DNA from: Candidatus Zixiibacteriota bacterium
GTDB lineage: Bacteria > Zixibacteria > MSB-5A5 > WJJR01 > JAJRUJ01
Direction of reading: 5' to 3'
DNA: 64,000 nucleotides
Assembly (NCBI GenBank): GCA_020051695.1
Contig: JAGVQM010000012.1
Coordinates: forward strand, 70,361-134,360
Shown: positions 1-64,000 of the stretch, piece by piece
How positions within the stretch are numbered: the stretch's first letter is position 1
How the letters are laid out: each line of letters begins with the position of its first letter
Made by a program: the position numbers and the translations under genes
The notes under the pieces: model-generated
Databases searched by the model: none
The model's input: the letters and a program-made list of their open reading frames with translations, nothing else
What the model was told of the DNA's origin: nothing

Positions 1-414
1 TGGCTAATCGGCGCGCTGGATATTATCGTCGTGTTCATCGCGTTATTTTTCTATAACCAACTGCAGGCGGTCTGCTTTGATGAGGAGTTCTCCCGCATCC
101 GCGGGGTCAATGTCGAGTTCTTTTATCTGCTGCTGTTGTGTCTGGTTGCCCTGACTGTCGTGCTGTTGGTGACCGTAGTCGGCGTGGTCATGGTCATCGC
201 CTTGTTGACGCTCCCGGCAGCAGTCGCCGGCCTGTTCTCCCGCACCCTGCGCCAGAATATGATCCTCGCGGTGATTTTCAGCGTGGTGTTTACGACTTTC
301 GGGTTGATGATCAGCTATTCCCCCAACCTCCCCGCCGGCGCAACGATTATCATCATCGCCGGAATTACCTACCTGCTGGTGATGGTCGGCAAGGGGCGGC
401 TGTCCGCACGGTGA
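1..414 (+). CDS. ABC-3 family metal (Zn/Mn/Fe) transporter permease, C-terminal part
   Basis: Only the last 137 codons are present; the frame is open through base 1 and ends at TGA 412-414. The product is almost wholly hydrophobic, with about four membrane segments. It carries the family signature around residues 24-48, where a soluble E-F-S-R-I-R-G-V stretch precedes a long helix, followed by a helix containing ALLTLPAAVAGL. This is the layout of the ZnuB/MntB/TroC permeases that import divalent metals with an ATPase and a binding protein. Those partners, and hence the exact metal, would lie upstream of the window. Confidence 0.85.
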   Translation, partial: WLIGALDIIVVFIALFFYNQLQAVCFDEEFSRIRGVNVEFFYLLLLCLVALTVVLLVTVVGVVMVIALLTLPAAVAGLFSRTLRQNMILAVIFSVVFTTFGLMISYSPNLPAGATIIIIAGITYLLVMVGKGRLSAR

Positions 415-458
415 GGATTTCATTGCATCACTAATCAGTAATCCCGACGCAGAACAGC

Positions 459-532
459 AGGGCAGGACCCTTTAGCGGTCCCGCCATCTCTCAGCATCGG
501 CAGGATCGCTGCGCTGCGCTCGGATCCTGCCC
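459..532. repeat. Inverted-repeat element between the ABC permease and the M4 peptidase gene
   Basis: A 9-base arm at 499-507 (ggcaggatc) pairs perfectly with 523-531 (gatcctgcc). A related copy of the left arm (gggcagga) lies at 460-467. No T-run follows the stem, so it is not a clear intrinsic terminator. It looks like a dispersed palindromic element. The rest of 415-690 shows nothing else recognisable before the ribosome binding site. Confidence 0.4.
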
Positions 533-690
533 TACGAGAACATTCTCCTCCCAATTTTTTCTTCCGCCTCGTCCGGTGCCCGCCGCCGGCGAAATCCGTT
601 GACGGCCGGTCCCGGCACATATTATCATCCATCATGTTCCCCGCACGTTTTCGGGGATGGTTAAATTGGAAAATGTCACGGAGGTAAACG

Positions 691-3600
691 ATGCGCCGTC
701 TCGTTACTGTGCTGATGCTGGGGGCCGCCCTGCTGGGATTTGTATATCCGGCACATGCCATGCGATTTTCGCCCAAACCGAATAATCCGGGAGCCGATTC
801 CAGCGTGACCGGAACGGCGTTCAGCAAAAACAACCAGCGGACATCGCCGACGAACGCCCAATTAACCGATGTGGCGCACCGTCTGCGAAACCTCGTGGGC
901 GCCCACCCGGCCGGGACTACTGCCGCGTCCGGGGTCTCGGCGTTGAAAGCCGCGTTGGCCGATCCCGCGCGCCGCTTGTTCGACCCCCGGCAGATTGGCC
1001 GGTCAACGGCATTTTCGCGCATCCCCCCTGGCTGGGACCTCCGCCGGAATGAAACCAACGGCACGCCGGTGTTCCTGACCGTCCCCGATTCGGCGATGGG
1101 CCTGCGCAAACCGGCGAAATCCGGCACGGCCTCCGAGATTGCACTGGAATTTATCTTTTGCCACCGCGATCTGTTCCTGCTCGATAATCCGCAGGACGAA
1201 TTGCTTCCCGGCGCCATTATTCATGATAATTTCGGCAGGACTCATGTCGAGTTTACGCAGCAATTCCACGGTATTCCTTTCTGGGCGCATAACCTGGTGG
1301 CCCACCTCGAAAGTGACGGGCGGCTTTATGCGCTCAATGCCCGTTACTCGCCCACACCGCAGGACATAAATTTATCCGCGGCACGTATCTCCGCCGAAGA
1401 TGCAGTGCAGCAGGCGCTGACCGACCTTGCGCAAATTACGGAAATCCGGGATTTGGATAGTCTGGCCGGGGCTTTACTGCATTATGATCAACCGACTGCC
1501 AAGTTATATATTTGGGCGGAGCGTACCACGGGCCAGCCACATTTGGCCTGGCACGTGGAGATCCGCCCAAACCTTCGCGACTGGTGGTATTACTTCATCG
1601 ATGCCCATACCGGCGAAGTCCTGGAGGCATACAACAATACTAAATTCGACGGACCGACGGTCGGCACGGGGCCCGACCTGCAGGGAATAGTCAGGTCCGT
1701 GCCGTGCTATATAATTGAGACGACCTTTTACCTGATCGATGCGTCCCGCTCGATCTGGCAGAGCTATCAGCCCGACGTGTATTACGACCCCCGAGGTGCG
1801 ATCCTCACCCTCGACCTGCGCGACCATGACCAGGGATATGTGCTGTACCATGTGGTCTCCGGCACCACGATCTGGACCGACCCGGTGGCAGTTTCCGCCC
1901 ACTATAACACCGGGTTGGCGTTTGAATATTATCGGCAAACGCACGGCCGTCAGTCCATCGACGGCAACGGCGGGACGATTAAATCTGTAATCCACATGAC
2001 TGATGACGGGTTGGGATATGATAACGCCTTCTGGAACGGCTGGGGCATCTGGTATGGCGACGGATATTCGAAATTCTCCCCCCTCGCCGAGGCGCTGGAT
2101 GTGGTCGCCCATGAAATGGGGCATGGCGTCACCGAGTATACCGTAAACCTGGAATATATGGCCCAGTCCGGCGCCCTGAATGAATCGTATTCCGATGTCT
2201 GGGGCGCGATGGCCGACCGGGACGACTGGCAAATCGGAGAGGACATTGTCAACCCTTCGATCTATCTTTCCGGAGCAATGCGCGATATGAGTGATCCGCA
2301 CAACGGCGGTTCCGGCCCCTCCACCCGTGGCTGGCAGCCCGCGCAGATGAGCGAATACCAGAACCTGCCCAACACCAGCGCCGGCGACAACGGCGGGGTC
2401 CATGTCAACAGCGGGATTCCGAACTACGTGGCGTACCTGGTCGGCGAGGCCATCGGCAAAGATAAAATGGAACAAATCTGGTATCGCATTCTCAGCAGCA
2501 AGTACCTGAACCGGCAGGCCAATTTCTGTGATATGCGCTCGGCGGCCATCCTGTCGGTGACCGATTTGTACGGTGATCCGTCTACCGAGCTTGATGCAGT
2601 GACCTCGGCTTTCGATGCTGTCGGGATCTCCGAGAATTGCGGCGGCCAGGAGCCGCCGGACGACCCGACCGGTGTCCCCACCGGTGATGAATGGATCGCC
2701 CTGATTAATGACGACGCCGGTGACCACAGTATGTACTTGGCGCGGCCGGTAATCGAATCGGGTGCGGATATCGTCCTGCTTACCTCGACTCAGGTTAATG
2801 CCGGAAGCGGCAAGGCCATCGACGTGACCTATTTCAACGCCAAGCCGGTCATTTTGTTTGTCGATGAAGACTACCACCTGCGCTACATCCAGCCCGACGG
2901 CACCGGCGAGGCCGTCATCGACAGTACCACCGAGTGGTGGTCAATTGCGGTTGACCACAATTTCAGCAAAGTTGCCCTTTCCACCCTCGCCAACGACAGC
3001 ATGATTCACATCATCGATATGGTCACTCCCGGCAACAGCAAGTCCATCCGCCTGTACAGCCCCACCACCCAGCAGGGCGTGAATTCCTACAGCACCGAGT
3101 ATGCCGATGTCATGGATTGGGACGACGCCGGGCAATACCTGTTGTATGACGCATCAAACCGGATACCCCAGGACAGCGGCGAATTCAGAAGGTTCTGGGA
3201 AACCAATATCCTGGATGTCGAAAGCGAGGTTATCATGCGGCTGTTTCCACCCCAGCCGGAGGGGATAAACTACGGCGACCCGTCGTTTGCCCAGACAAAC
3301 ACGGTCGTGTTCACGCTGGATTATTTCGACGAGAACGAATGCGTGGACGATATCATGGCGGCGAACCTGTACACCTATGAGCTGGGGCTGCTTGAACATA
3401 ATTACTGTGATCCTGATGATTATCCGAACCTGGGGTTTCCGCGCTTTTCACCCGATGACAACCGGGTGGTCATGCAGTGGATTGACCACGACGGCATGTC
3501 CACCCTGTGGCAAAAACCGGTCGACATCAGCACACTGGCGGCGACGGGCGACGCCGAATATTACATGTTCGAAGCCCAGCGGCCGTTCTGGTTTGCCAGC

Positions 3601-3927
3601 GATTTTTCGGTTGATATTCTTGATGACGGCGCCGGGCAGACACTCCCCGCCGATTTTGCGCTGCACCAGAATTATCCCAACCCGTTCAACACCGCGACGA
3701 TGATCGAATATGAGACATCTGCGGCCGGGCCGGTGACTTTGCAGATTTACAATATCCTCGGCCAGCGGGTTTTCGAGCAGGAGATGGAAACGCAGGCGCC
3801 CGGCATACACACGTTTCGTTGGAACGGCATCGACCAGGCCGGAAAAGAAATTCCGGGCGGGATATATTTCTATCGCGTTTCGGCGGCCGGCACAAGCCAG
3901 TCGCGCAAGATGGTGTTGTTGAAATAG
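691..3927 (+). CDS. Secreted M4 (thermolysin-type) metallopeptidase with C-terminal sorting domain
   Basis: The 1078-residue product starts with a signal peptide (about 1-24) and continues with an FTP/PepSY-type propeptide (about 90-330). The catalytic domain (about 360-660) has HEMGH at 474-478, the third zinc ligand E498 in ALNESYSD, and the transition-state histidine H571 in GGVHVNSG. Residues about 680-985 form a beta-rich region of unknown role. The last 85 residues are a FlgD-like Ig domain opening with a QNYPNPFN motif, typical of type IX or related sorting domains in the FCB group. A GGAGGT site at 679-684 supports the ATG. The protein is probably exported and activated by propeptide removal; its substrate is unknown. 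Confidence 0.93.
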   Translation: MRRLVTVLMLGAALLGFVYPAHAMRFSPKPNNPGADSSVTGTAFSKNNQRTSPTNAQLTDVAHRLRNLVGAHPAGTTAASGVSALKAALADPARRLFDPRQIGRSTAFSRIPPGWDLRRNETNGTPVFLTVPDSAMGLRKPAKSGTASEIALEFIFCHRDLFLLDNPQDELLPGAIIHDNFGRTHVEFTQQFHGIPFWAHNLVAHLESDGRLYALNARYSPTPQDINLSAARISAEDAVQQALTDLAQITEIRDLDSLAGALLHYDQPTAKLYIWAERTTGQPHLAWHVEIRPNLRDWWYYFIDAHTGEVLEAYNNTKFDGPTVGTGPDLQGIVRSVPCYIIETTFYLIDASRSIWQSYQPDVYYDPRGAILTLDLRDHDQGYVLYHVVSGTTIWTDPVAVSAHYNTGLAFEYYRQTHGRQSIDGNGGTIKSVIHMTDDGLGYDNAFWNGWGIWYGDGYSKFSPLAEALDVVAHEMGHGVTEYTVNLEYMAQSGALNESYSDVWGAMADRDDWQIGEDIVNPSIYLSGAMRDMSDPHNGGSGPSTRGWQPAQMSEYQNLPNTSAGDNGGVHVNSGIPNYVAYLVGEAIGKDKMEQIWYRILSSKYLNRQANFCDMRSAAILSVTDLYGDPSTELDAVTSAFDAVGISENCGGQEPPDDPTGVPTGDEWIALINDDAGDHSMYLARPVIESGADIVLLTSTQVNAGSGKAIDVTYFNAKPVILFVDEDYHLRYIQPDGTGEAVIDSTTEWWSIAVDHNFSKVALSTLANDSMIHIIDMVTPGNSKSIRLYSPTTQQGVNSYSTEYADVMDWDDAGQYLLYDASNRIPQDSGEFRRFWETNILDVESEVIMRLFPPQPEGINYGDPSFAQTNTVVFTLDYFDENECVDDIMAANLYTYELGLLEHNYCDPDDYPNLGFPRFSPDDNRVVMQWIDHDGMSTLWQKPVDISTLAATGDAEYYMFEAQRPFWFASDFSVDILDDGAGQTLPADFALHQNYPNPFNTATMIEYETSAAGPVTLQIYNILGQRVFEQEMETQAPGIHTFRWNGIDQAGKEIPGGIYFYRVSAAGTSQSRKMVLLK

Positions 3928-3939
3928 GCCGCCGGATGT

Positions 3940-3991
3940 ACGGGTCAGCCCTCGGGCTGACCGTATATTTAAATCCGTCGGCCCAAGGGCC
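3940..3991 (+). terminator. Two hairpins after the M4 peptidase gene, possible terminator
   Basis: The first stem pairs 3940-3951 with 3954-3964 around a two-base loop, with one bulged G. It is followed by an AT-rich but not T-only stretch. A second short hairpin (ggccc-aa-gggcc) sits at 3980-3991. The position between convergent genes favours termination, but the weak T-tract leaves a repeat element possible. Confidence 0.35.
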
Positions 3992-4047
3992 AACCGGCAC
4001 AGTGGTAATCGGCGAGACAGATGCAGCAACTGAAGCTGTCGGTTCTG

Positions 4048-4842
4048 TCACCCAATCTTCTCCTTCGCCTCATCCCATAATGGGTCCATGTCGGCGAGAG
4101 TGGCCTCGGCGAGCGTCTTGCCGTGTTTGGGCAGGTTTTTTTCGATATAATTGAACCGCCGCGTGAATTTGCGGTTGGTGCGCTCTAAGGCGCGTTCGGG
4201 ATCGATTTTTAAATGGTGGGCCAGGTTGACCAGCGCGAAAAAAACATCGCCCAGTTCATCCTCCAGTTCCGGCTTGCGGCCGCGCTTCAACGACCGGCGC
4301 AGCTCGTTGGTTTCCTCGTCGATTTTATCCAGCACCGGCAGCGGGTCCGCCCAGTCAAAACCAAAACGCGCAGTTTTTTCCTGCAATCGATACGCTTTCA
4401 TCAGCGCAGGCAAAGCACGGGGAATGCCGTCCAGCACCGATTCTTTTTTCTTCCGGCCCTTTTCGTTGATTTTGATTCGTTCCCAATTATCCAGGACCTT
4501 CCCCGCCGAAATGCGTTGCTGCTTTTTAAAAACATGCGGATGCCGCCCGATGATTTTTTCGCAGATACCGTGAATAACATCTTTGATATCAAACCGCCGC
4601 CGCTCGGAAGCGATTTGCGCGTGCAGGACGATTTGCAGCAGCAGGTCACCCAGTTCTTTTTGCAATTCGGCCGAATTGCGCCGGTCGATGGCGTCGAGCA
4701 CCTCGTAGGTCTCCTCGAGGATATAGGGGGTCAGCGATTTATGGTTTTGTTTGCGGTCCCAGGGGCAGCCGCCCGGCCCGCGCAGCCGGGCAATCACCCG
4801 GACAAAATCATCGAAGGTATATTTTCTGGTTTTTATGGGCAT
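4048..4842 (-). CDS. mazG: Nucleoside triphosphate pyrophosphohydrolase MazG
   Basis: The 264-residue protein has two MazG domains, the full-length bacterial form. The first (about 10-115) contains GGCPWDRKQNHKSL and the metal-binding EETYE and KELGDLLLQ helices. The second (about 150-245) contains a degenerate EETNEL and DELGDVFFALVNLA. MazG hydrolyses (d)NTPs to NMP and pyrophosphate and cleans nucleotide pools. I place the start at ATG 4842, four to five bases after GGAGGG; ATG 4845 is too close to that site. The frame stays open to 5169 but would then overlap the MgtC gene, so that extension is rejected. Confidence 0.93.
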   Translation of the reverse strand: MPIKTRKYTFDDFVRVIARLRGPGGCPWDRKQNHKSLTPYILEETYEVLDAIDRRNSAELQKELGDLLLQIVLHAQIASERRRFDIKDVIHGICEKIIGRHPHVFKKQQRISAGKVLDNWERIKINEKGRKKKESVLDGIPRALPALMKAYRLQEKTARFGFDWADPLPVLDKIDEETNELRRSLKRGRKPELEDELGDVFFALVNLAHHLKIDPERALERTNRKFTRRFNYIEKNLPKHGKTLAEATLADMDPLWDEAKEKIG

Positions 4843-4978
4843 CATTCCCTCCACTCGGGAATATGGGTAAATCAGAGCGGATAAGCAATTGGGCCGATTT
4901 TGCGAACTACTCGCCGCGGCGGGGCCACATCTGCCCCTTTTCCAACCTTGAAAAATACCGATAATACAGATATCATGG

Positions 4979-5719
4979 ATGGGAACGGGCGTACCATATG
5001 CCATTGACTGGAACAAAATCGTGCCGGAATTCCTCGAATTAAACGATGGCTTAAGACTGCTACTGGCCGCACTGGCCGGGGCGGTAGTCGGTCTGGAACG
5101 GCATATCCACGGCCGCGCGGCAGGGATGCGTACGAACATGCTGGTGGCAACCGCCTCGGCACTGATCATGCTCCTGTCGGAAAAATATTATCTGCTGATG
5201 CCGGGGCTTGATCCGGCGGTGATCCGCGTCGACCCGTCCCGCATCGCCGCAGGCGCAATCACCGGCGTCGGTTTTCTGGGCGCCGGGGTGATTATCAAAA
5301 ACCGGGCCTCGGTGGTCGGTTTGACTACCGCTGCCACGGTCTGGCTGGTCTCGGCCATCGGACTGGCGTTCGGCGCGGGGATGTATACGCTGGCGTTCAC
5401 CGGCGTGGTGCTGGCCTTATTTTCCCTGTTTTTAATGGATTTGCTCGAAAAGCGTGTCCCGGAGGCGCAATACCGGGTATTTGCCATCACCGGCGCCAAC
5501 TTGCTCGATAAAGAACCGCATTATGCCGAGTTGTTTAAATCCTGCGGCTACGAAATCAAAACCCGCACGTACCGCATCGAAAAAGAGACCGGCAGGCAGG
5601 AAATCGATTTTCAACTGCGGTGTTACGGTGAAAAAAACGTGCAGCGGATTATGCACGAATTAATGAAAGACCCCGACATCCTCACCGTGACCAAACGGCG
5701 GCACCTGCTCGATGATTGA
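4979..5719 (+). CDS. MgtC/SapB family membrane protein
   Basis: The 246-residue product has an N-terminal membrane domain with the family hallmarks: GLERHIHGRAAGMRTNMLV near residues 38-58 and GAITGVGFLGAGVI near 92-106. A soluble ACT-like C-terminal domain follows (about 160-246). MgtC relatives act at the inner membrane in Mg2+ limitation, membrane potential or acid tolerance; the substrate is not settled. No good ribosome binding site precedes ATG 4979, so an in-frame GTG near 5021 is an alternative. The gene converges on the sugar ABC operon, with five bases between the stop codons. Confidence 0.88.
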   Translation: MGTGVPYAIDWNKIVPEFLELNDGLRLLLAALAGAVVGLERHIHGRAAGMRTNMLVATASALIMLLSEKYYLLMPGLDPAVIRVDPSRIAAGAITGVGFLGAGVIIKNRASVVGLTTAATVWLVSAIGLAFGAGMYTLAFTGVVLALFSLFLMDLLEKRVPEAQYRVFAITGANLLDKEPHYAELFKSCGYEIKTRTYRIEKETGRQEIDFQLRCYGEKNVQRIMHELMKDPDILTVTKRRHLLDD

Positions 5720-5724
5720 CCCAC

Positions 5725-6582
5725 TTACCCCTTGACCGCCCCGGCAGTCAGGCCGGAAATGATTTGCCGTTGGAAAAACAAGAACAGGACGACCACCGGA
5801 ATCGTGGCCAGCGAGGCCGCAGCGAACAGATGCGGCCAGTCAACTGTCTGATAGCCACGGAACATTGCCAGCGCTACCGGCAGCGTGCGCACATTCTGAT
5901 CGGTGAGGATAAACGGAAATAAAAATGAATTCCAGTTCAGCCAGAATATCTGAATCGCCAGCACCGCCAGCACGGGACGGCACAGCGGCATAATGATGCC
6001 GAAAACAATGCGCAGGGCGCCGGCACCGTCCAGCACAGCAGCGTGTTCCAGGTCGATCGGCAGCGAGCTGACATATTGCCGCACCAGCACGATCCCCAGC
6101 GGATTGACGGCAAAAGGCACAATCAGCGCCAGATATGTATCATACCAGCCCAGCGCATTAATCAAAATGAACAGCGGGATAATCAGCACATACGCCGGGA
6201 CCATCAGCACCGCCAGCACCGAAAAATAGGCGGTTTTTTTCAGCGGGAATTCCCGCCGCGCGAAAGCATACCCCACCAGAAAACATAAAACAATATTTGC
6301 TCCGGTAACCACTGCTGCAACCAAAGCGGAATTGATGAAGTACATCCCGAACGGCTGGGCGGTAAACAATTCGCTGAAATTGGCGAACGACCAGCCCCCG
6401 GGCAGCCAGTCGTCGGCCGAGGGCGTCCATGCTGCATCACCGGCCAGCGCAACGACAAACATCCACACAAACGGTGCAACCATCAACACCAGCACGACAA
6501 ATAACCCGGCCCAGATCAAATAGTCGGCCGCCTGCCGCGGTGCTGATGATTTTGCCGTGAAGCCGCGCATACCCGTGCTCAT
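5725..6582 (-). CDS. Carbohydrate ABC transporter permease, MalG type
   Basis: The 285-residue product has six predicted membrane helices. Its cytoplasmic EAA loop reads EHAAVLDGAGALRIVFGIIM and is positioned as in CUT1 family permeases. It overlaps the upstream permease by four bases (ATGA), so the two are probably translationally coupled and form the heterodimeric channel. The matching ATPase is not in the window; CUT1 systems often share an MsmK-like ATPase encoded elsewhere. The sugar cannot be read from the sequence. Confidence 0.92.
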   Translation of the reverse strand: MSTGMRGFTAKSSAPRQAADYLIWAGLFVVLVLMVAPFVWMFVVALAGDAAWTPSADDWLPGGWSFANFSELFTAQPFGMYFINSALVAAVVTGANIVLCFLVGYAFARREFPLKKTAYFSVLAVLMVPAYVLIIPLFILINALGWYDTYLALIVPFAVNPLGIVLVRQYVSSLPIDLEHAAVLDGAGALRIVFGIIMPLCRPVLAVLAIQIFWLNWNSFLFPFILTDQNVRTLPVALAMFRGYQTVDWPHLFAAASLATIPVVVLFLFFQRQIISGLTAGAVKG

Positions 6583-7466
6583 CGTTCCGCCCGCTGGAAA
6601 AAGCCGAACAGCCGCGCCTGAATAATTGAAACTGCCAGAATGACGAAGAACAGGACATACGCTGCCGCTGAGGCATACCCCATCCGGAATTTCTCAAAGC
6701 CCTCGCGATAGACAAAATACACCACAGTCGAGGTTGCGCCCACCGGCCCCCCCTGAGTCATCACGAAAATTTCGGTGAATATCTGAAATGACTTAATTGT
6801 ATTGATCAGCACAACATAAAGTGTCATCGGCTTCAGCAGCGGCAGTGTGACCAACCGGAGTTTCTGCCAGGCCGAGGCACCGCATAGGTCGGCCTGGTCG
6901 TATAAATCGCGCGGGATCTGCTGCAACCCGGCCAGGAACAACAGCATGTAATACCCCGCCGAGACCCAGATGTCCATCGCCATCACCGACAACAACGCCG
7001 CGCGTTCGTCCAGCAATAACCCCCGGTCGGCCTCCGCCAGACCGAGCATGCGCGCGAGGGTATGCAAATAGCCGCCCTGCGTGTACAAGTGGACAAACAA
7101 AAGCGCAACGACAACCGTCGCTGTCAGCGTCGGGACAAAAAAACCCGCGCGAAATAGTCCCCGCAACGGAAGTTTGCGGTTCACCCCCAGCGCCAGAGCC
7201 AAGGCCAGTATCGTGGTCACCGGCACCGTACCGACGACAAAGACAAAGGTGTTTTTCAGAGCCTGCAAAAAATCCGCATCGCTAAATAGGCGCAGAAAAT
7301 GCAGCCCACCGACAAAATCCATGGCGCCGGACAACGGATTATAATCATGAAAACTCAAAAAAGCCGAGTGCGCCAGCGGGTATAACCAAAACATCGCGAA
7401 GGTAATCAGCCACGGCAGCAGTAATCCAAATGTCCCGGCCCACTGTTTTCCGTGCGGTACGCGCAT
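6579..7466 (-). CDS. Carbohydrate ABC transporter permease, MalF type
   Basis: The 295-residue product has six membrane helices. Its EAA loop is PRDLYDQADLCGASAWQKLR, followed by VTLPLLKPM, as in UgpA/MalF-type permeases. Its stop overlaps the start of the MalG-type gene, and the solute-binding protein gene lies 39 bases upstream. Together they make the membrane part of a CUT1 importer. Confidence 0.92.
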   Translation of the reverse strand: MRVPHGKQWAGTFGLLLPWLITFAMFWLYPLAHSAFLSFHDYNPLSGAMDFVGGLHFLRLFSDADFLQALKNTFVFVVGTVPVTTILALALALGVNRKLPLRGLFRAGFFVPTLTATVVVALLFVHLYTQGGYLHTLARMLGLAEADRGLLLDERAALLSVMAMDIWVSAGYYMLLFLAGLQQIPRDLYDQADLCGASAWQKLRLVTLPLLKPMTLYVVLINTIKSFQIFTEIFVMTQGGPVGATSTVVYFVYREGFEKFRMGYASAAAYVLFFVILAVSIIQARLFGFFQRAER

Positions 7467-7505
7467 CAGCTTATTGTCTCTGGTGGAAAGAGCTGCCGCG
7501 CCGAT

Positions 7506-8744
7506 TTAATCTTCGCGCAGCAATTCGGTAATTGTGCGCGCGGCCTCATCGAGTGCTTCCCTGGGGGTCAGGCGCTCGTACATGGCCTTTTCCACGGCCT
7601 CTTCAACGGCCTGCTCGATGTACACCCACTGGGGATGCGGCGGCGTTGCGCGCGATGACTGCAATTGCTCAATAAAAACGCGGCGGTGTTCATCCTCGAC
7701 AAAATAAGGATTCTGCAGCGCCGGGACATTGGCCGGGGTCGCTCCACCGGTAGCAATGCACAAATTAAGCGAGTTCTTTTCATTGACCAGTTCTCGGGCC
7801 AGTTCCAGCGCGCCGATCGGATTCTTGGCTTTGGCGGGAATTGCCAGGTACTCCCCCCCGGCGAAAGAAATTCGCCCGCCCCGGCCCGGAGCCGGATAGG
7901 GGAGCATCGCTAGGGCAAACTCCGGCGCGTCCTCGGCACTCCGCAGTTTTTTCAACAACCAGTCGCCGGAAATGACCATGCCCAGCCGCCCGCCCGCAAA
8001 CATTTCATCGAGTACGGTTTGTTTTTCGACCAATCCCTGCTTGACCAGACGGATATAATAATCGAGGGCGGTGACCGCGACTTCGGAATCGATAATGCTG
8101 AAGTTCCCGTCCGCGGAAAGGATCCGACCGCCGTTCGACCATAAAAACGGCAGAAATTTTTTGTACAACCGGTGTTTTTCCGGCGCGTTCGCGCCAAAGC
8201 CGTACGCCTGCGGTCGCAGGTTATTCAACGCCTCGGCCCACTGGATGAGATTGTCCCAGGTAATCGGCGGTTTGCGGCAATCAAGCCCGACCATGCGGCT
8301 GAGTTCACAATTGATGAACAACACACGTGTCCCCAGATACCAGGGCAGCGCGTAGCAGGTATCGTTCCACATCGCCGGGGACCAGCCGATCAGCAGATAT
8401 TCAGTTTTCATTTTCTCGGGCGTCATATCCAGCAGCACGCCCTCGGCGGCAAATTCGGCAATCCAATCGGAACCCAATTCCAGCAAATCCGGCGGCCGGC
8501 CCGCGGCGAAGGCCGAGACAATTTTCTGATGACCATCACTCCAGGTCAAATCGGTAATCCGCACTTTTGTCCCCGGATGTTTTTTTTCATACTCATCCGC
8601 AACTTGCTGAATAACTGCCCGGGCTTCCGGGTCGGTCCAAAATTGCCAGAATTCGACGATTTTCTCTCCAGGTTTGCGTCCTCCGGAACAACCAAATAAC
8701 AGATAACCACATAACGGCAAAATCAGATATTTTATCCAGCGCAT
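7506..8744 (-). CDS. Sugar ABC transporter substrate-binding lipoprotein
   Basis: The 412-residue product has a lipoprotein signal with lipobox LFGC (Cys19). The mature part has the family 1 extracellular binding-protein pattern: VEFWQFWTDPEA at the start, FAAGRPPDLLELGSDWI, MVISGDWLL and FAGGEYLAIPAKAKN. It should be anchored on the outer face of the inner membrane and deliver a carbohydrate to the two permeases. I chose ATG 8744 over an upstream in-frame start at 8834 because it gives the signal peptide and follows a GGGGGA site. A strong sigma-70 promoter lies just upstream. Confidence 0.92.
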   Translation of the reverse strand: MRWIKYLILPLCGYLLFGCSGGRKPGEKIVEFWQFWTDPEARAVIQQVADEYEKKHPGTKVRITDLTWSDGHQKIVSAFAAGRPPDLLELGSDWIAEFAAEGVLLDMTPEKMKTEYLLIGWSPAMWNDTCYALPWYLGTRVLFINCELSRMVGLDCRKPPITWDNLIQWAEALNNLRPQAYGFGANAPEKHRLYKKFLPFLWSNGGRILSADGNFSIIDSEVAVTALDYYIRLVKQGLVEKQTVLDEMFAGGRLGMVISGDWLLKKLRSAEDAPEFALAMLPYPAPGRGGRISFAGGEYLAIPAKAKNPIGALELARELVNEKNSLNLCIATGGATPANVPALQNPYFVEDEHRRVFIEQLQSSRATPPHPQWVYIEQAVEEAVEKAMYERLTPREALDEAARTITELLRED

Positions 8745-8779
8745 GTTTTCCCCCAGCGGTACGTTCAATTCCGTGGGTA

Positions 8780-8809
8780 AGTATATCTGACAACGAATTG
8801 TGGTGTCAA
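8780..8809 (-). promoter_or_regulatory. Sigma-70 promoter of the sugar ABC operon
   Basis: On the minus strand a perfect TTGACA (8804-8809) is separated by 18 bases from TATACT (8780-8785), 35 bases before the binding-protein ATG. The spacer holds a small palindrome (acaa-ttcg-ttgt), and a ten-base palindrome ggttataacc (8811-8820) lies just upstream. Either could be an operator for a sugar-responsive regulator, but that is inference. Confidence 0.7.
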
Positions 8810-8959
8810 GGGTTATAACCGTGCGGGACGGCAATCATCCTGGCCGGCGTGGCGTGGGGTTTGCTCGAAATTACCCCTCGCGTCTTCCCCGGTCAGGCGA
8901 TCCCTGGATGCTTTCAGCAAGTTTGGACGTCAAACCGAACCAGGACACAAACATTTTGC

Positions 8960-8987
8960 TTGCTTTTGCCGAATAATTGGTTAATAT
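8960..8987 (+). promoter_or_regulatory. Candidate promoter of rpmB
   Basis: TTGCTT at 8960-8965 and TAATAT at 8982-8987 are separated by 16 bases, about 58 bases before the rpmB start. The remainder of 8821-9045 shows no gene. Confidence 0.4.
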
Positions 8988-9045
8988 GAGTGGTTTTTCG
9001 CCGCGGCAAAAAGCGGTCGCAGGCGGCAGTTGAGAGGACAGGACA

Positions 9046-9246
9046 ATGGCAAAAGTATGTGCACTTACCGGATCGCGGCCCAGTTCGGGAAACAGTGTTT
9101 CCCATGCCAATAACAAAACCAAGCGGCGGTTCAAACCCAACCTGATTTCCAAGCGCGTATGGGATCCGAAATTGAAACGCTATGTCAAAATGCGCATCAC
9201 CGCGCGCGCGCTTAAGACACTGGATCGGAAGCAACTGGTCAAGTAG
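9046..9246 (+). CDS. rpmB: 50S ribosomal protein L28
   Basis: The 66-residue product is full length for L28. It starts [20 protein letters not shown] and has the basic [12 protein letters not shown] core and the [11 protein letters not shown] segment. It binds 23S rRNA in the large subunit. An AGAGGAC site precedes the ATG. The gene is monocistronic, closed by an intrinsic terminator 50 bases downstream. Confidence 0.97.
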
Positions 9247-9296
9247 CTTACCCTGTTGAACTTCCGGCAGAATTCGAGCAAAAAGAAGTCTCACCG

Positions 9297-9319
9297 ACCG
9301 GCCATCAGGCCGGTTTTTT
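9297..9319 (+). terminator. Intrinsic terminator of rpmB
   Basis: A perfect seven-base stem (accggcc 9297-9303, ggccggt 9308-9314) with an ATCA loop is followed by a run of T to 9319. Confidence 0.88.
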
Positions 9320-9450
9320 GTATCCCGTCGGCGGATAATAGGGCGAACCCGCCGAGTACTGCAAGCCGGCTTCCCAGGCATGTAAAAAGTGCTTACCCCA
9401 TTCCGAAATTTCCACTAACATGAATCGTTTGCAAGGTCTGTTTTGAATAG

Positions 9451-9483
9451 CGCCTCCTTAACGGTGTACTAAAGACGGAGGCG
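9451..9483 (+). promoter_or_regulatory. Inverted repeat that can mask the ribosome binding site of the ECF sigma gene
   Basis: The sequence cgcctcc at 9451-9457 is the exact complement of ggaggcg at 9477-9483. The latter contains the Shine-Dalgarno sequence of the sigma factor gene starting at 9490. The 19-base loop allows pairing. If transcription starts upstream of 9451, folding could limit initiation of the sigma factor. The stem is short and may be chance. Confidence 0.3.
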
Positions 9484-9489
9484 GAGAAC

Positions 9490-10110
9490 ATGGACACCCT
9501 GGTGGCAGAATTGACAGAAGCACCGGCTGTTGCGCAGTTTGTCGACGAGGATGCCGAGCTTTTGGCCGCCTGCACCAGAGGGCGGACGCTCGCTTTCCAC
9601 CAGTTGGTGGAAAAATATAAACGTCGGGCGTACTACGTGGCGTTGGGCTTGGTTGGTTCTTCCGATGATGCCTGGGACCTTTCCCAGGAGGCGTTTATTC
9701 GTATTTGGAAGGGCCGCAAGGGTTTTGATCCGGCCCGCCCCTTTTGGCCCTGGTTTTATGCTATTCTGGCTAATTTATGTAAAAACTGCCTGCGCGACCG
9801 GGACGTGCGGGTCCGCCACGCCGATGGCATCCGCCGCATGGAAGAAGGCCGCTGCGATCCATCGGGCAATCCGGAGGCCATCCTACAAGAGACGGAAACC
9901 CAGCAGGAGGTCTGGGCGGCTATCGAAAAACTGCCCTTCAAGTTCCGGGAAATAATCGTCCTGAGACATTTTCAGGAGATGCCGTATGATGCCATTGCCC
10001 GGCAGCTTGGCATTCCCGAGGGCAGCGTCATGTCCCGGCTATACTATGCACGCAAGAAATTGCGGGAAATCCTGGAACACCCCGAAAAGAGGGGCACAAG
10101 TGATGTCTGA
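9490..10110 (+). CDS. RNA polymerase sigma factor, sigma-70/ECF family
   Basis: The 206-residue product has an N-terminal extension of about 25 residues. Region 2 (about 33-98) has the LSQEAFIRIWKG core and the FWPWFYAILANLCKN segment that contacts the -10 element. Region 4 (about 140-195) has LPFKFREIIVLRHFQEMPYD and a helix-turn-helix ending GSVMSRLYYARKKLRE. It recruits RNA polymerase to a small regulon. The GGAGGCGGAG site supports the ATG. The next gene overlaps it by eight bases and encodes a membrane protein with the layout of an anti-sigma factor. Confidence 0.92.
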   Translation: MDTLVAELTEAPAVAQFVDEDAELLAACTRGRTLAFHQLVEKYKRRAYYVALGLVGSSDDAWDLSQEAFIRIWKGRKGFDPARPFWPWFYAILANLCKNCLRDRDVRVRHADGIRRMEEGRCDPSGNPEAILQETETQQEVWAAIEKLPFKFREIIVLRHFQEMPYDAIARQLGIPEGSVMSRLYYARKKLREILEHPEKRGTSDV

Positions 10111-10555
10111 TGAGGAAAAACTGGCGCGCGATGTCACCCGTTATCTGGACGGGTTGATGAGTTCGGGGGAGGCGCGGGAGTTCGAGCGGCTGATCGATGA
10201 AAATCCCGGCCTGAAAGCAGAACTAGCCGCTCAAAAGAAAATAAAGGAGGTGGCCGACGGGATGAGTCTAACCAGATTGCCTGACCAGATCTGGGATGAG
10301 TACTGGAAAGGTGTGTATCACCAAATCGAACGCGGCTCCGGGTGGTTTTTTCTTTCGGCAGGATTGATCGTCCTGCTGGCCTTCGGCGCCTATCATCTTT
10401 TTGCCGATTTTTTACTGAATCCTGTGGAACCGATTTTTGTTCGCCTCGGCGTTGCCGTAGCCGTTCTGGGCACGATCATTTTGCTGGTTTCCATCGGGCG
10501 CGAAAGATATTTTGCCCGCTGTCATGACCGTTACGAGAGAGAGGTCGAACGATGA
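10103..10555 (+). CDS. Probable membrane anti-sigma factor
   Basis: The 150-residue protein has an acidic helical N-terminus (about 1-60) containing RYLDGLMSSGEAREFERLI, a pattern common in anti-sigma factors. It has no Cys/His zinc site. Two membrane helices follow (about 80-100 and 110-130), then a short basic cytoplasmic tail. The start ATG 10103 lies inside the sigma gene, an overlap typical of sigma/anti-sigma pairs, and AAAAGAGGGG precedes it. The role is inferred from position and topology rather than from a clear family match. Confidence 0.65.
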   Translation: MSDEEKLARDVTRYLDGLMSSGEAREFERLIDENPGLKAELAAQKKIKEVADGMSLTRLPDQIWDEYWKGVYHQIERGSGWFFLSAGLIVLLAFGAYHLFADFLLNPVEPIFVRLGVAVAVLGTIILLVSIGRERYFARCHDRYEREVER

Positions 10556-10872
10556 TTATCACCACTTGTGATGAAATCCCCGGCAAAAATATCGTGCGTA
10601 CCATCGGACTGGTGCGAGGGAATACCGTCCGTTGCGTCCACATCGGGCGGGATATCATGGCGGTTTTGCGGAACATAGTCGGTGGGGAAGTAGTCGAATA
10701 TACCAAATTGCTTGCCGAATCGCGTGAACAGTCACTCGACCGAATGGCGGCTGAGGCCCAACGACTGGGTGCTAATGCCGTCGTTACGGTCCGGTTTCAA
10801 ACGGCGGAAATGATGAGGGGTTCAGCGGAATTATTGGCTTATGGTACGGCAGTGGTTGTGGAAAATCCTTAG
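10552..10872 (+). CDS. YbjQ/UPF0145 family heavy-metal-binding-like protein
   Basis: The 106-residue product shows the family pattern: a MIITTCDEIPGKNI start, GLVRGNTVR, and the helix YTKLLAESREQSLDRM followed by A-x-x-L-G-A-N-A-V-V and closing strands with YGTAVVV. The fold is a small pentameric domain; its biochemical role is unproven despite the heavy-metal annotation. It overlaps the anti-sigma gene by four bases (ATGA), so it is co-translated with the sigma module. Confidence 0.88.
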   Translation: MIITTCDEIPGKNIVRTIGLVRGNTVRCVHIGRDIMAVLRNIVGGEVVEYTKLLAESREQSLDRMAAEAQRLGANAVVTVRFQTAEMMRGSAELLAYGTAVVVENP

Positions 10873-10888
10873 TATCGGGAGATTGCTC

Positions 10889-11071
10889 ATGATCACCACG
10901 ATCGAACGAGATGATTTATTCCCCCTCTGTCCACACTGTAAAAAAGAAATCACGACAGTGTGGTTTCGGCAGCTCAAGCCGGATTTGGGGAAACGTTGTG
11001 TGTATTTTTGCCCGCAATGTCGGGCGTGCCTGGGCATCTCTCACCGCAAAGGCCTGATCATGGGCATGTAG
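10889..11071 (+). CDS. Small zinc-ribbon protein
   Basis: The 60-residue product has two CxxC pairs (CPHC near 14-17 and CPQC near 41-44), consistent with a single zinc ribbon, and little else. A GGGAG site precedes ATG 10889. It sits 16 bases after the YbjQ gene and 29 bases before thrC, in the same transcription unit. I do not recognise a specific family. Confidence 0.7.
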   Translation: MITTIERDDLFPLCPHCKKEITTVWFRQLKPDLGKRCVYFCPQCRACLGISHRKGLIMGM

Positions 11072-11100
11072 GTCGAGATGAGGTTAAACCGGAACACGTC

Positions 11101-12261
11101 ATGAGCTTCGATTATACCCTGCGTTGCGGTTTGTGCGACAAAGAATACGACTCCGCCGTCATCCAGCGGCTGTGCGAATGCGGTCGGCCGCTCCTGGCAA
11201 AATACCGTCTGACCGGATCACACTCGATTATCGACAAATCGTTATCCGCTCCATTATCCGATTCGATCTGGCGTTACCGACCGCTCTTACCAGTCAAAGA
11301 TATTAGAAATATCATCTGCCTGGGCGAAGGCCAAACGCCCCTGTTGCCCGCGACTCGTCTCGGCGATCATCTCGGACTGCGCAATGTGTTTATCAAAGAT
11401 GAGGCGGTGAACCCCTCGGGATCGTTCAAAGTCCGCGGGATGAGTGCCGCGATCTCCAAAGCCATCGAATACGGTATCGATAAATTCTGTGTGCCCACTG
11501 CCGGAAACGCCGGAGGCGCGGCGGCGGCCTACGCCGCAGCGGCCGGCTGCACAATCCGCGTCTATATGCCCGCTGATTCGGGCGACGCATTTATCGATGA
11601 ATGCAAAGCGTACGGCGCCGAGGTCGCAACCGTCGACGGGACCATCGTCGATGCCGGAGCCAAAATGCGCAAAGAATGTGATCCTGAGGAATGGTTCGAT
11701 TTATCCACACTGAAGGAACCCTATCGCCTCGAAGGCAAAAAGACGATGGGGTTGGAACTATACGAACAATTCAACGGTGACCTGCCCGATGTGATTATTT
11801 ACCCCACCGGCGGCGGCACCGGGCTGATCGGCATGTGGAAAGCATTCAATGAACTCGAGGAACTGGGGCTGATCGACTCCACGCGTCCCCGCCTGGTCTC
11901 CGTCCAGGCCGAGGGCTGCGCCCCGATCCCCAAGGCCTTTGCTGAAGGCCGGGAATTCGCCGAACCTTGGCCCAATCCCCAAACCGCCGCGCTGGGCTTG
12001 CGTGTTCCCTCGGCGGTCGGTGATTTTCTAATCCTGCGCGCTATTCGCGAGACCGGGGGCGAGGCCGTTGCGGTCTCGGAACAATCCTGGCGCGAAGGCG
12101 TGAAACTCCTCGGCCACTTCACCGGCATTTACGCCTGCCCTGAGGGAGGCGCGGTGCTTGCCGCCTTGATCCGTCTCTTGATCGATGAAAAAGTCGAACC
12201 CGCCGACGGTATCGTATTATTCAATACCGGTACGGGATTCAAGTATCAGCATGTGTTGTAA
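11101..12261 (+). CDS. thrC: Threonine synthase
   Basis: The 386-residue product has an N-terminal zinc-ribbon-like segment (CGLC near 9-12, CECG near 27-30). The PLP fold has the Schiff-base lysine K110 in NPSGSFKVRGM and the phosphate-binding glycine loop PTGGGTGLIGMW. This is the threonine synthase layout, converting O-phosphohomoserine to threonine; the wider family includes other beta-eliminating enzymes, so specificity is inferred. The start ATG 11101 gives the expected length. No other threonine pathway gene is adjacent. Its last codons and stop region are echoed by a 32-base near-copy at 14115. Confidence 0.88.
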   Translation: MSFDYTLRCGLCDKEYDSAVIQRLCECGRPLLAKYRLTGSHSIIDKSLSAPLSDSIWRYRPLLPVKDIRNIICLGEGQTPLLPATRLGDHLGLRNVFIKDEAVNPSGSFKVRGMSAAISKAIEYGIDKFCVPTAGNAGGAAAAYAAAAGCTIRVYMPADSGDAFIDECKAYGAEVATVDGTIVDAGAKMRKECDPEEWFDLSTLKEPYRLEGKKTMGLELYEQFNGDLPDVIIYPTGGGTGLIGMWKAFNELEELGLIDSTRPRLVSVQAEGCAPIPKAFAEGREFAEPWPNPQTAALGLRVPSAVGDFLILRAIRETGGEAVAVSEQSWREGVKLLGHFTGIYACPEGGAVLAALIRLLIDEKVEPADGIVLFNTGTGFKYQHVL

Positions 12262-12268
12262 TTAGTCG

Positions 12269-12290
12269 GTCAAGCGCCCCGGCGCTTGAC
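12269..12290 (+). repeat. Dispersed palindrome, copy 1; may terminate thrC
   Basis: A perfect ten-base stem (gtcaagcgcc / ggcgcttgac) with a two-base loop starts seven bases after the thrC stop. It is followed by CTCTTATCT rather than a T-run. A near-identical unit, including flanking AGTCG and TCTTAT, occurs at 14989-15023. Confidence 0.55.
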
Positions 12291-12457
12291 CTCTTATCTG
12301 CATCGGCGGCCGGATAGGCCCCGAGTCCAATCTGCGTAATTCACGTGACGCGACCGAACCCGGTCAACTGCAAAAACAACTTTGCAAATGCCGGCCTGCT
12401 GCGTTAATTACCGCATAAATTGAATTGTTATCCACATTGGAATCAGGAGGTCCGACC

Positions 12458-13987
12458 ATGAGAACCACGGGCTTAGTGACGGCGCAAATCCTGATATTAT
12501 GCGCTGCTTGTGTCGCGTTGTCTTTTGCCGGGAGCGCTCCTCAACTGGTGAATGTCCAGGGGTTACTAACCGACAGCAGCGATGAACCCATCGCCGACGG
12601 CACCTATGAAGTCACTTTTGCCATTTACGACGTCGAAAACGGGGGGAGCGCACTCTGGACAGAGACCCGCTCTGTGAGCACCGAAGACGGATTGTTTACA
12701 ATAATCCTCGGCGAAACGGACCCGCTTACCGAATCTGTATTCACTAATTCTGAGTTATGGCTGGGCATCACGGTTTCCGGCGACACCGAAATGACCCCCC
12801 GTCAGCGGCTGACCAGCGTGCCATATGCGCTGAACACGCCGGAGGGCGAGAGTGCCGACACGGGCAATAATGTTGTCACCGGCCTTTGGGCGGCCATTGC
12901 CGGCGGAACAAGCAACCGGGCGGACGGCGATTCTTCTTTCATTGGTGGCGGTGCACAAAATGAAGTCACCGGAAACGGCGCGACTATTGCCGGAGGGGTC
13001 AATAACCTCGCCATCGGGTTGCATTCGTCTATTGGTGGTGGCGGGGGGACAGGCGCGGACTCCAATCTCGCCTCGGGGGATTATTCGACTGTTTCCGGCG
13101 GGCGCGGCAACCGGGCAACAAGATCAGAAGCCACAATCGGGGGCGGCTGTTACAACAAAGCCGAAGGCGACAAATCGACCGTTGGTGGCGGGAATCTAAA
13201 CGAAGCCACCGGATTAGAGTCCGTCGTCTGTGGAGGAGTCGGCAATACCGCCGCGGGCATTTTTTCCACCATTGGTGGAGGCGACTACAATGACGCGACC
13301 GTTTTTCGTGCCACTGTTGGTGGCGGTTTCGGCAACAACGCCTCTGGCGTGAACTCGACAATCGGTGGCGGCGACCATAACTATACCTCCGGCGAGAACT
13401 CGACTGTCGGCGGCGGCCTCGACAACTATGCCATCGGCGAAAATTCGACGGTGCCCGGCGGATCCCATAATGTCGCATCCGGCGACTACTCCTGCGCCAT
13501 GGGGTTCTATGCAGAAGCAGCGCATGCCGGATCGTTTATCTGGGCGGATGCTCAGGGAGCTATTATCCGCACAGATACGACGAACCAGTTTGTAATCCGG
13601 GCGCAGCACGGCGTGCATCTGGCCAGCATGGCGGGAACCGCGGCGCAAATCGCCATAGGTGATTACTATCGAGACAACGCCATTGTCGCTTGGGGAAATG
13701 TGGCAGGCAATGGCACAAGTCAGGCTTCGTTTGGTGTCTCAAGCATCGGCCACACGCCCGGCTCGGGTGTCTACAGGATCACTGTCACCTTTTGGGCCAC
13801 CAATGCCGACCCCGATTATCTGGTGATGACCGCTTCGGCGGAGGTCGATGCGATCCCCACCAGTGCGGCCAGTGCGCGTTTGATCTATGTTGATCAGATC
13901 GATGGTAACACGTTCAACGTCTATATTACCGATGGTGACTTCAATGCAAAGGATAATGAGTTCACGTTCATTGCCACCGCCCGGTGA
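12458..13987 (+). CDS. Secreted beta-roll repeat protein with YadA-head-like repeats
   Basis: The 509-residue product has a signal peptide (about 1-25). A conserved N-terminal domain (about 28-125) ends MTPRQRLTSVPYAL, a signature shared by many large exported proteins. About 13 tandem repeats of mostly 15 residues follow (about 135-350) with consensus T-[IV]-G-G-G-x-x-N-x-A-x-G-x-x-S, the left-handed beta-roll seen in trimeric adhesin heads. A beta-rich C-terminal domain (about 360-509) resembles nothing I know. No membrane anchor or sorting domain is visible, so it is probably released or part of a larger assembly. CAGGAGGT precedes ATG 12458. Confidence 0.8.
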   Translation: MRTTGLVTAQILILCAACVALSFAGSAPQLVNVQGLLTDSSDEPIADGTYEVTFAIYDVENGGSALWTETRSVSTEDGLFTIILGETDPLTESVFTNSELWLGITVSGDTEMTPRQRLTSVPYALNTPEGESADTGNNVVTGLWAAIAGGTSNRADGDSSFIGGGAQNEVTGNGATIAGGVNNLAIGLHSSIGGGGGTGADSNLASGDYSTVSGGRGNRATRSEATIGGGCYNKAEGDKSTVGGGNLNEATGLESVVCGGVGNTAAGIFSTIGGGDYNDATVFRATVGGGFGNNASGVNSTIGGGDHNYTSGENSTVGGGLDNYAIGENSTVPGGSHNVASGDYSCAMGFYAEAAHAGSFIWADAQGAIIRTDTTNQFVIRAQHGVHLASMAGTAAQIAIGDYYRDNAIVAWGNVAGNGTSQASFGVSSIGHTPGSGVYRITVTFWATNADPDYLVMTASAEVDAIPTSAASARLIYVDQIDGNTFNVYITDGDFNAKDNEFTFIATAR

Positions 13988-14114
13988 TGTCGGCGGAGAA
14001 ATCGCCGATTCCTTTCATAACGGAGACCGCTATGCGTACGCTCAGTGTCACCGGCCGGGATTAGCGACTTTGGCCGGCACACTCCCCCAGCGGCTGCGTG
14101 CCATCTGCGCCTGG

Positions 14115-14146
14115 ACGGGGTTTAAGTATTTGCATGTGTTGTAATT
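14115..14146 (+). repeat. Near-copy of the thrC 3' end downstream of the beta-roll gene
   Basis: Thirty-two bases match thrC positions 12232-12263 at 28 sites, including the final codons, stop and following ATT. In the thrC-like frame it reads W-T-G-F-K-Y-L-H-V-L-stop. The thrC tail ends GTGFKYQHVL. Similarity does not extend further upstream, so only a tail fragment is present. It brackets the beta-roll gene with direct repeats about 1.88 kb apart. Confidence 0.7.
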
Positions 14147-14288
14147 CAGGGGGAGCCTGCCGAATCCCGGACGGCTTCTCCGCCAGACAGAGAAAACCGG
14201 ACGAGCCGGAATCGGGCCCGTCAAAACCTCTCGCGGGACGGCGCCGGACGATTGATTTTTTTTTTGCGCGCAATCTGCAGTCCTAGTA

Positions 14289-14294
14289 TATAAT
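14289..14294 (+). promoter_or_regulatory. TATAAT element just before the DedA start, possible leaderless promoter
   Basis: A perfect TATAAT ends five bases before ATG 14300, and no Shine-Dalgarno sequence is present. No convincing -35 is seen at the right spacing. Transcription from here would begin at or next to the start codon. The remaining part of 13988-14299 holds only the thrC-tail copy and a GC-rich stretch. Confidence 0.35.
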
Positions 14295-14299
14295 GTCTT

Positions 14300-14932
14300 A
14301 TGGGATTGACGGAGTTTTTAGTCGAGCATATAACGAATCTCATTTCGTCGATTGGCTACATTGGGGTGGCCATTTTGATGGCGTTGGAGAGCATGATTGC
14401 CCCAATCCCCAGCGAGGCAGTCATGCCCTTTGCCGGCTTTTTGATCGCCGAAGAAAAGTTCACCTTCACGGGAGTTATTTTCTTCAGCACCCTGGGAAGT
14501 ATAATCGGATCGCTGCTTTCATACTATATGGGCGCTTACGGCGGGCGGCCGCTGGTCAACAAGCTCGGGAAATATCTTCTTTTGGATCAACATCACCTTG
14601 AGTTGACTGAGCGGTTTTTCGGCAAATACGGCAGCAGCACGATATTCATCAGCCGCTTCATACCGGTGATTCGCCATTTGATATCCATCCCGGCGGGCAT
14701 TGGGCGGATGAACCTCATAAAATTCTCGGTGTACACCATCATCGGCGCGGGGTTATGGAATGCCTTTCTGACCTATATCGGTTATCATTTAAGGGATAAC
14801 TGGCATAGAGTTAAAAATTACAGCGAATATGTCGACCTGGTGGTCCTGGTCTTACTCCTTGCGGTAATACTATTCCTGTTTTTTCATTATCGCAAGAAAA
14901 TGCACAACAAATCAGGGACTTTGCGCCATTGA
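14300..14932 (+). CDS. DedA family (SNARE-associated) membrane protein
   Basis: The 210-residue product has the family hallmarks: the re-entrant ESMIAPIPSEAVMPFAGFL segment (about 30-50), GSIIGSLLSYYMGAYGGRP (about 66-85) and FISRFIPVIRHLISIPAG (about 114-131) with its conserved arginines. DedA proteins are inner-membrane lipid scramblases or transporters, including carriers of undecaprenyl phosphate in related families. The gene stands alone on the plus strand between hairpin elements. Confidence 0.92.
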   Translation: MGLTEFLVEHITNLISSIGYIGVAILMALESMIAPIPSEAVMPFAGFLIAEEKFTFTGVIFFSTLGSIIGSLLSYYMGAYGGRPLVNKLGKYLLLDQHHLELTERFFGKYGSSTIFISRFIPVIRHLISIPAGIGRMNLIKFSVYTIIGAGLWNAFLTYIGYHLRDNWHRVKNYSEYVDLVVLVLLLAVILFLFFHYRKKMHNKSGTLRH

Positions 14933-14988
14933 CAAAAGGTTAACCGGCTGTGATGCTGCGGACCCTTTTGATTTCTTGCTCATAGTGA

Positions 14989-15023
14989 GTCGATCAAGTG
15001 CCCCGGCGCTTGACGCATCTTAT
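14989..15023 (+). repeat. Dispersed palindrome, copy 2
   Basis: Tcaagtgcc (14994-15002) pairs with ggcgcttga (15005-15013) with one G-T wobble, the same core as the hairpin after thrC at 12269-12290. The flanks AGTCG and TCTTAT are also shared. It lies between the DedA gene and the convergent kinase gene. Confidence 0.55.
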
Positions 15024-15050
15024 GTCCGAGATAAATACTTATCGAATACA

Positions 15051-18000
15051 TTAACTCGTCAGCCGCGCCAACCGCTTGCGCGTATCGGCAATCTCTTTAA
15101 GCTCGATGTCCGATTTGCCCCAGTATTTAAGCACTTCCCGATAATCCGCCAGCGTTTTCTCGGTGTCACCCAATGCCTCATGAGCGAGGCCGAGATAATA
15201 ACGTGTGCGCAAATACGTCATGGCGTTGGTCGTCATCCACGAACCGCTGAGCAGCCGCTGCAACGTCGCGATGCCTTCCGGGTGCTGCCCGGTCAGGACC
15301 TGGAGTCTGCCCAATTGGAGAATATCACCGCTATTCTCCTGTCCGGGCTTGCCGAGTAATTTTTTGCGGGCGTCAATGATCGCGGCCGTATCGGCACGGC
15401 AGTACCCCTCAAAGATATCACCCAAGATTTCAATGAGCTCCCAGAATTCAGCGGGGACTCGCTGTTTGATCCGCTCGAAGGCCTGCCTGTACCGCTCGCG
15501 GGCCAGCGGGATGAATGCCGTATCGATCTCCACCGCGAGCAGTGAATAACTCAGGGACTGAAACATATTGCTCATACCGTGGGCTTTTTCGAGGTAATAC
15601 ATCGCGCTGTCCCGCTGGTCGAGACGATGATAATACGAACTGATTGACTGCAGATTGGCCACGATATTGGCGGTATCGCCGGTCTTTTTCGACCATGACA
15701 GGGCATTGAACAAATGTTTCCGCATCGTTTTGAATTCGCCCTGCCAACCGGCAAGGACCGCCATGGATGAATAGTAATCGGTCATTTTATACGGGTCATC
15801 AGCACTGACCTTGCGGATCTGCTCCAGATATCCGCCGGCGCCGTCGAAGTCCCGGCGTAACAGCGAAATCGTCAGCAATTGATCCAATGCTTCCCGGCTG
15901 TCCGGAGCAAGTTCCAGCAACTTTTGCGATTCAACGACTGCTTTGTCGAATTCACCCTGGCGACGGTATAAGGCCGACAATGCTTCATAAGAATTCCGTG
16001 AATCGGGATGGTATTTTTTCAACAACTGGTAATATTCGATGGCCTTATCGAGTTCGTTGAGCCGCTGATACATTGAGGCGTAGGCCTCCAGCGCAAAAGG
16101 ATACCGGGTGTCCTGGGCCAGCGCGGTATCAAGCTGCGCAAAGGCCGCATCATTGTTGCCGATGATCTGCCCGAGGTATAAGGCATAGATCGTGCGCGCC
16201 TCTTTGTCGTCCGGGTAGTTGCCGACAAAGGTCTGCAGTTTGGCAAAGGCATCATCGAAATTCTGCCGCAGCCAGGTATCGGCGTAAATATCCAGCAGAC
16301 TGCGCTCGCGCACCGGCAGCTTGTCCTCGAACCGCAGCGCTTTGTTGAAATATTCCGCGGCCTGCTGGCTGCGGTTTTGGAATGAATGCGCCATGCCGAT
16401 GCGCATGTACGGCAGGGCAAACGTCGAATCGATGGCGATGGCTTTCTCAAAGCGTTCAATGGACTGCTCAGTCAGGCCCAGATTGAACTTTTGCAGGCCG
16501 ATAATATACTCTTTGTAGGCCTCGACTGAAGACGAGGTAATCTCTGTTACATCCCGTCCGGCAAACGGCAGATGGCCCTCGCGGAGCGAGCGGCCGACCT
16601 GCGCGTTGATGCTGTCGGCGAACGCCTGCGGATCACTTAGGGCCAGTTGCGTCCAATCCGCCTCGCCGCCGGCGAGTTTCTCCCGGCGCACGCTCAACGA
16701 AGCGGCGATCTTCTCGGTCAACGAATCGACCAGGATAAACGGATCGGACCCGACCACTTTCTCACCGAGCAGGATCTGCCCGCTGGACACGTCCTCCAGG
16801 CGGGCGTCGATGCGCAGCTTATCCCCCAGCTTGTAAAACGACCCGGAAAGTACCGTCCCGGCGCCCAGGGATTTGGCGGCATTCACGCACTCCTGATGCG
16901 AAGGGACATCCGTTGCTGTTTCCGATTCCTCGGACAGACAATCCAACACCCGAGTGCGGCCGATCAGCTTCAGCCCGCCCCCCTGCGCCAGATCGGTCAG
17001 TAATATTTCCGGCAGCCCGGCGGTCAACCAGTCATATTCGACATCGCCGGTTTTGTTCTCAAAACCCAGGATCGCCAGGGACCCGTCGGCCGGAGAAGCG
17101 GCGCCATGCTCATGCGTTGTTTTGATCTCCACAGCAACAGGTTCGGAGCCGTCGGGTCCGCGCACGACATCTTTAACCATATCGGCGATGATACCCAGGA
17201 TCGGCAGGGCCAACAAACCCAGAAAAACCAGCTTGGGCCAGGTCAGCCAGTGTTTGTCTTTCTTTTTCGGCCGCGGAATAGCGGCGGTCGGCAAATCGCT
17301 GGTGTCGGAAATACCGCTTTCATACTGCCGGCGCAGGTTGCGCAGGTCGACGACCAGGTCCCGCGTGTCCTGATACCGGTCATCCGGGGACTTTTGCAGA
17401 CACTTATCGATGATGCGATCCAACTCGGGAGGAAGCGTTTCATCGGTCAGCCGGATGGACGGCTGGCGCGCCTCGAGGATTTTGGCGATTGTGGAAACCG
17501 GGTCGGAACCGGCAAAAGGAAAAGCGTCGGTAACCATTTTGTAAAGCATGATCCCGAATGAGAAAACGTCCGATCGCGCATCGACTTGCTCGCCGCGCGC
17601 CTGTTCGGGCGACATGTAGGTCACGGTGCCCAGGATTTTTCCCTCGCGCGTCAGCGCCGCCTGGGTGACTGTTTGCGTGCTGTCCTCATCCACCCCGGAG
17701 ATTGCCGCGCCGATTGGTTTGGCCAGCCCGAAATCGAGGATTTTCGGGTCGCCGCTGGTGTCAAGCAGGACATTGTCGGTTTTAATATCACGGTGGACGA
17801 TGCCCAGCTTATGCGCCGCGGCCAGCCCGGCGGCGATATGCGAGGCCAACCGCAGTTTATCTTTGATTTCCGGTTTTCTGTTCTGCAAATATTCGGTCAG
17901 TGATTCGCCTTCGATATATTCCATCACAATGTAGTTGATTTCCTGGCCCGATTGTTCGTCGCGGGCGGCGCCGATATCATAAATGGCCATGACATTGCGG

Positions 18001-18206
18001 TGGGAGATCTTAGCCGCCGTCTTCGCCTCCCGGTTGAACCGCTCCAGCCGCTCGGGGTTATCGAAATACTCGGGGCGCAGGATTTTGATCGCCACATTGC
18101 GGTTCAATTTCTGGTCTTCGGCGAGATAAACCTCACCCATGCCGCCCTCACCCAGTTTGCGGGTGATTGTGAAGTGCGCGAATTTCTGACCGGGGATGAG
18201 CGCCAT
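15051..18206 (-). CDS. Serine/threonine protein kinase with TolB-like and TPR regions
   Basis: The 1051-residue protein has a complete Hanks-type kinase domain (about 10-290): glycine loop GEGGMGEV, ATP-binding K41, catalytic HRDIKTDN with D140, DFG at 158-160 and SPEQ in the activation segment. One membrane helix follows a basic stretch (about 315-340). A periplasmic TolB N-terminal-like domain comes next (about 370-500, with NKTGDVEYDWL). About ten tetratricopeptide repeats fill 560-1040. The start ATG 18206 follows AAGGA. It should sense or scaffold partners outside the cytoplasm and phosphorylate cytosolic targets; no partner phosphatase or substrate gene is adjacent. Confidence 0.92.
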   Translation of the reverse strand: MALIPGQKFAHFTITRKLGEGGMGEVYLAEDQKLNRNVAIKILRPEYFDNPERLERFNREAKTAAKISHRNVMAIYDIGAARDEQSGQEINYIVMEYIEGESLTEYLQNRKPEIKDKLRLASHIAAGLAAAHKLGIVHRDIKTDNVLLDTSGDPKILDFGLAKPIGAAISGVDEDSTQTVTQAALTREGKILGTVTYMSPEQARGEQVDARSDVFSFGIMLYKMVTDAFPFAGSDPVSTIAKILEARQPSIRLTDETLPPELDRIIDKCLQKSPDDRYQDTRDLVVDLRNLRRQYESGISDTSDLPTAAIPRPKKKDKHWLTWPKLVFLGLLALPILGIIADMVKDVVRGPDGSEPVAVEIKTTHEHGAASPADGSLAILGFENKTGDVEYDWLTAGLPEILLTDLAQGGGLKLIGRTRVLDCLSEESETATDVPSHQECVNAAKSLGAGTVLSGSFYKLGDKLRIDARLEDVSSGQILLGEKVVGSDPFILVDSLTEKIAASLSVRREKLAGGEADWTQLALSDPQAFADSINAQVGRSLREGHLPFAGRDVTEITSSSVEAYKEYIIGLQKFNLGLTEQSIERFEKAIAIDSTFALPYMRIGMAHSFQNRSQQAAEYFNKALRFEDKLPVRERSLLDIYADTWLRQNFDDAFAKLQTFVGNYPDDKEARTIYALYLGQIIGNNDAAFAQLDTALAQDTRYPFALEAYASMYQRLNELDKAIEYYQLLKKYHPDSRNSYEALSALYRRQGEFDKAVVESQKLLELAPDSREALDQLLTISLLRRDFDGAGGYLEQIRKVSADDPYKMTDYYSSMAVLAGWQGEFKTMRKHLFNALSWSKKTGDTANIVANLQSISSYYHRLDQRDSAMYYLEKAHGMSNMFQSLSYSLLAVEIDTAFIPLARERYRQAFERIKQRVPAEFWELIEILGDIFEGYCRADTAAIIDARKKLLGKPGQENSGDILQLGRLQVLTGQHPEGIATLQRLLSGSWMTTNAMTYLRTRYYLGLAHEALGDTEKTLADYREVLKYWGKSDIELKEIADTRKRLARLTS

Positions 18207-18372
18207 AATATGTCCTTTTATATCATAAACTTATCTACACCAGAGGTTTCCGTTTTATTCAAGAAACCATGTTATTGTATACGAAAATAGAACGCCGGAG
18301 CAAAGGCAATAGTTTTGAGGCCCGAAACCAAACCGTCGGGGAGTGTTGATAAACCCCGGATGGAACGATTCC

Positions 18373-18476
18373 GGGTAGGTCGGGTTACGAGTGAAGCGGA
18401 GCGCAACGAGAAACCCGACAAGGAGATGTCGGCTTTCTTCGTCCGCCTGCGGCAGACTCCGGAAGCCGACCTACCC
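18373..18476. repeat. Nested palindromic repeat element
   Basis: Outer arms gggtaggtcgg (18373-18383) and ccgacctaccc (18466-18476) are perfect complements. Two hairpins nest inside: gtcgggtt (18379-18386) with aacccgac (18412-18419), and gtcggctt (18428-18435) with aagccgac (18463-18470). The structure can form a cruciform or a branched RNA. No coding potential is apparent in 18207-18646. Confidence 0.6.
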
Positions 18477-18493
18477 ACTTTTTCAATACGCCC

Positions 18494-18522
18494 GTAGGGG
18501 CGGGTTTGAAACCCGCCCCTAC
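18494..18522. repeat. Perfect 14-base inverted repeat
   Basis: Gtaggggcgggttt (18494-18507) is followed by one base and its exact complement (18509-18522). It sits 17 bases after the nested palindrome, so the two may form one compound element. No T-run follows. Confidence 0.65.
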
Positions 18523-18646
18523 TGCGCCCAGTCCCCCTGTCTGAAACAAGTTGATTTGATAACGGAATAGCCGTATTTTGCTCCACGGTTCCCATAGAAA
18601 ATCGGGAATTTGTGGAAATTCAAAAACGATTCGGGGAGAACCGGCC

Positions 18647-19867
18647 ATGAGGAGACTTCCGAAAGTACTGGCGTTCGGTTTGATCATTTTAGCGGCGGGA
18701 AATACCGCGTGGAGTGAAACAGAACTCAATATTTCCGGGCGAGTACGCGTGCGACATGAGACCGACCACAAACAATTCACCTGGAAGGAAAAGTTCAACG
18801 ATTTTTCCCTGCTGCGCGCCAACGTCAAGGTGGCGGCCGTTATCGACAGCAATACGCATATCGTCGTGCAACCTCAAATCAGCCTAAAATTCGGCGAAGA
18901 TCTTTATCATGCCCCCAATTGCTTCTATATTCATCAGGCTTATATTCAAATCGACCGACTCTGGGCAGACGGTTGGGGTTTGAAAGCGGGCAGGTTCGAA
19001 CTGAATCTGGGAAACGAACGCGTATTCGGTACGAATGATTGGGATAATCAAGGGCGGGTATGGGATGGTTTACAAACGTGGTACGACATGACGGACCTCA
19101 AATTTTCGGCTTTCTGCCTCACCGTGGAGGAGTATGAAAATTACGATAATTATAGCGATTATAATATCTTTGGACTGAGCGGTAATATCAAGAATTCGGG
19201 CCTTGAAGTATTCACCATTTACGAAAGTGACGGACGGAAATACATATTGCCTGAACCGAAGAGGAGGATGGACCGGGTAAGTACCGGCATCTATCTAAAA
19301 CGCTGGCACGGGGCCTTCGACATTGAAGCAAATGCAGTCGTTCAATTGGGTTCATTCGTTGGTTCATATAACCGACAGAGAAATTACTACGATATCAATT
19401 CGAGATTATATACTCTCGAGATTGGCTATTCACCAACCAGCCGCGTGCCAGGTCGCGTGGCCCTCGCCGTCGACTATGCCCACGGCGGCATCGGATTCGA
19501 GAGTCTTACCTGGTACTCCTACAACAACCTTTACTATTCGGGACATGAATTCCGTGGTCATATGGATTACTTTTTTGATTCCAACGTTCAAGGACTCGTT
19601 GATTTCGCCATTCGTGGGCGGGCTGAACCATGTCAGCAATGGTCGCTGTATTGTGACGTTCATCATTTTTGGAAATCTTATCGCGCTGACGGTCAGGAAA
19701 CAAGCAGACTTGGCGGCGAGTTTGATTTAAGTGTTGCAACGGTCAGCGTCCCCGGTGTTGAACTCGAGGCCGGGGCCTCCATGTTTTTCCCGACCGAAAC
19801 CTTTGCCGCAAGGGCCAATCCCGATCCCGGATGGTGGACCTATCTGATGGCCACAGCCAATTTCTAA
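18647..19867 (+). CDS. Alginate-export-like outer-membrane beta-barrel
   Basis: The 406-residue protein has a signal peptide (about 1-23, ending NTAWS). Alternating aromatic/polar beta-strands end in an aromatic residue (TANF). Segments such as G-G-L-K-A-G-R-F-E-L-N-L-G-N-E-R-V-F-G-like (about 107-125) and the D-W-x-x-Q-G-R-x-W-D-G-L stretch match the AlgE/alginate export domain family. It may pass a polysaccharide or small anion across the outer membrane. No polymer synthesis genes are nearby, so the substrate is unknown. ATG 18647 follows GGGGAGA. Confidence 0.7.
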   Translation: MRRLPKVLAFGLIILAAGNTAWSETELNISGRVRVRHETDHKQFTWKEKFNDFSLLRANVKVAAVIDSNTHIVVQPQISLKFGEDLYHAPNCFYIHQAYIQIDRLWADGWGLKAGRFELNLGNERVFGTNDWDNQGRVWDGLQTWYDMTDLKFSAFCLTVEEYENYDNYSDYNIFGLSGNIKNSGLEVFTIYESDGRKYILPEPKRRMDRVSTGIYLKRWHGAFDIEANAVVQLGSFVGSYNRQRNYYDINSRLYTLEIGYSPTSRVPGRVALAVDYAHGGIGFESLTWYSYNNLYYSGHEFRGHMDYFFDSNVQGLVDFAIRGRAEPCQQWSLYCDVHHFWKSYRADGQETSRLGGEFDLSVATVSVPGVELEAGASMFFPTETFAARANPDPGWWTYLMATANF

Positions 19868-19871
19868 CAAT

Positions 19872-19901
19872 AAAAAAAGGGTGTGTGGTTCCCACGCACC
19901 C
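19872..19901 (-). terminator. Intrinsic terminator of the minus-strand envelope cluster
   Basis: A ten-base stem (19879-19888 with 19892-19901, one G-T pair) has a three-base loop. Seven A on the plus strand (19872-19878) give the U-tract for minus-strand transcripts. It lies between convergent genes and could also slow plus-strand readthrough. Confidence 0.8.
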
Positions 19902-19931
19902 TGAAATTCCGCGTCTGCAGGTTCATTCGAC

Positions 19932-21266
19932 CTACATCCGATACCCCATCGTCAGATAAATCCGCCGGGTTTTGTATTCCTCGGTACTCGGCAACGGGTC
20001 GAGGTAGTTGATCGTGTACCCGCCAAGGACTGCACCGATATCGATGGTCATCACTCGGTCGATGAGAAAACCGACGCCGAGCGTGAAATACTGCCGGTCT
20101 TTTTCGATGTACTCTGAGGGGAACGGCAGCGGGTCAAGATATGCCCCGGCGCGCAAACTTATCCCCGGCTCGGGGAACACATATTCCGCGCCAAACCCGA
20201 CCGCCACGACTTCCTTGTAATTTTCCTGGATCACCGCATTCAGGTCCTGGGAAAAATCATCGGTGTACTCGAACTGCGAATAGTCGGTGTACTTGAGATC
20301 CAATGCCAGATTAAGCTGGTTATGCGATACCGCCGCGCCCAGCCCGAACGAGAATGGATGGCGCATGTCATATTCGGTATAACCGTCATTGCCGTAGGCG
20401 ACCTCCCAATAATACTCCGAGGCCAGGGTATCATAAATCTCCACGCCATCCACGCGGGAGTCTTCCTCCACGTTCCAGAATGACGGAGTTTCGATCACCG
20501 CGCCGATCGTCAGGTACGGCGAGGTTTGATAAGTGAATCCGATTGTTCCGGAGATCCCGAGATGATCGGCGACGATGCTGGACGTCTCATCAATGGTGGA
20601 ATATTCCTGATCGCTTGCGTCCTTACTATAATACACCGCCCCATATTTATCCTTGCCGGTGTAGATATGAAGCGCCGCCCCGGCCGAAAGCTTGGGGGAA
20701 ATCTCCATCGCTCCGGCGGCGGTCCAGGCGTAAATACCGCCGGTTTCAGTTTCGGTCTGCGATTCCTCGATATAATTGGCCGCATCGGCGGCATCCCGCA
20801 ATTCAAGTTGAAGTGTGCGGTCGAAATTCTTAACGCGGTACAGTCCCAGGGCCCAGACCAGACTCCCCCGATAGGTCGGCACCGGCACCGCCACCGACAG
20901 CGCATCCAGATGTGTCCGGGTCATATCACGCTGGCCAACGCTGGTCTGCGACGTGTAGCCGGTGTAACGGCCGCGGTCGTAATCCGTCGTATTTTCCAGC
21001 CGCAGGTGTGAGAAGCCACCGGCAACTTCGAGGCGGCGAATCCGCGCCAGACAGGCGGGATTATAAATCATGGCAGAGCCGTCAACCGACGAGGCGATGC
21101 CCGTTTGTCCCAGGGCCATTGACCGGGCGTTGATCCCAAAGAAATTGGCGACCGAGACCTCGTGGTTCAAAATCAGATCGTCTATTTCGCCGGCGGTTGC
21201 CTCAAGGCCGAAGCCCGCAAGAAAGAAAACCACCGCCGCAATGACTGCACTATATTGCCTGCTCAT
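19932..21266 (-). CDS. Outer-membrane protein of the FadL/OmpP1-like (PorV-type) family
   Basis: The 444-residue product has a signal peptide (about 1-25) and a FadL-like opening: F-F-G-I-N-A-R-S-M-A-L-G-Q-T-G-I-A followed by D-G-S-A-M-I-Y-N-P-A. Many amphipathic beta-strands follow, ending TMGYRM. This fits the UPF0164/PorV branch of FadL-like barrels common in FCB bacteria, which can shuttle type IX cargo or transport hydrophobic compounds. ATG 21266 gives the best signal peptide and follows GGTGGGTG. The gene is the last of three on the minus strand. Confidence 0.75.
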   Translation of the reverse strand: MSRQYSAVIAAVVFFLAGFGLEATAGEIDDLILNHEVSVANFFGINARSMALGQTGIASSVDGSAMIYNPACLARIRRLEVAGGFSHLRLENTTDYDRGRYTGYTSQTSVGQRDMTRTHLDALSVAVPVPTYRGSLVWALGLYRVKNFDRTLQLELRDAADAANYIEESQTETETGGIYAWTAAGAMEISPKLSAGAALHIYTGKDKYGAVYYSKDASDQEYSTIDETSSIVADHLGISGTIGFTYQTSPYLTIGAVIETPSFWNVEEDSRVDGVEIYDTLASEYYWEVAYGNDGYTEYDMRHPFSFGLGAAVSHNQLNLALDLKYTDYSQFEYTDDFSQDLNAVIQENYKEVVAVGFGAEYVFPEPGISLRAGAYLDPLPFPSEYIEKDRQYFTLGVGFLIDRVMTIDIGAVLGGYTINYLDPLPSTEEYKTRRIYLTMGYRM

Positions 21267-21332
21267 TGTCACCCACCATCCTGTTTCAGCGGCAACAACC
21301 GCGCGCCGCCGAGTGCACCACACTCTCGCCAT

Positions 21333-21959
21333 TTATCGTTTGCGCTTTTTCTCAAGCGAACCCTGCTTGCCTTGGTCCTCTTCTTTTTTCGTTTCCGTCC
21401 CCGAGGTGTTGGTCGTGGAATTATCTTCGGTTTTCTTGACCGCGCTTACCTTGGTTTTACCGTCGGGATTTGTCTGCTGTTCCCCGGCGGGAGTTGTGGC
21501 GCCGTCGGGTTTGGCCGCCGGTGTCGTATCTCCCCCGCCGCGATTGAACGTGGGACTGCTCAGATAGGAACCGGTGCTGTATGGCGGAATCATCGACGAG
21601 CCGCGCGAGCGTGAGCGGTCGGCTTTGTCGTGCGCGTCGCCGTCGGCCTGGCCGGCATCGGCGTCATAGTGTCCGCCGTCACCGTCATACCAGTAATGTT
21701 CCCACCACCACGGATAAGCGTAGTACCGGCCATACCGCGGATAATTGAAATAATAATCCGGATAACTCCCATAGAAATACCCGTAGGGGTACTCGTGATA
21801 ATCCGGATGGCAATCCAGACAATTTTCCCGGTAATAATCCTGGGAGTATTGGTGGGCCGAGTCGCCGCCGGCCGGGTGCTTCAAAATCGTGTAACACCCG
21901 CCGAAGCCGAACAGGAACACCAACAACAGGGCAGGTAACACAATACGGGGATTTTTCAT
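21333..21959 (-). CDS. Tyrosine-rich lipoprotein with one CxxCH motif
   Basis: The 208-residue product has lipobox FGGC (Cys22). CLDCH at 47-51 is a canonical single c-type haem attachment motif. A Tyr/Trp/Pro-rich tract (about 54-92) follows, then a Ser/Thr/Asp/Lys-rich low-complexity tail. I recognise no family. A single CxxCH in a lipoprotein could mean a monohaem cytochrome, but no distal Met ligand is obvious, and the motif may be a disulfide or metal site instead. It lies between two outer-membrane barrel genes. Confidence 0.6.
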   Translation of the reverse strand: MKNPRIVLPALLLVFLFGFGGCYTILKHPAGGDSAHQYSQDYYRENCLDCHPDYHEYPYGYFYGSYPDYYFNYPRYGRYYAYPWWWEHYWYDGDGGHYDADAGQADGDAHDKADRSRSRGSSMIPPYSTGSYLSSPTFNRGGGDTTPAAKPDGATTPAGEQQTNPDGKTKVSAVKKTEDNSTTNTSGTETKKEEDQGKQGSLEKKRKR

Positions 21960-21983
21960 GATTGTCCTCTCTTTGGCCCGTCT

Positions 21984-22787
21984 TTAAAAATACTCCAAAT
22001 ATAGTATACGGAGCTCCCGCCCGAATGAATTTACCCCGCGACGGTTATTCAGCAGGTTTTTCAAATCGGCCTCAATTTTCAGCCGCTCCATAAACAACCA
22101 GCGCGCACCGACATTGAAATACCCCCAGCCCTTGCCCAAAGCCAGAGTGTCGCGGTCGTCATCGAGCGCCATGTCGTATTCGGCCAGCAACCCAAAGTCA
22201 TTGGGGAACTTGGCGTCAAAACCGAAAAAGAAATTAATGTTTTCATCGCCGTCGATATCATTCTCCAGACTATAATTGACCCCGCCATGGACCCCGGTAT
22301 AAAAACCGCCGCCGGTGCCCACATATCCTTTTGAGGCCACCGCGTAAAATCCGCGCGATTTAATTTCATAGCGGTCCAGCGAATCCACCCAGCTCCCGTA
22401 GCCCTGCGACATAAACCCCACGGCAACCGCCGGCAGGGAATACGATTCCGTAATCACCTGTAGTTTTACCTGAAATTCCACTCGCGGGTTCCAGACCGGG
22501 TCCTGTTCGGAGATGATCCCGTCCGCGCCATACGTCAGCCCGATCTGCAATTGATTGGTCAGCCCGATATTTGTCCCGATCATCATCCCGCCCCGCGAAT
22601 ACACCCTCATTTCCCCGTCAAACGTGGCGCGGGGCAAGGTACCTGCGGTCGGCAGGTCAATCAGCTGCCGCACCGGTTCGATTTGCTCCGGCTGAGTAGT
22701 GCGGCGCCGGCGTGTCTGCGCCTCAGCCGCCATGGCCTGCAATAACAAGCAACTCAATACGATTCCACTAATCAGTATCCGACGCAT
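21984..22787 (-). CDS. Predicted outer-membrane beta-barrel protein
   Basis: The 267-residue product has a signal peptide (about 1-23, ending AAEAQ). Short amphipathic strands with Gly/Tyr-rich turns run through the rest, ending with the aromatic YLEYF expected for a barrel assembled by BAM. The start D-L-P-T-A-G-T-L-P-R recalls YjbH-like proteins but the resemblance is weak. GGAGG precedes ATG 22787. It is the first gene of the three-gene cluster; its function is unknown. Confidence 0.6.
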   Translation of the reverse strand: MRRILISGIVLSCLLLQAMAAEAQTRRRRTTQPEQIEPVRQLIDLPTAGTLPRATFDGEMRVYSRGGMMIGTNIGLTNQLQIGLTYGADGIISEQDPVWNPRVEFQVKLQVITESYSLPAVAVGFMSQGYGSWVDSLDRYEIKSRGFYAVASKGYVGTGGGFYTGVHGGVNYSLENDIDGDENINFFFGFDAKFPNDFGLLAEYDMALDDDRDTLALGKGWGYFNVGARWLFMERLKIEADLKNLLNNRRGVNSFGRELRILYLEYF

Positions 22788-23230
22788 CTTTGACCTCCCT
22801 GCCCCTGGGCGTGTAAATATTCTGCTACATGGTTTATCCAAAACCGCCCACTGTCAATAAAAAAGAGCCAAAGATGAATTCTGTCGCCCGGATTTGCCAC
22901 TGCCCGCGCCGATTGTCGATTGTCCTGTCACCGGCTGACTGATACATCATTTCACCATCGCTCAGCCGGTGTGCCGTCTGTCATACGCTCGGCACAGTCA
23001 ATCCCGGCACTATCGTTGTATATGCAAAAACGATACCGAATCTCACTCTCGTGCGATATTGTAATTGCCTGTCTTACAATAAGTTACATACCACTCGCCG
23101 GTCAGCGCCGCGCAGGGGATTCCATTTGCCCAATTATTGTGCCCCACCCCGCACAAAAATGGGCCGGGGCTTGAGAATTTCCGATGTTGCGATCCCCTTG
23201 GATAATTGGAGACCGGCAAGAAAATGACAG
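22788..23230. other. Non-coding interval with inverted repeats
   Basis: No gene was recognised on either strand. A perfect ten-base inverted repeat (22929-22938 caccggctga, 22962-22971 tcagccggtg) has a 23-base loop. A minus-strand TTGACA (22852-22857) could be the -35 of the 22787 gene, though no good -10 follows. Confidence 0.45.
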
Positions 23231-24991
23231 TTACAGCCCGGCCTTCACGCGCACCGTGATCACCGGTTCGAGGTCGCTGTCCTTGAGGGCTTTGGCGACG
23301 GCAAGACGGAACCCGCCGCCGAAATCCAGCGCCACGCCGATGTCGGATTTGAATTCATCAAACGACCAGAATTGAGCTGATGTCTGATTAAACCCGATCC
23401 GGCCAACATCACCAAAAAGCACCAGCGAGGCGTCGGTAATTGCATTTTCCCAGAAACGCACGGCGTACTCCATGGTGGCCAGAAACATCTCATCGCCGAA
23501 ATAGCGTTTGACCGGATAGCCGCGCAACGACGCCGGACCACCCAGGTAAAATAACTTGGGCGCAGACACATCGTTTTGCGCCATGCCGCCCTGCACCTGC
23601 AGGAGGACCCGATGCCGTTTGCCGAAATCATACCAGCCGGCGCCTTCGGCAAAAACGCGTGAGAAACTCCAGTCACCTTTAAACACACCGCCGCCAATTT
23701 CCCAAAAACCATCCAGCCGATAACCGGCCCCTGTTTTATAGCGGTCGCGCTCGGGTGCGTCGATTCGATAATCGAGGCGCACCAGCGAGATTTTGCGCTC
23801 GAAAACATGCTGATCGAGCAAATATGCGGCGGCACCTTCCAGAGCGCCGTAATTGTCGCGAAAATCTCGTCCGCTCCATAACAGACTCCATAAATCGGGA
23901 TGTGCCTCGCGCCAGCGGTAATCGTAATTTTCATAGGTCAGCATTGCAGTGTGCCGTTCCTTCGGCTGAAATGCCGCCCACACCAGCCCGCCCTGGCGGC
24001 CGTAGTAATCACGATAATCCTCATTGGCCAGCAACGCGACCAGCGTGTTCTCCAGAGCATACACGAACCGCTTGTCTTCCGAATCGGTCAGATGAAAATA
24101 TTCCCCGCCGACACGAATATCGCGCGAGGTGGATAACCGCTGCACAAAATACAGCCGGTATTGCTGGTAGTGCGAGGTGAATGCATAGCCGGTCCACAAA
24201 CCGATTTTTGGTGTCATCCAGGTATCCTGGAAATACACCTCCAGTCCCGGGCAGGCGCCGTCCACTTTGTCGTAGGTAAACGATGGTTTGAACCCGTATC
24301 GTTCACCCTCGAATTCCCATTGGCGGGATACGGCTACCGGGTGATACACATCTTTGACATCCGAATATATTCCACCGTAGACTTTGGCGGGCGCCTGCTG
24401 GTCAACGATGCCGCCCAAAGCCAGCACGCTGCCCCGCACCACTGCTCCGGGATGCAGATGCACCGGCCCACCAAGGTTAATGACATTTCCCCCGATTTCA
24501 CCCGCTGCATCAATCGTTCCCTGCCAGAGAAAAACCGAGCCAAAAATGAAATCACCACTTTGCAGCACGACTGCCTGCTGTCCGGCACAAAAATCATCAT
24601 TCACCGGTTGGCCGGCAGGCAAAGTATCCAACGCCACAAACCAGCCCCGCTCGGCCTGCCTGATCCGGCCGGCAACTGTTATGGCTGCCCACGGGAGCTG
24701 CCGCCCCGCAATCGTGACACCGATCGAGTCAAAGGCGATGCCGGCCTCGCCCGCCAAAGCCGCGAGCAACTCCGGACGGCCACCGGCGCCGGCCTGCCGT
24801 GCGGCAACCCGGTCCTCATGGTAAACGGAGACGATCAGCGAGTCGTCGATTTGTTCAAAGGTGATGACCGCGGCCCGGGCTGCTCCCGTACTGAAAAAAC
24901 CGGCAACTCCCAGGATCAGCAGGCAGACAATAACAGGGACATCCATCCTGATCAAACGACCAATGATCCGAGTCGGCAATATTGCTATCAC
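23231..24991 (-). CDS. D15/BamA-superfamily barrel with bactofilin-like segment
   Basis: The 586-residue product has an N-terminal hydrophobic export signal (about 17-40). A segment at about 145-210 has the repeating G-D-F-I-F-G-S-V-x(n)-G-G-N-V-I-N-L-G-G pattern of bactofilin/polymer-forming proteins. A C-terminal barrel (about 240-586) carries the D15 signature L-G-G-P-A-S-L-R-G-Y and ends in aromatic-rich strands. D15 proteins insert or secrete proteins through the outer membrane. The start is GTG 24991, five bases after GGGAGGT and overlapping the Nudix stop (GTGA). An ATG at 24946 is an alternative. Confidence 0.75.
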   Translation of the reverse strand: MIAILPTRIIGRLIRMDVPVIVCLLILGVAGFFSTGAARAAVITFEQIDDSLIVSVYHEDRVAARQAGAGGRPELLAALAGEAGIAFDSIGVTIAGRQLPWAAITVAGRIRQAERGWFVALDTLPAGQPVNDDFCAGQQAVVLQSGDFIFGSVFLWQGTIDAAGEIGGNVINLGGPVHLHPGAVVRGSVLALGGIVDQQAPAKVYGGIYSDVKDVYHPVAVSRQWEFEGERYGFKPSFTYDKVDGACPGLEVYFQDTWMTPKIGLWTGYAFTSHYQQYRLYFVQRLSTSRDIRVGGEYFHLTDSEDKRFVYALENTLVALLANEDYRDYYGRQGGLVWAAFQPKERHTAMLTYENYDYRWREAHPDLWSLLWSGRDFRDNYGALEGAAAYLLDQHVFERKISLVRLDYRIDAPERDRYKTGAGYRLDGFWEIGGGVFKGDWSFSRVFAEGAGWYDFGKRHRVLLQVQGGMAQNDVSAPKLFYLGGPASLRGYPVKRYFGDEMFLATMEYAVRFWENAITDASLVLFGDVGRIGFNQTSAQFWSFDEFKSDIGVALDFGGGFRLAVAKALKDSDLEPVITVRVKAGL

Positions 24992-25542
24992 GTTACACCT
25001 CCCGCATGGCGGGCAAAAAAATCACCGAGGGCGCGATGATGTGAATTCCAGGCAAACGGCGGAAAATTCCCGGGAGGGAAATACCCGAGTTCAGCGGCGT
25101 CATCACCCGGCCGTTCCTCCCCGCCGAAGACTTCCATATGGTAGATAATCAGGACCACCCGTGAGCGTGGATCATCCCCCGCCGCGTAGACGCCGACCAG
25201 GTTTTTGACGGCGCCGAACAGGCCGGTCTCTTCCTGCAATTCCCGAATAACGCATTCCTCGGGGGATTCAGTGTGTTCCATAAACCCCGCAGGCAGACTC
25301 CACAGCCCGATGCGCGGCTCGTATTTGCGCTTAACGAACAGGATTTGACCTGTCCGGACAATGATGGCGCCGGCGGCCGGAACCGGGTTGTTGTAATGGA
25401 TGAAGCCGCAGGCAGGGCAGGCAGGCCGGGGGACACCCTCCTGTTCGGAGATAATCAGGGCCGTCCGGCAGTGCGGACAAAACCGATATCCCCCCAGCGT
25501 GTGATGTGCGACATGTTGTATGTGGTCGTTGCCTGATCCCAT
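24988..25542 (-). CDS. Nudix hydrolase with zinc ribbon, NudC-like
   Basis: From ATG 25542 the product is 184 residues. A zinc ribbon (C22, C25, C42, C45) precedes the Nudix domain. The Nudix box at 86-108 fits the Gx5Ex7REUxEExGU pattern exactly, with glutamates in RELQEETGL. NADH pyrophosphatases share this ribbon-plus-Nudix layout but are longer, so the substrate may be another nucleotide. A GTG at 25584 would add 14 residues but lacks a ribosome binding site, while CTGGAG precedes 25542. The stop overlaps the start of the D15-type gene. Confidence 0.85.
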   Translation of the reverse strand: MGSGNDHIQHVAHHTLGGYRFCPHCRTALIISEQEGVPRPACPACGFIHYNNPVPAAGAIIVRTGQILFVKRKYEPRIGLWSLPAGFMEHTESPEECVIRELQEETGLFGAVKNLVGVYAAGDDPRSRVVLIIYHMEVFGGEERPGDDAAELGYFPPGNFPPFAWNSHHRALGDFFARHAGGVT

Positions 25543-25635
25543 GCGCCACAACTCCAGTGCGATCTCCGGCAACCGCACGTCCACAAAGTATACAAAGATG
25601 GCCTGGGGCGGGATATTAAAAAAAATGGGGCATAT

Positions 25636-27900
25636 TCAGGTGCCTGATTCATGGTGCACCCAACCGCCGTTTTTTTCCATTTTCAGAATCATTAACGTCA
25701 AATCATCAAAACCCAGTTCTCCGAGGGCAAAACGTGTGGCATCACGCAAAAGCTTGTTTTTGATCGCCTCGGCGGACAAATGGCGGTTTTCGGTGAGCAG
25801 GCGCTGCAGGCGTTCCTCGCCGTATTCCTCACCAAGCGGATTGTTCAACTCCGAAAGGCCGTCAGTATAGATCGTGAGCACGTCTCCCGGCGCCAACTGC
25901 ACTCGCCCCAGTTCAAACGGCGTGATCCGCACAACCCCCAGCACCAGCCCCCCGGTCTTCAGGCACTCACATGTTCCGTCCGAGCGGACAACGATCGGGT
26001 AGTTATGTCCGGCATTGACATAGGTCAGTTCCCTCGTGGCCGGGTCGAGGTCGGCATAAAACAACGTGGCGAATTTCTCCGGGGAAGTACTCTCGGTAAT
26101 GATCTGGTTTACTGCAGAAATAATTTCCGTCAACGATTTGTCGGTGCGCACTTCGGCACGCAGGATCGCCTGCAACTGGGAGACCAAAAGCGCCGCCGGC
26201 ACGCCTTTGCCGGACACATCGGCGATAACCATCCCCACTTTGCCGTTGGGCCGTTTAAAATAATCAAAATAATCGCCGCCGACCTGACGGGACGGCTGGG
26301 CGAACGAAGTGAAGGTATATCCCGGGCCCGCCGGGTTGGATTGCGGCAACAATTGCATCTGGATCTGGCGGGCGACGTTTAATTCCTCCTCCATCTTCTG
26401 CTTTTCCAACGCCTCGGCGTACAGCCGCGCATTGGCCAGACCGGCGGCCAATTGGTTGGATAACACACTCAGCAAATTCACATCTTCATAGCTATAGCGG
26501 AACCCCGATACCTTTTCACTCAGGAACAAGACCCCGGCCAGCATGTCCTGCTCGCGGATGGGCACCACCATCCGGCAGCCCCACTCCTTCAGCCGGGGCC
26601 ACAATTCGCCGGGGGTTTCCTCCTCGGCAAATTCATCAAAAAACACCGGCTTGTTATGCCGGGCCATGGTTTGAAAAAGCGGGTCGTCCGCGGGTATCGT
26701 CGAACCGCGCTCGGCGCGGCCGTCCCACTCGAGCAGAAAGTTCTGCTCGTCGCTGCGGAAAGCAAAAAAGGCCCGCTCGACATATACCGGACCGGTCACC
26801 ACTTCCATCATCCGGCGTTTGAGGACACCGGTATCAAAAATCGAGCCGATATCGGCTGAATACTGCTGGATGATGGTGCGGTAATCCGCCTGGTCGCGCA
26901 GGAAAAACCGGGTGACCACATCATCGATCTGTTCTTTGACCGGCTGAAAGAAAATCAGGATCAACACAATGAAAATAATATCCACCAACGGCGTGTCCAG
27001 CTCCAGCGCATTTTTGATTAAACCGGAGACCTGGATGATAACCAGCAAATACACTGCGACCAGCAGGGCTGAGGTAATGGAAAAGACCAGCGATTGACGG
27101 ATTATCAACCGGACATCCAGAAATTGATGGCGAATAATCGACCAGGCGATTGAACCCGCTCCGAAAACCAGGGCCGCAACCGTCAGCCCGTATCGTACCG
27201 CTTCCGGCGGTTCCCAGACGCCCAATGAGGGAAAAATGAACGCGAGGGCATATGTTCCCACCGCGCCGGGGATACCCCACAGCAGCACCCGTACCTGGCG
27301 GCGTAAACGGGGATTATTCACCTGCCGATAGCCGGTCAGCAACAGCCAGAAAGCAATGAGGATATAGGCCAGGTTGACGATGGAGAAAAATTTGATATGG
27401 AACTCCAGCAACACCGAGAAAAACAGCGACGCCAGCCGCAACAGATAACCCAGCGGCGAAAGCACGATCTTGGCGATGCCGGTCATTTTGTCCGGATCGA
27501 GGAAATCCAGCTCGGGGCGGGCCAGAAAGGAAACCCAGACAATGTGAAACAGGTGCGGAATAAAAATGACGTATTTCAGCCGGCGGCGGCGGGCAAACCA
27601 GCCATGCAGCACGGGGAAAACCGAGGCAAAAAACACCAGCTGCGGAAAAAATAATTCCCAGAAATAGAACAAATTGTAATACAACGGCGCGCTGGACAAG
27701 TAGCGCGAGGTCGGTTCGGGACCCAGCGCCGTGCCGACCGCGCCGAACACCGGGCCCAAACCGGCAAAAAACAACATCAGGCCGGTAATGCGGTTGACTC
27801 GGTTACGGGGATTTTCGCGGAGAATGACCGTCCCAAGAAGAAACAGGACCGCGCCCAGAATGACGTAGAGGACCGCTATGAAAATAGAGAAGCTCACCAC
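25636..27900 (-). CDS. Membrane-bound PP2C (SpoIIE/RsbU-type) phosphatase with GAF domain
   Basis: The 754-residue protein has about eight to nine membrane helices (about 1-315), then a GAF-like sensor domain (about 340-490). A coiled linker (EELNVARQIQMQLLP) follows, then a SpoIIE phosphatase domain (about 530-745) with VGGDYFDYF, VIADVSGKGVPAALL, TDGLSE and FDDLTLMIL supplying the metal-binding aspartates. RsbU-type enzymes dephosphorylate an STAS anti-sigma antagonist, which matches the RsbV and RsbW genes just upstream. The likely start is GTG 27900 after GGGGA; GTG 27897 is equally possible. Confidence 0.92.
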   Translation of the reverse strand: MVSFSIFIAVLYVILGAVLFLLGTVILRENPRNRVNRITGLMLFFAGLGPVFGAVGTALGPEPTSRYLSSAPLYYNLFYFWELFFPQLVFFASVFPVLHGWFARRRRLKYVIFIPHLFHIVWVSFLARPELDFLDPDKMTGIAKIVLSPLGYLLRLASLFFSVLLEFHIKFFSIVNLAYILIAFWLLLTGYRQVNNPRLRRQVRVLLWGIPGAVGTYALAFIFPSLGVWEPPEAVRYGLTVAALVFGAGSIAWSIIRHQFLDVRLIIRQSLVFSITSALLVAVYLLVIIQVSGLIKNALELDTPLVDIIFIVLILIFFQPVKEQIDDVVTRFFLRDQADYRTIIQQYSADIGSIFDTGVLKRRMMEVVTGPVYVERAFFAFRSDEQNFLLEWDGRAERGSTIPADDPLFQTMARHNKPVFFDEFAEEETPGELWPRLKEWGCRMVVPIREQDMLAGVLFLSEKVSGFRYSYEDVNLLSVLSNQLAAGLANARLYAEALEKQKMEEELNVARQIQMQLLPQSNPAGPGYTFTSFAQPSRQVGGDYFDYFKRPNGKVGMVIADVSGKGVPAALLVSQLQAILRAEVRTDKSLTEIISAVNQIITESTSPEKFATLFYADLDPATRELTYVNAGHNYPIVVRSDGTCECLKTGGLVLGVVRITPFELGRVQLAPGDVLTIYTDGLSELNNPLGEEYGEERLQRLLTENRHLSAEAIKNKLLRDATRFALGELGFDDLTLMILKMEKNGGWVHHESGT

Positions 27901-27933
27901 ATATTCCCCGGACTGCCGCCAGGCAGCCCCACC

Positions 27934-28377
27934 TCACGAGGATAGAGGAGGATCAAGCTTCTTGGTGATCCGCACCGTTGTGCCCCGCCCCGGCCTCGCC
28001 TCAATCTCAACCGTATCCATTAAATGCCGGACAATAAAAATCCCCCGGCCGACTTCCCGTAACAAATTTTCCTGGGCCAGGGGATTGGCTACGGCTCCCG
28101 GATCAAACCCTCCACCCTCGTCCGCCACCTCAATCTTCAACTCGCCGGCGGTCAGGACCACCGATAAGTTGACCATCTTTTCGGGATCACCCGCATTGCC
28201 ATGATCAATGGCGTTATTGACGATTTCGGTTACCGCAATGGCGACGTCGGCTATTGTTTCCTCGACCACACCGGCTTCGCGCAACGTCGATTCCAGAAAA
28301 TCATCGACTTCGGTAATACGGTCCGGGATGCTGGGAACCGCCAGCAGGTACGTCCTGGGGGAATTGGCAGCACTCAT
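27934..28377 (-). CDS. RsbW/SpoIIAB-like anti-sigma factor kinase
   Basis: The 147-residue protein is a GHKL ATPase: N-box EIVNNAIDHGN (51-61), G1 box ADEGGGFDP (85-93) and G2 box GRGIFIV (110-116). In the partner-switch scheme it phosphorylates RsbV-type antagonists and binds either them or a sigma factor. It lies 33 bases upstream of the phosphatase and 70 bases after the antagonist gene. The target sigma factor is not in this operon. Confidence 0.93.
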   Translation of the reverse strand: MSAANSPRTYLLAVPSIPDRITEVDDFLESTLREAGVVEETIADVAIAVTEIVNNAIDHGNAGDPEKMVNLSVVLTAGELKIEVADEGGGFDPGAVANPLAQENLLREVGRGIFIVRHLMDTVEIEARPGRGTTVRITKKLDPPLSS

Positions 28378-28447
28378 CGGGATATGCCAAAAGCAGCGGT
28401 GGCAAGCCGATCATTGCGTGATCGGGATGCCGTTCGCAGTGAGCCGG

Positions 28448-28786
28448 TTACTCAAAGCTCCGCAGGGCCTCCTCAACCGTATCGTGAGCGTCAAACACCG
28501 TGATCAGCTTGGTGATGGTCAACAGCGACTGGATTTTGTCCGTAACGTTGGCCAGCTTGAGTTCGCCTTTGTTGTTGCGCAGGGTGGTCAGGCCCGAGAT
28601 TAGGATACCCAAACCGGTGGAATTCATCCAGTCGACCCCCGACAGGTCAATCACGACTTTCAACTTATTTTGCTTGATAAATTCATGCAGCTGATCGTGC
28701 AACAGCGTGGCGTCCGGGCCACCCATGATTTTGCCCTTGGGCTCCAGAATTGCCACCCCGGCTTCTTCGCGGTACGATAATTTCAT
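28448..28786 (-). CDS. RsbV/SpoIIAA-like STAS anti-sigma factor antagonist
   Basis: The 112-residue STAS protein has the phosphorylation-site motif DWMNSTGLGIL, with S56 the likely acceptor. It heads the partner-switch operon with RsbW- and RsbU-like genes. ATG 28786 has GGGAG at good spacing; ATG 28792 is two codons upstream and too close to that site. Confidence 0.93.
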   Translation of the reverse strand: MKLSYREEAGVAILEPKGKIMGGPDATLLHDQLHEFIKQNKLKVVIDLSGVDWMNSTGLGILISGLTTLRNNKGELKLANVTDKIQSLLTITKLITVFDAHDTVEEALRSFE

Positions 28787-29203
28787 TCCCATTCTCCCAA
28801 GATATACAACAATCCACGTGGCAGTCCTCCGCGGAAAACAGCCACTTTCCGTTTTCGGACGCCCAATATACGCCCGTTGCAACGCCGGAACAACCACAAA
28901 GTCGTTTAGTGGCTGGTACTACTTCAGTGCCTGACTCGCCTTCTCACTGTCGCCGATACGACCGGCTGCATATCATAAACTACGGGATATCCTTGCCCCC
29001 GGTTTTGCAGGATTTGCCCAAATCGCCGCCCTCGGCCTACAAAAGACCGGCGACCTGGTTCGGCCCCCAGCGCTGGATTAACACATACTGCATCGATAGA
29101 CAATCCCCGGAACACCGAGTCGTTCAAAGATTACGAGAATATCCGAACAAGATACACCCATTTATTGACAATACCGACTCCCTAACAAAAAAATGTAATA
29201 TTA
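28787..29203. other. Intergenic region between divergent rsbV-like and rex genes
   Basis: I see no gene. The stretch from about 29140 becomes AT-rich, ending in the palindrome and TATAAT described next, and should hold promoters for both directions. A TTGACA at 29165-29170 has no -10 at suitable spacing. Confidence 0.5.
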
Positions 29204-29225
29204 TATAATTCATAAGGTTATGAAT
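29204..29225 (+). promoter_or_regulatory. TATAAT overlapping an 18-base palindrome upstream of rex
   Basis: TATAAT at 29204-29209 overlaps a perfect inverted repeat attcataa-gg-ttatgaat (29208-29225), about 108 bases before the rex start. A palindrome abutting a -10 fits a repressor operator. It only loosely resembles the usual Rex site (TTGTGA-n6-TCACAA), so autoregulation by Rex is a hypothesis. Confidence 0.4.
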
Positions 29226-29332
29226 ATTTTGCCGCCAGTCCCCGCCGGGGAGTATGTGAATCTGTTTACTTTGATCTTGACCATTTGGCCCTGACTTCTA
29301 TTTTGCAGTGAATGAGTTCGCGGGGGAAATCC

Positions 29333-30019
29333 ATGGATAAAATGGGCGCAGAATCCGGCAACAACACACCGATGCGCCGCATCTCCGAATCGACAATCAG
29401 GCGTCTTTCGGTATACTACCGGCAATTGGCCATCCTGGAGAGCGAGGGGTATCATACAGTTTCATCCAAAGAATTGGCCCGGCGGGAAAAATTGACCCCG
29501 GCACAAGTACGCAAAGACCTCTCTTTTTTCGGCAGTTTCGGCACTCGCGGTCTGGGCTACCCGACGACTGAGCTCAAAGCGAAAATCGCCGGCATCCTTG
29601 GTATCGACATGGTCTGGCATGTGGCACTGGTGGGCGCGGGCAATATCGGTTCGGCGCTGGCGTCCTATAAGGAATTCGCCAAACAGGGTTTTGAGATCAA
29701 CTCCATCTTTGATAACGACCAGCGGAAAATCGGCTCGAACCACCGCGGGATTACCATCGAGGATATCGAGACCCTGCCCCAGGCATTAAAAAAGCACCAT
29801 ATCGAGATTATTGTCGTCGCCGTACCCGCCTCACAGGCCCAAAAAATCGCCGATATTGCAGTAAATGCGGGGGTGAAAGCCATCCTGAATTTTGCCCCGA
29901 TAAATCTTAAGGTCCCGCCGGATGTGGTGTTACGGTCGATGAATATGTCGATGGAAATGGAATACCTGTCGTTTTACCTGTGCAACCGGCATAAAATCGA
30001 CGTCCCCGGCAAAGGGTAA
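29333..30019 (+). CDS. rex: Redox-sensing transcriptional repressor Rex
   Basis: The 228-residue protein has an N-terminal winged helix (about 12-80) with TIRRLSVYYR and the recognition segment TPAQVRKDLSFFGSFGTRG. A Rossmann domain follows with G-A-G-N-I-G from about residue 101 and the C-terminal swapped helix. Rex senses the NADH/NAD+ ratio and represses fermentative and respiratory genes. ATG 29333 has GGGGGA at proper spacing; an upstream ATG at 29312 lacks one. This is one sign of a facultative or anaerobic lifestyle. Confidence 0.95.
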   Translation: MDKMGAESGNNTPMRRISESTIRRLSVYYRQLAILESEGYHTVSSKELARREKLTPAQVRKDLSFFGSFGTRGLGYPTTELKAKIAGILGIDMVWHVALVGAGNIGSALASYKEFAKQGFEINSIFDNDQRKIGSNHRGITIEDIETLPQALKKHHIEIIVVAVPASQAQKIADIAVNAGVKAILNFAPINLKVPPDVVLRSMNMSMEMEYLSFYLCNRHKIDVPGKG

Positions 30020-30102
30020 TTCCTCCGCAAAAGGCCAAAAGTCGCTTGACAACCGTCGCAGGCCGCATCATCGTATAGTCAAGCGACGGGGGAGTGTATT
30101 TA

Positions 30103-30546
30103 ATGGGATCGCAACGGTCAGCTTTGTTATATAAAAAATCGCTTATTTGCGGGATAACCGCTGTCCTGGTTGTGGGGCTGGTGACCGGCCTGAGGGGGCG
30201 GCCAATGATAGGCGACTGTCGCCCCCATGGCCAATTCACATATTTTGACGCGCCGGCGCCGGTGGGCACACGGCTGGAGGCCAAAATCGGCGGACAGATT
30301 GTCGCCGACACGGTAGTCACGACCGCCGGACAGTACGCCATCTCGATTCCTCCCGATAACGAGCAGACCACGATTAAGGACGGCTGGGCCACCGACGATG
30401 TCATCACCTTGTGGGTCGGCACGCATGAGGCCCAGCAGAAGTTCCTGGCGTTTGAAGGCAGCAGGCCGATTGATATTGTGGTCTCCTCGATGGCCCTTGA
30501 TGTCAGGCGCAGCACGTGGGGCAAAATCAAGGCATTATTTCGCTGA
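30103..30546 (+). CDS. Signal-anchored protein with an Ig-like/carboxypeptidase-regulatory-like domain
   Basis: The 147-residue product has a hydrophobic N-terminal segment (about 14-32). One beta-sandwich-like domain follows (about 40-135) with the pattern A-P-V-G-T-x-L-E-A-K-I-G-G-Q-I-V-A-D-T ... G-Q-Y-A-I-S-I-P ... D-D-V-I-T-L-W-V-G, typical of small surface Ig-like modules. ATG 30103 lies nine bases after GGGGGA. Function unknown; it follows rex by 83 bases on the same strand. Confidence 0.6.
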   Translation: MGSQRSALLYKKSLICGITAVLVVGLVTGLRGRPMIGDCRPHGQFTYFDAPAPVGTRLEAKIGGQIVADTVVTTAGQYAISIPPDNEQTTIKDGWATDDVITLWVGTHEAQQKFLAFEGSRPIDIVVSSMALDVRRSTWGKIKALFR

Positions 30547-30749
30547 TCGGCACTACCCTGCCGGAAAATGTATCACCGCGCAAGCTCCCCTCGCGGCTGG
30601 AAATCCCCTCCTGATCGCATCATATAAGTGACGTGTCATACCCGCGGCTAATCGTAATGGCAGGCAGGCGGCGTACTTGTATATTCTATTTCTGCAAACA
30701 GGGGAAAAACGCAGGTTACTACGGTCAAACGCTTACTTCGTGAACAATT

Positions 30750-31210
30750 TCAAGATACCGATCCCGAGCCGGTCAACGTGGCAATCACGACAAGCACCCC
30801 GGCGAGGGCCACACCAAGGGCAAGATAACCGTACGAACGTTTCCTGTCGAGCCGCAGCAGCCACGCGGCGACTGTGCCGGTGTAGGCGCCGGTGACCGGC
30901 AGAGGAATGGCGACAAATATCATCACGCCCCAGTACCCCCAGCGCTCGACATTTTTCTGCGCTTTTTTTTTCGTGTGGGCCATGAATGCATCAAAGAGTT
31001 TCTGATACAGCGTCACGCGGTAGAATACTTTGTGAAGTGTTTCGAGAAAAATGAAAGTTATCGGATGACCAGGACGTTACCGACGACACATACGACATAC
31101 GCACTCAGGGGATGGACGCCGTTGGCCCCAGCATAAGGGATCCCCCCGCACAATTCCGAGACCGGCAGCAGCGATAATACAAACGCATGGACCAGGGGAT
31201 TGTCGATCAA
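30750..31210 (-). pseudogene. Small multidrug export family (COG2426) gene split by a frameshift
   Basis: Two frames read continuously as one family member. From TTG 31210 (after GGAG) the first frame gives NPLVHAFVLSLLPVSELCGG, then GNVLVIR and stop at 31058-31060. The second frame continues from 31064 with PITFIFLETLHKVFYR and then VERWGYWGVMIFVAIPLPVTG, ending at 30750. One C missing at 31063-31064 (CC instead of CCC) restores VLVIPITFIF. The repaired protein would be about 153 residues, normal for the family. It is either a true pseudogene or a sequencing error. Confidence 0.75.
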
Positions 31211-31254
31211 CCTGCTCTCCGGTTTTCTTTTGGCTGGTATTTTCCAGCCGCTGC

Positions 31255-31284
31255 AAAAAACCCCTCAACCGCCTCGGTGAGGGG
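31255..31284 (-). terminator. Intrinsic terminator of tRNA-Gln
   Basis: A seven-base stem (31261-31267 cccctca, 31278-31284 tgagggg) is followed on the minus strand by six U (A 31255-31260), nine bases after the tRNA 3' end. Confidence 0.85.
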
Positions 31285-31292
31285 AACCTGTA

Positions 31293-31366
31293 TGGCTGGG
31301 GGACAGGGATTCGAACCCCGATACTACGGTCCAGAGCCGTATGTCCTGCCGTTGGACGATCCCCCA
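31293..31366 (-). tRNA. tRNA-Gln (anticodon CTG)
   Basis: The minus strand folds as a cloverleaf: acceptor TGGGGGA/TCCCCCA, D-stem GTCC/GGAC, anticodon stem TACGG/CCGTA around loop CTCTGGA with anticodon CTG, and T-arm CGGGG-TTCGAAT-CCCTG. Discriminator G and an encoded CCA (31293-31295) complete it. The initial U is usual in bacterial tRNA-Gln. Confidence 0.93.
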
Positions 31367-31449
31367 GCAAATGTTCGCGTCGGCCCGCTCCGGAAGATAT
31401 AAATTGTGCGGCATAAATCAAGCCCCGGGCGGCGGAGATTGACAAACAA

Positions 31450-31761
31450 CTAACGCCGGGCGGTATTCTTTTTCGGCTTTGTGGCGGCAGCCGTCTTTTG
31501 TCCGGCCGGGCTTTTCCGGGCAGGCGTTTTTTTGGCCGGAGCGGCCTTTTTTTCCGGGGCTTTGGGGGCCGCGGTGGTCGGTTTTTCCGGCGGGGCTTCG
31601 CTTTTCTGCAGTGAGGCCAGCTCCTTTTTCTTTTTGGTCAGCTTCCGGTACAGCTTATCCATCCGGCCCCGGTCGAACAGCCCGCCGAACGGATTGGAAT
31701 TGATCTGCCGTTCCAGTTCTTCGATCTCTTTCACCAGTTTTTCGATTTTTGTATCTGCCAT
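31450..31761 (-). CDS. Small coiled-coil protein with histone H1-like tail
   Basis: The 103-residue product has a charged coiled-coil N-terminus (about 1-55). The C-terminus is a Lys/Ala/Pro-rich tail (about 58-103) with PAKK and AATKPKK repeats, resembling bacterial histone H1-like proteins. Such tails bind nucleic acid nonspecifically; DNA binding here is inference. AAAGGTGT precedes ATG 31761. Confidence 0.65.
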   Translation of the reverse strand: MADTKIEKLVKEIEELERQINSNPFGGLFDRGRMDKLYRKLTKKKKELASLQKSEAPPEKPTTAAPKAPEKKAAPAKKTPARKSPAGQKTAAATKPKKNTARR

Positions 31762-31910
31762 CGGTTTACACCTTTGTTATCCGCTACGTTGCCGGGTGGC
31801 ATTCCGCTGGAGCGCACGCAAAATATATCAACTGCATTATCTATCGGCGTTTTCCGCTACGGGCTCGATTACGACCGGCCGGGCGCTGCGTTCGGGTTGC
31901 CGGCCTGCGT

Positions 31911-33341
31911 TCAGCGGATGAGCCGGTTTTCGCGCATATCCTGGTCCCATTGCGGGTCGTACTTTTCACCCCGGGCGGTCGAGTGCACCAGACTGAAATT
32001 GCCGAACCCGTCCTCATCCTCAAAAAGAAAATATACGTCGCCCTGATCGCCAAGCTGATAATAAAACCATTGTTGCAGCGGCTTGCGTTCAAGAGACGAG
32101 GGATAACGTTCTATTTCGTTGGGTTCACCATATTTAATATGGATCCGGCCCATGTCGGTTTTCCAGCCATCCGTGCGATCATCGACTTTTGTCGAGTATT
32201 CGCTGTTGGCATGGTTAAAGCGGTGATAGTATTCCTCCTTGAATTCGTTAAACGGTGTCTCCGGTGTCGTGTCGAACCGTTTCCAAAACCAGATCAGGAA
32301 ATTGCGCTTGCCGCACATGTTCAACCCGTCATAGGTTTTTAATTCCTCGCGCTTGGCCAGGTAGAGGATAACGTTGCGCTGCATTTCGGCTTCCTCAAGC
32401 GTCAGCGAATCACACTCCTCCCCCTGCAGGATAACGGTGAAGGGTTTGGTGATCACAACCCGCGAGGCCGACACCGAATCAAATACAGTCACTTCCAACC
32501 GGTATTCACCCTCCGGCAAATCCCGCGTTTCGAGACTGGAGGCCAGCACTGAAGAAGTGCCCGGCTTTTTATAGGCCCGCTTGCCGAAATCCTGGACAGT
32601 CATGTTTTCCGGATTGAGGAACCGGAAGCCGAGTTCATAGACGTTTTCTCCGCCGGGTTCATAGGCCAGATTGTAGATCTCACCGTAAAAGTACAGCCGC
32701 GGGCGGTTCCGCGACAGGGCGGCCCGTGGGTCGGGGTAGACCTTGCGCATGTTGCGCACCAGGACATCACCCTGTTCGAAATCTGTCCGGTCTTCGATGA
32801 TATCGATATCGTACGCCAGCTTCAGATCGGAGATTGCCAGACCGGCCGAGGAAAAATCACGGACGGTAATTGGCATAACCAACTCGCCGAAATTCCGCTG
32901 GTCCGTCGGGGAATACATGTCCAACACGATAATTTTGGCGTGGTAGATGCCGGGAGGCAATTCTATCGGCAGCGCATAAAAAACCTTAAAATCCGGCAGG
33001 GCGGCCTCGGCAGTGTCGCGAACAGCACAACCGAAGTACGCCGGGATGGTATCGGTCACGGGTTCATCACGGACATTAAGCAGCTGGACCCACAGCCCGA
33101 TTTCTGCGAGCAGACCCTCGCTGCCGTTCGGCGAAAAAGTGAATTGATGCCGCTGCAGGGCAAACAGGAACTCTACTTCCGTAATCGACGGATCATCAGG
33201 CACGCGGAAGCTGGCGTAGTCCGCATAAACGGTCAGGTTCCCCGTTTCCGTCTCAGCCGCCCACGCGGCCGCGACGCAGGAAACCAACACCACACAAATG
33301 AGCGCAACCGGGGATAACACCCGATATCCCTTACCTGTCAT
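31911..33341 (-). CDS. GWxTD domain-containing exported protein, second of the operon
   Basis: The 476-residue product has a signal peptide (about 1-28). A beta-rich N-terminal part (about 30-300) includes LNVRDEPVTDTIP and paired PGIYHAKIIVLD/EGEYRLEVTVFD strands. The GWxTD domain follows (about 305-476), with GWKTD at 392-396, then MGRIHIKYGEPNEIERYP and W-F-Y-Y. GWxTD proteins occur in several FCB-type lineages and have no established function. GAGGAGG precedes the ATG. It lies 41 bases after a paralogue and downstream of ABC export genes, suggesting a shared envelope role. Confidence 0.85.
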   Translation of the reverse strand: MTGKGYRVLSPVALICVVLVSCVAAAWAAETETGNLTVYADYASFRVPDDPSITEVEFLFALQRHQFTFSPNGSEGLLAEIGLWVQLLNVRDEPVTDTIPAYFGCAVRDTAEAALPDFKVFYALPIELPPGIYHAKIIVLDMYSPTDQRNFGELVMPITVRDFSSAGLAISDLKLAYDIDIIEDRTDFEQGDVLVRNMRKVYPDPRAALSRNRPRLYFYGEIYNLAYEPGGENVYELGFRFLNPENMTVQDFGKRAYKKPGTSSVLASSLETRDLPEGEYRLEVTVFDSVSASRVVITKPFTVILQGEECDSLTLEEAEMQRNVILYLAKREELKTYDGLNMCGKRNFLIWFWKRFDTTPETPFNEFKEEYYHRFNHANSEYSTKVDDRTDGWKTDMGRIHIKYGEPNEIERYPSSLERKPLQQWFYYQLGDQGDVYFLFEDEDGFGNFSLVHSTARGEKYDPQWDQDMRENRLIR

Positions 33342-33382
33342 CCAAGCAACCTCCTCATGACCACCATCCGGCCGTTCTCTGC

Positions 33383-34711
33383 TCAGTGCCGCCCGCCGTC
33401 ATACGGGGGCTGCAATTGATAATCATCATTTCCTTTGGCGTCGACAAACACAAATTTCCGGCCCTGGGTATAATAATACCAGATCTCATAGGGTTTCTGC
33501 CCCAATTCAAACGGATAGCGTTCGACCTGGTCGGGCTCGCCATATTTGATATATACCATCCCAAAGTCGGTCCGCCAGCCCCGGCGGTAGGGATTGGTAT
33601 AGTGGGCATCGGCAAAACGAATTCGCCGATAATACTCATTTTTCCATTCATTGTCCGGCGTCTCGGGGGTCGGGTCCTTAGACTTCCAGAAGGCCTCCAG
33701 CATCTCTTCCCGGTCTTCCTGCTCGGCGTCGCGCAGCGCCTTAAGCTCCTTGGGCGCGGCAATATGCACCAACTGATCGACGACCAGCTGCCAGTCATGC
33801 CCCATCATGGAACGCAATGACCATTCCACGCGGTACATGGTGACCAGATCATCGACCAACGCCCGTGAGCCGTCACTGAGCTTCAAGGTGAGCGTGATCT
33901 CCCCCGGCTCGAATTCGGCGATGGGGATGTTCAAAACCACCGGATTAATGCCGCTCGCCTGCGGCGCGAACCGCACGGAATCGATCCGGGTGTGGTTCTG
34001 ATACCGATTGAAAGAGACGGCCTCGAGGACCAGTTCCGTGGTCGTATCCCCCGGGGTATACACTTCCAGAAAGATCGAAGCCGATTCTTCCTTACCTCCA
34101 TATGCCCGTGTCACTTGCGGGAGCACTGCCAGCCCGAACTTAACGAATTTTTCCGGGATGGGGGGGGTGGCGGAGGCCCGGCTGAAAAGCGGTGTCGACA
34201 TCGCATACCCGCCCTCGGGGAACTCCGGGACAATAACGTCAAGGAGCCGCGCGAAAGAACGGTTGGAGATACGGTCACTCAGGATCAATTCCAGCTTGTA
34301 TTCACCAGGCGGCGCAGTCATCCGCAACTGGTTGAGCAAATAACTCTCCTTGCTGCGGGTTTCCTGATAGGAAGGAACGGTATAGGATTCGGCGTGCGAC
34401 GCCGAGGCCACCTGCGGGTCGTCTTTATGGCGCAGGATCATGTCGATTTCATAGCTGGCAACAAATTTGTCATCGCGCTGGACATATGTGAGATTGATGT
34501 TGAGGATCTTGTAGGACACCTCGATGACACCCTCACCCGGTGATCCCCCGCGAAACACGGCCGCATCCGCCCAGAAAACCGGGTCGCCGGGCCGGGGCAT
34601 TTCCGAAAACTCAGTCTGCGCCCTCGCGCCGGCCGCCAGCGCAAACCCGAATGCGGCGATGGTCAGGAACCCGGAATATCGGTGACGTGGCCCCATACAC
34701 CTTTCTTTCAT
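33383..34711 (-). CDS. GWxTD domain-containing exported protein, first of the operon
   Basis: The 442-residue product has a signal peptide (about 1-32), a beta-rich domain with PPGEYKLELILSDR and PGEITLTLKLSDGSRAL, and a C-terminal GWxTD domain. GWRTD is at 378-382, then FGMVYIKYGEPDQVERYPFE and W-Y-Y-Y. It shares this plan with the next gene, so the two are tandem paralogues. ATG 34711 (after AAGGGG) or ATG 34696 (after AAAGG) could be the start. It sits 142 bases after the second MacB-type permease. Confidence 0.85.
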   Translation of the reverse strand: MKERCMGPRHRYSGFLTIAAFGFALAAGARAQTEFSEMPRPGDPVFWADAAVFRGGSPGEGVIEVSYKILNINLTYVQRDDKFVASYEIDMILRHKDDPQVASASHAESYTVPSYQETRSKESYLLNQLRMTAPPGEYKLELILSDRISNRSFARLLDVIVPEFPEGGYAMSTPLFSRASATPPIPEKFVKFGLAVLPQVTRAYGGKEESASIFLEVYTPGDTTTELVLEAVSFNRYQNHTRIDSVRFAPQASGINPVVLNIPIAEFEPGEITLTLKLSDGSRALVDDLVTMYRVEWSLRSMMGHDWQLVVDQLVHIAAPKELKALRDAEQEDREEMLEAFWKSKDPTPETPDNEWKNEYYRRIRFADAHYTNPYRRGWRTDFGMVYIKYGEPDQVERYPFELGQKPYEIWYYYTQGRKFVFVDAKGNDDYQLQPPYDGGRH

Positions 34712-34853
34712 CCTGCACCCCTTGGCTTTACCACACGCTTCTCAGCAAATTTCAAAAACAGATCTGATCGCCCCCATAAATGTACAGCGGCCGTATCCTC
34801 CCGACCACCATAATTTATACGTCGGAGGGGCCGAGTTATTCCTTTGCCGCCGG

Positions 34854-36101
34854 TTATTCGTAGCGAAGGGAGACAATCGGGTCGACTTTGGCCGCCCGAT
34901 ATGCCGGGTAGATGCCGAAAATCAGCCCCACGGAGACCGCGACAGTGAAGCCGATAATGACCCATGGAATTGAAACTCCGGCGGGGAGCCAGTCCATGGC
35001 CTTGATGAAAAAGGCCAGCGCCAGACCGAAAACAATCCCCACTATTCCGCCGACACCCGAAAGGGCCATCGCCTCAATTAAAAATTGCCAGACAATATTG
35101 GCGCGGCGGGCGCCGATGGCTTTGCGGACGCCGATTTCGCGGGTTCGTTCGGTCACCGAGACCAGCATGATGTTCATCACGCCCACCCCGCCGACCATCA
35201 AGCCGATCGAGGAAATCACCGTCATGGCAACATAGATCATCCCGGTGATCTGCCGGTAGATCTCCATCAGGGAATCCTGGGTAAACACGGCAAAGTCATT
35301 TTCGTCGTCATACTTCAAACCCCGTTCCCGGCGCATGACTTCAGTGATCTGGTCGACAGCCAGCTCGATTTTGTCCGCTGATGCGGCCGCGCAGGCCAGC
35401 CAGAGTTCCTTTTCCCAGGGGTGCAGCTTGGCAAATGTGCCGTAGGGCAGCAGGATATAATTATCCTGGGACGTTCCCAGGATCGCCTCGCGTTTTTCGG
35501 TCACGCCGATGACTGTGAAACGGTGGTTGTTGACCAGAATGGACTTGCCCAGCGGGTCGAGACTGGGGAAAAGCGTCTCGGCGATATCCGGGCCGAGCAC
35601 ACACACCATCCGGCGAAAGTGATGATCCAGCTCGCTGATAAAACGCCCGTGTCGGCAACTGATATTGTTGACTGCCTGGTAATCAGGCAATACTCCCGCC
35701 AAATCGGGGCGCCGGGCCTCGTTCCCCTTATATTTGGCCGTATTGCCGCCGGGCAAATGGTAATGGTTTTCGGGGGATACGGCTCTCACGGCAGAACAGT
35801 TTTCCTTGATCGCCATGGCGTGCTCATACGTGATCGGCTTGCGGTTGCGCTCGGCCGACGAGCGGCGACCGAGCTGGATTCCCGGCTTAAACCGCGAGAC
35901 ATACACGGCGTTTGAACCCAGCGACTCGATCTGGTGGGCCATCGAATTATTCAGTCCGGTAATCAGGGACACCATACCGATCACCGAACTGACGCCGATC
36001 ATCACACCCAAAACGGTCAGGAACGACCGCAGTTTATTGGCGCGGATGGCATCGAAGGCCATAATCAACGCTTCTCTGATTTCGAATAAATTCAGTGCCA
36101 T
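34854..36101 (-). CDS. MacB-type ABC transporter permease, second copy
   Basis: The 415-residue product has an N-terminal helix after IRANKLRSFLTVLGVMIGV, a large periplasmic MacB core domain (about 50-270), and three C-terminal helices with VSVTERTREIGVRKAIGARR. It ends YPAYRAAKVDPIVSLRYE. This mechanotransmitter topology serves export of peptides, lipids or antibiotics from the periplasm. The ATPase is a separate gene. Its different core domain from the neighbouring permease suggests a heterodimer. Confidence 0.93.
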   Translation of the reverse strand: MALNLFEIREALIMAFDAIRANKLRSFLTVLGVMIGVSSVIGMVSLITGLNNSMAHQIESLGSNAVYVSRFKPGIQLGRRSSAERNRKPITYEHAMAIKENCSAVRAVSPENHYHLPGGNTAKYKGNEARRPDLAGVLPDYQAVNNISCRHGRFISELDHHFRRMVCVLGPDIAETLFPSLDPLGKSILVNNHRFTVIGVTEKREAILGTSQDNYILLPYGTFAKLHPWEKELWLACAAASADKIELAVDQITEVMRRERGLKYDDENDFAVFTQDSLMEIYRQITGMIYVAMTVISSIGLMVGGVGVMNIMLVSVTERTREIGVRKAIGARRANIVWQFLIEAMALSGVGGIVGIVFGLALAFFIKAMDWLPAGVSIPWVIIGFTVAVSVGLIFGIYPAYRAAKVDPIVSLRYE

Positions 36102-36132
36102 CGCAAGGATACTTCCGTTCAGGCCATCGGAC

Positions 36133-37353
36133 CTATTCGCGGCGCAGGGCCTCGATCGGGTCCAACCGCGCCGCTTTCACCGCCGGGTAAACACCGAAAA
36201 ACGTGCCGACCACCGTGGAAACCCCCAGCCCCAGAAAAACCGACCACAGGGCCACCCCGGCCGGGACCCCGATCTGGGCCGTGAGGATGATCCCGATTAT
36301 GAAACCCAGCGCGACACCGATCCCGCCGCCGACCAAAGACAGGGTGACCGCTTCGGCAAGAAACTGAAACATGATATTCTTCCGCCGGGCGCCCACCGCC
36401 TTACGGATCCCGACTTCGCGCGTGCGCTCGGTGACCGACACCAGCATAATGTTCATGATCACAATCCCGCCGACCACCAGCGAAATCGAGGAGATGCCGA
36501 CCATCACCATGGCCGCGCCGCTGGAAAAAGTCTCCCACATCGACATAAAGTCCGCGGCCGTCATGATCCCAAAGTTGTCTTCTTCGTGATACTTCACCCC
36601 GCGGCGCGCCCGCAGCACCAGGCGCACCTGGTCCTGGGTCTCATCCATGATTTCAAATGAAGCGGCCTTGACAAATAAATCGAGTGACCGGCGGCTGCCG
36701 AACTGCTTTTCGAACGTTGTTAATGGAATAAAAACATAATTATCATTGCTCTGGCCGAGGGTCGAACCCTCCCGAGTGCCGTGGCCGATGATGGTATACT
36801 GGCGCCCGTCGATTTTGATTTCTTTGCCGACCGGGTCCAGGCCCGGGAACAGGTTATCGACGACATCGTAGCCGATGAAGGCCACGTTGCGGCGATGTAG
36901 ATAATCGTCGTCGGTGAGAAAGTGCCCCCGTTCGATTTCCTGCTTGACAATATCAACAAAATTGGCCGTGGCCCCGACGATGTACACATCGTCCAGATAC
37001 TGGCTGCCCCGTTTGATCGTGCGGGTTGTGAACATCCGCCCGCCGACTTCGGCGCAATCCGGGCAGTTGTCGGCCACCGCTTTCATATCATCGATGGTGA
37101 TTTTTTTGCGCTTGAAGACGTTCCACCACTGTTCCTCGGAGGTCACCATTCCGTACTGGTCGATAATGAATGTTGTCGCGCCCAGGCCGGAGATCTGGTT
37201 GGCAACATAGGCGTTCATGCCGTTGATCATCGAGACGATGGCGATGATCGTCGTCACCCCGATAATCACGCCGATCAGGGTCAGCACCGAACGCAGCTTA
37301 TTGACCCATAAGGCGCCCAGGGCAATCCGGACACTTTCCAGGAACGCTCGCAT
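36133..37353 (-). CDS. MacB-type ABC transporter permease, first copy
   Basis: The 406-residue product has the same layout as the following permease: VNKLRSVLTLIGVIIGVTT in the first helix, a periplasmic core domain (about 45-265), and three C-terminal helices with TERTREVGIRKAVGARR. It ends YPAVKAARLDPIEALRRE. A CPDC motif near residues 88-91 in the periplasmic domain is unusual and could form a disulfide. It follows the ATPase gene by 66 bases. Confidence 0.93.
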   Translation of the reverse strand: MRAFLESVRIALGALWVNKLRSVLTLIGVIIGVTTIIAIVSMINGMNAYVANQISGLGATTFIIDQYGMVTSEEQWWNVFKRKKITIDDMKAVADNCPDCAEVGGRMFTTRTIKRGSQYLDDVYIVGATANFVDIVKQEIERGHFLTDDDYLHRRNVAFIGYDVVDNLFPGLDPVGKEIKIDGRQYTIIGHGTREGSTLGQSNDNYVFIPLTTFEKQFGSRRSLDLFVKAASFEIMDETQDQVRLVLRARRGVKYHEEDNFGIMTAADFMSMWETFSSGAAMVMVGISSISLVVGGIVIMNIMLVSVTERTREVGIRKAVGARRKNIMFQFLAEAVTLSLVGGGIGVALGFIIGIILTAQIGVPAGVALWSVFLGLGVSTVVGTFFGVYPAVKAARLDPIEALRRE

Positions 37354-37419
37354 TTGTTTTCTCCGCGATTTTCAGTCGCTGCGGGACCGGCCCTTCCCGC
37401 AGACGGCAGGACACGCCAC

Positions 37420-38103
37420 CTAGTGCCGGACCTGCTCTTCCTTCTCGATCGCGCCGTCCCGGATATGGAGGATGCGATCGGCATAGGAGGCCACGTCCAG
37501 CTCATGGGTCACGATAATAATCGTATTGCCGGCATCGTGCAGCCGGCCGAACAAGCCCATAATTTCCTCGCCGGTTTTGGTGTCCAGGTTACCGGTCGGT
37601 TCATCGGCCAGGATCAGCGACGGGTTGTTGACCAGCGCCCGGGCCACGGCCACGCGCTGCCGCTGGCCGCCGGACAGTTCGTTCGGCCGGTGGGTCATCC
37701 GGTCACCCAGATCGACCATTTCCAGCGCGCGCCGGGCTTTTTCGATGCGGGTCGTCGAGTCGCTGCCGTTATAAATCAGCGGCAGTTCCACATTGTGCAG
37801 CGCCGTCGCCCGCGGCAGCAGGTTGAACGTCTGGAACACAAACCCGATTTCCTTGTTCCGGATCCGCGCCAGCTCATTATCGTTCATCTCCGAGACCAGA
37901 CGCCCGTTCAGCTCATAATAACCGCGCGAAGGCGTGTCCAGACAACCGATCAGGTTCATCAGGGTCGATTTGCCGGACCCCGACGGCCCCATGATGGCCA
38001 CGTACTCGCCCGCTTCGACGTTGACATCCACACCCCGCAGCGCATGGATGGTCTCGGCCCCCATTTCATATGATTTCCACAAATCCCTGGTTTTGATTAA
38101 CAC
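37420..38103 (-). CDS. ABC transporter ATP-binding protein, LolD/MacB type
   Basis: The 227-residue ATPase has Walker [10 protein letters not shown] (39-47), Q-loop FQTFNLLP, signature [15 protein letters not shown], Walker [13 protein letters not shown] and H-loop VTHE. The MAL-type inserts and the L-N-L-I-G-C-L-D start place it with LolD and MacB ATPases that drive the mechanotransmission permeases encoded next. I prefer GTG 38103, which follows AGGATGG and gives the usual N-terminus; GTG 38133 adds ten residues. Confidence 0.93.
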
Positions 38104-38136
38104 GATTGTACCATCCTGTCCATGCCGCAGCACATG

Positions 38137-39468
38137 CTACTTTTCCTCGGACGTCGGGGATTTTTTGACTTCGACGCGGTCGCCATGGTTCAACTCTCTG
38201 AGGGTTTTGAAACTGCCGGTGACAATCTGGTCCCCCTTGTCGACACCGGAGACGATATGAATGTTCTGCTGATCGGCGATACCGGTCACGACCTCCGCGA
38301 AAAACGCCTTGCCGTCCCGGATGATGAACACGCCCTGGAGTTCGCGCTTGTCCTTCTCATCCTCATCGACCGTATCGGCGTCCGCCTCGTTTGTCGAATC
38401 GGTCTCCGACGCCACCGCGCCGTCGGTTTTTCCGCCGCCTTCCGCGGCTTGTTGTTGTTCCCGGATATCTTTTTCATCCCGCAGGACGACCGCGCCGATC
38501 GGCACCTTGGCCACATGCTCCGCCCTGGCGGTCGTGATATCACAGGTGGCCGACATCCCGGGCCGGATGTCCGGGACCGTCTCCTGCAACAGGATCGTGA
38601 CAATAAAATTGATCACCTGGTCCGAAGTCCCGTACCCCGAAAACTGCGCGCTGTTGCCGACTTCAGTGACCACGCCGCGGAAAGTGGTATCCGGTAGGGC
38701 ATCCAATTCGACTTTTACCTCCTGACCGACCGCGACACTGGCGATATCGGTTTCGTCGACCTCGACTTCGGCCTCAATTTCGGCGAGGTCGGAAACCGTC
38801 ATGATCACCGTCCCCGCGTTATTCATCGTCCCAATCATCACGATTTCGCCGATCTCGGCATTTAATGCGGTGATGATCCCGTCGATGGGCGAAACGATGG
38901 TCGTATAATCGAGCTGATTCCGCGCCTCGCGCAGGGAGGCCTTGGCGCGGTCGACCGCATGCAGCGCCGCATTATGAGTGGCCTTCTGCACATCAAATTG
39001 CGTGCGGACTGCATCATAGGCCTCATCCGAAATCAATTTGCCTTTATGGAGTTTTTCGGCGCGTTCAAACGTCAGTCGGGCCTCTTCCATCTGGGCCCGC
39101 GATAACTCGGCCTGGGCTTCCTGTGAAGCCAGGGAGGCGCGGTATTGGTCGGCTGCCGCCTGATACCGGTCGGGGTCGAGCTGGACCAGCAGCTGCCCGG
39201 CGCTCACCGGCTGGCCTTCTTTCACCGGCAAATCGACGATCTTCGCCGAAACGTTGGCGGAAATTTTCACCTCGGTCCTGGCCTGGATTTTTCCGGAGGC
39301 GGTGACAATGGACGTGATATCACCCAGCTTGACCTCCCCGGCAGTGACTTGCCGGATCGACTCATCGGATTTGGTCAGGTTGACTACAACAATGACGATC
39401 AACACCGCCGCCGCCGCGCCGATAATAAACCATTTCTTTTTGGATTTCTTCTTGTTGTTGATATTCAT
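38137..39468 (-). CDS. Periplasmic adaptor (HlyD/MacA-type membrane fusion protein)
   Basis: The 443-residue product has an N-terminal membrane anchor (about 13-32) and a lipoyl/barrel-sandwich half (SGKIQARTEVKISANVSAKI). An alpha-hairpin (about 100-195) is followed by the second lipoyl half ending SPIDGIITALNAEIG and the beta-barrel and membrane-proximal domains. An acidic insert of about 30 residues (SETDSTNEADADTVDEDEKD) splits the membrane-proximal domain. It should bridge the ABC permeases to the TolC-type channel. ATG 39468 is favoured over GTG 39474. Confidence 0.92.
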   Translation of the reverse strand: MNINNKKKSKKKWFIIGAAAAVLIVIVVVNLTKSDESIRQVTAGEVKLGDITSIVTASGKIQARTEVKISANVSAKIVDLPVKEGQPVSAGQLLVQLDPDRYQAAADQYRASLASQEAQAELSRAQMEEARLTFERAEKLHKGKLISDEAYDAVRTQFDVQKATHNAALHAVDRAKASLREARNQLDYTTIVSPIDGIITALNAEIGEIVMIGTMNNAGTVIMTVSDLAEIEAEVEVDETDIASVAVGQEVKVELDALPDTTFRGVVTEVGNSAQFSGYGTSDQVINFIVTILLQETVPDIRPGMSATCDITTARAEHVAKVPIGAVVLRDEKDIREQQQAAEGGGKTDGAVASETDSTNEADADTVDEDEKDKRELQGVFIIRDGKAFFAEVVTGIADQQNIHIVSGVDKGDQIVTGSFKTLRELNHGDRVEVKKSPTSEEK

Positions 39469-39599
39469 GGGCACCTCAACTTACCGGCAGGTATCTCGCT
39501 GGTCGACGGGCACTGTGCCGCGGACCCTCGTTCCGCGCGACCGGTGATTACCGCGTTCATCAGTATACGACGGGCAACCTAATCGTTTCTCCGTTCCGT

Positions 39600-40910
39600 T
39601 TATCGCCGCCGGCCCATCGCCCGGTCCAAAGCCGAGACGGCAAGGTTAAAATCAAATTTGGCACTGACAAAGCTGTTACGGGCATCGGCCAGGTTTTTTT
39701 CCGCGTCCAGCAGGTCCAGGACGGTCGCCGCGCCGAGGTTATAGCGTTCCTGCGCGATTTGCAGGTCCTCCTCCGCCGAACGCAGCGATTCCTCGTATAA
39801 ATACAAATTGGCCCGCGCATTATTGATGCCCAGCAGGGCGGTCTGGATCTCCAGTCCGACGCTGTTGACGGTCGATTCCAGCGAGACGACAGCCAGTTTA
39901 TGTGCGCCCGTGGCCCGGGCATGGTTGGTTTTCAGCGAAAATCCATCGAGGAAGGGGATACTCCAGGAGAAGGACAAGCCAAAATACCAGTTCGCATTGT
40001 CCCCGTCGAAACTCCCCCAGTTGGAGACTGAATCGACCGACCAGGAACGCGAGGCATTCCAGGAAACCGACGGCAGATACGCCGAACGCGCATATAACCG
40101 CTGATAGCGGGTTGCTTCCAGTTCGGCCTGCGCCGAAAGGATACGGGGATGGTTCGTCTCAGCATAGCCCATGGCGCCGGTAAAATCATCGGCGACCACC
40201 AGGGTATCGACACGATCGTCCAAATCCAGGTCCGCAGTGGCCCGGCGGTTCATCACATTGTTCAACTGCGCCAAAGATACCGCACTGTTTTTCTTGGCCG
40301 CTTCCAGTGACGCTTTGTTCGACAGCAACTGCACCTTGGCTTTCAGCAGCTCGGACTGATTGGCTGAGCCCAGGTCGAACCGCGCCTGAACCAGTTCGAG
40401 GTTGTGTTCGGCCGCGCCGACCGCCTGCCCAGCCACTTCCAGAAGTCCCCGGTATTTCAGCGCGCTGAAATAGTAGTTCTTAACCAGGTCGATTGTTTCC
40501 AGTTCCGACTGCGTCAGGTTGTGTTCCCCGGCTTTGCGCAGGTTCAGATAATACTTGAGATTGAAATATTTGCCGCCCCACTGAAAGAGATCCTGCCGCA
40601 CGTTGATCGATTTGGAATATGTCCGGTTGATCGGCGAATACACCTGATATTGCGAGACGCCGCCCTGTTCGTAATACGAATAACCCGCCGACAGCGAAAA
40701 CTGCGGCAGCCAGGAGCCGTAGGCGCTCCAGACGTTCTGCCGCGCCATGTCTAGTGAGTAACGCGAGGAGGCCAGCGAGACATTGCGGTCCAGCGCGATG
40801 TTGATACATTCATCCAGACTCAGTTTCTCCGCTTGGACGTTCCCGGAAAACAACAACACACACACTGCCAGACAACATACACCCCATCGATGTGCACGCA
40901 CGACGTTCAT
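39600..40910 (-). CDS. TolC-family outer-membrane efflux protein
   Basis: The 436-residue product has a signal peptide (about 1-28, ending GNVQA). Two OEP repeats follow, each opening with the typical helix: L-S-L-D-E-C-I-N-I-A-L-D-R-N (about 31-44) and the AYAETNHPRILSAQAELEATR segment split near 235. Length and helix/strand alternation fit a trimeric channel-tunnel. ATG 40910 follows AGGGG. It lies 131 bases before the adaptor gene. Confidence 0.92.
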   Translation of the reverse strand: MNVVRAHRWGVCCLAVCVLLFSGNVQAEKLSLDECINIALDRNVSLASSRYSLDMARQNVWSAYGSWLPQFSLSAGYSYYEQGGVSQYQVYSPINRTYSKSINVRQDLFQWGGKYFNLKYYLNLRKAGEHNLTQSELETIDLVKNYYFSALKYRGLLEVAGQAVGAAEHNLELVQARFDLGSANQSELLKAKVQLLSNKASLEAAKKNSAVSLAQLNNVMNRRATADLDLDDRVDTLVVADDFTGAMGYAETNHPRILSAQAELEATRYQRLYARSAYLPSVSWNASRSWSVDSVSNWGSFDGDNANWYFGLSFSWSIPFLDGFSLKTNHARATGAHKLAVVSLESTVNSVGLEIQTALLGINNARANLYLYEESLRSAEEDLQIAQERYNLGAATVLDLLDAEKNLADARNSFVSAKFDFNLAVSALDRAMGRRR

Positions 40911-40938
40911 ACGAATCCCCTTTAAGCTGTGATACACA

Positions 40939-41685
40939 TTACATTCCGCCGAAATTGAGACCCATGGAGATCAGGCCGGCTTGAATCAACGCCCAGACAA
41001 ACCAGGCCGCGCCGACGGTCCACGCCGATTTGGCAACGGATGATTTGGTCAAGATGGACATGCCCAGGATCACCAGACCCAATTGCCACAGGCCAAACAG
41101 ATCGAATTTCCCCAGTAACGCCCCGATAAATGTGTCCGCCTGCTCCGGAGAAACCAGCAGCGCCAGCGAGGTGTGTACCTTTGTCGAGCCTTTCGACAGG
41201 ATCAAGGGAAGTTTGATGATTGTCTCCGGGATGGCAATCAAAAATGAAAGCGCAAACATGTTCAACACTAACTTGAAACTGGTCTGGCCCCCCAGAATGA
41301 TGTTGCCCAGAAACAAAAGAATAGCGGCCCCGATAACCAGCACGACGGTTACAAAGACCGGAGTCAGCAATTGCCAGATCGGGTTTTTCATTCGCTCGCG
41401 GGCGCTGTCCGTAATCTCCTGTTTGCGGTCCTCCGGGAGATCATAACTGTCAAGCTGTTTCTCCAACTGGGCCATCTGGTCTTTAACGACGATCGGTTTG
41501 GTGAATTGGTAACTCCCCAGCCCAAAGAGAGAAACGATTAAAACGACAACCAGCCATTCCCAGTTTTTGCGTACGGATGAAAACGCCTTGCGGGGATCAA
41601 AAAATACTGCGATAAACCGGGCGAGCATCCCGACTTGCGGTGTTGCTTGCACTTCGGCTTCCGGCGTGACGATCTGATCATCCAT
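40939..41685 (-). CDS. Yip1 domain membrane protein
   Basis: The 248-residue protein has a cytoplasmic N-terminus with M-L-A-R-F-I-A-V-F-F-D-P-R-K-A-F, the usual lead-in of bacterial Yip1/YIF1 domain proteins. Five membrane helices follow. ATG 41685 follows GGGAG. The gene heads the efflux operon, 28 bases before the TolC-like gene, so it may assist assembly or regulation of the exporter; its function in bacteria is unknown. Confidence 0.8.
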   Translation of the reverse strand: MDDQIVTPEAEVQATPQVGMLARFIAVFFDPRKAFSSVRKNWEWLVVVLIVSLFGLGSYQFTKPIVVKDQMAQLEKQLDSYDLPEDRKQEITDSARERMKNPIWQLLTPVFVTVVLVIGAAILLFLGNIILGGQTSFKLVLNMFALSFLIAIPETIIKLPLILSKGSTKVHTSLALLVSPEQADTFIGALLGKFDLFGLWQLGLVILGMSILTKSSVAKSAWTVGAAWFVWALIQAGLISMGLNFGGM

Positions 41686-41944
41686 CCCGTGTTCTCCCTT
41701 ACAGGCACTCGTCCCAAAAGACGGATACCCTGGCAAAATGTTTCATTTTTCCCATTGCTTGTGACATCCGCTGATCACCTGTCGAGCTTACCCGAAACTC
41801 TATAAACTATTCAAATTCCGTTCGAAAATCAAACGCGATTTCAGCTAAACCGTCGAACCCGATTGGGGTTCTCGCACCGATCTTCTTGTCTCACGTGGAG
41901 TTATTGCCTAGAAACACGGAAAGTTCGGAGAACTCAGAAAAACA

Positions 41945-42196
41945 TCACAAACGGATGGCGCAGACAGAGACAATCCCCAGAATCCCGGCGACAATGCCGG
42001 CCATTGCGGCAGTCAGCGGAAGGACAATCATACCCCATCGAATCTGTGCCGACCGTGTACATCGAGACGCTCGTACAATCGGAACCACTGTGGAGCCGAC
42101 ATGCGATTCAAACAAATCGGCCCCAACATCCGCTGCTCTGATATAAATCCCGCCACCACAAGCAAATAGCGCGATGGATGAGTCACGCTTCGAGAA
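41945..42196 (-). pseudogene. Fragment of a membrane-bound proton-pumping pyrophosphatase gene
   Basis: The minus-strand frame from 42196 to TGA 41945 reads SSIALFACGGGIYIRAADVG, then ADLFESHVGS. Twenty residues later comes a hydrophobic helix MIVLPLTAAMAGIVAGILGI. Intact H+-PPases carry [23 protein letters not shown], then about 40 residues including the catalytic DNVGDNVGD, then GADLFESYVGS and a helix like ILPLVIAAVGIIASIIG. Here the two ADL blocks are fused, deleting the active site. A stop (42197-42199) bounds it upstream. The rest of 41686-42223 shows no gene. Confidence 0.75.
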
Positions 42197-42223
42197 TTAG
42201 ATGAACTCGGTGCCGAATGCCAA

Positions 42224-44719
42224 CTAATTCCCGTCACGCAGCACCGTTACGCCGCGACGTTCCAATTCCGGGATTTCCACGTTGCGCGTCGCCCATTCAT
42301 ATAACACGTAGGTATTGCCGCGAATATCCAGTGTATCGCCGGCGCCCCAGCCCGGGTTCTCCAATAATATCGTCAGATTCTGGAGCCGGTTATTATTTAG
42401 CAGAAGTGTCTTGATGCCCCGGAGTTTCTCCAAACCATTCATATCACGAATCTGATTGTTGCCCAGATTCAGGTAGGACAGGTTTCTCAGATCCGACAGC
42501 GTTCTGGCGTTAGAGATATTGCAATACTGCACGTTCAGTGAATCCAGGGACATCAAACCGGCCAGCCCGGCAATATTGGACAGTTGCGAATTGCTCGACA
42601 GGTCCAGGACCTGGAGTTGCTTTAACTGCGCCAGCGGCGAGATATCGCTGATGGAATTGCCGTTCAGCCGCAATATTCGCAGGTCGATCAGGTGACTCAG
42701 TGGTACAAGATTCTTGATCAGGCCGTTTGATTGCAGGTCCAGGGCTTGTACGTCAAAAAGATATTCCAGTCCATTCAGCGCGATAATCCCACGGCCAATG
42801 GCCAGCAATTCAGTGTGGCCGGCCAGGTCGGCCCCGGTCAATGCCCCGGTCGGCTTGCCGGCCAGGGTCCGGAGCGCTGCCTGCAGATTGTTATCCGGGA
42901 CCGAGACTTCCAACTCGGAGAGGTTATTGACCTGGATGACATTCGAGATTGTCGAATAATTATAATCCTGGTCAAATACTCTCAGACCCAGGTATGTCGT
43001 TTCCGCCAAATCATAGGGCAGGGCGACGAATTCCTCGGCCGAGCCGTTTGCCGCAGGCGTCGGCTCCCCGATGAACTGGCCGGCCTCGTCCCAATTCTCA
43101 TCGGTAATGGGGACGGCAGCGTAACGAAGATCATACCAGGTAGCGAATCCCTCATTGTAATCGTTGCCGGTGGCAGTCCAACTCAGCCGAATGGAATTGC
43201 CCCAGTATTCGTTGATGGTTAAATCGGTCACAGCCGTCGGCTCGATCCAGTCACCGTAACTGAGTAACGGTCTGCGGCTTACAGGCAGTGGAAAGGAGTT
43301 TTGTTCAACGGCGCTTCCGCTTACAACGTGAATATGCAATTGCCCGTCCTGCTTGCGTAAATTGAGCAGTGCTGAAGCTGGCAAGCCGAAATATAACCAC
43401 GAACCGAGAGAATCGGCTTGAGCGCTCGCGGAAAACGGGTTTTCATGGATGGTCCGGAAATCAACAAGGACATCACGAAAATCAACAGCGAAGGCGATTG
43501 ATGTAATCGATTCGTTCGCGTCCGGAAAATTAAACAACAACACCTCCGCTTCCGCCGGCCAGTTCAGTGCTATGCCACGGTCCCGCAGGTAATCAAAACG
43601 CACAGCCAGATTCGCTTGTGTGCTGACCCGAGTCAGTGCCATCCGGTACACTCCGGTGACCTCCCTGGCCAGAGTCAGGGAATCCTTAGAGTACCCCTCG
43701 GGGAAATCAAGGTACGTCAGTCCGCCAAACGCGGGAGCATAATTTAATTGTACGTAGAAATTCTGCATGACTTCTTCGCGGTCTTGCACGCGCCCCGCGC
43801 CACTGGACGGAGCATCGCTGGACAGCCCCGCGCCGTAGGTGAACAACCTGAGAAATGCGGGCGGCAGCCAGCGGCGTGAACCGATCCGGACCCGCGGCGG
43901 GATCTCCTGCCCTGCCTCAATATCATAGCCAACCGCCCGACCGAGGGCCAAAAACGCGGAGGTGAATTGTTCACCAGTGGCGGACAGGACGACACGATCG
44001 TCATCCTCGATAGCGCGGACGGCATTAATTAAGTTCGCCACCGCACTTTCCACGACCGCATCACCGGCCGAGGCATTCTCATAATGTGTTTTGAAAGTCT
44101 GAAAAACGTCGAGGACGTCCGCCCGATCGGCGGCCCCCAGCGATAGTTCAATGTCCTGACCGAGGTCGCCGCCTAAATCGCCGACAACCTGATTGATGAT
44201 TGCGCCGATCGCCTCCCGGGCAGTCTGGGTTTTCCAAACAACGGCCCAGCGGCTCTGCGTCAGCGCCCCGATTGTCGCCCGATTTTGCCCGGTCTCCAGT
44301 GACGGGTTCTCAAACACCCAGGACTGGCCGTCCGTCCTGCCGGTAAGCAGGGAGGCCTCCAATTGCCCGGCCGGCAGCATCGCGTCAGCGTAGGTGACCA
44401 CCACCCAGATCGTGTCGATAATCTGCCCGGTGGACAGCTTGACCTCATAAGCGGGAGAGACGAATCCGTACCCCTCCGGCAGTGCGGGAACGGCGTCAGT
44501 CTGGCTGATCTGGATTTCCGCATCCTCGGAGATGGCTTCCGGCGGGACCGTCACGGTCACAAGATTACCCAAAGACGCAGTGCCTCCGGTATCTTTCGAA
44601 ATGAGGCTGGCCGAAGGCCTGGTTGGCGGGTCGTCATCGCCGCATCCGAAAACCAGTGATAATAAAAAAACTCCGGCCAGTAAACCGCCACATAACCTTA
44701 CCATCGCGCGCTTATTCAT
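42224..44719 (-). CDS. Lipoprotein with leucine-rich repeats
   Basis: The 831-residue product has lipobox VFGC (Cys26). A ZU5-like segment (about 45-120) contains GNLVTVTVPPEAI. An unrecognised middle part follows (about 120-500), then a fibronectin type III-like domain (about 510-610). The C-terminal array of about seven 22-residue leucine-rich repeats (about 620-800) includes LRILRLNGNSISDISPLAQL and LSYLNLGNNQIRDMNGLEKL, of the internalin/SDS22 type. It probably faces the surface or periplasm and binds protein or carbohydrate. GAGG precedes the ATG. Confidence 0.85.
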   Translation of the reverse strand: MNKRAMVRLCGGLLAGVFLLSLVFGCGDDDPPTRPSASLISKDTGGTASLGNLVTVTVPPEAISEDAEIQISQTDAVPALPEGYGFVSPAYEVKLSTGQIIDTIWVVVTYADAMLPAGQLEASLLTGRTDGQSWVFENPSLETGQNRATIGALTQSRWAVVWKTQTAREAIGAIINQVVGDLGGDLGQDIELSLGAADRADVLDVFQTFKTHYENASAGDAVVESAVANLINAVRAIEDDDRVVLSATGEQFTSAFLALGRAVGYDIEAGQEIPPRVRIGSRRWLPPAFLRLFTYGAGLSSDAPSSGAGRVQDREEVMQNFYVQLNYAPAFGGLTYLDFPEGYSKDSLTLAREVTGVYRMALTRVSTQANLAVRFDYLRDRGIALNWPAEAEVLLFNFPDANESITSIAFAVDFRDVLVDFRTIHENPFSASAQADSLGSWLYFGLPASALLNLRKQDGQLHIHVVSGSAVEQNSFPLPVSRRPLLSYGDWIEPTAVTDLTINEYWGNSIRLSWTATGNDYNEGFATWYDLRYAAVPITDENWDEAGQFIGEPTPAANGSAEEFVALPYDLAETTYLGLRVFDQDYNYSTISNVIQVNNLSELEVSVPDNNLQAALRTLAGKPTGALTGADLAGHTELLAIGRGIIALNGLEYLFDVQALDLQSNGLIKNLVPLSHLIDLRILRLNGNSISDISPLAQLKQLQVLDLSSNSQLSNIAGLAGLMSLDSLNVQYCNISNARTLSDLRNLSYLNLGNNQIRDMNGLEKLRGIKTLLLNNNRLQNLTILLENPGWGAGDTLDIRGNTYVLYEWATRNVEIPELERRGVTVLRDGN

Positions 44720-45015
44720 GGAATCCTCTGATCAGGTGTGAAAAGCTCATCCCCATCGGACGGGCACATTCCTCGTCCGCCAATCTCCCCAATCTGATAA
44801 CATAGTCATTAACTGTTTATTCCGCAAGAGTCAGCGGTCTTTAGAATACACAAAACGACAAAATTCGGCAAAGCCGAGACTGCGGGTGGCGCATAACAGA
44901 AAGGACAACCGCTAATTCCTCCCGACGTGGCAGCTATTCAGACCAGTGGTTTGCACGTATGCCAATGAACCAGAACGGGCTGCGTATTATAACCGGCAAG
45001 AGAGAAAAGTTTTGA
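44720..45015. other. Intergenic region, nothing recognised
   Basis: No convincing coding frame, hairpin or RNA gene is visible between the divergent LRR lipoprotein gene and the rpsU promoter. Confidence 0.5.
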
Positions 45016-45043
45016 TTGACATTACATACTCTACCCATATATT
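45016..45043 (+). promoter_or_regulatory. rpsU: Sigma-70 promoter of the rpsU operon
   Basis: Perfect TTGACA (45016-45021) and TATATT (45038-45043) are separated by 16 bases. The start would be near 45050, giving a leader of about 125 bases that contains no clear structure. Confidence 0.7.
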
Positions 45044-45175
45044 CGCTACTGGTAGGGTGGGCAGTTTGTTTTGGACACCCTGTCTTTGTGTAACGTGTTG
45101 TGAGTTAATATTTTGGTTTGTGTGCCGGTCGGGAAATGACAAGGGCGCACTGAACGGAAGGGGGTTGAACACCGC

Positions 45176-45370
45176 ATGGCGGGTATCCGCGTTCGCGAAG
45201 AGGAATCTTTTGAACGGGCCTTGAGACGATTCAATAAAGCTTGTGAAAAATCGGGAATCATGTCGGACATCAAAAAGAACCAGCATTTTGAAAAGCCGTC
45301 CGATCGACGCAAACGGAAAATGAATCAGGCCATTCGTCGCAATCGTAAAAAACAGCAGCGTCGGAAATGA
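45176..45370 (+). CDS. rpsU: 30S ribosomal protein S21
   Basis: The 64-residue product matches S21: V-R-E-E-E-S-F-E-R-A-L-R-R-F-N-K, a KSGIMSDIKKNQHFEKPSDRR core and a strongly basic C-terminus. It binds near the 3' end of 16S rRNA and helps mRNA recruitment. The stop overlaps the next start (ATGA), the common rpsU-yqeY arrangement. Confidence 0.96.
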   Translation: MAGIRVREEESFERALRRFNKACEKSGIMSDIKKNQHFEKPSDRRKRKMNQAIRRNRKKQQRRK

Positions 45371-45819
45371 GCGCGCCGTTGTGGGATCGGATCCTTGAGG
45401 ACCTCAAGGTCGCGATGAAGACCCGGAATGAATTGCGTACCAGCGTCATCCGGGGGTTAAAATCCGATCTGAAATACAAAGAAATCGAACTCGGGCACGA
45501 GCTGACCGAGGATGAATGTATTGCTGTGTTTCTCGCGGCGGCCAAACGGCGAAGAGATGCCATTGATGCCTTCACCAAAGGCGGGCGGGTTGACCGGGCT
45601 GCCGTCGAAGAAGCCGAGCTGGCAGAGATAAAGAAATATCTGCCGGCAGAGCTGTCTGAAGAGGAGTTGATAAACCTGGTCGCGGAGGCCATCACCGAAA
45701 CCGGAGCCACTGGCGCGAAGGATTTCGGCACGGTTATGAAAGCAACCATGGCCAAAGCGGCGGGGCGCGCAGAGGGCAAGCGCGTCTCCGCGGTGGTTAC
45801 CGCGCAGTTAAAAAAATAA
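45367..45819 (+). CDS. GatB/YqeY domain-containing protein
   Basis: The 150-residue product is full length for YqeY: L-K-V-A-M-K-T-R-N-E-L-R-T-S-V-I-R near the start, KRRRDAIDAFTKGGR, AEIKKYLPAELSEEEL and the C-terminal KDFGTVMKATM. The domain resembles the tRNA-binding tail of GatB, and a tRNA-related role is suspected but unproven. It overlaps rpsU by four bases. Confidence 0.94.
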   Translation: MSAPLWDRILEDLKVAMKTRNELRTSVIRGLKSDLKYKEIELGHELTEDECIAVFLAAAKRRRDAIDAFTKGGRVDRAAVEEAELAEIKKYLPAELSEEELINLVAEAITETGATGAKDFGTVMKATMAKAAGRAEGKRVSAVVTAQLKK

Positions 45820-46050
45820 ATGTTTGCGGTGTGAACCCCGGGCACGTCATGTGACCTGCCCGGCGGCACCGGACAAGGGGCTGGAGGAACAAACCACCCG
45901 GCAACCGAGTCTGAATATTACATACGAGCAGGTTTCGATCGTACGGGGGCAGGGACCGGCGGGATTTTCGCCGGATACGGTCGAGCGTGTTGTCTTTCTA
46001 CCGTATTTCTCCGCCCTCAGCGGGATGTCCGAAAAAACCGAGGAGGGGCC

Positions 46051-46701
46051 ATGAATATCCTTGATCTGGTGTTGCTGGCGGTGCTGGCCGTGGGTGCGGT
46101 CTACGGCAGCAAGGTGGGATTCATCCGCGAGTTGAGCGGTGTGGTCGCACTGATCGGGGCGATTGTTATTGCCGTACATTATAATGATTACCTCACCGCC
46201 GAAATGGAGGGATGGCTGAAGGCCTCTCCCCTGTGGGCGTCACTGGTGGCTTTTATGCTCACCGCCGGACTGGTCTATGCCGCATTCAAGTTCCTGGCCA
46301 AGATGTTTTACCGGGTGGCGGAGATCCACAAACTGGGGAAAACCGATAAGTTCGGCGGGGCCATTGTCGGTGTCCTCCACGGCTGGTTTCTGGCCGGTTT
46401 CACCATGTTCATGCTGTTGTACATCCCTCTGCCCTATGCCCTCGAACAGAAGGTGGAGGAATCGCTGCTGGCGGTGCGCATGGCTTCGGCAGTTCCCTTT
46501 GTCTACGAAGCCACCACAAAACTGCATCCTTCTGAAGGGTCCTTCGTGGTGAAATTGGAGGATTCGCTGACCGGTCAGCCTTCGTCGGTTGCACCGCCCC
46601 CCGGCGCCAAGCTCAAACGCCGCCCGCTGACGTCCCTGGACCGTGCGCGCATCGATGATTTCCTGGACCGGGTGGAACGGCTATTTTACGATCAGACCTG
46701 A
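46051..46701 (+). CDS. CvpA family membrane protein
   Basis: The 216-residue product has four membrane helices in the first 150 residues and the CvpA pattern NILDLVLLAVLAVGAVYGSK, with GFIRELSGVVALIGAI. A cytoplasmic tail follows. CvpA proteins are linked to colicin V production and envelope stress. GAGGAGGGG precedes ATG 46051. It is separated from yqeY by 231 bases without a convincing gene and is followed by a terminator. Confidence 0.88.
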   Translation: MNILDLVLLAVLAVGAVYGSKVGFIRELSGVVALIGAIVIAVHYNDYLTAEMEGWLKASPLWASLVAFMLTAGLVYAAFKFLAKMFYRVAEIHKLGKTDKFGGAIVGVLHGWFLAGFTMFMLLYIPLPYALEQKVEESLLAVRMASAVPFVYEATTKLHPSEGSFVVKLEDSLTGQPSSVAPPPGAKLKRRPLTSLDRARIDDFLDRVERLFYDQT

Positions 46702-46732
46702 CAAATCCATGGAATATTCCCCAGACAAGCAA

Positions 46733-46757
46733 CGCCCGCCCGGCGGGCGTTTTTTTA
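46733..46757 (+). terminator. Intrinsic terminator after cvpA
   Basis: Cgcccgc (46733-46739) pairs with gcgggcg (46743-46749) around a three-base loop and is followed by a run of T from 46750. Confidence 0.92.
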
Positions 46758-46803
46758 TTCCCGGATTGTGGAATCCCGGCCTCATTTTTCGTATGTTTGC
46801 CTG

Positions 46804-49197
46804 ATGGACCGTCACACGCTGAACATACTGGAATTCGGCAAGGTCATTGAATCGGTCGCCGGGACCTGCCTGACCGTGCTGGGCCATGAAGTCGTCACCC
46901 GGCTTCAGCCGCAGACTGAGCATGACCGCATCGTCCGCCAGCTGGACGAAATGCGGGAGATGGTCACCGTCCTCGAAACCGAGGGTGATTTTCCGCTGGG
47001 CCGCGTCGCCGATATTCGCGAACCGCTGCTGCGCTCGCTGCTGGAGGGCACATTTCTGGACCCCAAAGAACTGCTGGCCATCGCCGAGTTTCTGGAGATG
47101 TGCCAGGGGTTGATGAAATTTTCCAAAATCTCTCAGGAAAAATACCCCCTGTTGGAAGAACATTTGTCCCGGCTGGTCTCGGGGTTTGAACTGGTCAAAC
47201 GGATTCGGACGGCCATCGATGAAGACGGCGAGGTGCGGGACAACGCTTCCCGCGAACTGCATCAGTTGCGCGGAGAAAAACGGGCAGTCCGCGACTCGAT
47301 CATCGCCCGGCTGCAGCAGATCCTGGCCAAAAAAGACCCCGACCCGGCGTGGCAGGAAGATGTCATCACTCTGCGCAACGACCGTTTTGTCATCCCGGTG
47401 CGGGCCGGTGACCTGTCGCCGCGCGACGGGGTCATTCAGGACCGGTCATCTACCGGTCAGACGTTGTTTGTCGAACCGTTCAAAGTCATCGAGTTGAACA
47501 ACCGCCTGCGGCAGGTGTTGATCGATGAGCGGCAGGAAGTGGAACGGATCCTGCGCTCGATTACCCGCATGGTTGCCGGCGAAGCGGACCATCTGGGGGA
47601 AAACATCCGGGCGGTGGGCATCCTTGACTCGCTGTATGCCCGTGCCCGCTGGGCCAAACGAACCGAATCGTGTATTCCCGAGCTGGTCGATCGGCCGCAG
47701 TTCCACATCATCAAGGGGCGGCATCCGCTGCTGGTGATCAAAGCGCTGGAGGCGGCCCCGGACCTGCGCGAAGAGGTCGTGCCGATCAGTGTCGAGCTGG
47801 GCGAGTCGTTTACCGCGCTGGTGGTCACCGGGCCCAACACCGGCGGCAAGACTGTCTCGCTAAAAACCGTCGGTCTGTTGACCCTCATGGCACAGTCCGG
47901 CCTGCCTGTTCCCGCCGCTGCGGGCACGAAAATGGGTATCTTCGGCGCCGTATTCGCCGACATCGGCGATGAACAGTCGATTGAATCGTCGCTGTCGACC
48001 TTTTCCTCGCATGTCCGGCGGATCCGCAACGCGGTCGAGGGGGCCGACGAACGGTCGTTGGTCCTGCTCGATGAACTGGGCGCCGGGACCGACCCCCGTG
48101 AGGGCGCGGCGCTCGGCGAAGCCATTATCACTAGTCTGACCGAAAAAGGCGCGCGCGTAATGTGCACCACACACTATACCGCGCTCAAAGCGCTCTCGCA
48201 AAACAACCCCCTGATCGAAAACGCGGCGGTGGAATTCAACAAAGAGACCCTCCAGCCGACATACCGCCTGCATCTCGGCGTGCCCGGCGCCTCGTACGCC
48301 ATTGATATCGCCCGGCGGCTGGGGATGCCGCAAACCATTACTGAAAAGGCGGCCTCATTGCTGGGCGACCAGGAACTGAACCTCACGCGCCTGCTGGCCG
48401 AACTGGAAGACACGCTGGCCCGTGTGCGCAAGCAGGAAGAGGAGCTGTCGCAGCGCTTGTCGGCAACCGGCGAACTGGACCGGGAGTTGCAGGAACGGAA
48501 AACCCGCCTGCAGGACGCCGAGCGGGATTTTCAGAAAAAGGCGCTGGCCGAATCAGAAAAAATTATCGCCGAGACCAAAGGCGAGATCGAACGGCTGGTC
48601 AAGGAAATCCGGGAAACACAAGCCCACAAGGACGTGGTGAAAAAAACCCACCAGTATCTGGCACAGAAGGCGCAGGAGACCAAAGTGAAAATCGCGGCGT
48701 TGCAAGACCCGCCGGCGCCGAAACCACAGACTGTTGAAGGCCCCCTCCATAAAGGTGACCGCGTGTGGGTGGAGCCGTTCAATAAAGAAGGTGAAGTCGC
48801 CGATATTTTCTCCGACCAGCAAAAAGTAAAATTGCGGTTGGGCAACATGTTTTACACCATCGATGAAGCCCATTGCCGTAAGCTGCAATCCGCCACGCCC
48901 CCCAGGCGCGAAGTGCGGCCCGCCCCGATCAGTTATGAGGTAACCAGCAATGTCGGCCCGGAAATCTCCCTGCGCGGCCTCACCGGCGAAGAGGCCCGCG
49001 AAGCGCTCGACCGGTATCTCGATGAGGCGTTGCTGGCCGGGTGGGAGGAAATTCGCATCGTGCACGGCAAGGGCACCGGCGTCCTGCGGCAGGTAGTGAC
49101 CGACATGGTCAAAACCGACAAGCGCATCGTCTCCCACCGCATCGGTGAATGGAACGAAGGCGATTTGGGGGTCACGATTGCGCGGTTGAAAAAATAA
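46804..49197 (+). CDS. mutS2: MutS2 ATPase with Smr domain
   Basis: The 797-residue protein has the MutS2 core (about 1-310) and an ATPase with Walker A GPNTGGKT (343-350). Walker B L-L-D-E-L-G-A-G-T-D-P and the conserved TTHYTALKA follow. A long coiled coil (about 515-635), a KOW-like segment (DRVWVEPFNKEGEVADIF) and a C-terminal Smr domain with LRGLTGEEAREALDRYLDEA and H754 in IVHGKGTG complete it. MutS2 acts in recombination control and in rescue of collided ribosomes. No ribosome binding site is evident before ATG 46804, which the family alignment favours. Confidence 0.95.
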   Translation: MDRHTLNILEFGKVIESVAGTCLTVLGHEVVTRLQPQTEHDRIVRQLDEMREMVTVLETEGDFPLGRVADIREPLLRSLLEGTFLDPKELLAIAEFLEMCQGLMKFSKISQEKYPLLEEHLSRLVSGFELVKRIRTAIDEDGEVRDNASRELHQLRGEKRAVRDSIIARLQQILAKKDPDPAWQEDVITLRNDRFVIPVRAGDLSPRDGVIQDRSSTGQTLFVEPFKVIELNNRLRQVLIDERQEVERILRSITRMVAGEADHLGENIRAVGILDSLYARARWAKRTESCIPELVDRPQFHIIKGRHPLLVIKALEAAPDLREEVVPISVELGESFTALVVTGPNTGGKTVSLKTVGLLTLMAQSGLPVPAAAGTKMGIFGAVFADIGDEQSIESSLSTFSSHVRRIRNAVEGADERSLVLLDELGAGTDPREGAALGEAIITSLTEKGARVMCTTHYTALKALSQNNPLIENAAVEFNKETLQPTYRLHLGVPGASYAIDIARRLGMPQTITEKAASLLGDQELNLTRLLAELEDTLARVRKQEEELSQRLSATGELDRELQERKTRLQDAERDFQKKALAESEKIIAETKGEIERLVKEIRETQAHKDVVKKTHQYLAQKAQETKVKIAALQDPPAPKPQTVEGPLHKGDRVWVEPFNKEGEVADIFSDQQKVKLRLGNMFYTIDEAHCRKLQSATPPRREVRPAPISYEVTSNVGPEISLRGLTGEEAREALDRYLDEALLAGWEEIRIVHGKGTGVLRQVVTDMVKTDKRIVSHRIGEWNEGDLGVTIARLKK

Positions 49198-49213
49198 TCA
49201 TCCACCACAGAAT

Positions 49214-49879
49214 CTAAACACCGACCGGTTTCCCCCACTCAAAGCGTTGGACTACACTCCACCCCGGACCGTTGCCTTCGTAGTACGCCGGCGTTATGGC
49301 CATGGGATCAGCGACATCACAACCACCCCGGTTGAGCACGTACGCCGCGACGGTGGAACACACACCCAGCCGTCGGGCCTTGTCGCCGACAAAACGGATG
49401 ACCCGTTTGTATGCCCCGAGAATGAATCCGCTGATGGCAAAATCCGCCAGATCGCCCAGGTCGTATTTCCTGCCGATCCACGCGACGGCCTCCTCGACCA
49501 TCGGGCCGCTGTGCAGCGGTTCCCGCCATTCGTTGATTGCGTAAGTCTTGTCCCAAAGATAGTGGGGATGCGTCCATTGCGCCGTGGGCCAGGTTTGCTC
49601 GAACAGGACGAGCGTCCCCGGACCGACCTCGCCCGCTTCGAAATGATTGTTTGCCTCGTGGACCGCATACTCCAGCCGCAGCCGTTCTGGAGCGGGCAGG
49701 ACGACATACACATGTACCGGCCGCCAGTTTTTCCCGTACTTTTTCTTCTGGTATTTTCTTATCCCCCAATACAGGATTTTCAGATGCAGTTCGTACCACC
49801 GGGGAAACGATTGCTTGGTAATTACACGTCCGGCACGCAGGACGTCCGGCAAAACAGCAACATCTGACATAGAAAACAC
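49214..49879 (-). CDS. Permuted papain-like (YiiX/NlpC-P60-like) hydrolase
   Basis: The 221-residue product places a histidine (H56 in RPVHVYVVLP) ahead of a cysteine (C174 in GVCSTVAAYVLNRGG). This is the order of permuted papain-fold enzymes such as YiiX, with KYDLGDLADFAISGF between them. Such proteins cleave peptide or lipid amide bonds. No signal peptide is visible, so it is probably cytoplasmic. The fold call rests on motif order only. It converges on mutS2 with 16 bases between stops. Confidence 0.6.
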   Translation of the reverse strand: MFSMSDVAVLPDVLRAGRVITKQSFPRWYELHLKILYWGIRKYQKKKYGKNWRPVHVYVVLPAPERLRLEYAVHEANNHFEAGEVGPGTLVLFEQTWPTAQWTHPHYLWDKTYAINEWREPLHSGPMVEEAVAWIGRKYDLGDLADFAISGFILGAYKRVIRFVGDKARRLGVCSTVAAYVLNRGGCDVADPMAITPAYYEGNGPGWSVVQRFEWGKPVGV

Positions 49880-49992
49880 TCCGAAAATCTATACGGCTTC
49901 ACGCGGCACGTTGGGAAAACAAATTTATGTTGCGGATGTTGAGCGCGGTTTGTTCCGCCCGTCCGGCTGAGGATGAATCCGAGGTCTGTAGA

Positions 49993-50988
49993 CTACGGCG
50001 CCGTGCCCGGCCCATCATCCGCCACGCCGATACGGAGGTAATATATCGATTCGTCCCGAATAAATATTGTATTGGCGGTCGTATAAAGCGCAGGAAAAGT
50101 CGCGGCCAGCCGCATCTCGGGATGGGAGACACAATATGCCGTATCCGGCCGGGGCGCAAACGGCCTGCGGTTGGGGAATAGTAAATGCCCGTTTGCCGGA
50201 TCGACGATACCGTCGATAACATCAAGCTTGCCGTCCGGGCTGCGCACACCGTCTTCATCGTAGATATCCAGTCCGAGGAGCTGAATTAACGGCACACCGG
50301 CCTGATCGTCCAGATTAACACTGTCTTCCTCTGTCCCCGGCGGACCATAAAATACATCCACCTTTATTTCACCCGCCGTGAAGCCGGTCACACCAAGGTC
50401 ATACACGTTGAGCCACTGGTATTCCCAGGTGGGCGATCCGGGATACGGTATCGCCGCTTTCAACATCTTGAGTACCCGGGATTCCCCGGGCCGGGGGTCC
50501 ACGGCCCCGATTTGGAATTCGCCCTGTGGCGTGGCCACCCACATCCAGCAGGCCAGGACCTCATCCGACGGCAGCGGCTCGTGAAACCGCAGGCGGAACA
50601 GCCGAGGGTCGAGGAAATAATCAATGCCTTCGTCCAATTCATGCATATATGACGCAAAAATATTTTTGGGGTAAGCCCCCAGGTCGCGCGGGTCGATCGC
50701 GATCACCGCAAAGATATCCCCCGGCGTCTCCGCCGATCCCTCGACGAATAATTTGAAACCGATTATACTGTCCTGGCCTGTGGTGAAACCGATGCCCAGC
50801 GAATCGGCGCCGAATTTCCCGACATCATAGTAGGTCCGTGGCAAATATTGATAGTCACGCAGATAAGTGTAGGTGTATGAGCGATGGTCATCCCCGCCCG
50901 ATGATACCGGATCGCTCGAACATCCGGCGATTGCAACGACCGCCAGCATCATGGCCATGGACCGCAAATACAAATTCGACCTCATCAT
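49993..50988 (-). CDS. Lipoprotein of unknown function
   Basis: The 331-residue product has lipobox IAGC (Cys23). The mature part is beta-rich and contains a D-x-D-x-D-G-like acidic segment (L-D-I-Y-D-E-D-G-V-R-S-P-D-G-K-L-D-V-I-D-G), and a closing strand I-Y-Y-L-R-I-G. These resemble short segments of SprA-like gliding/type IX proteins and dockerin-type calcium loops, but no family is certain. ATG 50988 lies five bases after GAGGGG; ATG 50985 directly follows it. Confidence 0.6.
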   Translation of the reverse strand: MMRSNLYLRSMAMMLAVVAIAGCSSDPVSSGGDDHRSYTYTYLRDYQYLPRTYYDVGKFGADSLGIGFTTGQDSIIGFKLFVEGSAETPGDIFAVIAIDPRDLGAYPKNIFASYMHELDEGIDYFLDPRLFRLRFHEPLPSDEVLACWMWVATPQGEFQIGAVDPRPGESRVLKMLKAAIPYPGSPTWEYQWLNVYDLGVTGFTAGEIKVDVFYGPPGTEEDSVNLDDQAGVPLIQLLGLDIYDEDGVRSPDGKLDVIDGIVDPANGHLLFPNRRPFAPRPDTAYCVSHPEMRLAATFPALYTTANTIFIRDESIYYLRIGVADDGPGTAP

Positions 50989-51210
50989 CCCTGTCCCCTC
51001 CTTATTCGTCTGCTCATCATTTACATATACCATAATATTTTCTATCGCCCCTACGTGTGATTTTTTGATAATGTTTCAGGATGCTTGTACACCGCAACAG
51101 CCCCCGCAGAATGGGTTTTGCGACAGGCGGCAAAATGATTATCTTCACCGGGCAATGAAAAAACAGGTCCCAGTCCACGTGAATTCTCAACCCCCATCCG
51201 ATTTCGCGGT

Positions 51211-52107
51211 ATGACGGCAATACCGGAGTCGGCATCGGGCGGTGTAACAGCGGCCGGTCACGACGTTATCCCGCATACCGGCCGCCGCTGGTGGATCGCC
51301 GGGTTATGGACTCTGGTCAGTCCGCCGACTGCATTTTTATATGTAGGGCTGGCCGGCGGTGCCGTCGCCGGCTACTCCCTGGGTGTCGTCTGGATGGTCT
51401 TTTGCCTGTTTGCCGAATTTAATGCGCGGCTGTACGGGTTGGTGGTCGCAGTCGGAGTCCTGCTGGTCTATTCAACTATCCCGGTATTGGCGGCTCTGGC
51501 GCGACGGCGATTGTACCGGAAAAATCGGTGGAACAATCGCCGCTGGTATCTGTTCTCCCTGGCACTGTCTCTGGTGGCGGTGGTGTTCGTCCACCTGACA
51601 CAGAAAAAAATCATCGGCCTCGACAGCCACACTGTGCGCACGACGTTCATGGCCAATACTCTGCTGCCGGGCGACTATATCCTGATCGACACCCATGCTT
51701 ATGGCCGTGTCGAACCGCAGCCCGGCGACCTGGTCGTATTCCAGGCCCCACGGCCCCCACAGCGATCACTGGTTATGCGAGTCGTCGGCTTGCCCGGCGA
51801 TACGTTGCGTATTACATTCAAGTTATTGTATATCAACGGCAAAATGATCGGCGCGCCGGCCACCGCCACATTTAACGATCCGGAGCGCATTTTTCCGGAA
51901 CAGCTCTCCCCCCGGGACAATTACGGGCCGCTGGTAGTGCCGGCGGACCACTATTTTTTGTTGGGGGACAACCGCGACGAAGCGCGTGATTCACGATTCT
52001 GGGGGCCGGTGCCTCGGGAAATGATCCTGGGCCGGGCAAAAATGATATATTGTTCCCGAAAGGGATTGATCGCGCGGCTGGAGCGCATCGGGCGCCACTT
52101 GAAATAA
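51211..52107 (+). CDS. Signal peptidase I paralogue lacking the catalytic Ser and Lys
   Basis: The 298-residue protein has four N-terminal membrane helices (about 28-130) and an S26-type periplasmic domain. Box B reads RTTFMANTLLPGDYILID, where active enzymes have SGSMxxTL; the serine position is F146. Box D reads LVMRVVGLPGD, where K of KRV is replaced by M189. Box E, LLGDNRDEARDSRFWG, is intact. The fold is kept but the dyad is gone, so it is probably a non-catalytic relative, perhaps binding preproteins. No ribosome binding site precedes the ATG. It lies 48 bases before dnaG. Confidence 0.85.
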   Translation: MTAIPESASGGVTAAGHDVIPHTGRRWWIAGLWTLVSPPTAFLYVGLAGGAVAGYSLGVVWMVFCLFAEFNARLYGLVVAVGVLLVYSTIPVLAALARRRLYRKNRWNNRRWYLFSLALSLVAVVFVHLTQKKIIGLDSHTVRTTFMANTLLPGDYILIDTHAYGRVEPQPGDLVVFQAPRPPQRSLVMRVVGLPGDTLRITFKLLYINGKMIGAPATATFNDPERIFPEQLSPRDNYGPLVVPADHYFLLGDNRDEARDSRFWGPVPREMILGRAKMIYCSRKGLIARLERIGRHLK

Positions 52108-52155
52108 AATATTCCGCGCCGAGGCAAAAGCTGCAGTCCGGACAGGCAAGTGACC

Positions 52156-53895
52156 ATGGTTATCGGTGATGATTTCAAAGACCGTGTCCGCGAGGCGACC
52201 GATATCGCCGCCGTGATCGGGCAGTATGTCACGCTTAAAAAGCGGGGCAAAAACCTCCTGGGACTGTGTCCATTTCATACTGAAAAAACACCTTCGTTTA
52301 CGATCCATCCCGACCGGCAGTTTTTTCACTGCTTCGGCTGCGGCAAAGGCGGTGATGTATTCACATTTTTGATGGACCATGAGGGGTGGTCGTTTCCGGA
52401 AACACTGAAATACCTTGCGGAAAAAGCGGGTATTCCGCTGCCGCAGCGGCGCTCGCCGGAGGAGACCGACCGCTATGGCCGGCTGCTGGCCGCCAATGCC
52501 GCCGCCGCCGAGTTTTTTGGGCGGATGATCGGGCAACCCGAGGGACGGCAGGCGCTGAAATACATTGCCCAGCGCGGCGTGCCGCAATCCCGGCTGGCCG
52601 AATTGGGCATCGGATACGCGCCGGACGGCTGGGATGGTCTGCTCAAATTTGCCGCACGCCGAAAACTCCCCGAACAAGCGCTGCTGGAGGCCGGGCTGGT
52701 CGTGGAAAAAGAAGGCGGCGGGCGGTATTACGACCGGTTTCGCGACCGTTTGACCTTTGCCATCGCCAACCTTTCCGGCCGAGTCGTCGGTTTCGGCGCC
52801 CGGGCTTTGAAACAGACCGAACAGGCCAAATATATCAATTCTCCCGAAACCCCGGTGTACCGCAAAAGCCATCTCCTGTATGGATTGGACAAATCGCGGG
52901 AGGCAATCCGGCAAGCCGGGTATGCAGTGGTGGTCGAGGGGTATACCGATTGGACATCGCTTTATCTCAATGGGATATGCAATGTAGTGGCCTCCTCGGG
53001 GACGGCGTTCACCGCCGAGCAAGCGAGGTTACTGGCACGTTTTTCCCCGAATGTTGTGTTACTGTTTGATGCCGATGCCGCCGGTGAAAAAGCCGCCCTG
53101 CGCGGGGTGGAGATCCTGTTCCGCGAGGGATTGGATGTCAAAATCGCCGCTTTGCCGCCGGGGTCGGACCCTGATTCTGCGGCCCGGGAACAGGGGAAGG
53201 AATTTATTACCCAAATTCTGCGAGCAGCCAAAGAATATGTTTCATACCGTGTGGGTCGTGCCGGCGAGATCATGCGCAGCGGCGGTTTATTGGAGCAGGA
53301 AGCGGTTATCAGGGAACTTGTAACAATGGCAACATCAATGGTCAATATCGAACGCCGAAAACTTCTTATGAAGCAAATATCCGATGAGACGGGGATTGGG
53401 GAAGGCATTCTACAGAAAGAATACTTGGGTACAGAGCATGAGAGAATAGAGAATCTGAGATATGTTGCAGATATCACTGAAAGGACCTCTATTTCGGTCG
53501 AAGAGGAATTTTTAAGGATATTGCTTGAAAAACCTGAATTTGTGGAAAAGGCAAAGAACCAAATCTACGACTACCATTTTCGTTCGCATAGTCTCGCCGG
53601 GATGTACAATCAACTTATTGATATGTATAAGATTAAGGGGAGAGTTGAATTGAATGATTTGGGACAAACACAGGAAGAAAAACTGGAATGGGTTAAGATA
53701 GCCACGAAAATGTATATGCCACCAGATTTAGGTGAAGCTGTCTTTGACGATTATGTCAAAAAACTCTCTGCGATTAAACCTATTCAGCAAAGAAGTGATT
53801 TAAAACGGCGAATCAAAGAAGCCGAACAACGCGGGGACCAGCAGGAAGCCGACCGGTTGACCCGAAAGTTGACCGAAAAACGCTTGACAGAATAA
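52156..53895 (+). CDS. dnaG: DNA primase DnaG
   Basis: The 579-residue protein has the CHC2 zinc finger (C38, H41, C59, C62). The catalytic core follows with KYINSPETPVYRKSHLLYGL and a TOPRIM domain: E261 in VVEGYTDWTS, D305 and D307 in FDADAAGEKAALRG. The C-terminal helicase-binding domain extends over about 390-579. It makes primers for replication with DnaB. GTG 52150 could replace ATG 52156 as start. Codons about 385-551 are clearly more AT-rich and use AGA arginine codons, unlike the rest. rpoD does not follow, as it often does. Confidence 0.95.
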   Translation: MVIGDDFKDRVREATDIAAVIGQYVTLKKRGKNLLGLCPFHTEKTPSFTIHPDRQFFHCFGCGKGGDVFTFLMDHEGWSFPETLKYLAEKAGIPLPQRRSPEETDRYGRLLAANAAAAEFFGRMIGQPEGRQALKYIAQRGVPQSRLAELGIGYAPDGWDGLLKFAARRKLPEQALLEAGLVVEKEGGGRYYDRFRDRLTFAIANLSGRVVGFGARALKQTEQAKYINSPETPVYRKSHLLYGLDKSREAIRQAGYAVVVEGYTDWTSLYLNGICNVVASSGTAFTAEQARLLARFSPNVVLLFDADAAGEKAALRGVEILFREGLDVKIAALPPGSDPDSAAREQGKEFITQILRAAKEYVSYRVGRAGEIMRSGGLLEQEAVIRELVTMATSMVNIERRKLLMKQISDETGIGEGILQKEYLGTEHERIENLRYVADITERTSISVEEEFLRILLEKPEFVEKAKNQIYDYHFRSHSLAGMYNQLIDMYKIKGRVELNDLGQTQEEKLEWVKIATKMYMPPDLGEAVFDDYVKKLSAIKPIQQRSDLKRRIKEAEQRGDQQEADRLTRKLTEKRLTE

Positions 53896-53946
53896 TGAGG
53901 AAATGGTAACATTTAAGTTTACATTGGAGGCGCATCCGCATAGTAT
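53884..53946 (+). promoter_or_regulatory. Tandem sigma-70 promoters of the tRNA pair
   Basis: Promoter 1 has TTGACA (53884-53889), a 17-base spacer and TAACAT (53907-53912), overlapping the dnaG stop. Promoter 2 has TTTACA (53918-53923), a 17-base spacer and TAGTAT (53941-53946), about 50 bases before the first tRNA. Confidence 0.6.
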
Positions 53947-53997
53947 CATGGCAATGCGGGCGGAGCGCCCCCGGCGGCTGTGGCCGGCAGGAATCCC

Positions 53998-54074
53998 GGG
54001 CCCATAGCTCAGTTGGTTAGAGCAGCTGACTCATAATCAGTTGGTCCCAGGTTCAAGTCCTGGTGGGCCCACCA
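53998..54074 (+). tRNA. tRNA with CAT anticodon (elongator Met or Ile2)
   Basis: A 77-base cloverleaf has acceptor GGGCCCA/TGGGCCC, D-stem GCTC/GAGC, anticodon stem GCTGA/TCAGT around CTCATAA (anticodon CAT), T-arm CCAGG-TTCAAGT-CCTGG and encoded CCA. It is not an initiator by its paired first base. Choosing between elongator Met and lysidine-modified Ile2 needs a profile search; the GACTCATAATC anticodon arm fits both. Confidence 0.92.
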
Positions 54075-54144
54075 CCAGAGGAATCAGGCCCGGGACAGCT
54101 TGACCGGCCGGCCGACGAAGCGATAAACGGGGAACAGGAGGCAT

Positions 54145-54221
54145 GGGCGATTAGCTCAGTTGGTTAGAGCGTTCGGTTCACATCCGAAAGGTCACAGGTT
54201 CAAATCCTGTATTGCCCACCA
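54145..54221 (+). tRNA. tRNA-Val (anticodon CAC)
   Basis: A 77-base cloverleaf has acceptor GGGCGAT/ATTGCCC (one G-T), D-stem GCTC/GAGC, anticodon stem TTCGG/CCGAA around TTCACAT (anticodon CAC, reading GUG), T-arm ACAGG-TTCAAAT-CCTGT and encoded CCA. It is probably co-transcribed with the preceding tRNA, 70 bases upstream. Confidence 0.93.
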
Positions 54222-54327
54222 TTTATGTTTTCGCTTGATCCAGGCGGTTTGCGTGATTCGGAAACCGGCATTTACCGGGTTGGAAACGTGTGTTGGGTTT
54301 CCGGCCCGGAATCACCAGCGGGAAGGT

Positions 54328-54353
54328 GCGCACGGAACGTGCGCGTTTTTTTT
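54328..54353 (+). terminator. Intrinsic terminator of the tRNA operon
   Basis: Gcgcacg (54328-54334) pairs with cgtgcgc (54338-54344) around GAA and is followed by G and eight T. Confidence 0.9.
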
Positions 54354-54416
54354 GTCAGTCTGTATGACCATGTGACCATGCCCGAAACGTGAAACATATA
54401 GGGGAGCTGGCAAGTT

Positions 54417-56596
<2,180 letters not shown>

Positions 56597-56629
56597 CTGC
56601 GTTTGTGCCCTCCGGCAGGGAAACTCATC

Positions 56630-57142
56630 ATGCAGTCTGCATGGAAACCGTGGCTGGAACATACGTTTGCCTTCGGGTTCTCACCGGACAAGGCCGCGGA
56701 TTTTATTTCGCATCTGGCGGAAACACCCGGCCGGCTGGCCGGTCTAATTTCCGCCGGCGGGGCGAAACTGACGGTCCGGCCGGCATCGGAAAAATGGTCG
56801 GCGCTGGAGCATGCCGGACATTTATTGACCACCGAACAATTGTGGTATATCCGATTCAGGGAATTCGCCGAAGGCAAAAGCGAGTTATACCCGGCGGAGA
56901 TGTCCGGTCGCAAAACCTCCGAAAAACATTTCAATGAAATGGAACCCGGCAAAATCCTCGAGGACTTCCAGCGGTCGCGGGAAAAGATGTTGGAATATCT
57001 GCGCGGATTCAAACTGGAATATTTTTCCCGCAAGGCCCTGCATCCCCGGCTGCAACAGCTCATCACTCCGGTGGATTTGCTCTACTTCATCGTCGAACAC
57101 GACGAACATCACCTGCCCGTGATCCGGCGATTGCTGCACTAG
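56630..57142 (+). CDS. DinB-like metal-binding four-helix protein
   Basis: The 170-residue product shows the DinB_2 arrangement of helix histidines: WSALEHAGHLLTTEQ (about 57-71) and the C-terminal EHDEHHLPVIRRLL. These supply the three-His metal site of the family. Relatives include thiol transferases and uncharacterised stress proteins; the substrate is unknown. ATG 56630 has AGGGA nine bases upstream; a GTG at 56603 is less likely. Confidence 0.83.
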   Translation: MQSAWKPWLEHTFAFGFSPDKAADFISHLAETPGRLAGLISAGGAKLTVRPASEKWSALEHAGHLLTTEQLWYIRFREFAEGKSELYPAEMSGRKTSEKHFNEMEPGKILEDFQRSREKMLEYLRGFKLEYFSRKALHPRLQQLITPVDLLYFIVEHDEHHLPVIRRLLH

Positions 57143-57151
57143 GCCATCGGA

Positions 57152-58234
57152 CTACGAGGCAGGCGTTCCCGCCGTTTTCTCGATATACAACGTCTGGGTG
57201 GGATAGGCAAATTCAATCCCGGCCTCGGCGAACCGCCGGTACAATTCCAGGTTGACCTGCTGCTGGATGTCCATGTACGTCCGGTAATCCGGCACCGCGA
57301 CGAAATAGACAATCTCATAATGCAGCGCAAAATCGCCGAAACTGGCAAAGTGGACCCGGTCGAGGTCGGCGTTTTCTATCGCGATGAATACCTCCTCGAC
57401 GATCGTTGGGATAACAACCAGTTTTTCATGGGGGGTTTGATAGATCACCCCGATGCGGAAATTGACGCGCCGTTTTTCCATGCGCTTGAAATTGCGAATG
57501 CGGCTGTTCAATAGGTCGTTATTGGATACGACGATTTGCTCGCCGGACAAACTGCGGATGCGGGTGGTCTTCAGGCCGATATGCTCGACATTGCCGTTGA
57601 CCTCCCCGACGACGACATAATCCCCGACGACAAACGGCTTATCCAGGGCGATGGAAATCGACGCGAACAGGTCGCCGAGAACATTCTGCAGCGCGAGGGC
57701 CACCGCGATGCCGCCAATGCCCAGCCCGGCGACGAACGTCGTGACATTGATACCCAGGTTGTCCAAAACGACCAGGACCACGCCGACCCAGACAATAATC
57801 TTCGCCACGACGCGCAGCGCGGTGAATGCCGCCACGCCGCTGGCATCGCCCTCATTTTTCTTTCGCTCCAGCGTGCTCGTGATCCAAAATGAGATCACGC
57901 CGATGGTCCACATCGCGCCCTGCAGGATAACCACGATCAGGATAATTTTACTGAGTACGTGATCGACGGTCTCCGAGAGCTCCAAAAACTGCGCGCCGAT
58001 CAATAACGAAAACAACAGGAGGAAGGCCGTTTTTGTCTGACGGCGAAGCAGGTCAGTGACAAAATCATCGATTTTATTCTCCGTGTGTGCGGCGAGTTTG
58101 ACCAGCCGCCGGACAACGACAAGGCGGACCAACACCAGGAGGAAATAGGCCGCAACAGCAATCCCGATGGCGACAGCCCATTTCCACAATGGGTTTTCGT
58201 ACAAGGAATATTCCGCCAGTTGCGATGGATCCAT
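57152..58234 (-). CDS. MscS-family mechanosensitive ion channel
   Basis: The 360-residue product has four to five membrane helices, the last being the pore helix VAGLGIGGIAVALALQNVLG (about 167-186) with the Gly/Ala packing of TM3. The beta-domain motif follows (DKPFVVGDYVVVGEVNGNVE) and then the alpha/beta cytoplasmic domain. It should release solutes on hypo-osmotic shock. An extended N-terminus places it with YnaI/YbdG-like members. It converges on the DinB-like gene. Confidence 0.93.
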   Translation of the reverse strand: MDPSQLAEYSLYENPLWKWAVAIGIAVAAYFLLVLVRLVVVRRLVKLAAHTENKIDDFVTDLLRRQTKTAFLLLFSLLIGAQFLELSETVDHVLSKIILIVVILQGAMWTIGVISFWITSTLERKKNEGDASGVAAFTALRVVAKIIVWVGVVLVVLDNLGINVTTFVAGLGIGGIAVALALQNVLGDLFASISIALDKPFVVGDYVVVGEVNGNVEHIGLKTTRIRSLSGEQIVVSNNDLLNSRIRNFKRMEKRRVNFRIGVIYQTPHEKLVVIPTIVEEVFIAIENADLDRVHFASFGDFALHYEIVYFVAVPDYRTYMDIQQQVNLELYRRFAEAGIEFAYPTQTLYIEKTAGTPAS

Positions 58235-58365
58235 CTCTACCCCTCTGCCCTTTTTTTGCGTCCCCCAAAAGGTAGCAATTGTCCCCGGATATGCAACATC
58301 AAACCGCAGGGCCTTTCATGATCGGAACAAGCCCGCCCATTATGCTCCGCGTGTGCCCCGGCCGA

Positions 58366-59604
58366 TTATTTTTCGGCGCGGTGGCGCAGTTCAGCCGCCA
58401 GCGTTTTAATCTCGGTGAGGTCCATCTGCATCTCGCTCCAGCCATACCACAAGGCATAATCAGGGTTGGCATGGAACGTGCCCTGGAACGCCCGCATCCG
58501 GTGCTCGAGAAACATCACAAACAGCTTCTGTTCGATCGTGGTCGGCGCATCATGAAAGGTCAACAGGTCGGGAAAGGCATAGGCATAATTGTCGGGTTTG
58601 GTCAACAAGCCGTCGGCATACAACCCGGCCACGGTCCGGATGGCTTCAGCCATCAGGTGATCGACCTGTTTGATCATGCCGTCGCCCTTGGCCAATTCTG
58701 CCTTGGCGAAGTTTTCCGAATGGCATTGCGCACAAGCCGCCAGCATTTTATCGCGGTCCTTTTGCCATTCGTCCTGGGTCAGGCGGGCCACATCGGCGGC
58801 TTTCACTACCTCCAGCCGGGCGGTCGGCTGACCGGCGGGATCCAGCACACCCAGCCCCTGCAAGATTGTTGCCCGGTCGGCGGCCCACTGTTCATCCTCG
58901 GGCAGCGGCAGACGGACGGCCAGAAAACCCCAGCCGGCACGAACCGCATGGTCGCCGTCCTGCATATGACAGGTCTGGCAGGTGGGAGCGGCGGTCCCTT
59001 CCGGCAGAATTCCATTTTGTTTGAGCAGATAGCGGACGCCGTGTTTGGAGCCGGAATACATTTCCCATTGCGGATGATCGAAGCCCATGTGGCAGGTCTG
59101 GCAGGCCTGCGGTTGCCGGGCTTCCTTGATGGAAAATGTGTGCCGGGTATGGCAGGCATCGCAGGAGGCCACGCCAAAACCTGCGCCCTGGGCTTTCAAC
59201 CCGGCGATCTCCTCCGGAGATTTCAGGCCCAGCTTGTGACAGCCGCCGCAGCCCTTCATCCCATCGACCATCTCCATCGGCAGCCAGTGCGTGGTCGGCA
59301 TGGCCTTCAATGCCGCCCAGGCGAAAGCATGCTTGCCTGATTTGAACTGGGTGACACGCTCTTCATGACAAGGTGCGCATGTTTCCGGCGTGGGGATCTG
59401 GACCTTCGCAATGTCGTCGGCCATTTGATGCCCATCGCCGTGACAGGTGGAACAATCCACGTCGTTGGTGCTGTGCTCGCTCAGTTGCCAATCGGTGACA
59501 ATCTGCGGCGTCGCCGTCTGGTGGCATTCAACGCACGTCATCGCCGCGGCGCTGGCAGACAACGACACGACTCCGACAAGTGCAAGCAGGCATTTTTTGA
59601 CCAT
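58366..59604 (-). CDS. Octaheme c-type cytochrome of the hydroxylamine oxidoreductase (HAO) family
   Basis: The 412-residue product has a signal peptide (about 1-22) and eight CxxCH motifs starting at C24, C51, C76, C119, C148, C168, C209 and C291, the HAO heme spacing. Other family segments include SGKHAFAWAALKAMPTTHW and PQWEMYSGSKHGVRYLL. Family members oxidise hydroxylamine or hydrazine, or reduce nitrite, in the periplasm. A crosslinked tyrosine marks the oxidative group; Y383 and Y387 near the C-terminus are candidates I cannot assign. No quinol dehydrogenase or partner cytochrome gene is adjacent. Confidence 0.9.
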   Translation of the reverse strand: MVKKCLLALVGVVSLSASAAAMTCVECHQTATPQIVTDWQLSEHSTNDVDCSTCHGDGHQMADDIAKVQIPTPETCAPCHEERVTQFKSGKHAFAWAALKAMPTTHWLPMEMVDGMKGCGGCHKLGLKSPEEIAGLKAQGAGFGVASCDACHTRHTFSIKEARQPQACQTCHMGFDHPQWEMYSGSKHGVRYLLKQNGILPEGTAAPTCQTCHMQDGDHAVRAGWGFLAVRLPLPEDEQWAADRATILQGLGVLDPAGQPTARLEVVKAADVARLTQDEWQKDRDKMLAACAQCHSENFAKAELAKGDGMIKQVDHLMAEAIRTVAGLYADGLLTKPDNYAYAFPDLLTFHDAPTTIEQKLFVMFLEHRMRAFQGTFHANPDYALWYGWSEMQMDLTEIKTLAAELRHRAEK

Positions 59605-60062
59605 TAACCCTCCCAGGTTTGGCCGGTCTTCAGCCGATATTATGTCGGCGGTTCATACCATGCGTGGTGAAAAATCATCCATCATCTCGATCATAAAATT
59701 CGTGCATCACACCGTCCCCTGCCGCCCGTTTCTTTCGCTTTGTCTTCCTCCATAGCGGTTGGCATAATACGACCCTGCGCACGGTCAGCGCAACCAAAAC
59801 GAGATAAAATCCCTGCGCAATTTCCCGCTTAGGCCAAGGGAGATGCGTCCTTGCAGGCCGAGGGTGATGGACGTCACTGCACACTCGATTGAACCAAACG
59901 GGCCAAATCCATCACGGCTGTCCCAGGGTTATTCCGGACAGCGGCGGCCGGCTTCACTTTCCCATTGCCAATCAAGAGGTTAACGTTTTTGTTTTTCGGC
60001 TGTTTATCCGGCACGCACTTTGAATTAGTATTAGCTGGAAGAACGAAATAGAGGAGCACAAA
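59605..60062. other. Intergenic region between divergent genes, nothing recognised
   Basis: Short open frames exist on both strands but none resembles a known protein. The AT-richer end (about 59970-60055) probably holds the promoter of the 60063 gene. Confidence 0.45.
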
Positions 60063-61136
60063 ATGAGAATTCCCATAAGCAGAAAACATCGACCCTGCCC
60101 GATCCTGCCCTGGTTGCTGGTGATCACGGGCATCATTTGGGGTATTGCCGCGACGTCCGCCTCGGGACAAGGCGGCCCAAATAATGACCGGACAATGGCC
60201 GAACTGGAAAAAACCGACCTGGTCCTCGAGCGCGCCCAGCAGGCCGTGGGCGAATCGGGTTCGCAAAAAGGCGAATCCCTGCTGGATAATGCCCGGCGGC
60301 TGCAACAGTACGCCCGCGATCGGTATCATCAACACCAGTACGGTCAGGCCACCGAAACGACCCTCAAAGCCCGGGATAAGGCACTTGAGGCCATTGCCGC
60401 GACTCGGACTACCGAAGAAAATGAAAACGCGGTCCGGCGCCAATTGGAACGAACTGATCAACTGTTGCAGGCCGCGCAAGAACGACTGGCCGAGGTGACG
60501 CGCGGCCGGGGAACAGGCCCGGCGGCCCGGCTTGATTTTTTGCTGGACCGACAGCAGACGGCCTGGCAGCAATTCCATGAGCGCCGGTTACGCCCCGCCC
60601 TCAAAATCACCCTGCAAGTGCGCGAACAAATATCCCGTGCGGCTGAACAGGCGCGGCGTTACCGTCACGGCCCCGCCAACACCGGACAGGACCTCGACCG
60701 CCTGCGGGAGTACATTGACCGGGTACGGGAACCGCTGACCGCTTCGGGATCGGCCAGGAGCACGGAGATGCTCGATCGCGCGGAACGCCGCCTGGCCCAG
60801 GCCGATGAGGCGTTCAGCAAAGGCCAGATGAGTGTCGCCAGCGAGCATGCCCAAATCTGCCGTGAACTGCTGGACCGGGCCATGGCCGGCATTGATCAAA
60901 CCCTCGACGCACCGGAGGTCGCCGAATTGATCGCCCGCGCGCAAGCGGAATGGAATCGGCTGGAAGGAGCAGTCATCGATGCCGGAGACAAAGACCTCCG
61001 GGAATTGCATCAGCGTGCCGGGGCTGAGTTGCGCCGTGCCGAGGCCGTGTCGGCCGCCGGTGACATGGCCAAAGCGCTGGCCCATGCCCGCACAGCAACG
61101 AAGCTGCTGAATGATATTGAAGAACGTCTGCCATAA
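60063..61136 (+). CDS. Exported alpha-helical protein of unknown function
   Basis: The 357-residue product has a signal peptide (about 1-36, ending ATSASG). The rest is almost entirely charged helix rich in Ala, Arg, Glu and Gln, with internal similarity between segments such as LEKTDLVLERAQQAV, LERTDQLLQAAQERL and LDRAERRLAQADEAF, spaced 80-120 residues. This suggests a repeated helical-bundle domain in the periplasm. It lies upstream of a barrel gene on the same strand and may work with it. Confidence 0.65.
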   Translation: MRIPISRKHRPCPILPWLLVITGIIWGIAATSASGQGGPNNDRTMAELEKTDLVLERAQQAVGESGSQKGESLLDNARRLQQYARDRYHQHQYGQATETTLKARDKALEAIAATRTTEENENAVRRQLERTDQLLQAAQERLAEVTRGRGTGPAARLDFLLDRQQTAWQQFHERRLRPALKITLQVREQISRAAEQARRYRHGPANTGQDLDRLREYIDRVREPLTASGSARSTEMLDRAERRLAQADEAFSKGQMSVASEHAQICRELLDRAMAGIDQTLDAPEVAELIARAQAEWNRLEGAVIDAGDKDLRELHQRAGAELRRAEAVSAAGDMAKALAHARTATKLLNDIEERLP

Positions 61137-61142
61137 TAAAAT

Positions 61143-61169
61143 GCGCGGGTCCGGCCGCCGGACCCGCGC
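61143..61169. terminator. Strong GC hairpin after the helical protein gene
   Basis: A perfect 13-base stem (61143-61155 with 61157-61169) begins seven bases after the stop. There is no U-tract directly after it, so it may stabilise the 3' end or attenuate transcription rather than terminate alone. Confidence 0.45.
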
Positions 61170-61298
61170 CGGACCGTCAAAAAAACAATCATCTGCCATT
61201 CGACAACCCATCATCCCGAGTCATGGATCTTTATGCTGGACGGGAAAAACCGGAAAAGTCTGCTTGCATAGCGAAAGACGGCGCAGTATCGACTGCTG

Positions 61299-62630
61299 AT
61301 GGTTGAAAAGCCGACAAAAATCGCGCGAACGGGGTACGGCTGCACGGTAATGCCATGGCCGGCGTTGACTGCGCTAATCGTCCTGTTAAGCTGTGGAACG
61401 AGCAAGGCCCGGACAGACAGCACGCTGCACTTTGAAGCGCGTCTTGTTGCCGGGTATGAACGCACGAATTTGAATTACAACCTGCTGCTGGCCGATACGG
61501 CCGCCATCTCTCCGGATTCATTGGACCGGCTTTACAAATCCGCCGACACCCGCAGTGAACCGTTGATCGGATTGGCCGGAGAGTTCAGCAGCCGGACATT
61601 ACACCTGGATAACCGCCTTCATTACGCGGCATCCGGCTGGCGCGAACAATGCGCCGGGCAGGCGGATTTCACGGTGGCACCGGCCTGGCTGCTCCACGCT
61701 GATGGACGATTCGACTATCATTGGACCGGGGAACAGGAGGACACACTCCTGGTTGATTATTGGACACTTGCCGGCGATGTGCGATTGCAGCATGTAATTT
61801 CACCGGCGAGTACCGCGTCGCTACGCCTCGACTGGGACCGGCTCACCTATCCCGGGACCCGGCCGTCTTTCGGTTACAATTTCGACCGATTGCGCTCGCG
61901 CGTCGGCTGGCAATGGCAAACCGCTGATTTCGATTTTGTCGAAATCACCGCCGGGGGCGGCAAACGCTTCGTGCCGGATTCGACCGATCGTGAATACGCC
62001 GAATGGTTCGCGGAGGGTTATAGTGATGTGAGTTTCGCCGGAGAGTACCGCCTGCTGCTTGCCGCCACGGTCCAAACCAAAGACTATTACTCGGATGATC
62101 CTGCTGACGATTACACGCTATTGTCATTCGACGGACGCGGCGAACGGGGGCGGTACGGCGCCGGACGCCTCAGCGTGACGCTGCGCTGGGATTACTGGAA
62201 TTTCGGTGCACAGGATGTTGTCACGTATGACTTTTACGAACTGCGTCCCGGCATCGAATACCGTTTCCCCCTTGACGAAACCTGGAGTATGCGTCTGGGA
62301 TCGGAGTACGGACAAAGCGCAGCCGTCGATGCTCTCTATGCGCAAGGCGATTATCAGCAGCCCGCCGCAATTGTGGGGGTGGAATGTATGCAAACGCGGT
62401 GGTGGGCCGATCTGAGGATCGAACTGGGGCGGCGGAATTATGCCGAAACAACAACGGGCTACACCGACTTTACGGTAATAAGATGCGATGCCTCAGCCGA
62501 TATCGAACTCGGCCGCCGCCTGACCCTGGCCGCGGGCGCCAATTACGAGCGGGAGTTGCATACCGAGAGCGCCGACAATACTGATTTTTTCTTTTTCTTC
62601 ATCAACCTCTACTATCGCCTGCTCAAGTAA
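61299..62630 (+). CDS. Predicted outer-membrane beta-barrel protein
   Basis: The 443-residue product has an export signal (about 15-38). A series of amphipathic strands follows, each with alternating aromatic residues, ending in the aromatic-rich FFFFFINLYYRLLK. No family is recognised. An ATG follows CTGCTGATGG with no clear ribosome binding site. It is probably co-expressed with the helical protein 162 bases upstream, unless the hairpin between them terminates. Confidence 0.6.
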   Translation: MVEKPTKIARTGYGCTVMPWPALTALIVLLSCGTSKARTDSTLHFEARLVAGYERTNLNYNLLLADTAAISPDSLDRLYKSADTRSEPLIGLAGEFSSRTLHLDNRLHYAASGWREQCAGQADFTVAPAWLLHADGRFDYHWTGEQEDTLLVDYWTLAGDVRLQHVISPASTASLRLDWDRLTYPGTRPSFGYNFDRLRSRVGWQWQTADFDFVEITAGGGKRFVPDSTDREYAEWFAEGYSDVSFAGEYRLLLAATVQTKDYYSDDPADDYTLLSFDGRGERGRYGAGRLSVTLRWDYWNFGAQDVVTYDFYELRPGIEYRFPLDETWSMRLGSEYGQSAAVDALYAQGDYQQPAAIVGVECMQTRWWADLRIELGRRNYAETTTGYTDFTVIRCDASADIELGRRLTLAAGANYERELHTESADNTDFFFFFINLYYRLLK

Positions 62631-62663
62631 ACAGCAATGACCGGGCTATCCGTACCCCTTCGA

Positions 62664-63230
62664 CTACTTTTCTGCACGGGCGACTGCAATGTCCCCGATC
62701 CCCGCTTTGAGATCAATGGATAATTTGCGGCCGGCGCTCTGGTAGTGCTCGGACTGGAAAGACACATGCGGGCCGAGGCTGCCGTCTGTTTTGCCCAACA
62801 GGTTAACCGACCCGATCCCCGCACTGCCGCGCGCCGAAACCGGAATATCCGGCGGAATGATAACCGTGACATCACCGATGCCCGTGCCGATGCGGATGCG
62901 GTGTTCCTTTTCCGGCAGCCCGCTCCCGGCCAGGTCGAGGCGAATATCGCCGATGCCGATCTCGGTATCCAGGCCGTTCGGACCGAGGTCGGACGAATTC
63001 AGGTGCACATCACCGAACATCCGGGTGTTGAAGGCGGCGCCCTCCGGAAAATATCGCGACCTGGCCCGGCGGCGGAGCAGGTAAATCCCAATGAGGATTA
63101 ATCCTACCGGCCAGCCGAATCTCAGGAAATCACCAAAATCGAACCGCCAATCGAAAATACCGTTCAGCAAAAAAAACACGCCCAGACACAGCAGGATCAA
63201 ACCGAATAACATATGCCAACGAATGTGCAT
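62664..63230 (-). CDS. LiaF-like membrane protein with cell-wall-active antibiotic response domain
   Basis: The 188-residue product has two N-terminal helices (about 6-25 and 36-52) followed by RRRARSR. A beta-helix-like domain (about 65-180) repeats G-I-G-D-I/V strands (TEIGIGDIRLDL, GTGIGDVTVIIP, GSAGIGSVNLLG, KAGIGDIAVA). This is the LiaF/YvqF plan, where the protein restrains an envelope stress two-component system; none is adjacent here. ATG 63230 follows GGGGGAG. Confidence 0.85.
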   Translation of the reverse strand: MHIRWHMLFGLILLCLGVFFLLNGIFDWRFDFGDFLRFGWPVGLILIGIYLLRRRARSRYFPEGAAFNTRMFGDVHLNSSDLGPNGLDTEIGIGDIRLDLAGSGLPEKEHRIRIGTGIGDVTVIIPPDIPVSARGSAGIGSVNLLGKTDGSLGPHVSFQSEHYQSAGRKLSIDLKAGIGDIAVARAEK

Positions 63231-63406
63231 CGACGACTCCCCCATGAGGTTTGCGCGGTCTGCAAACCGCCATATACCCTTTATAACTGCATACGGCGCT
63301 ACCACCGGTGTGTTTCACCGGCGATCGCGATTTCTCCGTCACCCGTCGAAATCACCCGGGACACTCGACAACAAGATTTCAGGCGCGGAAATGTCGGGTA
63401 GGTAAA

Positions 63407-64000
63407 TTACGGAACAGCGGTTTCGGTGGAGCGGATGACTTTAAACCGGGTCAATGTCCGCTTTTCTTTATTGGTGAGCTGGTCGGCGACATTAATCGAC
63501 AGCAGGTATTCACCGGGTTGCAGCCCGGCTTTATCGATTGACCCGAATTGATAGACATCGCGTTCCAGCGAGGTGAATACGCCCCGGGTTTCGCTGTAAA
63601 AGACATTCTTCGCCTCGGGGTCGAGGATTTCATATTCGACATTATATATCGCCGAATCTCCCGCATTGCGGGCCAGATTGTATACCTCGTAATAGAAGGC
63701 AATCGGCTGGTTTTGCATATACACGTGGCTGGGCAGCGGCATGACCAGCCGGTTGGATTTGACATACGGGCTGCCCGGCTCGTAGATCGACCAGACAAAC
63801 GAAGCCAGCTCGATGTCGGAAATTTCCTGGACCTCCCGGGAGGCGAACTCGGGCAGGCGCAGGTTTTTCCGGTAAATGCCCTTTTTCCCCGAATAGAGGT
63901 CCTCGATACAAACTGACAACTGATATGCGCCGGGCGGCAGCTCGAAATTTTTCTGCTCGACCATTAATTGCTGCTGCAACCCGGCCGCGCCGACCCGCCG
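63407..64000 (-). CDS. GWxTD-family-like exported protein, C-terminal part (runs off the window)
   Basis: The frame is open to base 64000 and at least 197 residues are visible. The sequence resembles the N-terminal beta-domains of the two GWxTD proteins at 31.9-34.7 kb: E-I-S-D-I-E-L-A-S, a YYEVYNLARNAGDSAIYNVEYEI stretch (split here) and LQPGEYLLSINVADQLTNKE. It ends without a GWxTD domain, so it may be a truncated or single-domain relative. The start lies beyond the window. Confidence 0.7.
   Translation of the reverse strand, partial: RRVGAAGLQQQLMVEQKNFELPPGAYQLSVCIEDLYSGKKGIYRKNLRLPEFASREVQEISDIELASFVWSIYEPGSPYVKSNRLVMPLPSHVYMQNQPIAFYYEVYNLARNAGDSAIYNVEYEILDPEAKNVFYSETRGVFTSLERDVYQFGSIDKAGLQPGEYLLSINVADQLTNKEKRTLTRFKVIRSTETAVP

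Follow-up and report, generated by a model that had tools for sequence, protein, structure and literature searches.

Eight genes on the minus strand of a Candidatus Zixiibacteriota bacterium contig, at positions 31911-41736 of the 64,000-nucleotide stretch analysed (hereafter the window), encode a Yip1-family protein, a TolC-like channel, a MacA-like adaptor, an ATPase, two permeases and two GWxTD proteins, as judged from the open reading frame (ORF) list and profile searches. On an evenly balanced judgement, they may well encode an envelope-spanning ABC exporter of MacB (type VII) class, akin to YknWXYZ and MacAB-TolC, with the two GWxTD proteins as dedicated periplasmic subunits. Such a system would extend the tripartite MacB class by three subunits, one YknW-like and two periplasmic. 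The literature searched yielded no relevant paper naming GWxTD and no function for the GWxTD family (PF20094, TIGR04514). Most sampled members of the uncultured Zixibacteria share a pump operon ending in two apparently secreted GWxTD proteins, and this largely invariant, phylum-wide operon supplies named partners for testing GWxTD function. Should the exporter serve envelope construction, it would also offer an entry point for studying the cells of an uncultured phylum.

Gene content and predicted transcription of the operon

All eight genes named in an initial sequence-only reading of the window were found as ORFs, each scoring above its curated Pfam cut-off (Table 1). The TolC-like ORF scores 168.2 bits against TIGR01844, below the cut-off of 225, and the adaptor matches HlyD_D23 (76 bits) and HlyD_3 (71 bits) in Pfam as well as TIGR01730 (168.4 bits; cut-off 94.9). 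For the ATPase, the top NCBIfam models are MacB (258 bits) and LolD (238 bits), both scores lying below the equivalog cut-offs. Permeases A and B are 38% identical. The Yip1 gene is likelier to start at the ATG at 41685 than at the ORF start, 41736, and this inner ATG corresponds to the operon end originally proposed. Intergenic gaps of 28-142 bases had also been proposed; with the ORF-list starts they are 1, 125, 3, 66, 31, 142 and 41 bases, so that the maximum stands, while the proposed minimum of 28 would correspond to a TolC gene starting at an inner ATG instead of at its ORF start.

Table 1. Features of the minus-strand operon, in window coordinates, with profile matches
Feature	Position	Strand	Evidence
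Yip1-family, YknW-like membrane protein	40939..41736	-	PF04893 45 bits (cut-off 28.6)
TolC-like outer-membrane channel	39600..40937	-	PF02321 (OEP) 218.7 bits, two stretches
MacA/HlyD-type periplasmic adaptor	38137..39474	-	PF16576, PF13437, PF13533 above cut-off
Separate MacB/LolD-type ATPase	37420..38133	-	PF00005 (ABC_tran) 118.5 bits
Permease A (MacB_PCD + FtsX)	36133..37353	-	PF12704 135.9 bits, PF02687 74 bits
Permease B (MacB_PCD + FtsX)	34854..36101	-	PF12704 140.6 bits, PF02687 75.7 bits
Gap, permease B to GWxTD-1	34712..34853	-	142 bases
GWxTD-1	33383..34711	-	PF20094 (GWxTD_dom) 61.7 bits; TIGR04514 112.6 bits
GWxTD-2	31911..33341	-	PF20094 49.5 bits; TIGR04514 89.1 bits

The eight genes would form a single transcribed operon, judging from the DNA. 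The 142-base gap before 34711 had been singled out as the place where a promoter and a terminator might part the GWxTD genes from the permeases; a consensus scan, which is a weak test, found neither sigma-70-like nor terminator-like sites within it, and the folding energy of its RNA is unremarkable (z -0.40). Two weak same-strand terminator-like sites do lie within the final 140 bases of permease B, and the scanned region as a whole contains 20 terminator-like sites compared with 11.9 (sd 3.8) in shuffles.

A profile search of the whole 3.53-Mb genome returned only two GWxTD matches, both in the operon, and eight MacB_PCD matches, so that the adjacency of GWxTD and permease genes is unlikely to have arisen by chance. 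At two other MacA-bearing transporter loci examined in this genome, Yip1 and GWxTD matches are absent. PADLOC matched the permeases and ATPase and no other operon gene, matches that we read as generic.

Distribution of the gene unit

Conservation was assessed at 77 Zixibacterial loci, one per genus among the matches listed (genera g33, g60 and g85 being left out), with linkage defined as a same-strand permease at most 600 bases upstream of GWxTD-1. Setting aside six loci with less than 600 bases upstream, a MacB-type permease lies directly upstream of GWxTD-1 at 66 of the 71 loci that could be tested. The exporter is complete at 48 of 57, once 20 loci lacking both a Yip1 match and 9 kb of upstream sequence are excluded, and GWxTD-2 follows GWxTD-1 at 73 of 74, three loci with less than 300 bases downstream having been left out. 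By hand count, linkage extends to every sampled family code except f5 (18 of 19), and GWxTD was matched in 126/132 Zixibacteria genomes and 0/14 control genomes. One of the nine loci scored as incomplete (L041) has four permeases, with Yip1 present past the 9.5-kb limit. Since the gene unit is real and maintained throughout the phylum, a functional link of the GWxTD proteins to the exporter is supported.

Six genomes were scored without a GWxTD match. One (G001) keeps the exporter and shows no GWxTD match within 2.4 kb after it. Three (G126, G029 and G050) are also without a high-scoring permease B, a co-absence not counted as evidence because both genes would be lost together with a contig absent from a draft bin. 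Contig ends cut the GWxTD-1 gene that does exist in G013, and permease B in G072.

The linkage is not obligatory, since 5 of the 71 loci have no adjoining permease; the exporter is present elsewhere in all five genomes. Pair and exporter lie apart in four Zixibacterial genomes and are partly split in a fifth. At 12 of the 77 loci another ABC ATPase gene follows the GWxTD pair (verified as ABC-2 type for two), and the pair may therefore work with more transporters than this one. The persistence of pair and exporter apart from one another favours an alternative that we consider possible, if less probable than not, in which the two are co-located and independent: the GWxTD proteins would have a broad role in the envelope, such as in Omp85-type assembly or at the cell surface, and the operon would reflect joint expression.

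Gene neighbourhoods in other phyla bear on the same alternative. GWxTD was matched in 57 of 254 sampled genomes from outside Zixibacteria. The exporter adjoins it at 3 of the 40 loci of one sample (L130, L145 and L144, the last with a similar gene order without an ATPase match), and a similar order occurs at 2 of the 64 loci of a second (L189 and L174), which comprises loci not taken as Zixibacterial and in which one of these two shares a contig with a locus of the first sample. At L144, L145 and L189 only one GWxTD gene stands beside the exporter. Because most sampled GWxTD genes outside Zixibacteria have no adjoining exporter, the family can do without one. The outcome named at the start as refuting the proposal, no association in related genomes, did not arise in Zixibacteria, but it is what most sampled loci of other phyla show. 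There, unlike in the window, most loci adjoin other genes: among the 93 of 102 same-strand neighbours scanned (48/52 upstream, 45/50 downstream), rimO precedes GWxTD-1 in 26 of 48 cases and, in one group, a POTRA/Omp85 gene follows it in 10 of 45, both as expected of an independent envelope role. Against independence stand the breadth of linkage across family codes, the recurrence of a comparable order of genes beyond the phylum sample, and the tree of GWxTD-1, in which exporter-linked sequences fall outside the rimO-linked group. This careful tree of 49 rows hand-picked from 172 does not reject a single clade of exporter-linked sequences (p-AU 0.169).

Two observations from Neomarinimicrobia were set aside. 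PorZ_N was matched by 4 of the 48 upstream genes; scanned singly, L217 scored above the cut-off, L178 below it and L183 gave no match, and the link was not used. L180, with weak MacA- and permease-like matches and an ATPase match downstream of GWxTD-1, was not counted as an instance of this exporter.

The GWxTD proteins and their possible role

Both window proteins belong to the GWxTD family, scoring above the cut-offs of PF20094 (26.9 bits) and TIGR04514 (28 bits). GWxTD-1 carries the motif as GWRTD and GWxTD-2 as GWKTD; the proteins, of 442 and 476 residues (about 45-50 kDa as estimated from length), are paralogues with 28% identity across 334 residues and represent two lineages. Both have the same layout, a Sec-like N-terminal segment (identified by eye), two β-sandwich domains and a C-terminal GWxTD domain; their AlphaFold2 models have pLDDT values of 78.4 for GWxTD-1, whose GWxTD part is poorly modelled, and 86.4 for GWxTD-2. 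Across the Zixibacterial loci an N-terminal hydrophobic segment is found in 73/77 GWxTD-1 and 70/74 GWxTD-2 sequences; the proteins are probably Sec-exported and periplasmic. The proposal that they are lipoprotein-like clients was dropped for the family, a simple lipobox pattern occurring in just 1/77 GWxTD-1 and 1/74 GWxTD-2 sequences, the latter being the window's own GWxTD-2, which fits by pattern alone.

Searches for remote relatives were carried out at sequence and fold level. Against solved structures, the GWxTD-1 profile gave four matches, all with E ≥ 0.35, and the GWxTD-2 profile 23, the best (E = 0.0023) being cadherin-3 at profile positions 226-292. Among the best 50 of 1,500 and the best 50 of 1,474 Foldseek matches, RbmA, transglutaminase-type and other β-sandwich proteins lead; the second comparison of GWxTD-2 covers residues 33-305, the β-sandwiches, and these fold searches bear little on the C-terminal domain. 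As β-sandwich folds are common, these matches carry no functional weight. The GWxTD core resembles BamE by eye, and the helix and following strands predicted after the motif of GWxTD-2 would fit. An hhalign comparison at profile level with a BamE (PF04355) set of 13 matches, most of them weak, gave 0.3% probability, no better than control maxima of 2.5% (60 column shuffles) and 0.63% (37 control pieces), and we make no claim of a BamE-like fold.

If the GWxTD proteins are dedicated subunits of the exporter, the separate ATPase would hydrolyse ATP to move the periplasmic domains of permeases A and B, which probably form a heterodimer by analogy with LolCE; in type VII ABC exporters the permeases work as a homo- or heteromeric dimer driven by ATP hydrolysis. 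Substrate would then be pushed from the periplasm via the MacA-like adaptor and the TolC-like channel. The Yip1/YknW-like protein may aid assembly, and the GWxTD pair would most likely bind or hand over substrate, or brace adaptor and channel. Contact between the GWxTD proteins and the exporter, and the identity of the substrate, are matters that we infer from sequence.

Accessory, cargo and lipoprotein roles had all been suggested at the outset, and the first fits best. A more ambitious form of it, which we think improbable, makes the pair indispensable to a new class of Zixibacteria exporter with eight components, the paralogues pairing with permeases A and B and loading or gating a substrate that the outer envelope requires; the wider family might then be general periplasmic partners of machines that build the envelope, among them this exporter, ABC-2 exporters and Omp85 proteins. 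Within Zixibacteria the permeases are two fully separate lineages (65 versus 68). The eight permeases of L130, L144, L145 and L174, however, all lie on the side of lineage A, and three outside loci have a single GWxTD gene; the pattern of two permeases and two GWxTD proteins is therefore not general, and the obligate reading is the less likely for it.

Export of the GWxTD proteins as cargo, entering the periplasm by Sec and then being pumped to the cell surface, appears quite unlikely. The hydrophobic segments and the place of the genes at the end of the operon would suit it, as would the view, put forward in PMC5985334, that MacB-class pumps work from the extracytoplasmic side, one of them exporting the 10-kDa dispersin. 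The same source, however, raises the possibility that folded substrates do not exceed dispersin in size, and the GWxTD proteins are folded and multi-domain in the models. Their size and their single conserved copy each in most genomes make cargo less likely than an accessory role. Their divergence is like that of the channel (median identity to the window, over 45 common loci, 30.5% for GWxTD-1, 30.2% for GWxTD-2 and 30.1% for TolC), unlike that of fast-changing cargo, and in four genomes the pair lies away from the pump.

Comparison with known exporters

The window system shares with LolCDE two different MacB-class permeases and one separate ATPase, but differs in its adaptor and channel, which LolCDE does not need on the account given in PMC5985334. 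LolCDE equivalogs are not reached, the permeases scoring 41.9 and 48.0 bits with the LolC/E model (cut-off 362.45) and the ATPase 238.2 bits with LolD (cut-off 307.75). With MacAB-TolC it has in common a MacA-like adaptor, a MacB_PCD/FtsX permease, a MacB-type ATPase and a TolC-like channel encoded together; in contrast, its ATPase is an unfused ORF of its own, as the sequence-only reading had pointed out, the permeases form two lineages cleanly apart within Zixibacteria, and Yip1 and GWxTD proteins are added. The MacB equivalog model scores 258, 223 and 185 bits in the window, all below its cut-off of 966. Split ATPases and heteromeric permeases are themselves already known from YknYZ and LolCDE, as PMC4887032 and PMC5985334 describe.

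YknWXYZ, the SDP-toxin exporter of Bacillus, likewise brings together a Yip1-family protein, a MacA-like adaptor, a separate ATPase and a MacB-like permease; it has one permease where the window has two, and the window has a GWxTD pair and an outer-membrane channel in addition. The window Yip1 protein scores 57.3 bits against the YknW model (NF052650), below the equivalog cut-off of 110, and its relatives at L130, L101 and L145 score 105.6, 75.9 and 64.2 bits. Given the precedent of the Yip1-domain protein YknW beside adaptor, separate ATPase and permease (PMC4887032), Yip1 is not an odd passenger in the operon.

The operon and its surroundings

ORF calling places eight successive open reading frames on the minus strand. 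In order of transcription the first encodes a Yip1-family membrane protein; next come a TolC-like channel, the MacA/HlyD-type adaptor and an ABC ATPase on an ORF of its own, then two permeases that both combine a MacB periplasmic core with an FtsX domain, and last two GWxTD proteins in which that domain is C-terminal. The eight-gene exporter/GWxTD unit described in the sequence-only reading is thus present, every gene having a Pfam match above cut-off, and both GWxTD proteins pass TIGR04514 by a wide margin. A family search (E 0.001) found no third GWxTD match in the 3.53 Mb genome, which is that of a member of the phylum Zixibacteria. The two are 28% identical over 334 residues, with profiles alignable across 395 columns, and permeases A and B are 38% identical.

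A tRNA gene lies shortly downstream of the operon, with a short Lys/Ala-rich ORF between them. Farther downstream, some 7 kb past the GWxTD pair, is an Omp85-superfamily protein, with no POTRA match at E 1e-6; the intervening genes include a phosphatase of the SpoIIE type and a protein of the HATPase type. The N-terminus of the leucine-rich-repeat protein upstream appears lipobox-like by eye. In two relatives a membrane H+-pyrophosphatase gene immediately precedes the operon, and similar-sized genes occupy that position in a number of others.

Coordinates of the operon, its neighbours and selected genes at related loci (L codes, fetched loci)
Sequence	Feature	Position	Strand	Remark
Window	Eight-gene operon	31911-41736	minus	
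Window	Permease A	36133-37353	minus	
Window	Permease B	34854-36101	minus	
Window	GWxTD-1	33383-34711	minus	
Window	GWxTD-2	31911-33341	minus	
Window	Lys/Ala-rich ORF	31450-31761		no Pfam match
Window	tRNA gene	31296-31366	minus	Rfam, 56.8 bits
Window	Omp85-superfamily protein	23231-24991	minus	44 bits
Window	Leucine-rich-repeat protein	42224-44719		831 residues
L033	H+-pyrophosphatase	13503-15581		
L052	H+-pyrophosphatase	13178-15163		
L153	SMC	5421-8939		
L158	SMC	5059-8595		
L154	SMC	11065-14631		

Linkage within Zixibacteria

GWxTD matches occur in 126 of 132 Zixibacteria genomes, usually two per genome. We sampled 77 loci, one per genus where a match was listed, and scored their genes, called as ORFs, against profiles built up from the eight operon proteins of the window. 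In 71 loci the sequence extends 600 bases or more ahead of GWxTD-1, and in 66 of these a MacB-type permease ends at most 600 bases upstream of that gene, on the same strand; for comparison, the window's genome has eight MacB-core matches in 3.53 Mb. Yip1, TolC, MacA, ATPase and at least two permeases are found together in 48 of the 57 loci where the full exporter is visible, and GWxTD-2 immediately follows GWxTD-1 in 73 of 74. By hand count, the linkage extends to 18 of 19 sampled families, f5 being the exception. At two other MacA-bearing transporter loci of the window's genome (L284, L285), neither Yip1 nor GWxTD gave a hit.

Five loci (L037, L042, L044, L080, L103) carry the GWxTD pair with no adjoining exporter, which is present elsewhere in all five genomes; one of these, G079, retains a GWxTD-1-like gene beside the exporter, its other locus having a GWxTD-1 fragment. 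In another genome, G001, the exporter is present and no GWxTD hit was seen in the 2.4 kb after it. The expected association of GWxTD genes with ABC exporters in related genomes holds in Zixibacteria but fails in most loci sampled from other phyla.

Zixibacterial permeases separate without error into A and B (65 versus 68, support 1.0). Some loci contain one or two additional copies of either; this brings the number of permease genes to three or four at L041, L050, L055, L058, L062, L067 and L082. The eight permeases of four exporter loci described in the next section (L130, L144, L145, L174) fall without exception on the A side, and the A/B split is therefore established for Zixibacteria only.

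GWxTD loci in other phyla

The family search matched 57 of 254 genomes of other phyla, and 40 loci were taken from 32 of the 57. Three (L130, L144, L145) have an exporter beside GWxTD, that of L144 giving no ATPase hit; several others end at contig ends. In a named set of 80 loci (16 Zixibacterial or taken as such, 64 other), the exporter adjoins GWxTD in two of the 64, L189 and L177, the latter, judging by length, on the same contig as L144. L174, named Zixibacteria SM23_81, has the exporter, but its GWxTD proteins group apart from those of the phylum in trees. A single GWxTD gene, not two, accompanies the exporter in L144, L145 and L189.

At the 62 named loci without exporter, 102 of 112 adjoining ORFs are on the same strand. 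Among scanned upstream genes, 26 of 48 match UPF0004, radical SAM and TRAM, and we take these to be rimO; downstream, 10 of 45 are POTRA/Omp85 genes. All ten of the latter loci belong to one 11-row tree group (support 90, not starred) of Ignavibacteria, Chlorobi and Bacteroidetes bins plus one further bin. An SMC gene directly precedes GWxTD-2 in three other-phylum loci, and genes of SMC-like length, matched on length alone, do so in L159 and L228.

In a quick tree built from 172 GWxTD proteins, a starred split divides GWxTD-1 from GWxTD-2; the Zixibacterial GWxTD-1 proteins form one side of a starred branch (support 99), and the branch support for Zixibacterial GWxTD-2 is 73. A careful tree, made from 49 rows chosen by hand, has a starred branch (99/96) with all 18 of the rimO-linked GWxTD-1 rows and five others on one side and every exporter-linked GWxTD-1 on the other. 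The tree does not establish a single clade of all exporter-linked GWxTD-1, nor is such a clade rejected (p-AU 0.169).

Role of the GWxTD pair and comparison with known exporters

An N-terminal hydrophobic segment is found in 73 of 77 GWxTD-1 and 70 of 74 GWxTD-2 proteins, predicted models contain a C-terminal domain besides two beta-sandwiches (model quality is poor for the GWxTD part of GWxTD-1), and divergence resembles that of the TolC component. Such a pattern is more in keeping with a structural subunit, or one that handles substrate, than with cargo of the pump. By hand count, a further ABC ATPase gene closely follows GWxTD-2 in 12 of 77 loci, with scores of 177-262 where the ATPase of the exporter itself reaches about 400, and in both loci checked (L035, L095) an ABC-2 permease comes next, so that the pair may serve more than one transporter. 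We infer all three of the GWxTD-exporter contact, the permease heterodimer and the substrate.

Tripartite MacB pumps, split ATPases, heteromeric permeases and YknW are already known. A literature search on GWxTD, with most subscription journals outside its reach, returned no relevant paper; within the reach of such searches, the fixed combination of exporter and two GWxTD proteins appears to be new.

MacB-class exporters are thought to work from the extracytoplasmic side (PMC5985334), and the window's permeases, adaptor, ATPase and channel are of the same kinds. The known counterpart of its Yip1 gene is YknW of Bacillus YknWXYZ, a Yip1-family protein described as modulating assembly of the complex (PMC4887032). 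The window's Yip1 protein is related to YknW but under its cut-off (57 versus 110); the relative at L130 scores 105.6, close to it. Together, the MacB-class components and the Yip1 counterpart suggest that the operon most likely encodes an exporter resembling YknWXYZ, one that includes a TolC channel and two types of permease and has the two GWxTD proteins as accessory subunits.

What the first reader, a model, noticed from the sequence alone, without database searches (positions are those of the whole stretch)
51211..52107. Signal peptidase I paralogue without its catalytic Ser-Lys dyad
The S26 fold is well conserved, including box E GDNRD and VVGLPGD, yet the serine position is Phe146 and the general-base lysine is Met189. 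Both changes together argue against sequencing error. A dead peptidase kept intact, next to dnaG, could bind preproteins, regulate an active SPase I or act as a transport chaperone.
Basis: partly seen in the sequence, partly recalled or inferred. Interest (0 to 1): 0.6.

Follow-up and report, generated by a model that had tools for sequence, protein, structure and literature searches.

The report
Dead signal peptidase kept beside dnaG
A membrane protein with the fold of the enzyme that trims secreted proteins has lost all three active-site residues and much of its substrate groove, yet is kept intact in two related bacteria that also carry working copies, so it probably works as a binding or scaffold protein rather than as a protease.

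Summary
Confirmed and extended. Window 51211-52107 encodes a 298-aa type I signal peptidase (S26) homologue in a Candidatus Zixiibacteriota genome. Aligned to E. coli LepB, Ser90 is Phe146, Lys145 is Met189, and Ser278 is Ala258. The genome has three other, intact SPase I genes. The only ortholog found (another genus of the same family, 45-47% identity) is also dead but with Ala/Leu/Ala, so sequencing error is excluded. Both genes lie directly upstream of dnaG, inserted in a mutS2-dnaG pair that is adjacent in 16 of 25 relatives. dN/dS is about 0.23 (dS saturated). AlphaFold2 gives a confident LepB-like domain behind an N-terminal helical membrane domain. The peptide cleft has diverged unusually far, which argues against preprotein binding in the classical groove. 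In 132 genomes of the phylum, 11 of 17 S26 proteins with this extension lack one or both dyad residues, against 1 of 116 sampled ordinary ones, with at least five changes on the tree; one dead lineage overlaps a PBP1A gene. Non-proteolytic SPase homologues are known (SipA, SpsA). This is a new variant of a known kind: a membrane pseudo-signal-peptidase, probably an adaptor or scaffold with unknown partner.

The parts
51211..52107 (+). pseudo-signal-peptidase I gene (298 aa)
   Evidence: ortholog in G001 (L035:3587-4486 -)
51283..51501 (+). N-terminal extension, aa 25-97: helices 27-44 (broken), 48-67, 70-97; counterpart of the PGLGxLYCG (TM2-like) domain of other extended Zixiibacteriota S26 proteins
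   Evidence: AlphaFold2 model; weak TM2/DUF6677 Pfam matches in relative P0003 only; alignment A3
51538..51615 (+). helix 110-135 after a strongly positive loop (RRRLYRKNRWNNRR); equivalent of the LepB membrane anchor that leads into the periplasmic domain
   Evidence: topology inferred by the positive-inside rule
51619..52062 (+). S26 (LepB-like) domain, aa 137-284
51646..51648 (+). Phe146 codon at the nucleophile position (LepB Ser90)
51775..51777 (+). Met189 codon at the general-base position (LepB Lys145)
51982..51984 (+). Ala258 codon at the LepB Ser278 position
   Evidence: Ala in the G001 ortholog too
51964..51978 (+). box E GDNRD (structural core), intact
52150..53895 (+). dnaG, 42 bp downstream, same strand, probably co-transcribed (inference)
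46768..49197 (+). mutS2, the upstream partner; lies directly upstream of dnaG in 16 of 25 other relatives
49214..51033 (-). two minus-strand genes (49214-49879 and 49993-51033) between mutS2 and the pseudo-SPase in the window, absent from that place in G001

Best explanation
The gene encodes a membrane-anchored signal peptidase I pseudoenzyme. Shown by sequence: it has the full S26 core and a helical membrane extension, has lost Ser90, Lys145 and Ser278, has lost conservation of the substrate cleft, and is retained as an intact gene with dN/dS below 1. Inferred: the S26 domain sits on the periplasmic face of the inner membrane and cleaves nothing; hydrophobic side chains (Phe146, Met189, Ala258) occupy the former active site; the fold works as a protein-binding module (adaptor, scaffold or assembly factor) through surfaces other than the signal-peptide groove, while the three intact SPase I enzymes do the processing. 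Catalysis was probably lost in the common ancestor of the two genomes (Ala258 is shared), after which the dyad positions drifted separately to Phe/Met and Ala/Leu. The gene was inserted between mutS2 and dnaG, which likely gives housekeeping expression rather than a link to primase. The binding partner is unknown.
For: Three active-site residues lost in both orthologs with different replacements at the dyad. Three intact SPase I paralogs in the genome. Of the positions at least 95% conserved in 45 ordinary SPases, those changed in both orthologs are the catalytic positions (146, 189, 258), the cleft strand (139, 140), and 161, which active extended proteins also mostly lack; the structural core (Met147, Gly154, Asp155, Arg190, Gly196, Arg235-Asp236, GDNRD, DSR, Trp264, Gly274, Ser282) is kept. 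Cleft identity 3/12 outside the dyad against 0.50 for the rest of the domain; only 2 of 708 matched active pairs are that low. Codon-position identity 0.56/0.65/0.36, NG86 dN 0.55 and dS 2.39. AlphaFold2 pLDDT 90, pTM 0.79. Foldseek hits LepB, SpsB, SipA. Place next to dnaG shared with G001. Dyad loss in 11/17 extended S26 proteins against 1/116 short ones. The PBP1A-linked dead lineage has dN/dS of about 0.077.
Against: Only two orthologs are known and dS between them is saturated, so the strength of selection is rough. The protein evolves faster than the active SPases of the same genomes (45% identity against 60-72%). No partner is identified and there are no expression data. The adaptor role is taken by analogy with SipA, not shown here.
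Confidence: 0.6

Rival explanations
1. A preprotein-binding decoy or chaperone: the dead SPase binds signal peptides in the classical groove and delays, sorts or presents them.
For: SipA lost its dyad but kept a peptide cleft (PMC4049620). Met147, Val/Ile188 and Leu/Ile151 still give a hydrophobic floor.
Against: The equivalents of Pro87 (Arg/Lys), Ser88 (Thr/Ala), Phe84 (His/Val) and Tyr143 (Leu) are replaced, and the cleft is unusually divergent between the orthologs, the opposite of SipA.
Confidence: 0.13
2. A regulator or partner of the active SPases or the Sec machinery, forming hetero-oligomers or competing for membrane sites without using its own cleft. This is one specific form of the best explanation.
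For: Three active paralogs coexist with it; shared fold and membrane anchor.
Against: It is not located with any of the active SPase genes; no direct evidence of interaction.
Confidence: 0.2
3. A decaying paralog on its way out, not yet broken.
For: Faster evolution than the active paralogs; a clade of only two genomes. One other extended gene (G057, L037) has a broken frame.
Against: Intact ORF and structural invariants in two genera after dS saturation; shared position next to dnaG; confident model of the whole protein.
Confidence: 0.14
4. A peptidase with a rearranged active site that uses other residues.
For: The S26 family does vary its base: relative L062 has His at the Lys position.
Against: No candidate nucleophile/base pair near the site is shared by both orthologs; all three active-site positions are non-polar in both.
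Confidence: 0.03

Closest known systems
SipA of Streptococcus pyogenes (PDB 4n31, 4k8w; PMC4049620)
   Same: SPase I fold without the Ser-Lys dyad (Asp48/Gly85), no peptidase activity, membrane protein with an extracytoplasmic S26 domain; 4n31 is the PDB hit with the highest target-normalised TM-score (0.78-0.79).
   Different: SipA keeps a conserved peptide-binding cleft and is needed for sortase-built pili in a Gram-positive. Here the cleft is not conserved, there is an N-terminal multi-helix extension and no pilus operon is nearby.
SpsA of Staphylococcus aureus (PMC12445088)
   Same: SPase I homologue lacking two conserved catalytic residues, in a cell with an active SPase I (SpsB).
   Different: One active SPase I there, three here. 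The SpsA sequence was not compared here.
E. coli LepB (PDB 1b12, 1t7d)
   Same: S26 core fold, boxes D and E, membrane-anchored periplasmic domain.
   Different: Active enzyme with Ser90, Lys145 and Ser278; two N-terminal transmembrane helices instead of the extension seen here.
Dead S26 protein overlapping PBP1A in Zixiibacteriota family f12 (L039, L040, L041; found here)
   Same: N-extended S26 protein without the dyad, under purifying selection.
   Different: Separate lineage (Cys, Gly or Ala, Trp at the three sites), weaker S26 match, tied to the PBP1A gene instead of mutS2-dnaG.

Membership tests
Type I signal peptidase (S26A) by descent | S26 fold and family match above the curated cut-off | tested here: met
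   PF10502 125.9 bits (cut-off 22.9), TIGR02227 121.7 bits (cut-off 47); Foldseek LepB E 1e-10
Type I signal peptidase (S26A) as an enzyme | Ser nucleophile and Lys (or His) general base | tested here: not met
   Phe146 and Met189; Ala and Leu in the ortholog
Type I signal peptidase (S26A) as an enzyme | Ser278 equivalent supporting the base | tested here: not met
   Ala258 in both orthologs; Ser in all 114 scorable short SPases
Type I signal peptidase (S26A) as an enzyme | signal peptide cleavage | not testable with these tools
   needs a biochemical assay
SipA-type pseudo-SPase | dyad lost, fold kept | tested here: met
SipA-type pseudo-SPase | conserved peptide-binding cleft | tested here: not met
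   3/12 cleft positions outside the dyad identical between orthologs; Pro87, Ser88, Phe84 and Tyr143 equivalents replaced
SipA-type pseudo-SPase | encoded in a sortase pilus operon | tested here: not met
   neighbours are mutS2, dnaG and two genes without Pfam match

The most novel reading that the evidence does not exclude
In Zixiibacteriota, signal peptidases with an N-terminal multi-helix (TM2-like) domain have been turned repeatedly into non-proteolytic membrane proteins. They form a class of envelope adaptors or assembly factors (one lineage tied to PBP1A, another carried with mutS2-dnaG) that use the S26 fold without catalysis, a role so far described only for Gram-positive SipA.
Probability: 0.35. 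Interest if true: 0.6.

Novelty: new variant of a known kind. Interest (0 to 1): 0.42.

Why it matters
Few signal peptidase I pseudoenzymes are described, and the one with a shown role found here (SipA) acts in Gram-positive pilus assembly. A phylum with repeated loss of the dyad in one domain architecture, retained genes and conserved neighbourhoods gives comparative material to ask what an SPase fold does without catalysis. It is also an annotation warning: the NCBIfam equivalog for signal peptidase I matches this dead protein well above its cut-off.

Tried and rejected
Sequencing error or frameshift: rejected, because three sites are changed and the ortholog in another MAG is also dead. Alternative dyad nearby: rejected, nothing suitable is shared by both orthologs. 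One ancient dead clade: rejected, the dead S26 proteins are not monophyletic (AU p 1.8e-7). Function moved to the N-terminal domain: not supported, its conservation relative to the S26 domain (ratio 0.82) is ordinary for extended pairs (mean 0.88). Functional link to DnaG: not favoured, because the mutS2-dnaG pair occurs without S26 in 16 of 25 other relatives. A sigma-70 consensus scan found no plus-strand promoter upstream (uninformative). The search for related loci with a five-row alignment found no conserved stretch; with two rows it returned only the G001 ortholog plus ordinary or distant SPases. No held paper mentions both Zixibacteria and signal peptidase. My first counts (10/17 against 1/115) left out the contig-truncated G042 protein and one short SPase with an overlong frame; one search has the corrected counts.

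Full report
Check of the observation. The ORF at 51211-52107 (+) is complete (298 aa) and is an S26 protein by Pfam and NCBIfam, well above the cut-offs. HMMER alignments with E. coli LepB chains place Phe146 at Ser90 and Met189 at Lys145. The same alignments show Ala258 at Ser278, the residue that contacts the catalytic lysine in LepB (established knowledge). All three active-site residues are therefore gone, while box E GDNRD, DSR and GLPGD remain. The codons were read directly from the DNA.

Where it comes from. The window lies in contig C37 of a 3.5-Mb assembly, 98.9% complete. The nearest record with the gene is the MAG Candidatus Zixiibacteriota bacterium Dive96_bin10.176 (JAJRUJ01), whose contig length of 76,210 equals that of G001:C125, so G001 is taken to be that MAG. 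The window genome has three other S26 genes, one alone and two in tandem, all with Ser and Lys. The cell thus has working SPase I.

The ortholog. Among nine genomes of the order only G000 and G001 carry the gene. The G001 protein (P0002) is 45-47% identical and has Ala, Leu and Ala at the three sites. In both genomes the gene lies just upstream of dnaG on the same strand (gap 42 bp in the window). In G001 it overlaps the end of mutS2, in the order cvpA-mutS2-S26-dnaG-zinc-ribbon protein. In the window two minus-strand genes lie between mutS2 and S26. In 16 of 25 other relatives with dnaG, including all six of the sister family in the order, mutS2 lies directly upstream of dnaG on the same strand with no room for an S26 gene (L155, L157, L159, L160, L167, L169, L170, L173, L175-L181 and L183). 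The gene is therefore best read as an insertion into an older gene pair in the ancestor of this family.

Selection. Codon-position identities between the two orthologs are 0.56, 0.65 and 0.36, and NG86 gives dN 0.55 and dS 2.39. dS is saturated, so the ratio of about 0.23 is rough. The protein changes faster than two active SPases compared between the same genomes (dN 0.20 and 0.32).

What is kept and what is lost. Against 45 ordinary Zixiibacteriota SPases the structural core is kept in both orthologs. The near-invariant positions changed in both are the three catalytic ones, cleft-strand positions 139 and 140, and position 161, which active extended proteins also mostly lack. I took 14 cleft-lining positions of LepB (list from memory of the LepB structure papers, mapped by alignment). 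Three are identical between the orthologs, against 68 of 134 other positions in the domain; none of 735 active pairs with similar divergence is as low. Leaving out the two dyad positions, the figure is 3 of 12 against a mean of 6.5, with 2 of 708 active pairs as low. The groove has thus been largely released from constraint together with catalysis. This is the main reason for not following the preprotein-binding idea. It rests on one pair of sequences.

Structure. AlphaFold2 on a 65-sequence alignment gives pLDDT 90 and pTM 0.79: helices 27-44 (broken), 48-67, 70-97 and 110-135, then the S26 beta domain. The strongly positive loop before helix 110-135 suggests that the S26 domain is outside the cytoplasm (inference). 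Foldseek finds LepB, SpsB and SipA. Full-length TM-scores are moderate, as those structures lack the membrane part; the best target-normalised score is SipA, 0.78-0.79.

A wider pattern. In the 132 genomes of the phylum held here I found 17 S26 proteins with an N-terminal multi-helix extension, many with a PGLGxLYCG-like motif that weakly resembles TM2/DUF6677 domains. Eleven lack Ser, Lys or both: F/M (window), A/L, G/M, V/Q, C/G, C/G, C/A, G/K, S/D, S/E and the contig-truncated G042 protein (Ser kept, Lys lost). Six keep both. Of 116 short SPases sampled from the listed hits, 115 have both residues and one has Lys to Gln; Ser278 is present in all 114 scorable ones. Fisher p is 3.8e-11, or 2.7e-10 without G042, ignoring relatedness. 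The tree, with the three sites left out, needs at least five changes of state, six by my reading if loss is irreversible, and rejects a single dead clade. The window and G001 proteins form a 100/98 clade; its deeper placement is weak.

A second dead lineage (family f12: G043, G021, G038) overlaps the end of a PBP1A gene in all three genomes, and its closest pair has dN/dS of about 0.077. So a dead S26 protein can be under strong selection in this phylum; the neighbour hints at envelope assembly.

Comparison with what is known. SpsA of S. aureus lacks two conserved catalytic residues (PMC12445088). SipA of S. pyogenes, with Asp48/Gly85, is inactive, keeps its cleft and is essential for pilus polymerisation (PMC4049620). 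The window protein works like these in being a dead SPase in a cell with active ones. It is not filed as SipA type, because the conserved cleft and the pilus context were tested and not met.

Verdict. A real, retained signal peptidase pseudoenzyme, most likely a membrane adaptor or scaffold with unknown partner. The kind is known; the architecture, the phylum, the loss of the third residue and the cleft, and the repeated losses make it a new variant.

Noticed in passing
L039:3953-4837 (-), L041:2402-3289 (+), L040:3635-4519 (-): A separate catalytically dead N-extended S26 protein (Cys and Gly or Ala at the dyad) overlaps the end of a PBP1A gene in three Zixiibacteriota genomes and is under strong purifying selection.
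   Followed up: partly
L146:2679-3548 (+) and L151:2399-3292 (+): Genome G073 has two N-extended S26 paralogs about 16 kb apart, one dead (Gly/Met) and one with the intact dyad.
   Followed up: partly
L144:2373-3479 (-): An S26 protein with the N-terminal membrane domain duplicated and Lys replaced by Asp.
   Followed up: no
L148:2380-3210 (-) and L150:2218-3108 (+): Half-lost dyads: Ser to Gly with Lys kept (G099), and Lys to Glu with Ser278 to Ala (G084).
   Followed up: no
L062:5704-6573 (+): A deltaproteobacterial S26 protein with His at the general-base position, like the Ser-His type of the ER; weakly the nearest branch to the window clade.
   Followed up: no
L084:5989-6540 (+): A short S26 protein of Pseudoxanthomonas wuyuanensis with Asn at the Ser position and Gln at the Lys position.
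   Followed up: no
window 49214-49879 (-) and 49993-51033 (-): Two genes with no Pfam match lie between mutS2 and the pseudo-SPase in the window but not in G001; the second looks like a lipoprotein (signal peptide followed by a cysteine, VAIAGCSS).
   Followed up: partly
L018 (G035:C174:1408-2013): The only ordinary short Zixiibacteriota SPase in the census without the lysine (Gln).
   Followed up: no
L037 (G057:C30): An N-extended S26 gene with Ser and Lys present but its frame broken in the middle and Ala at the Ser278 position: a likely decaying copy or assembly error.
   Followed up: no
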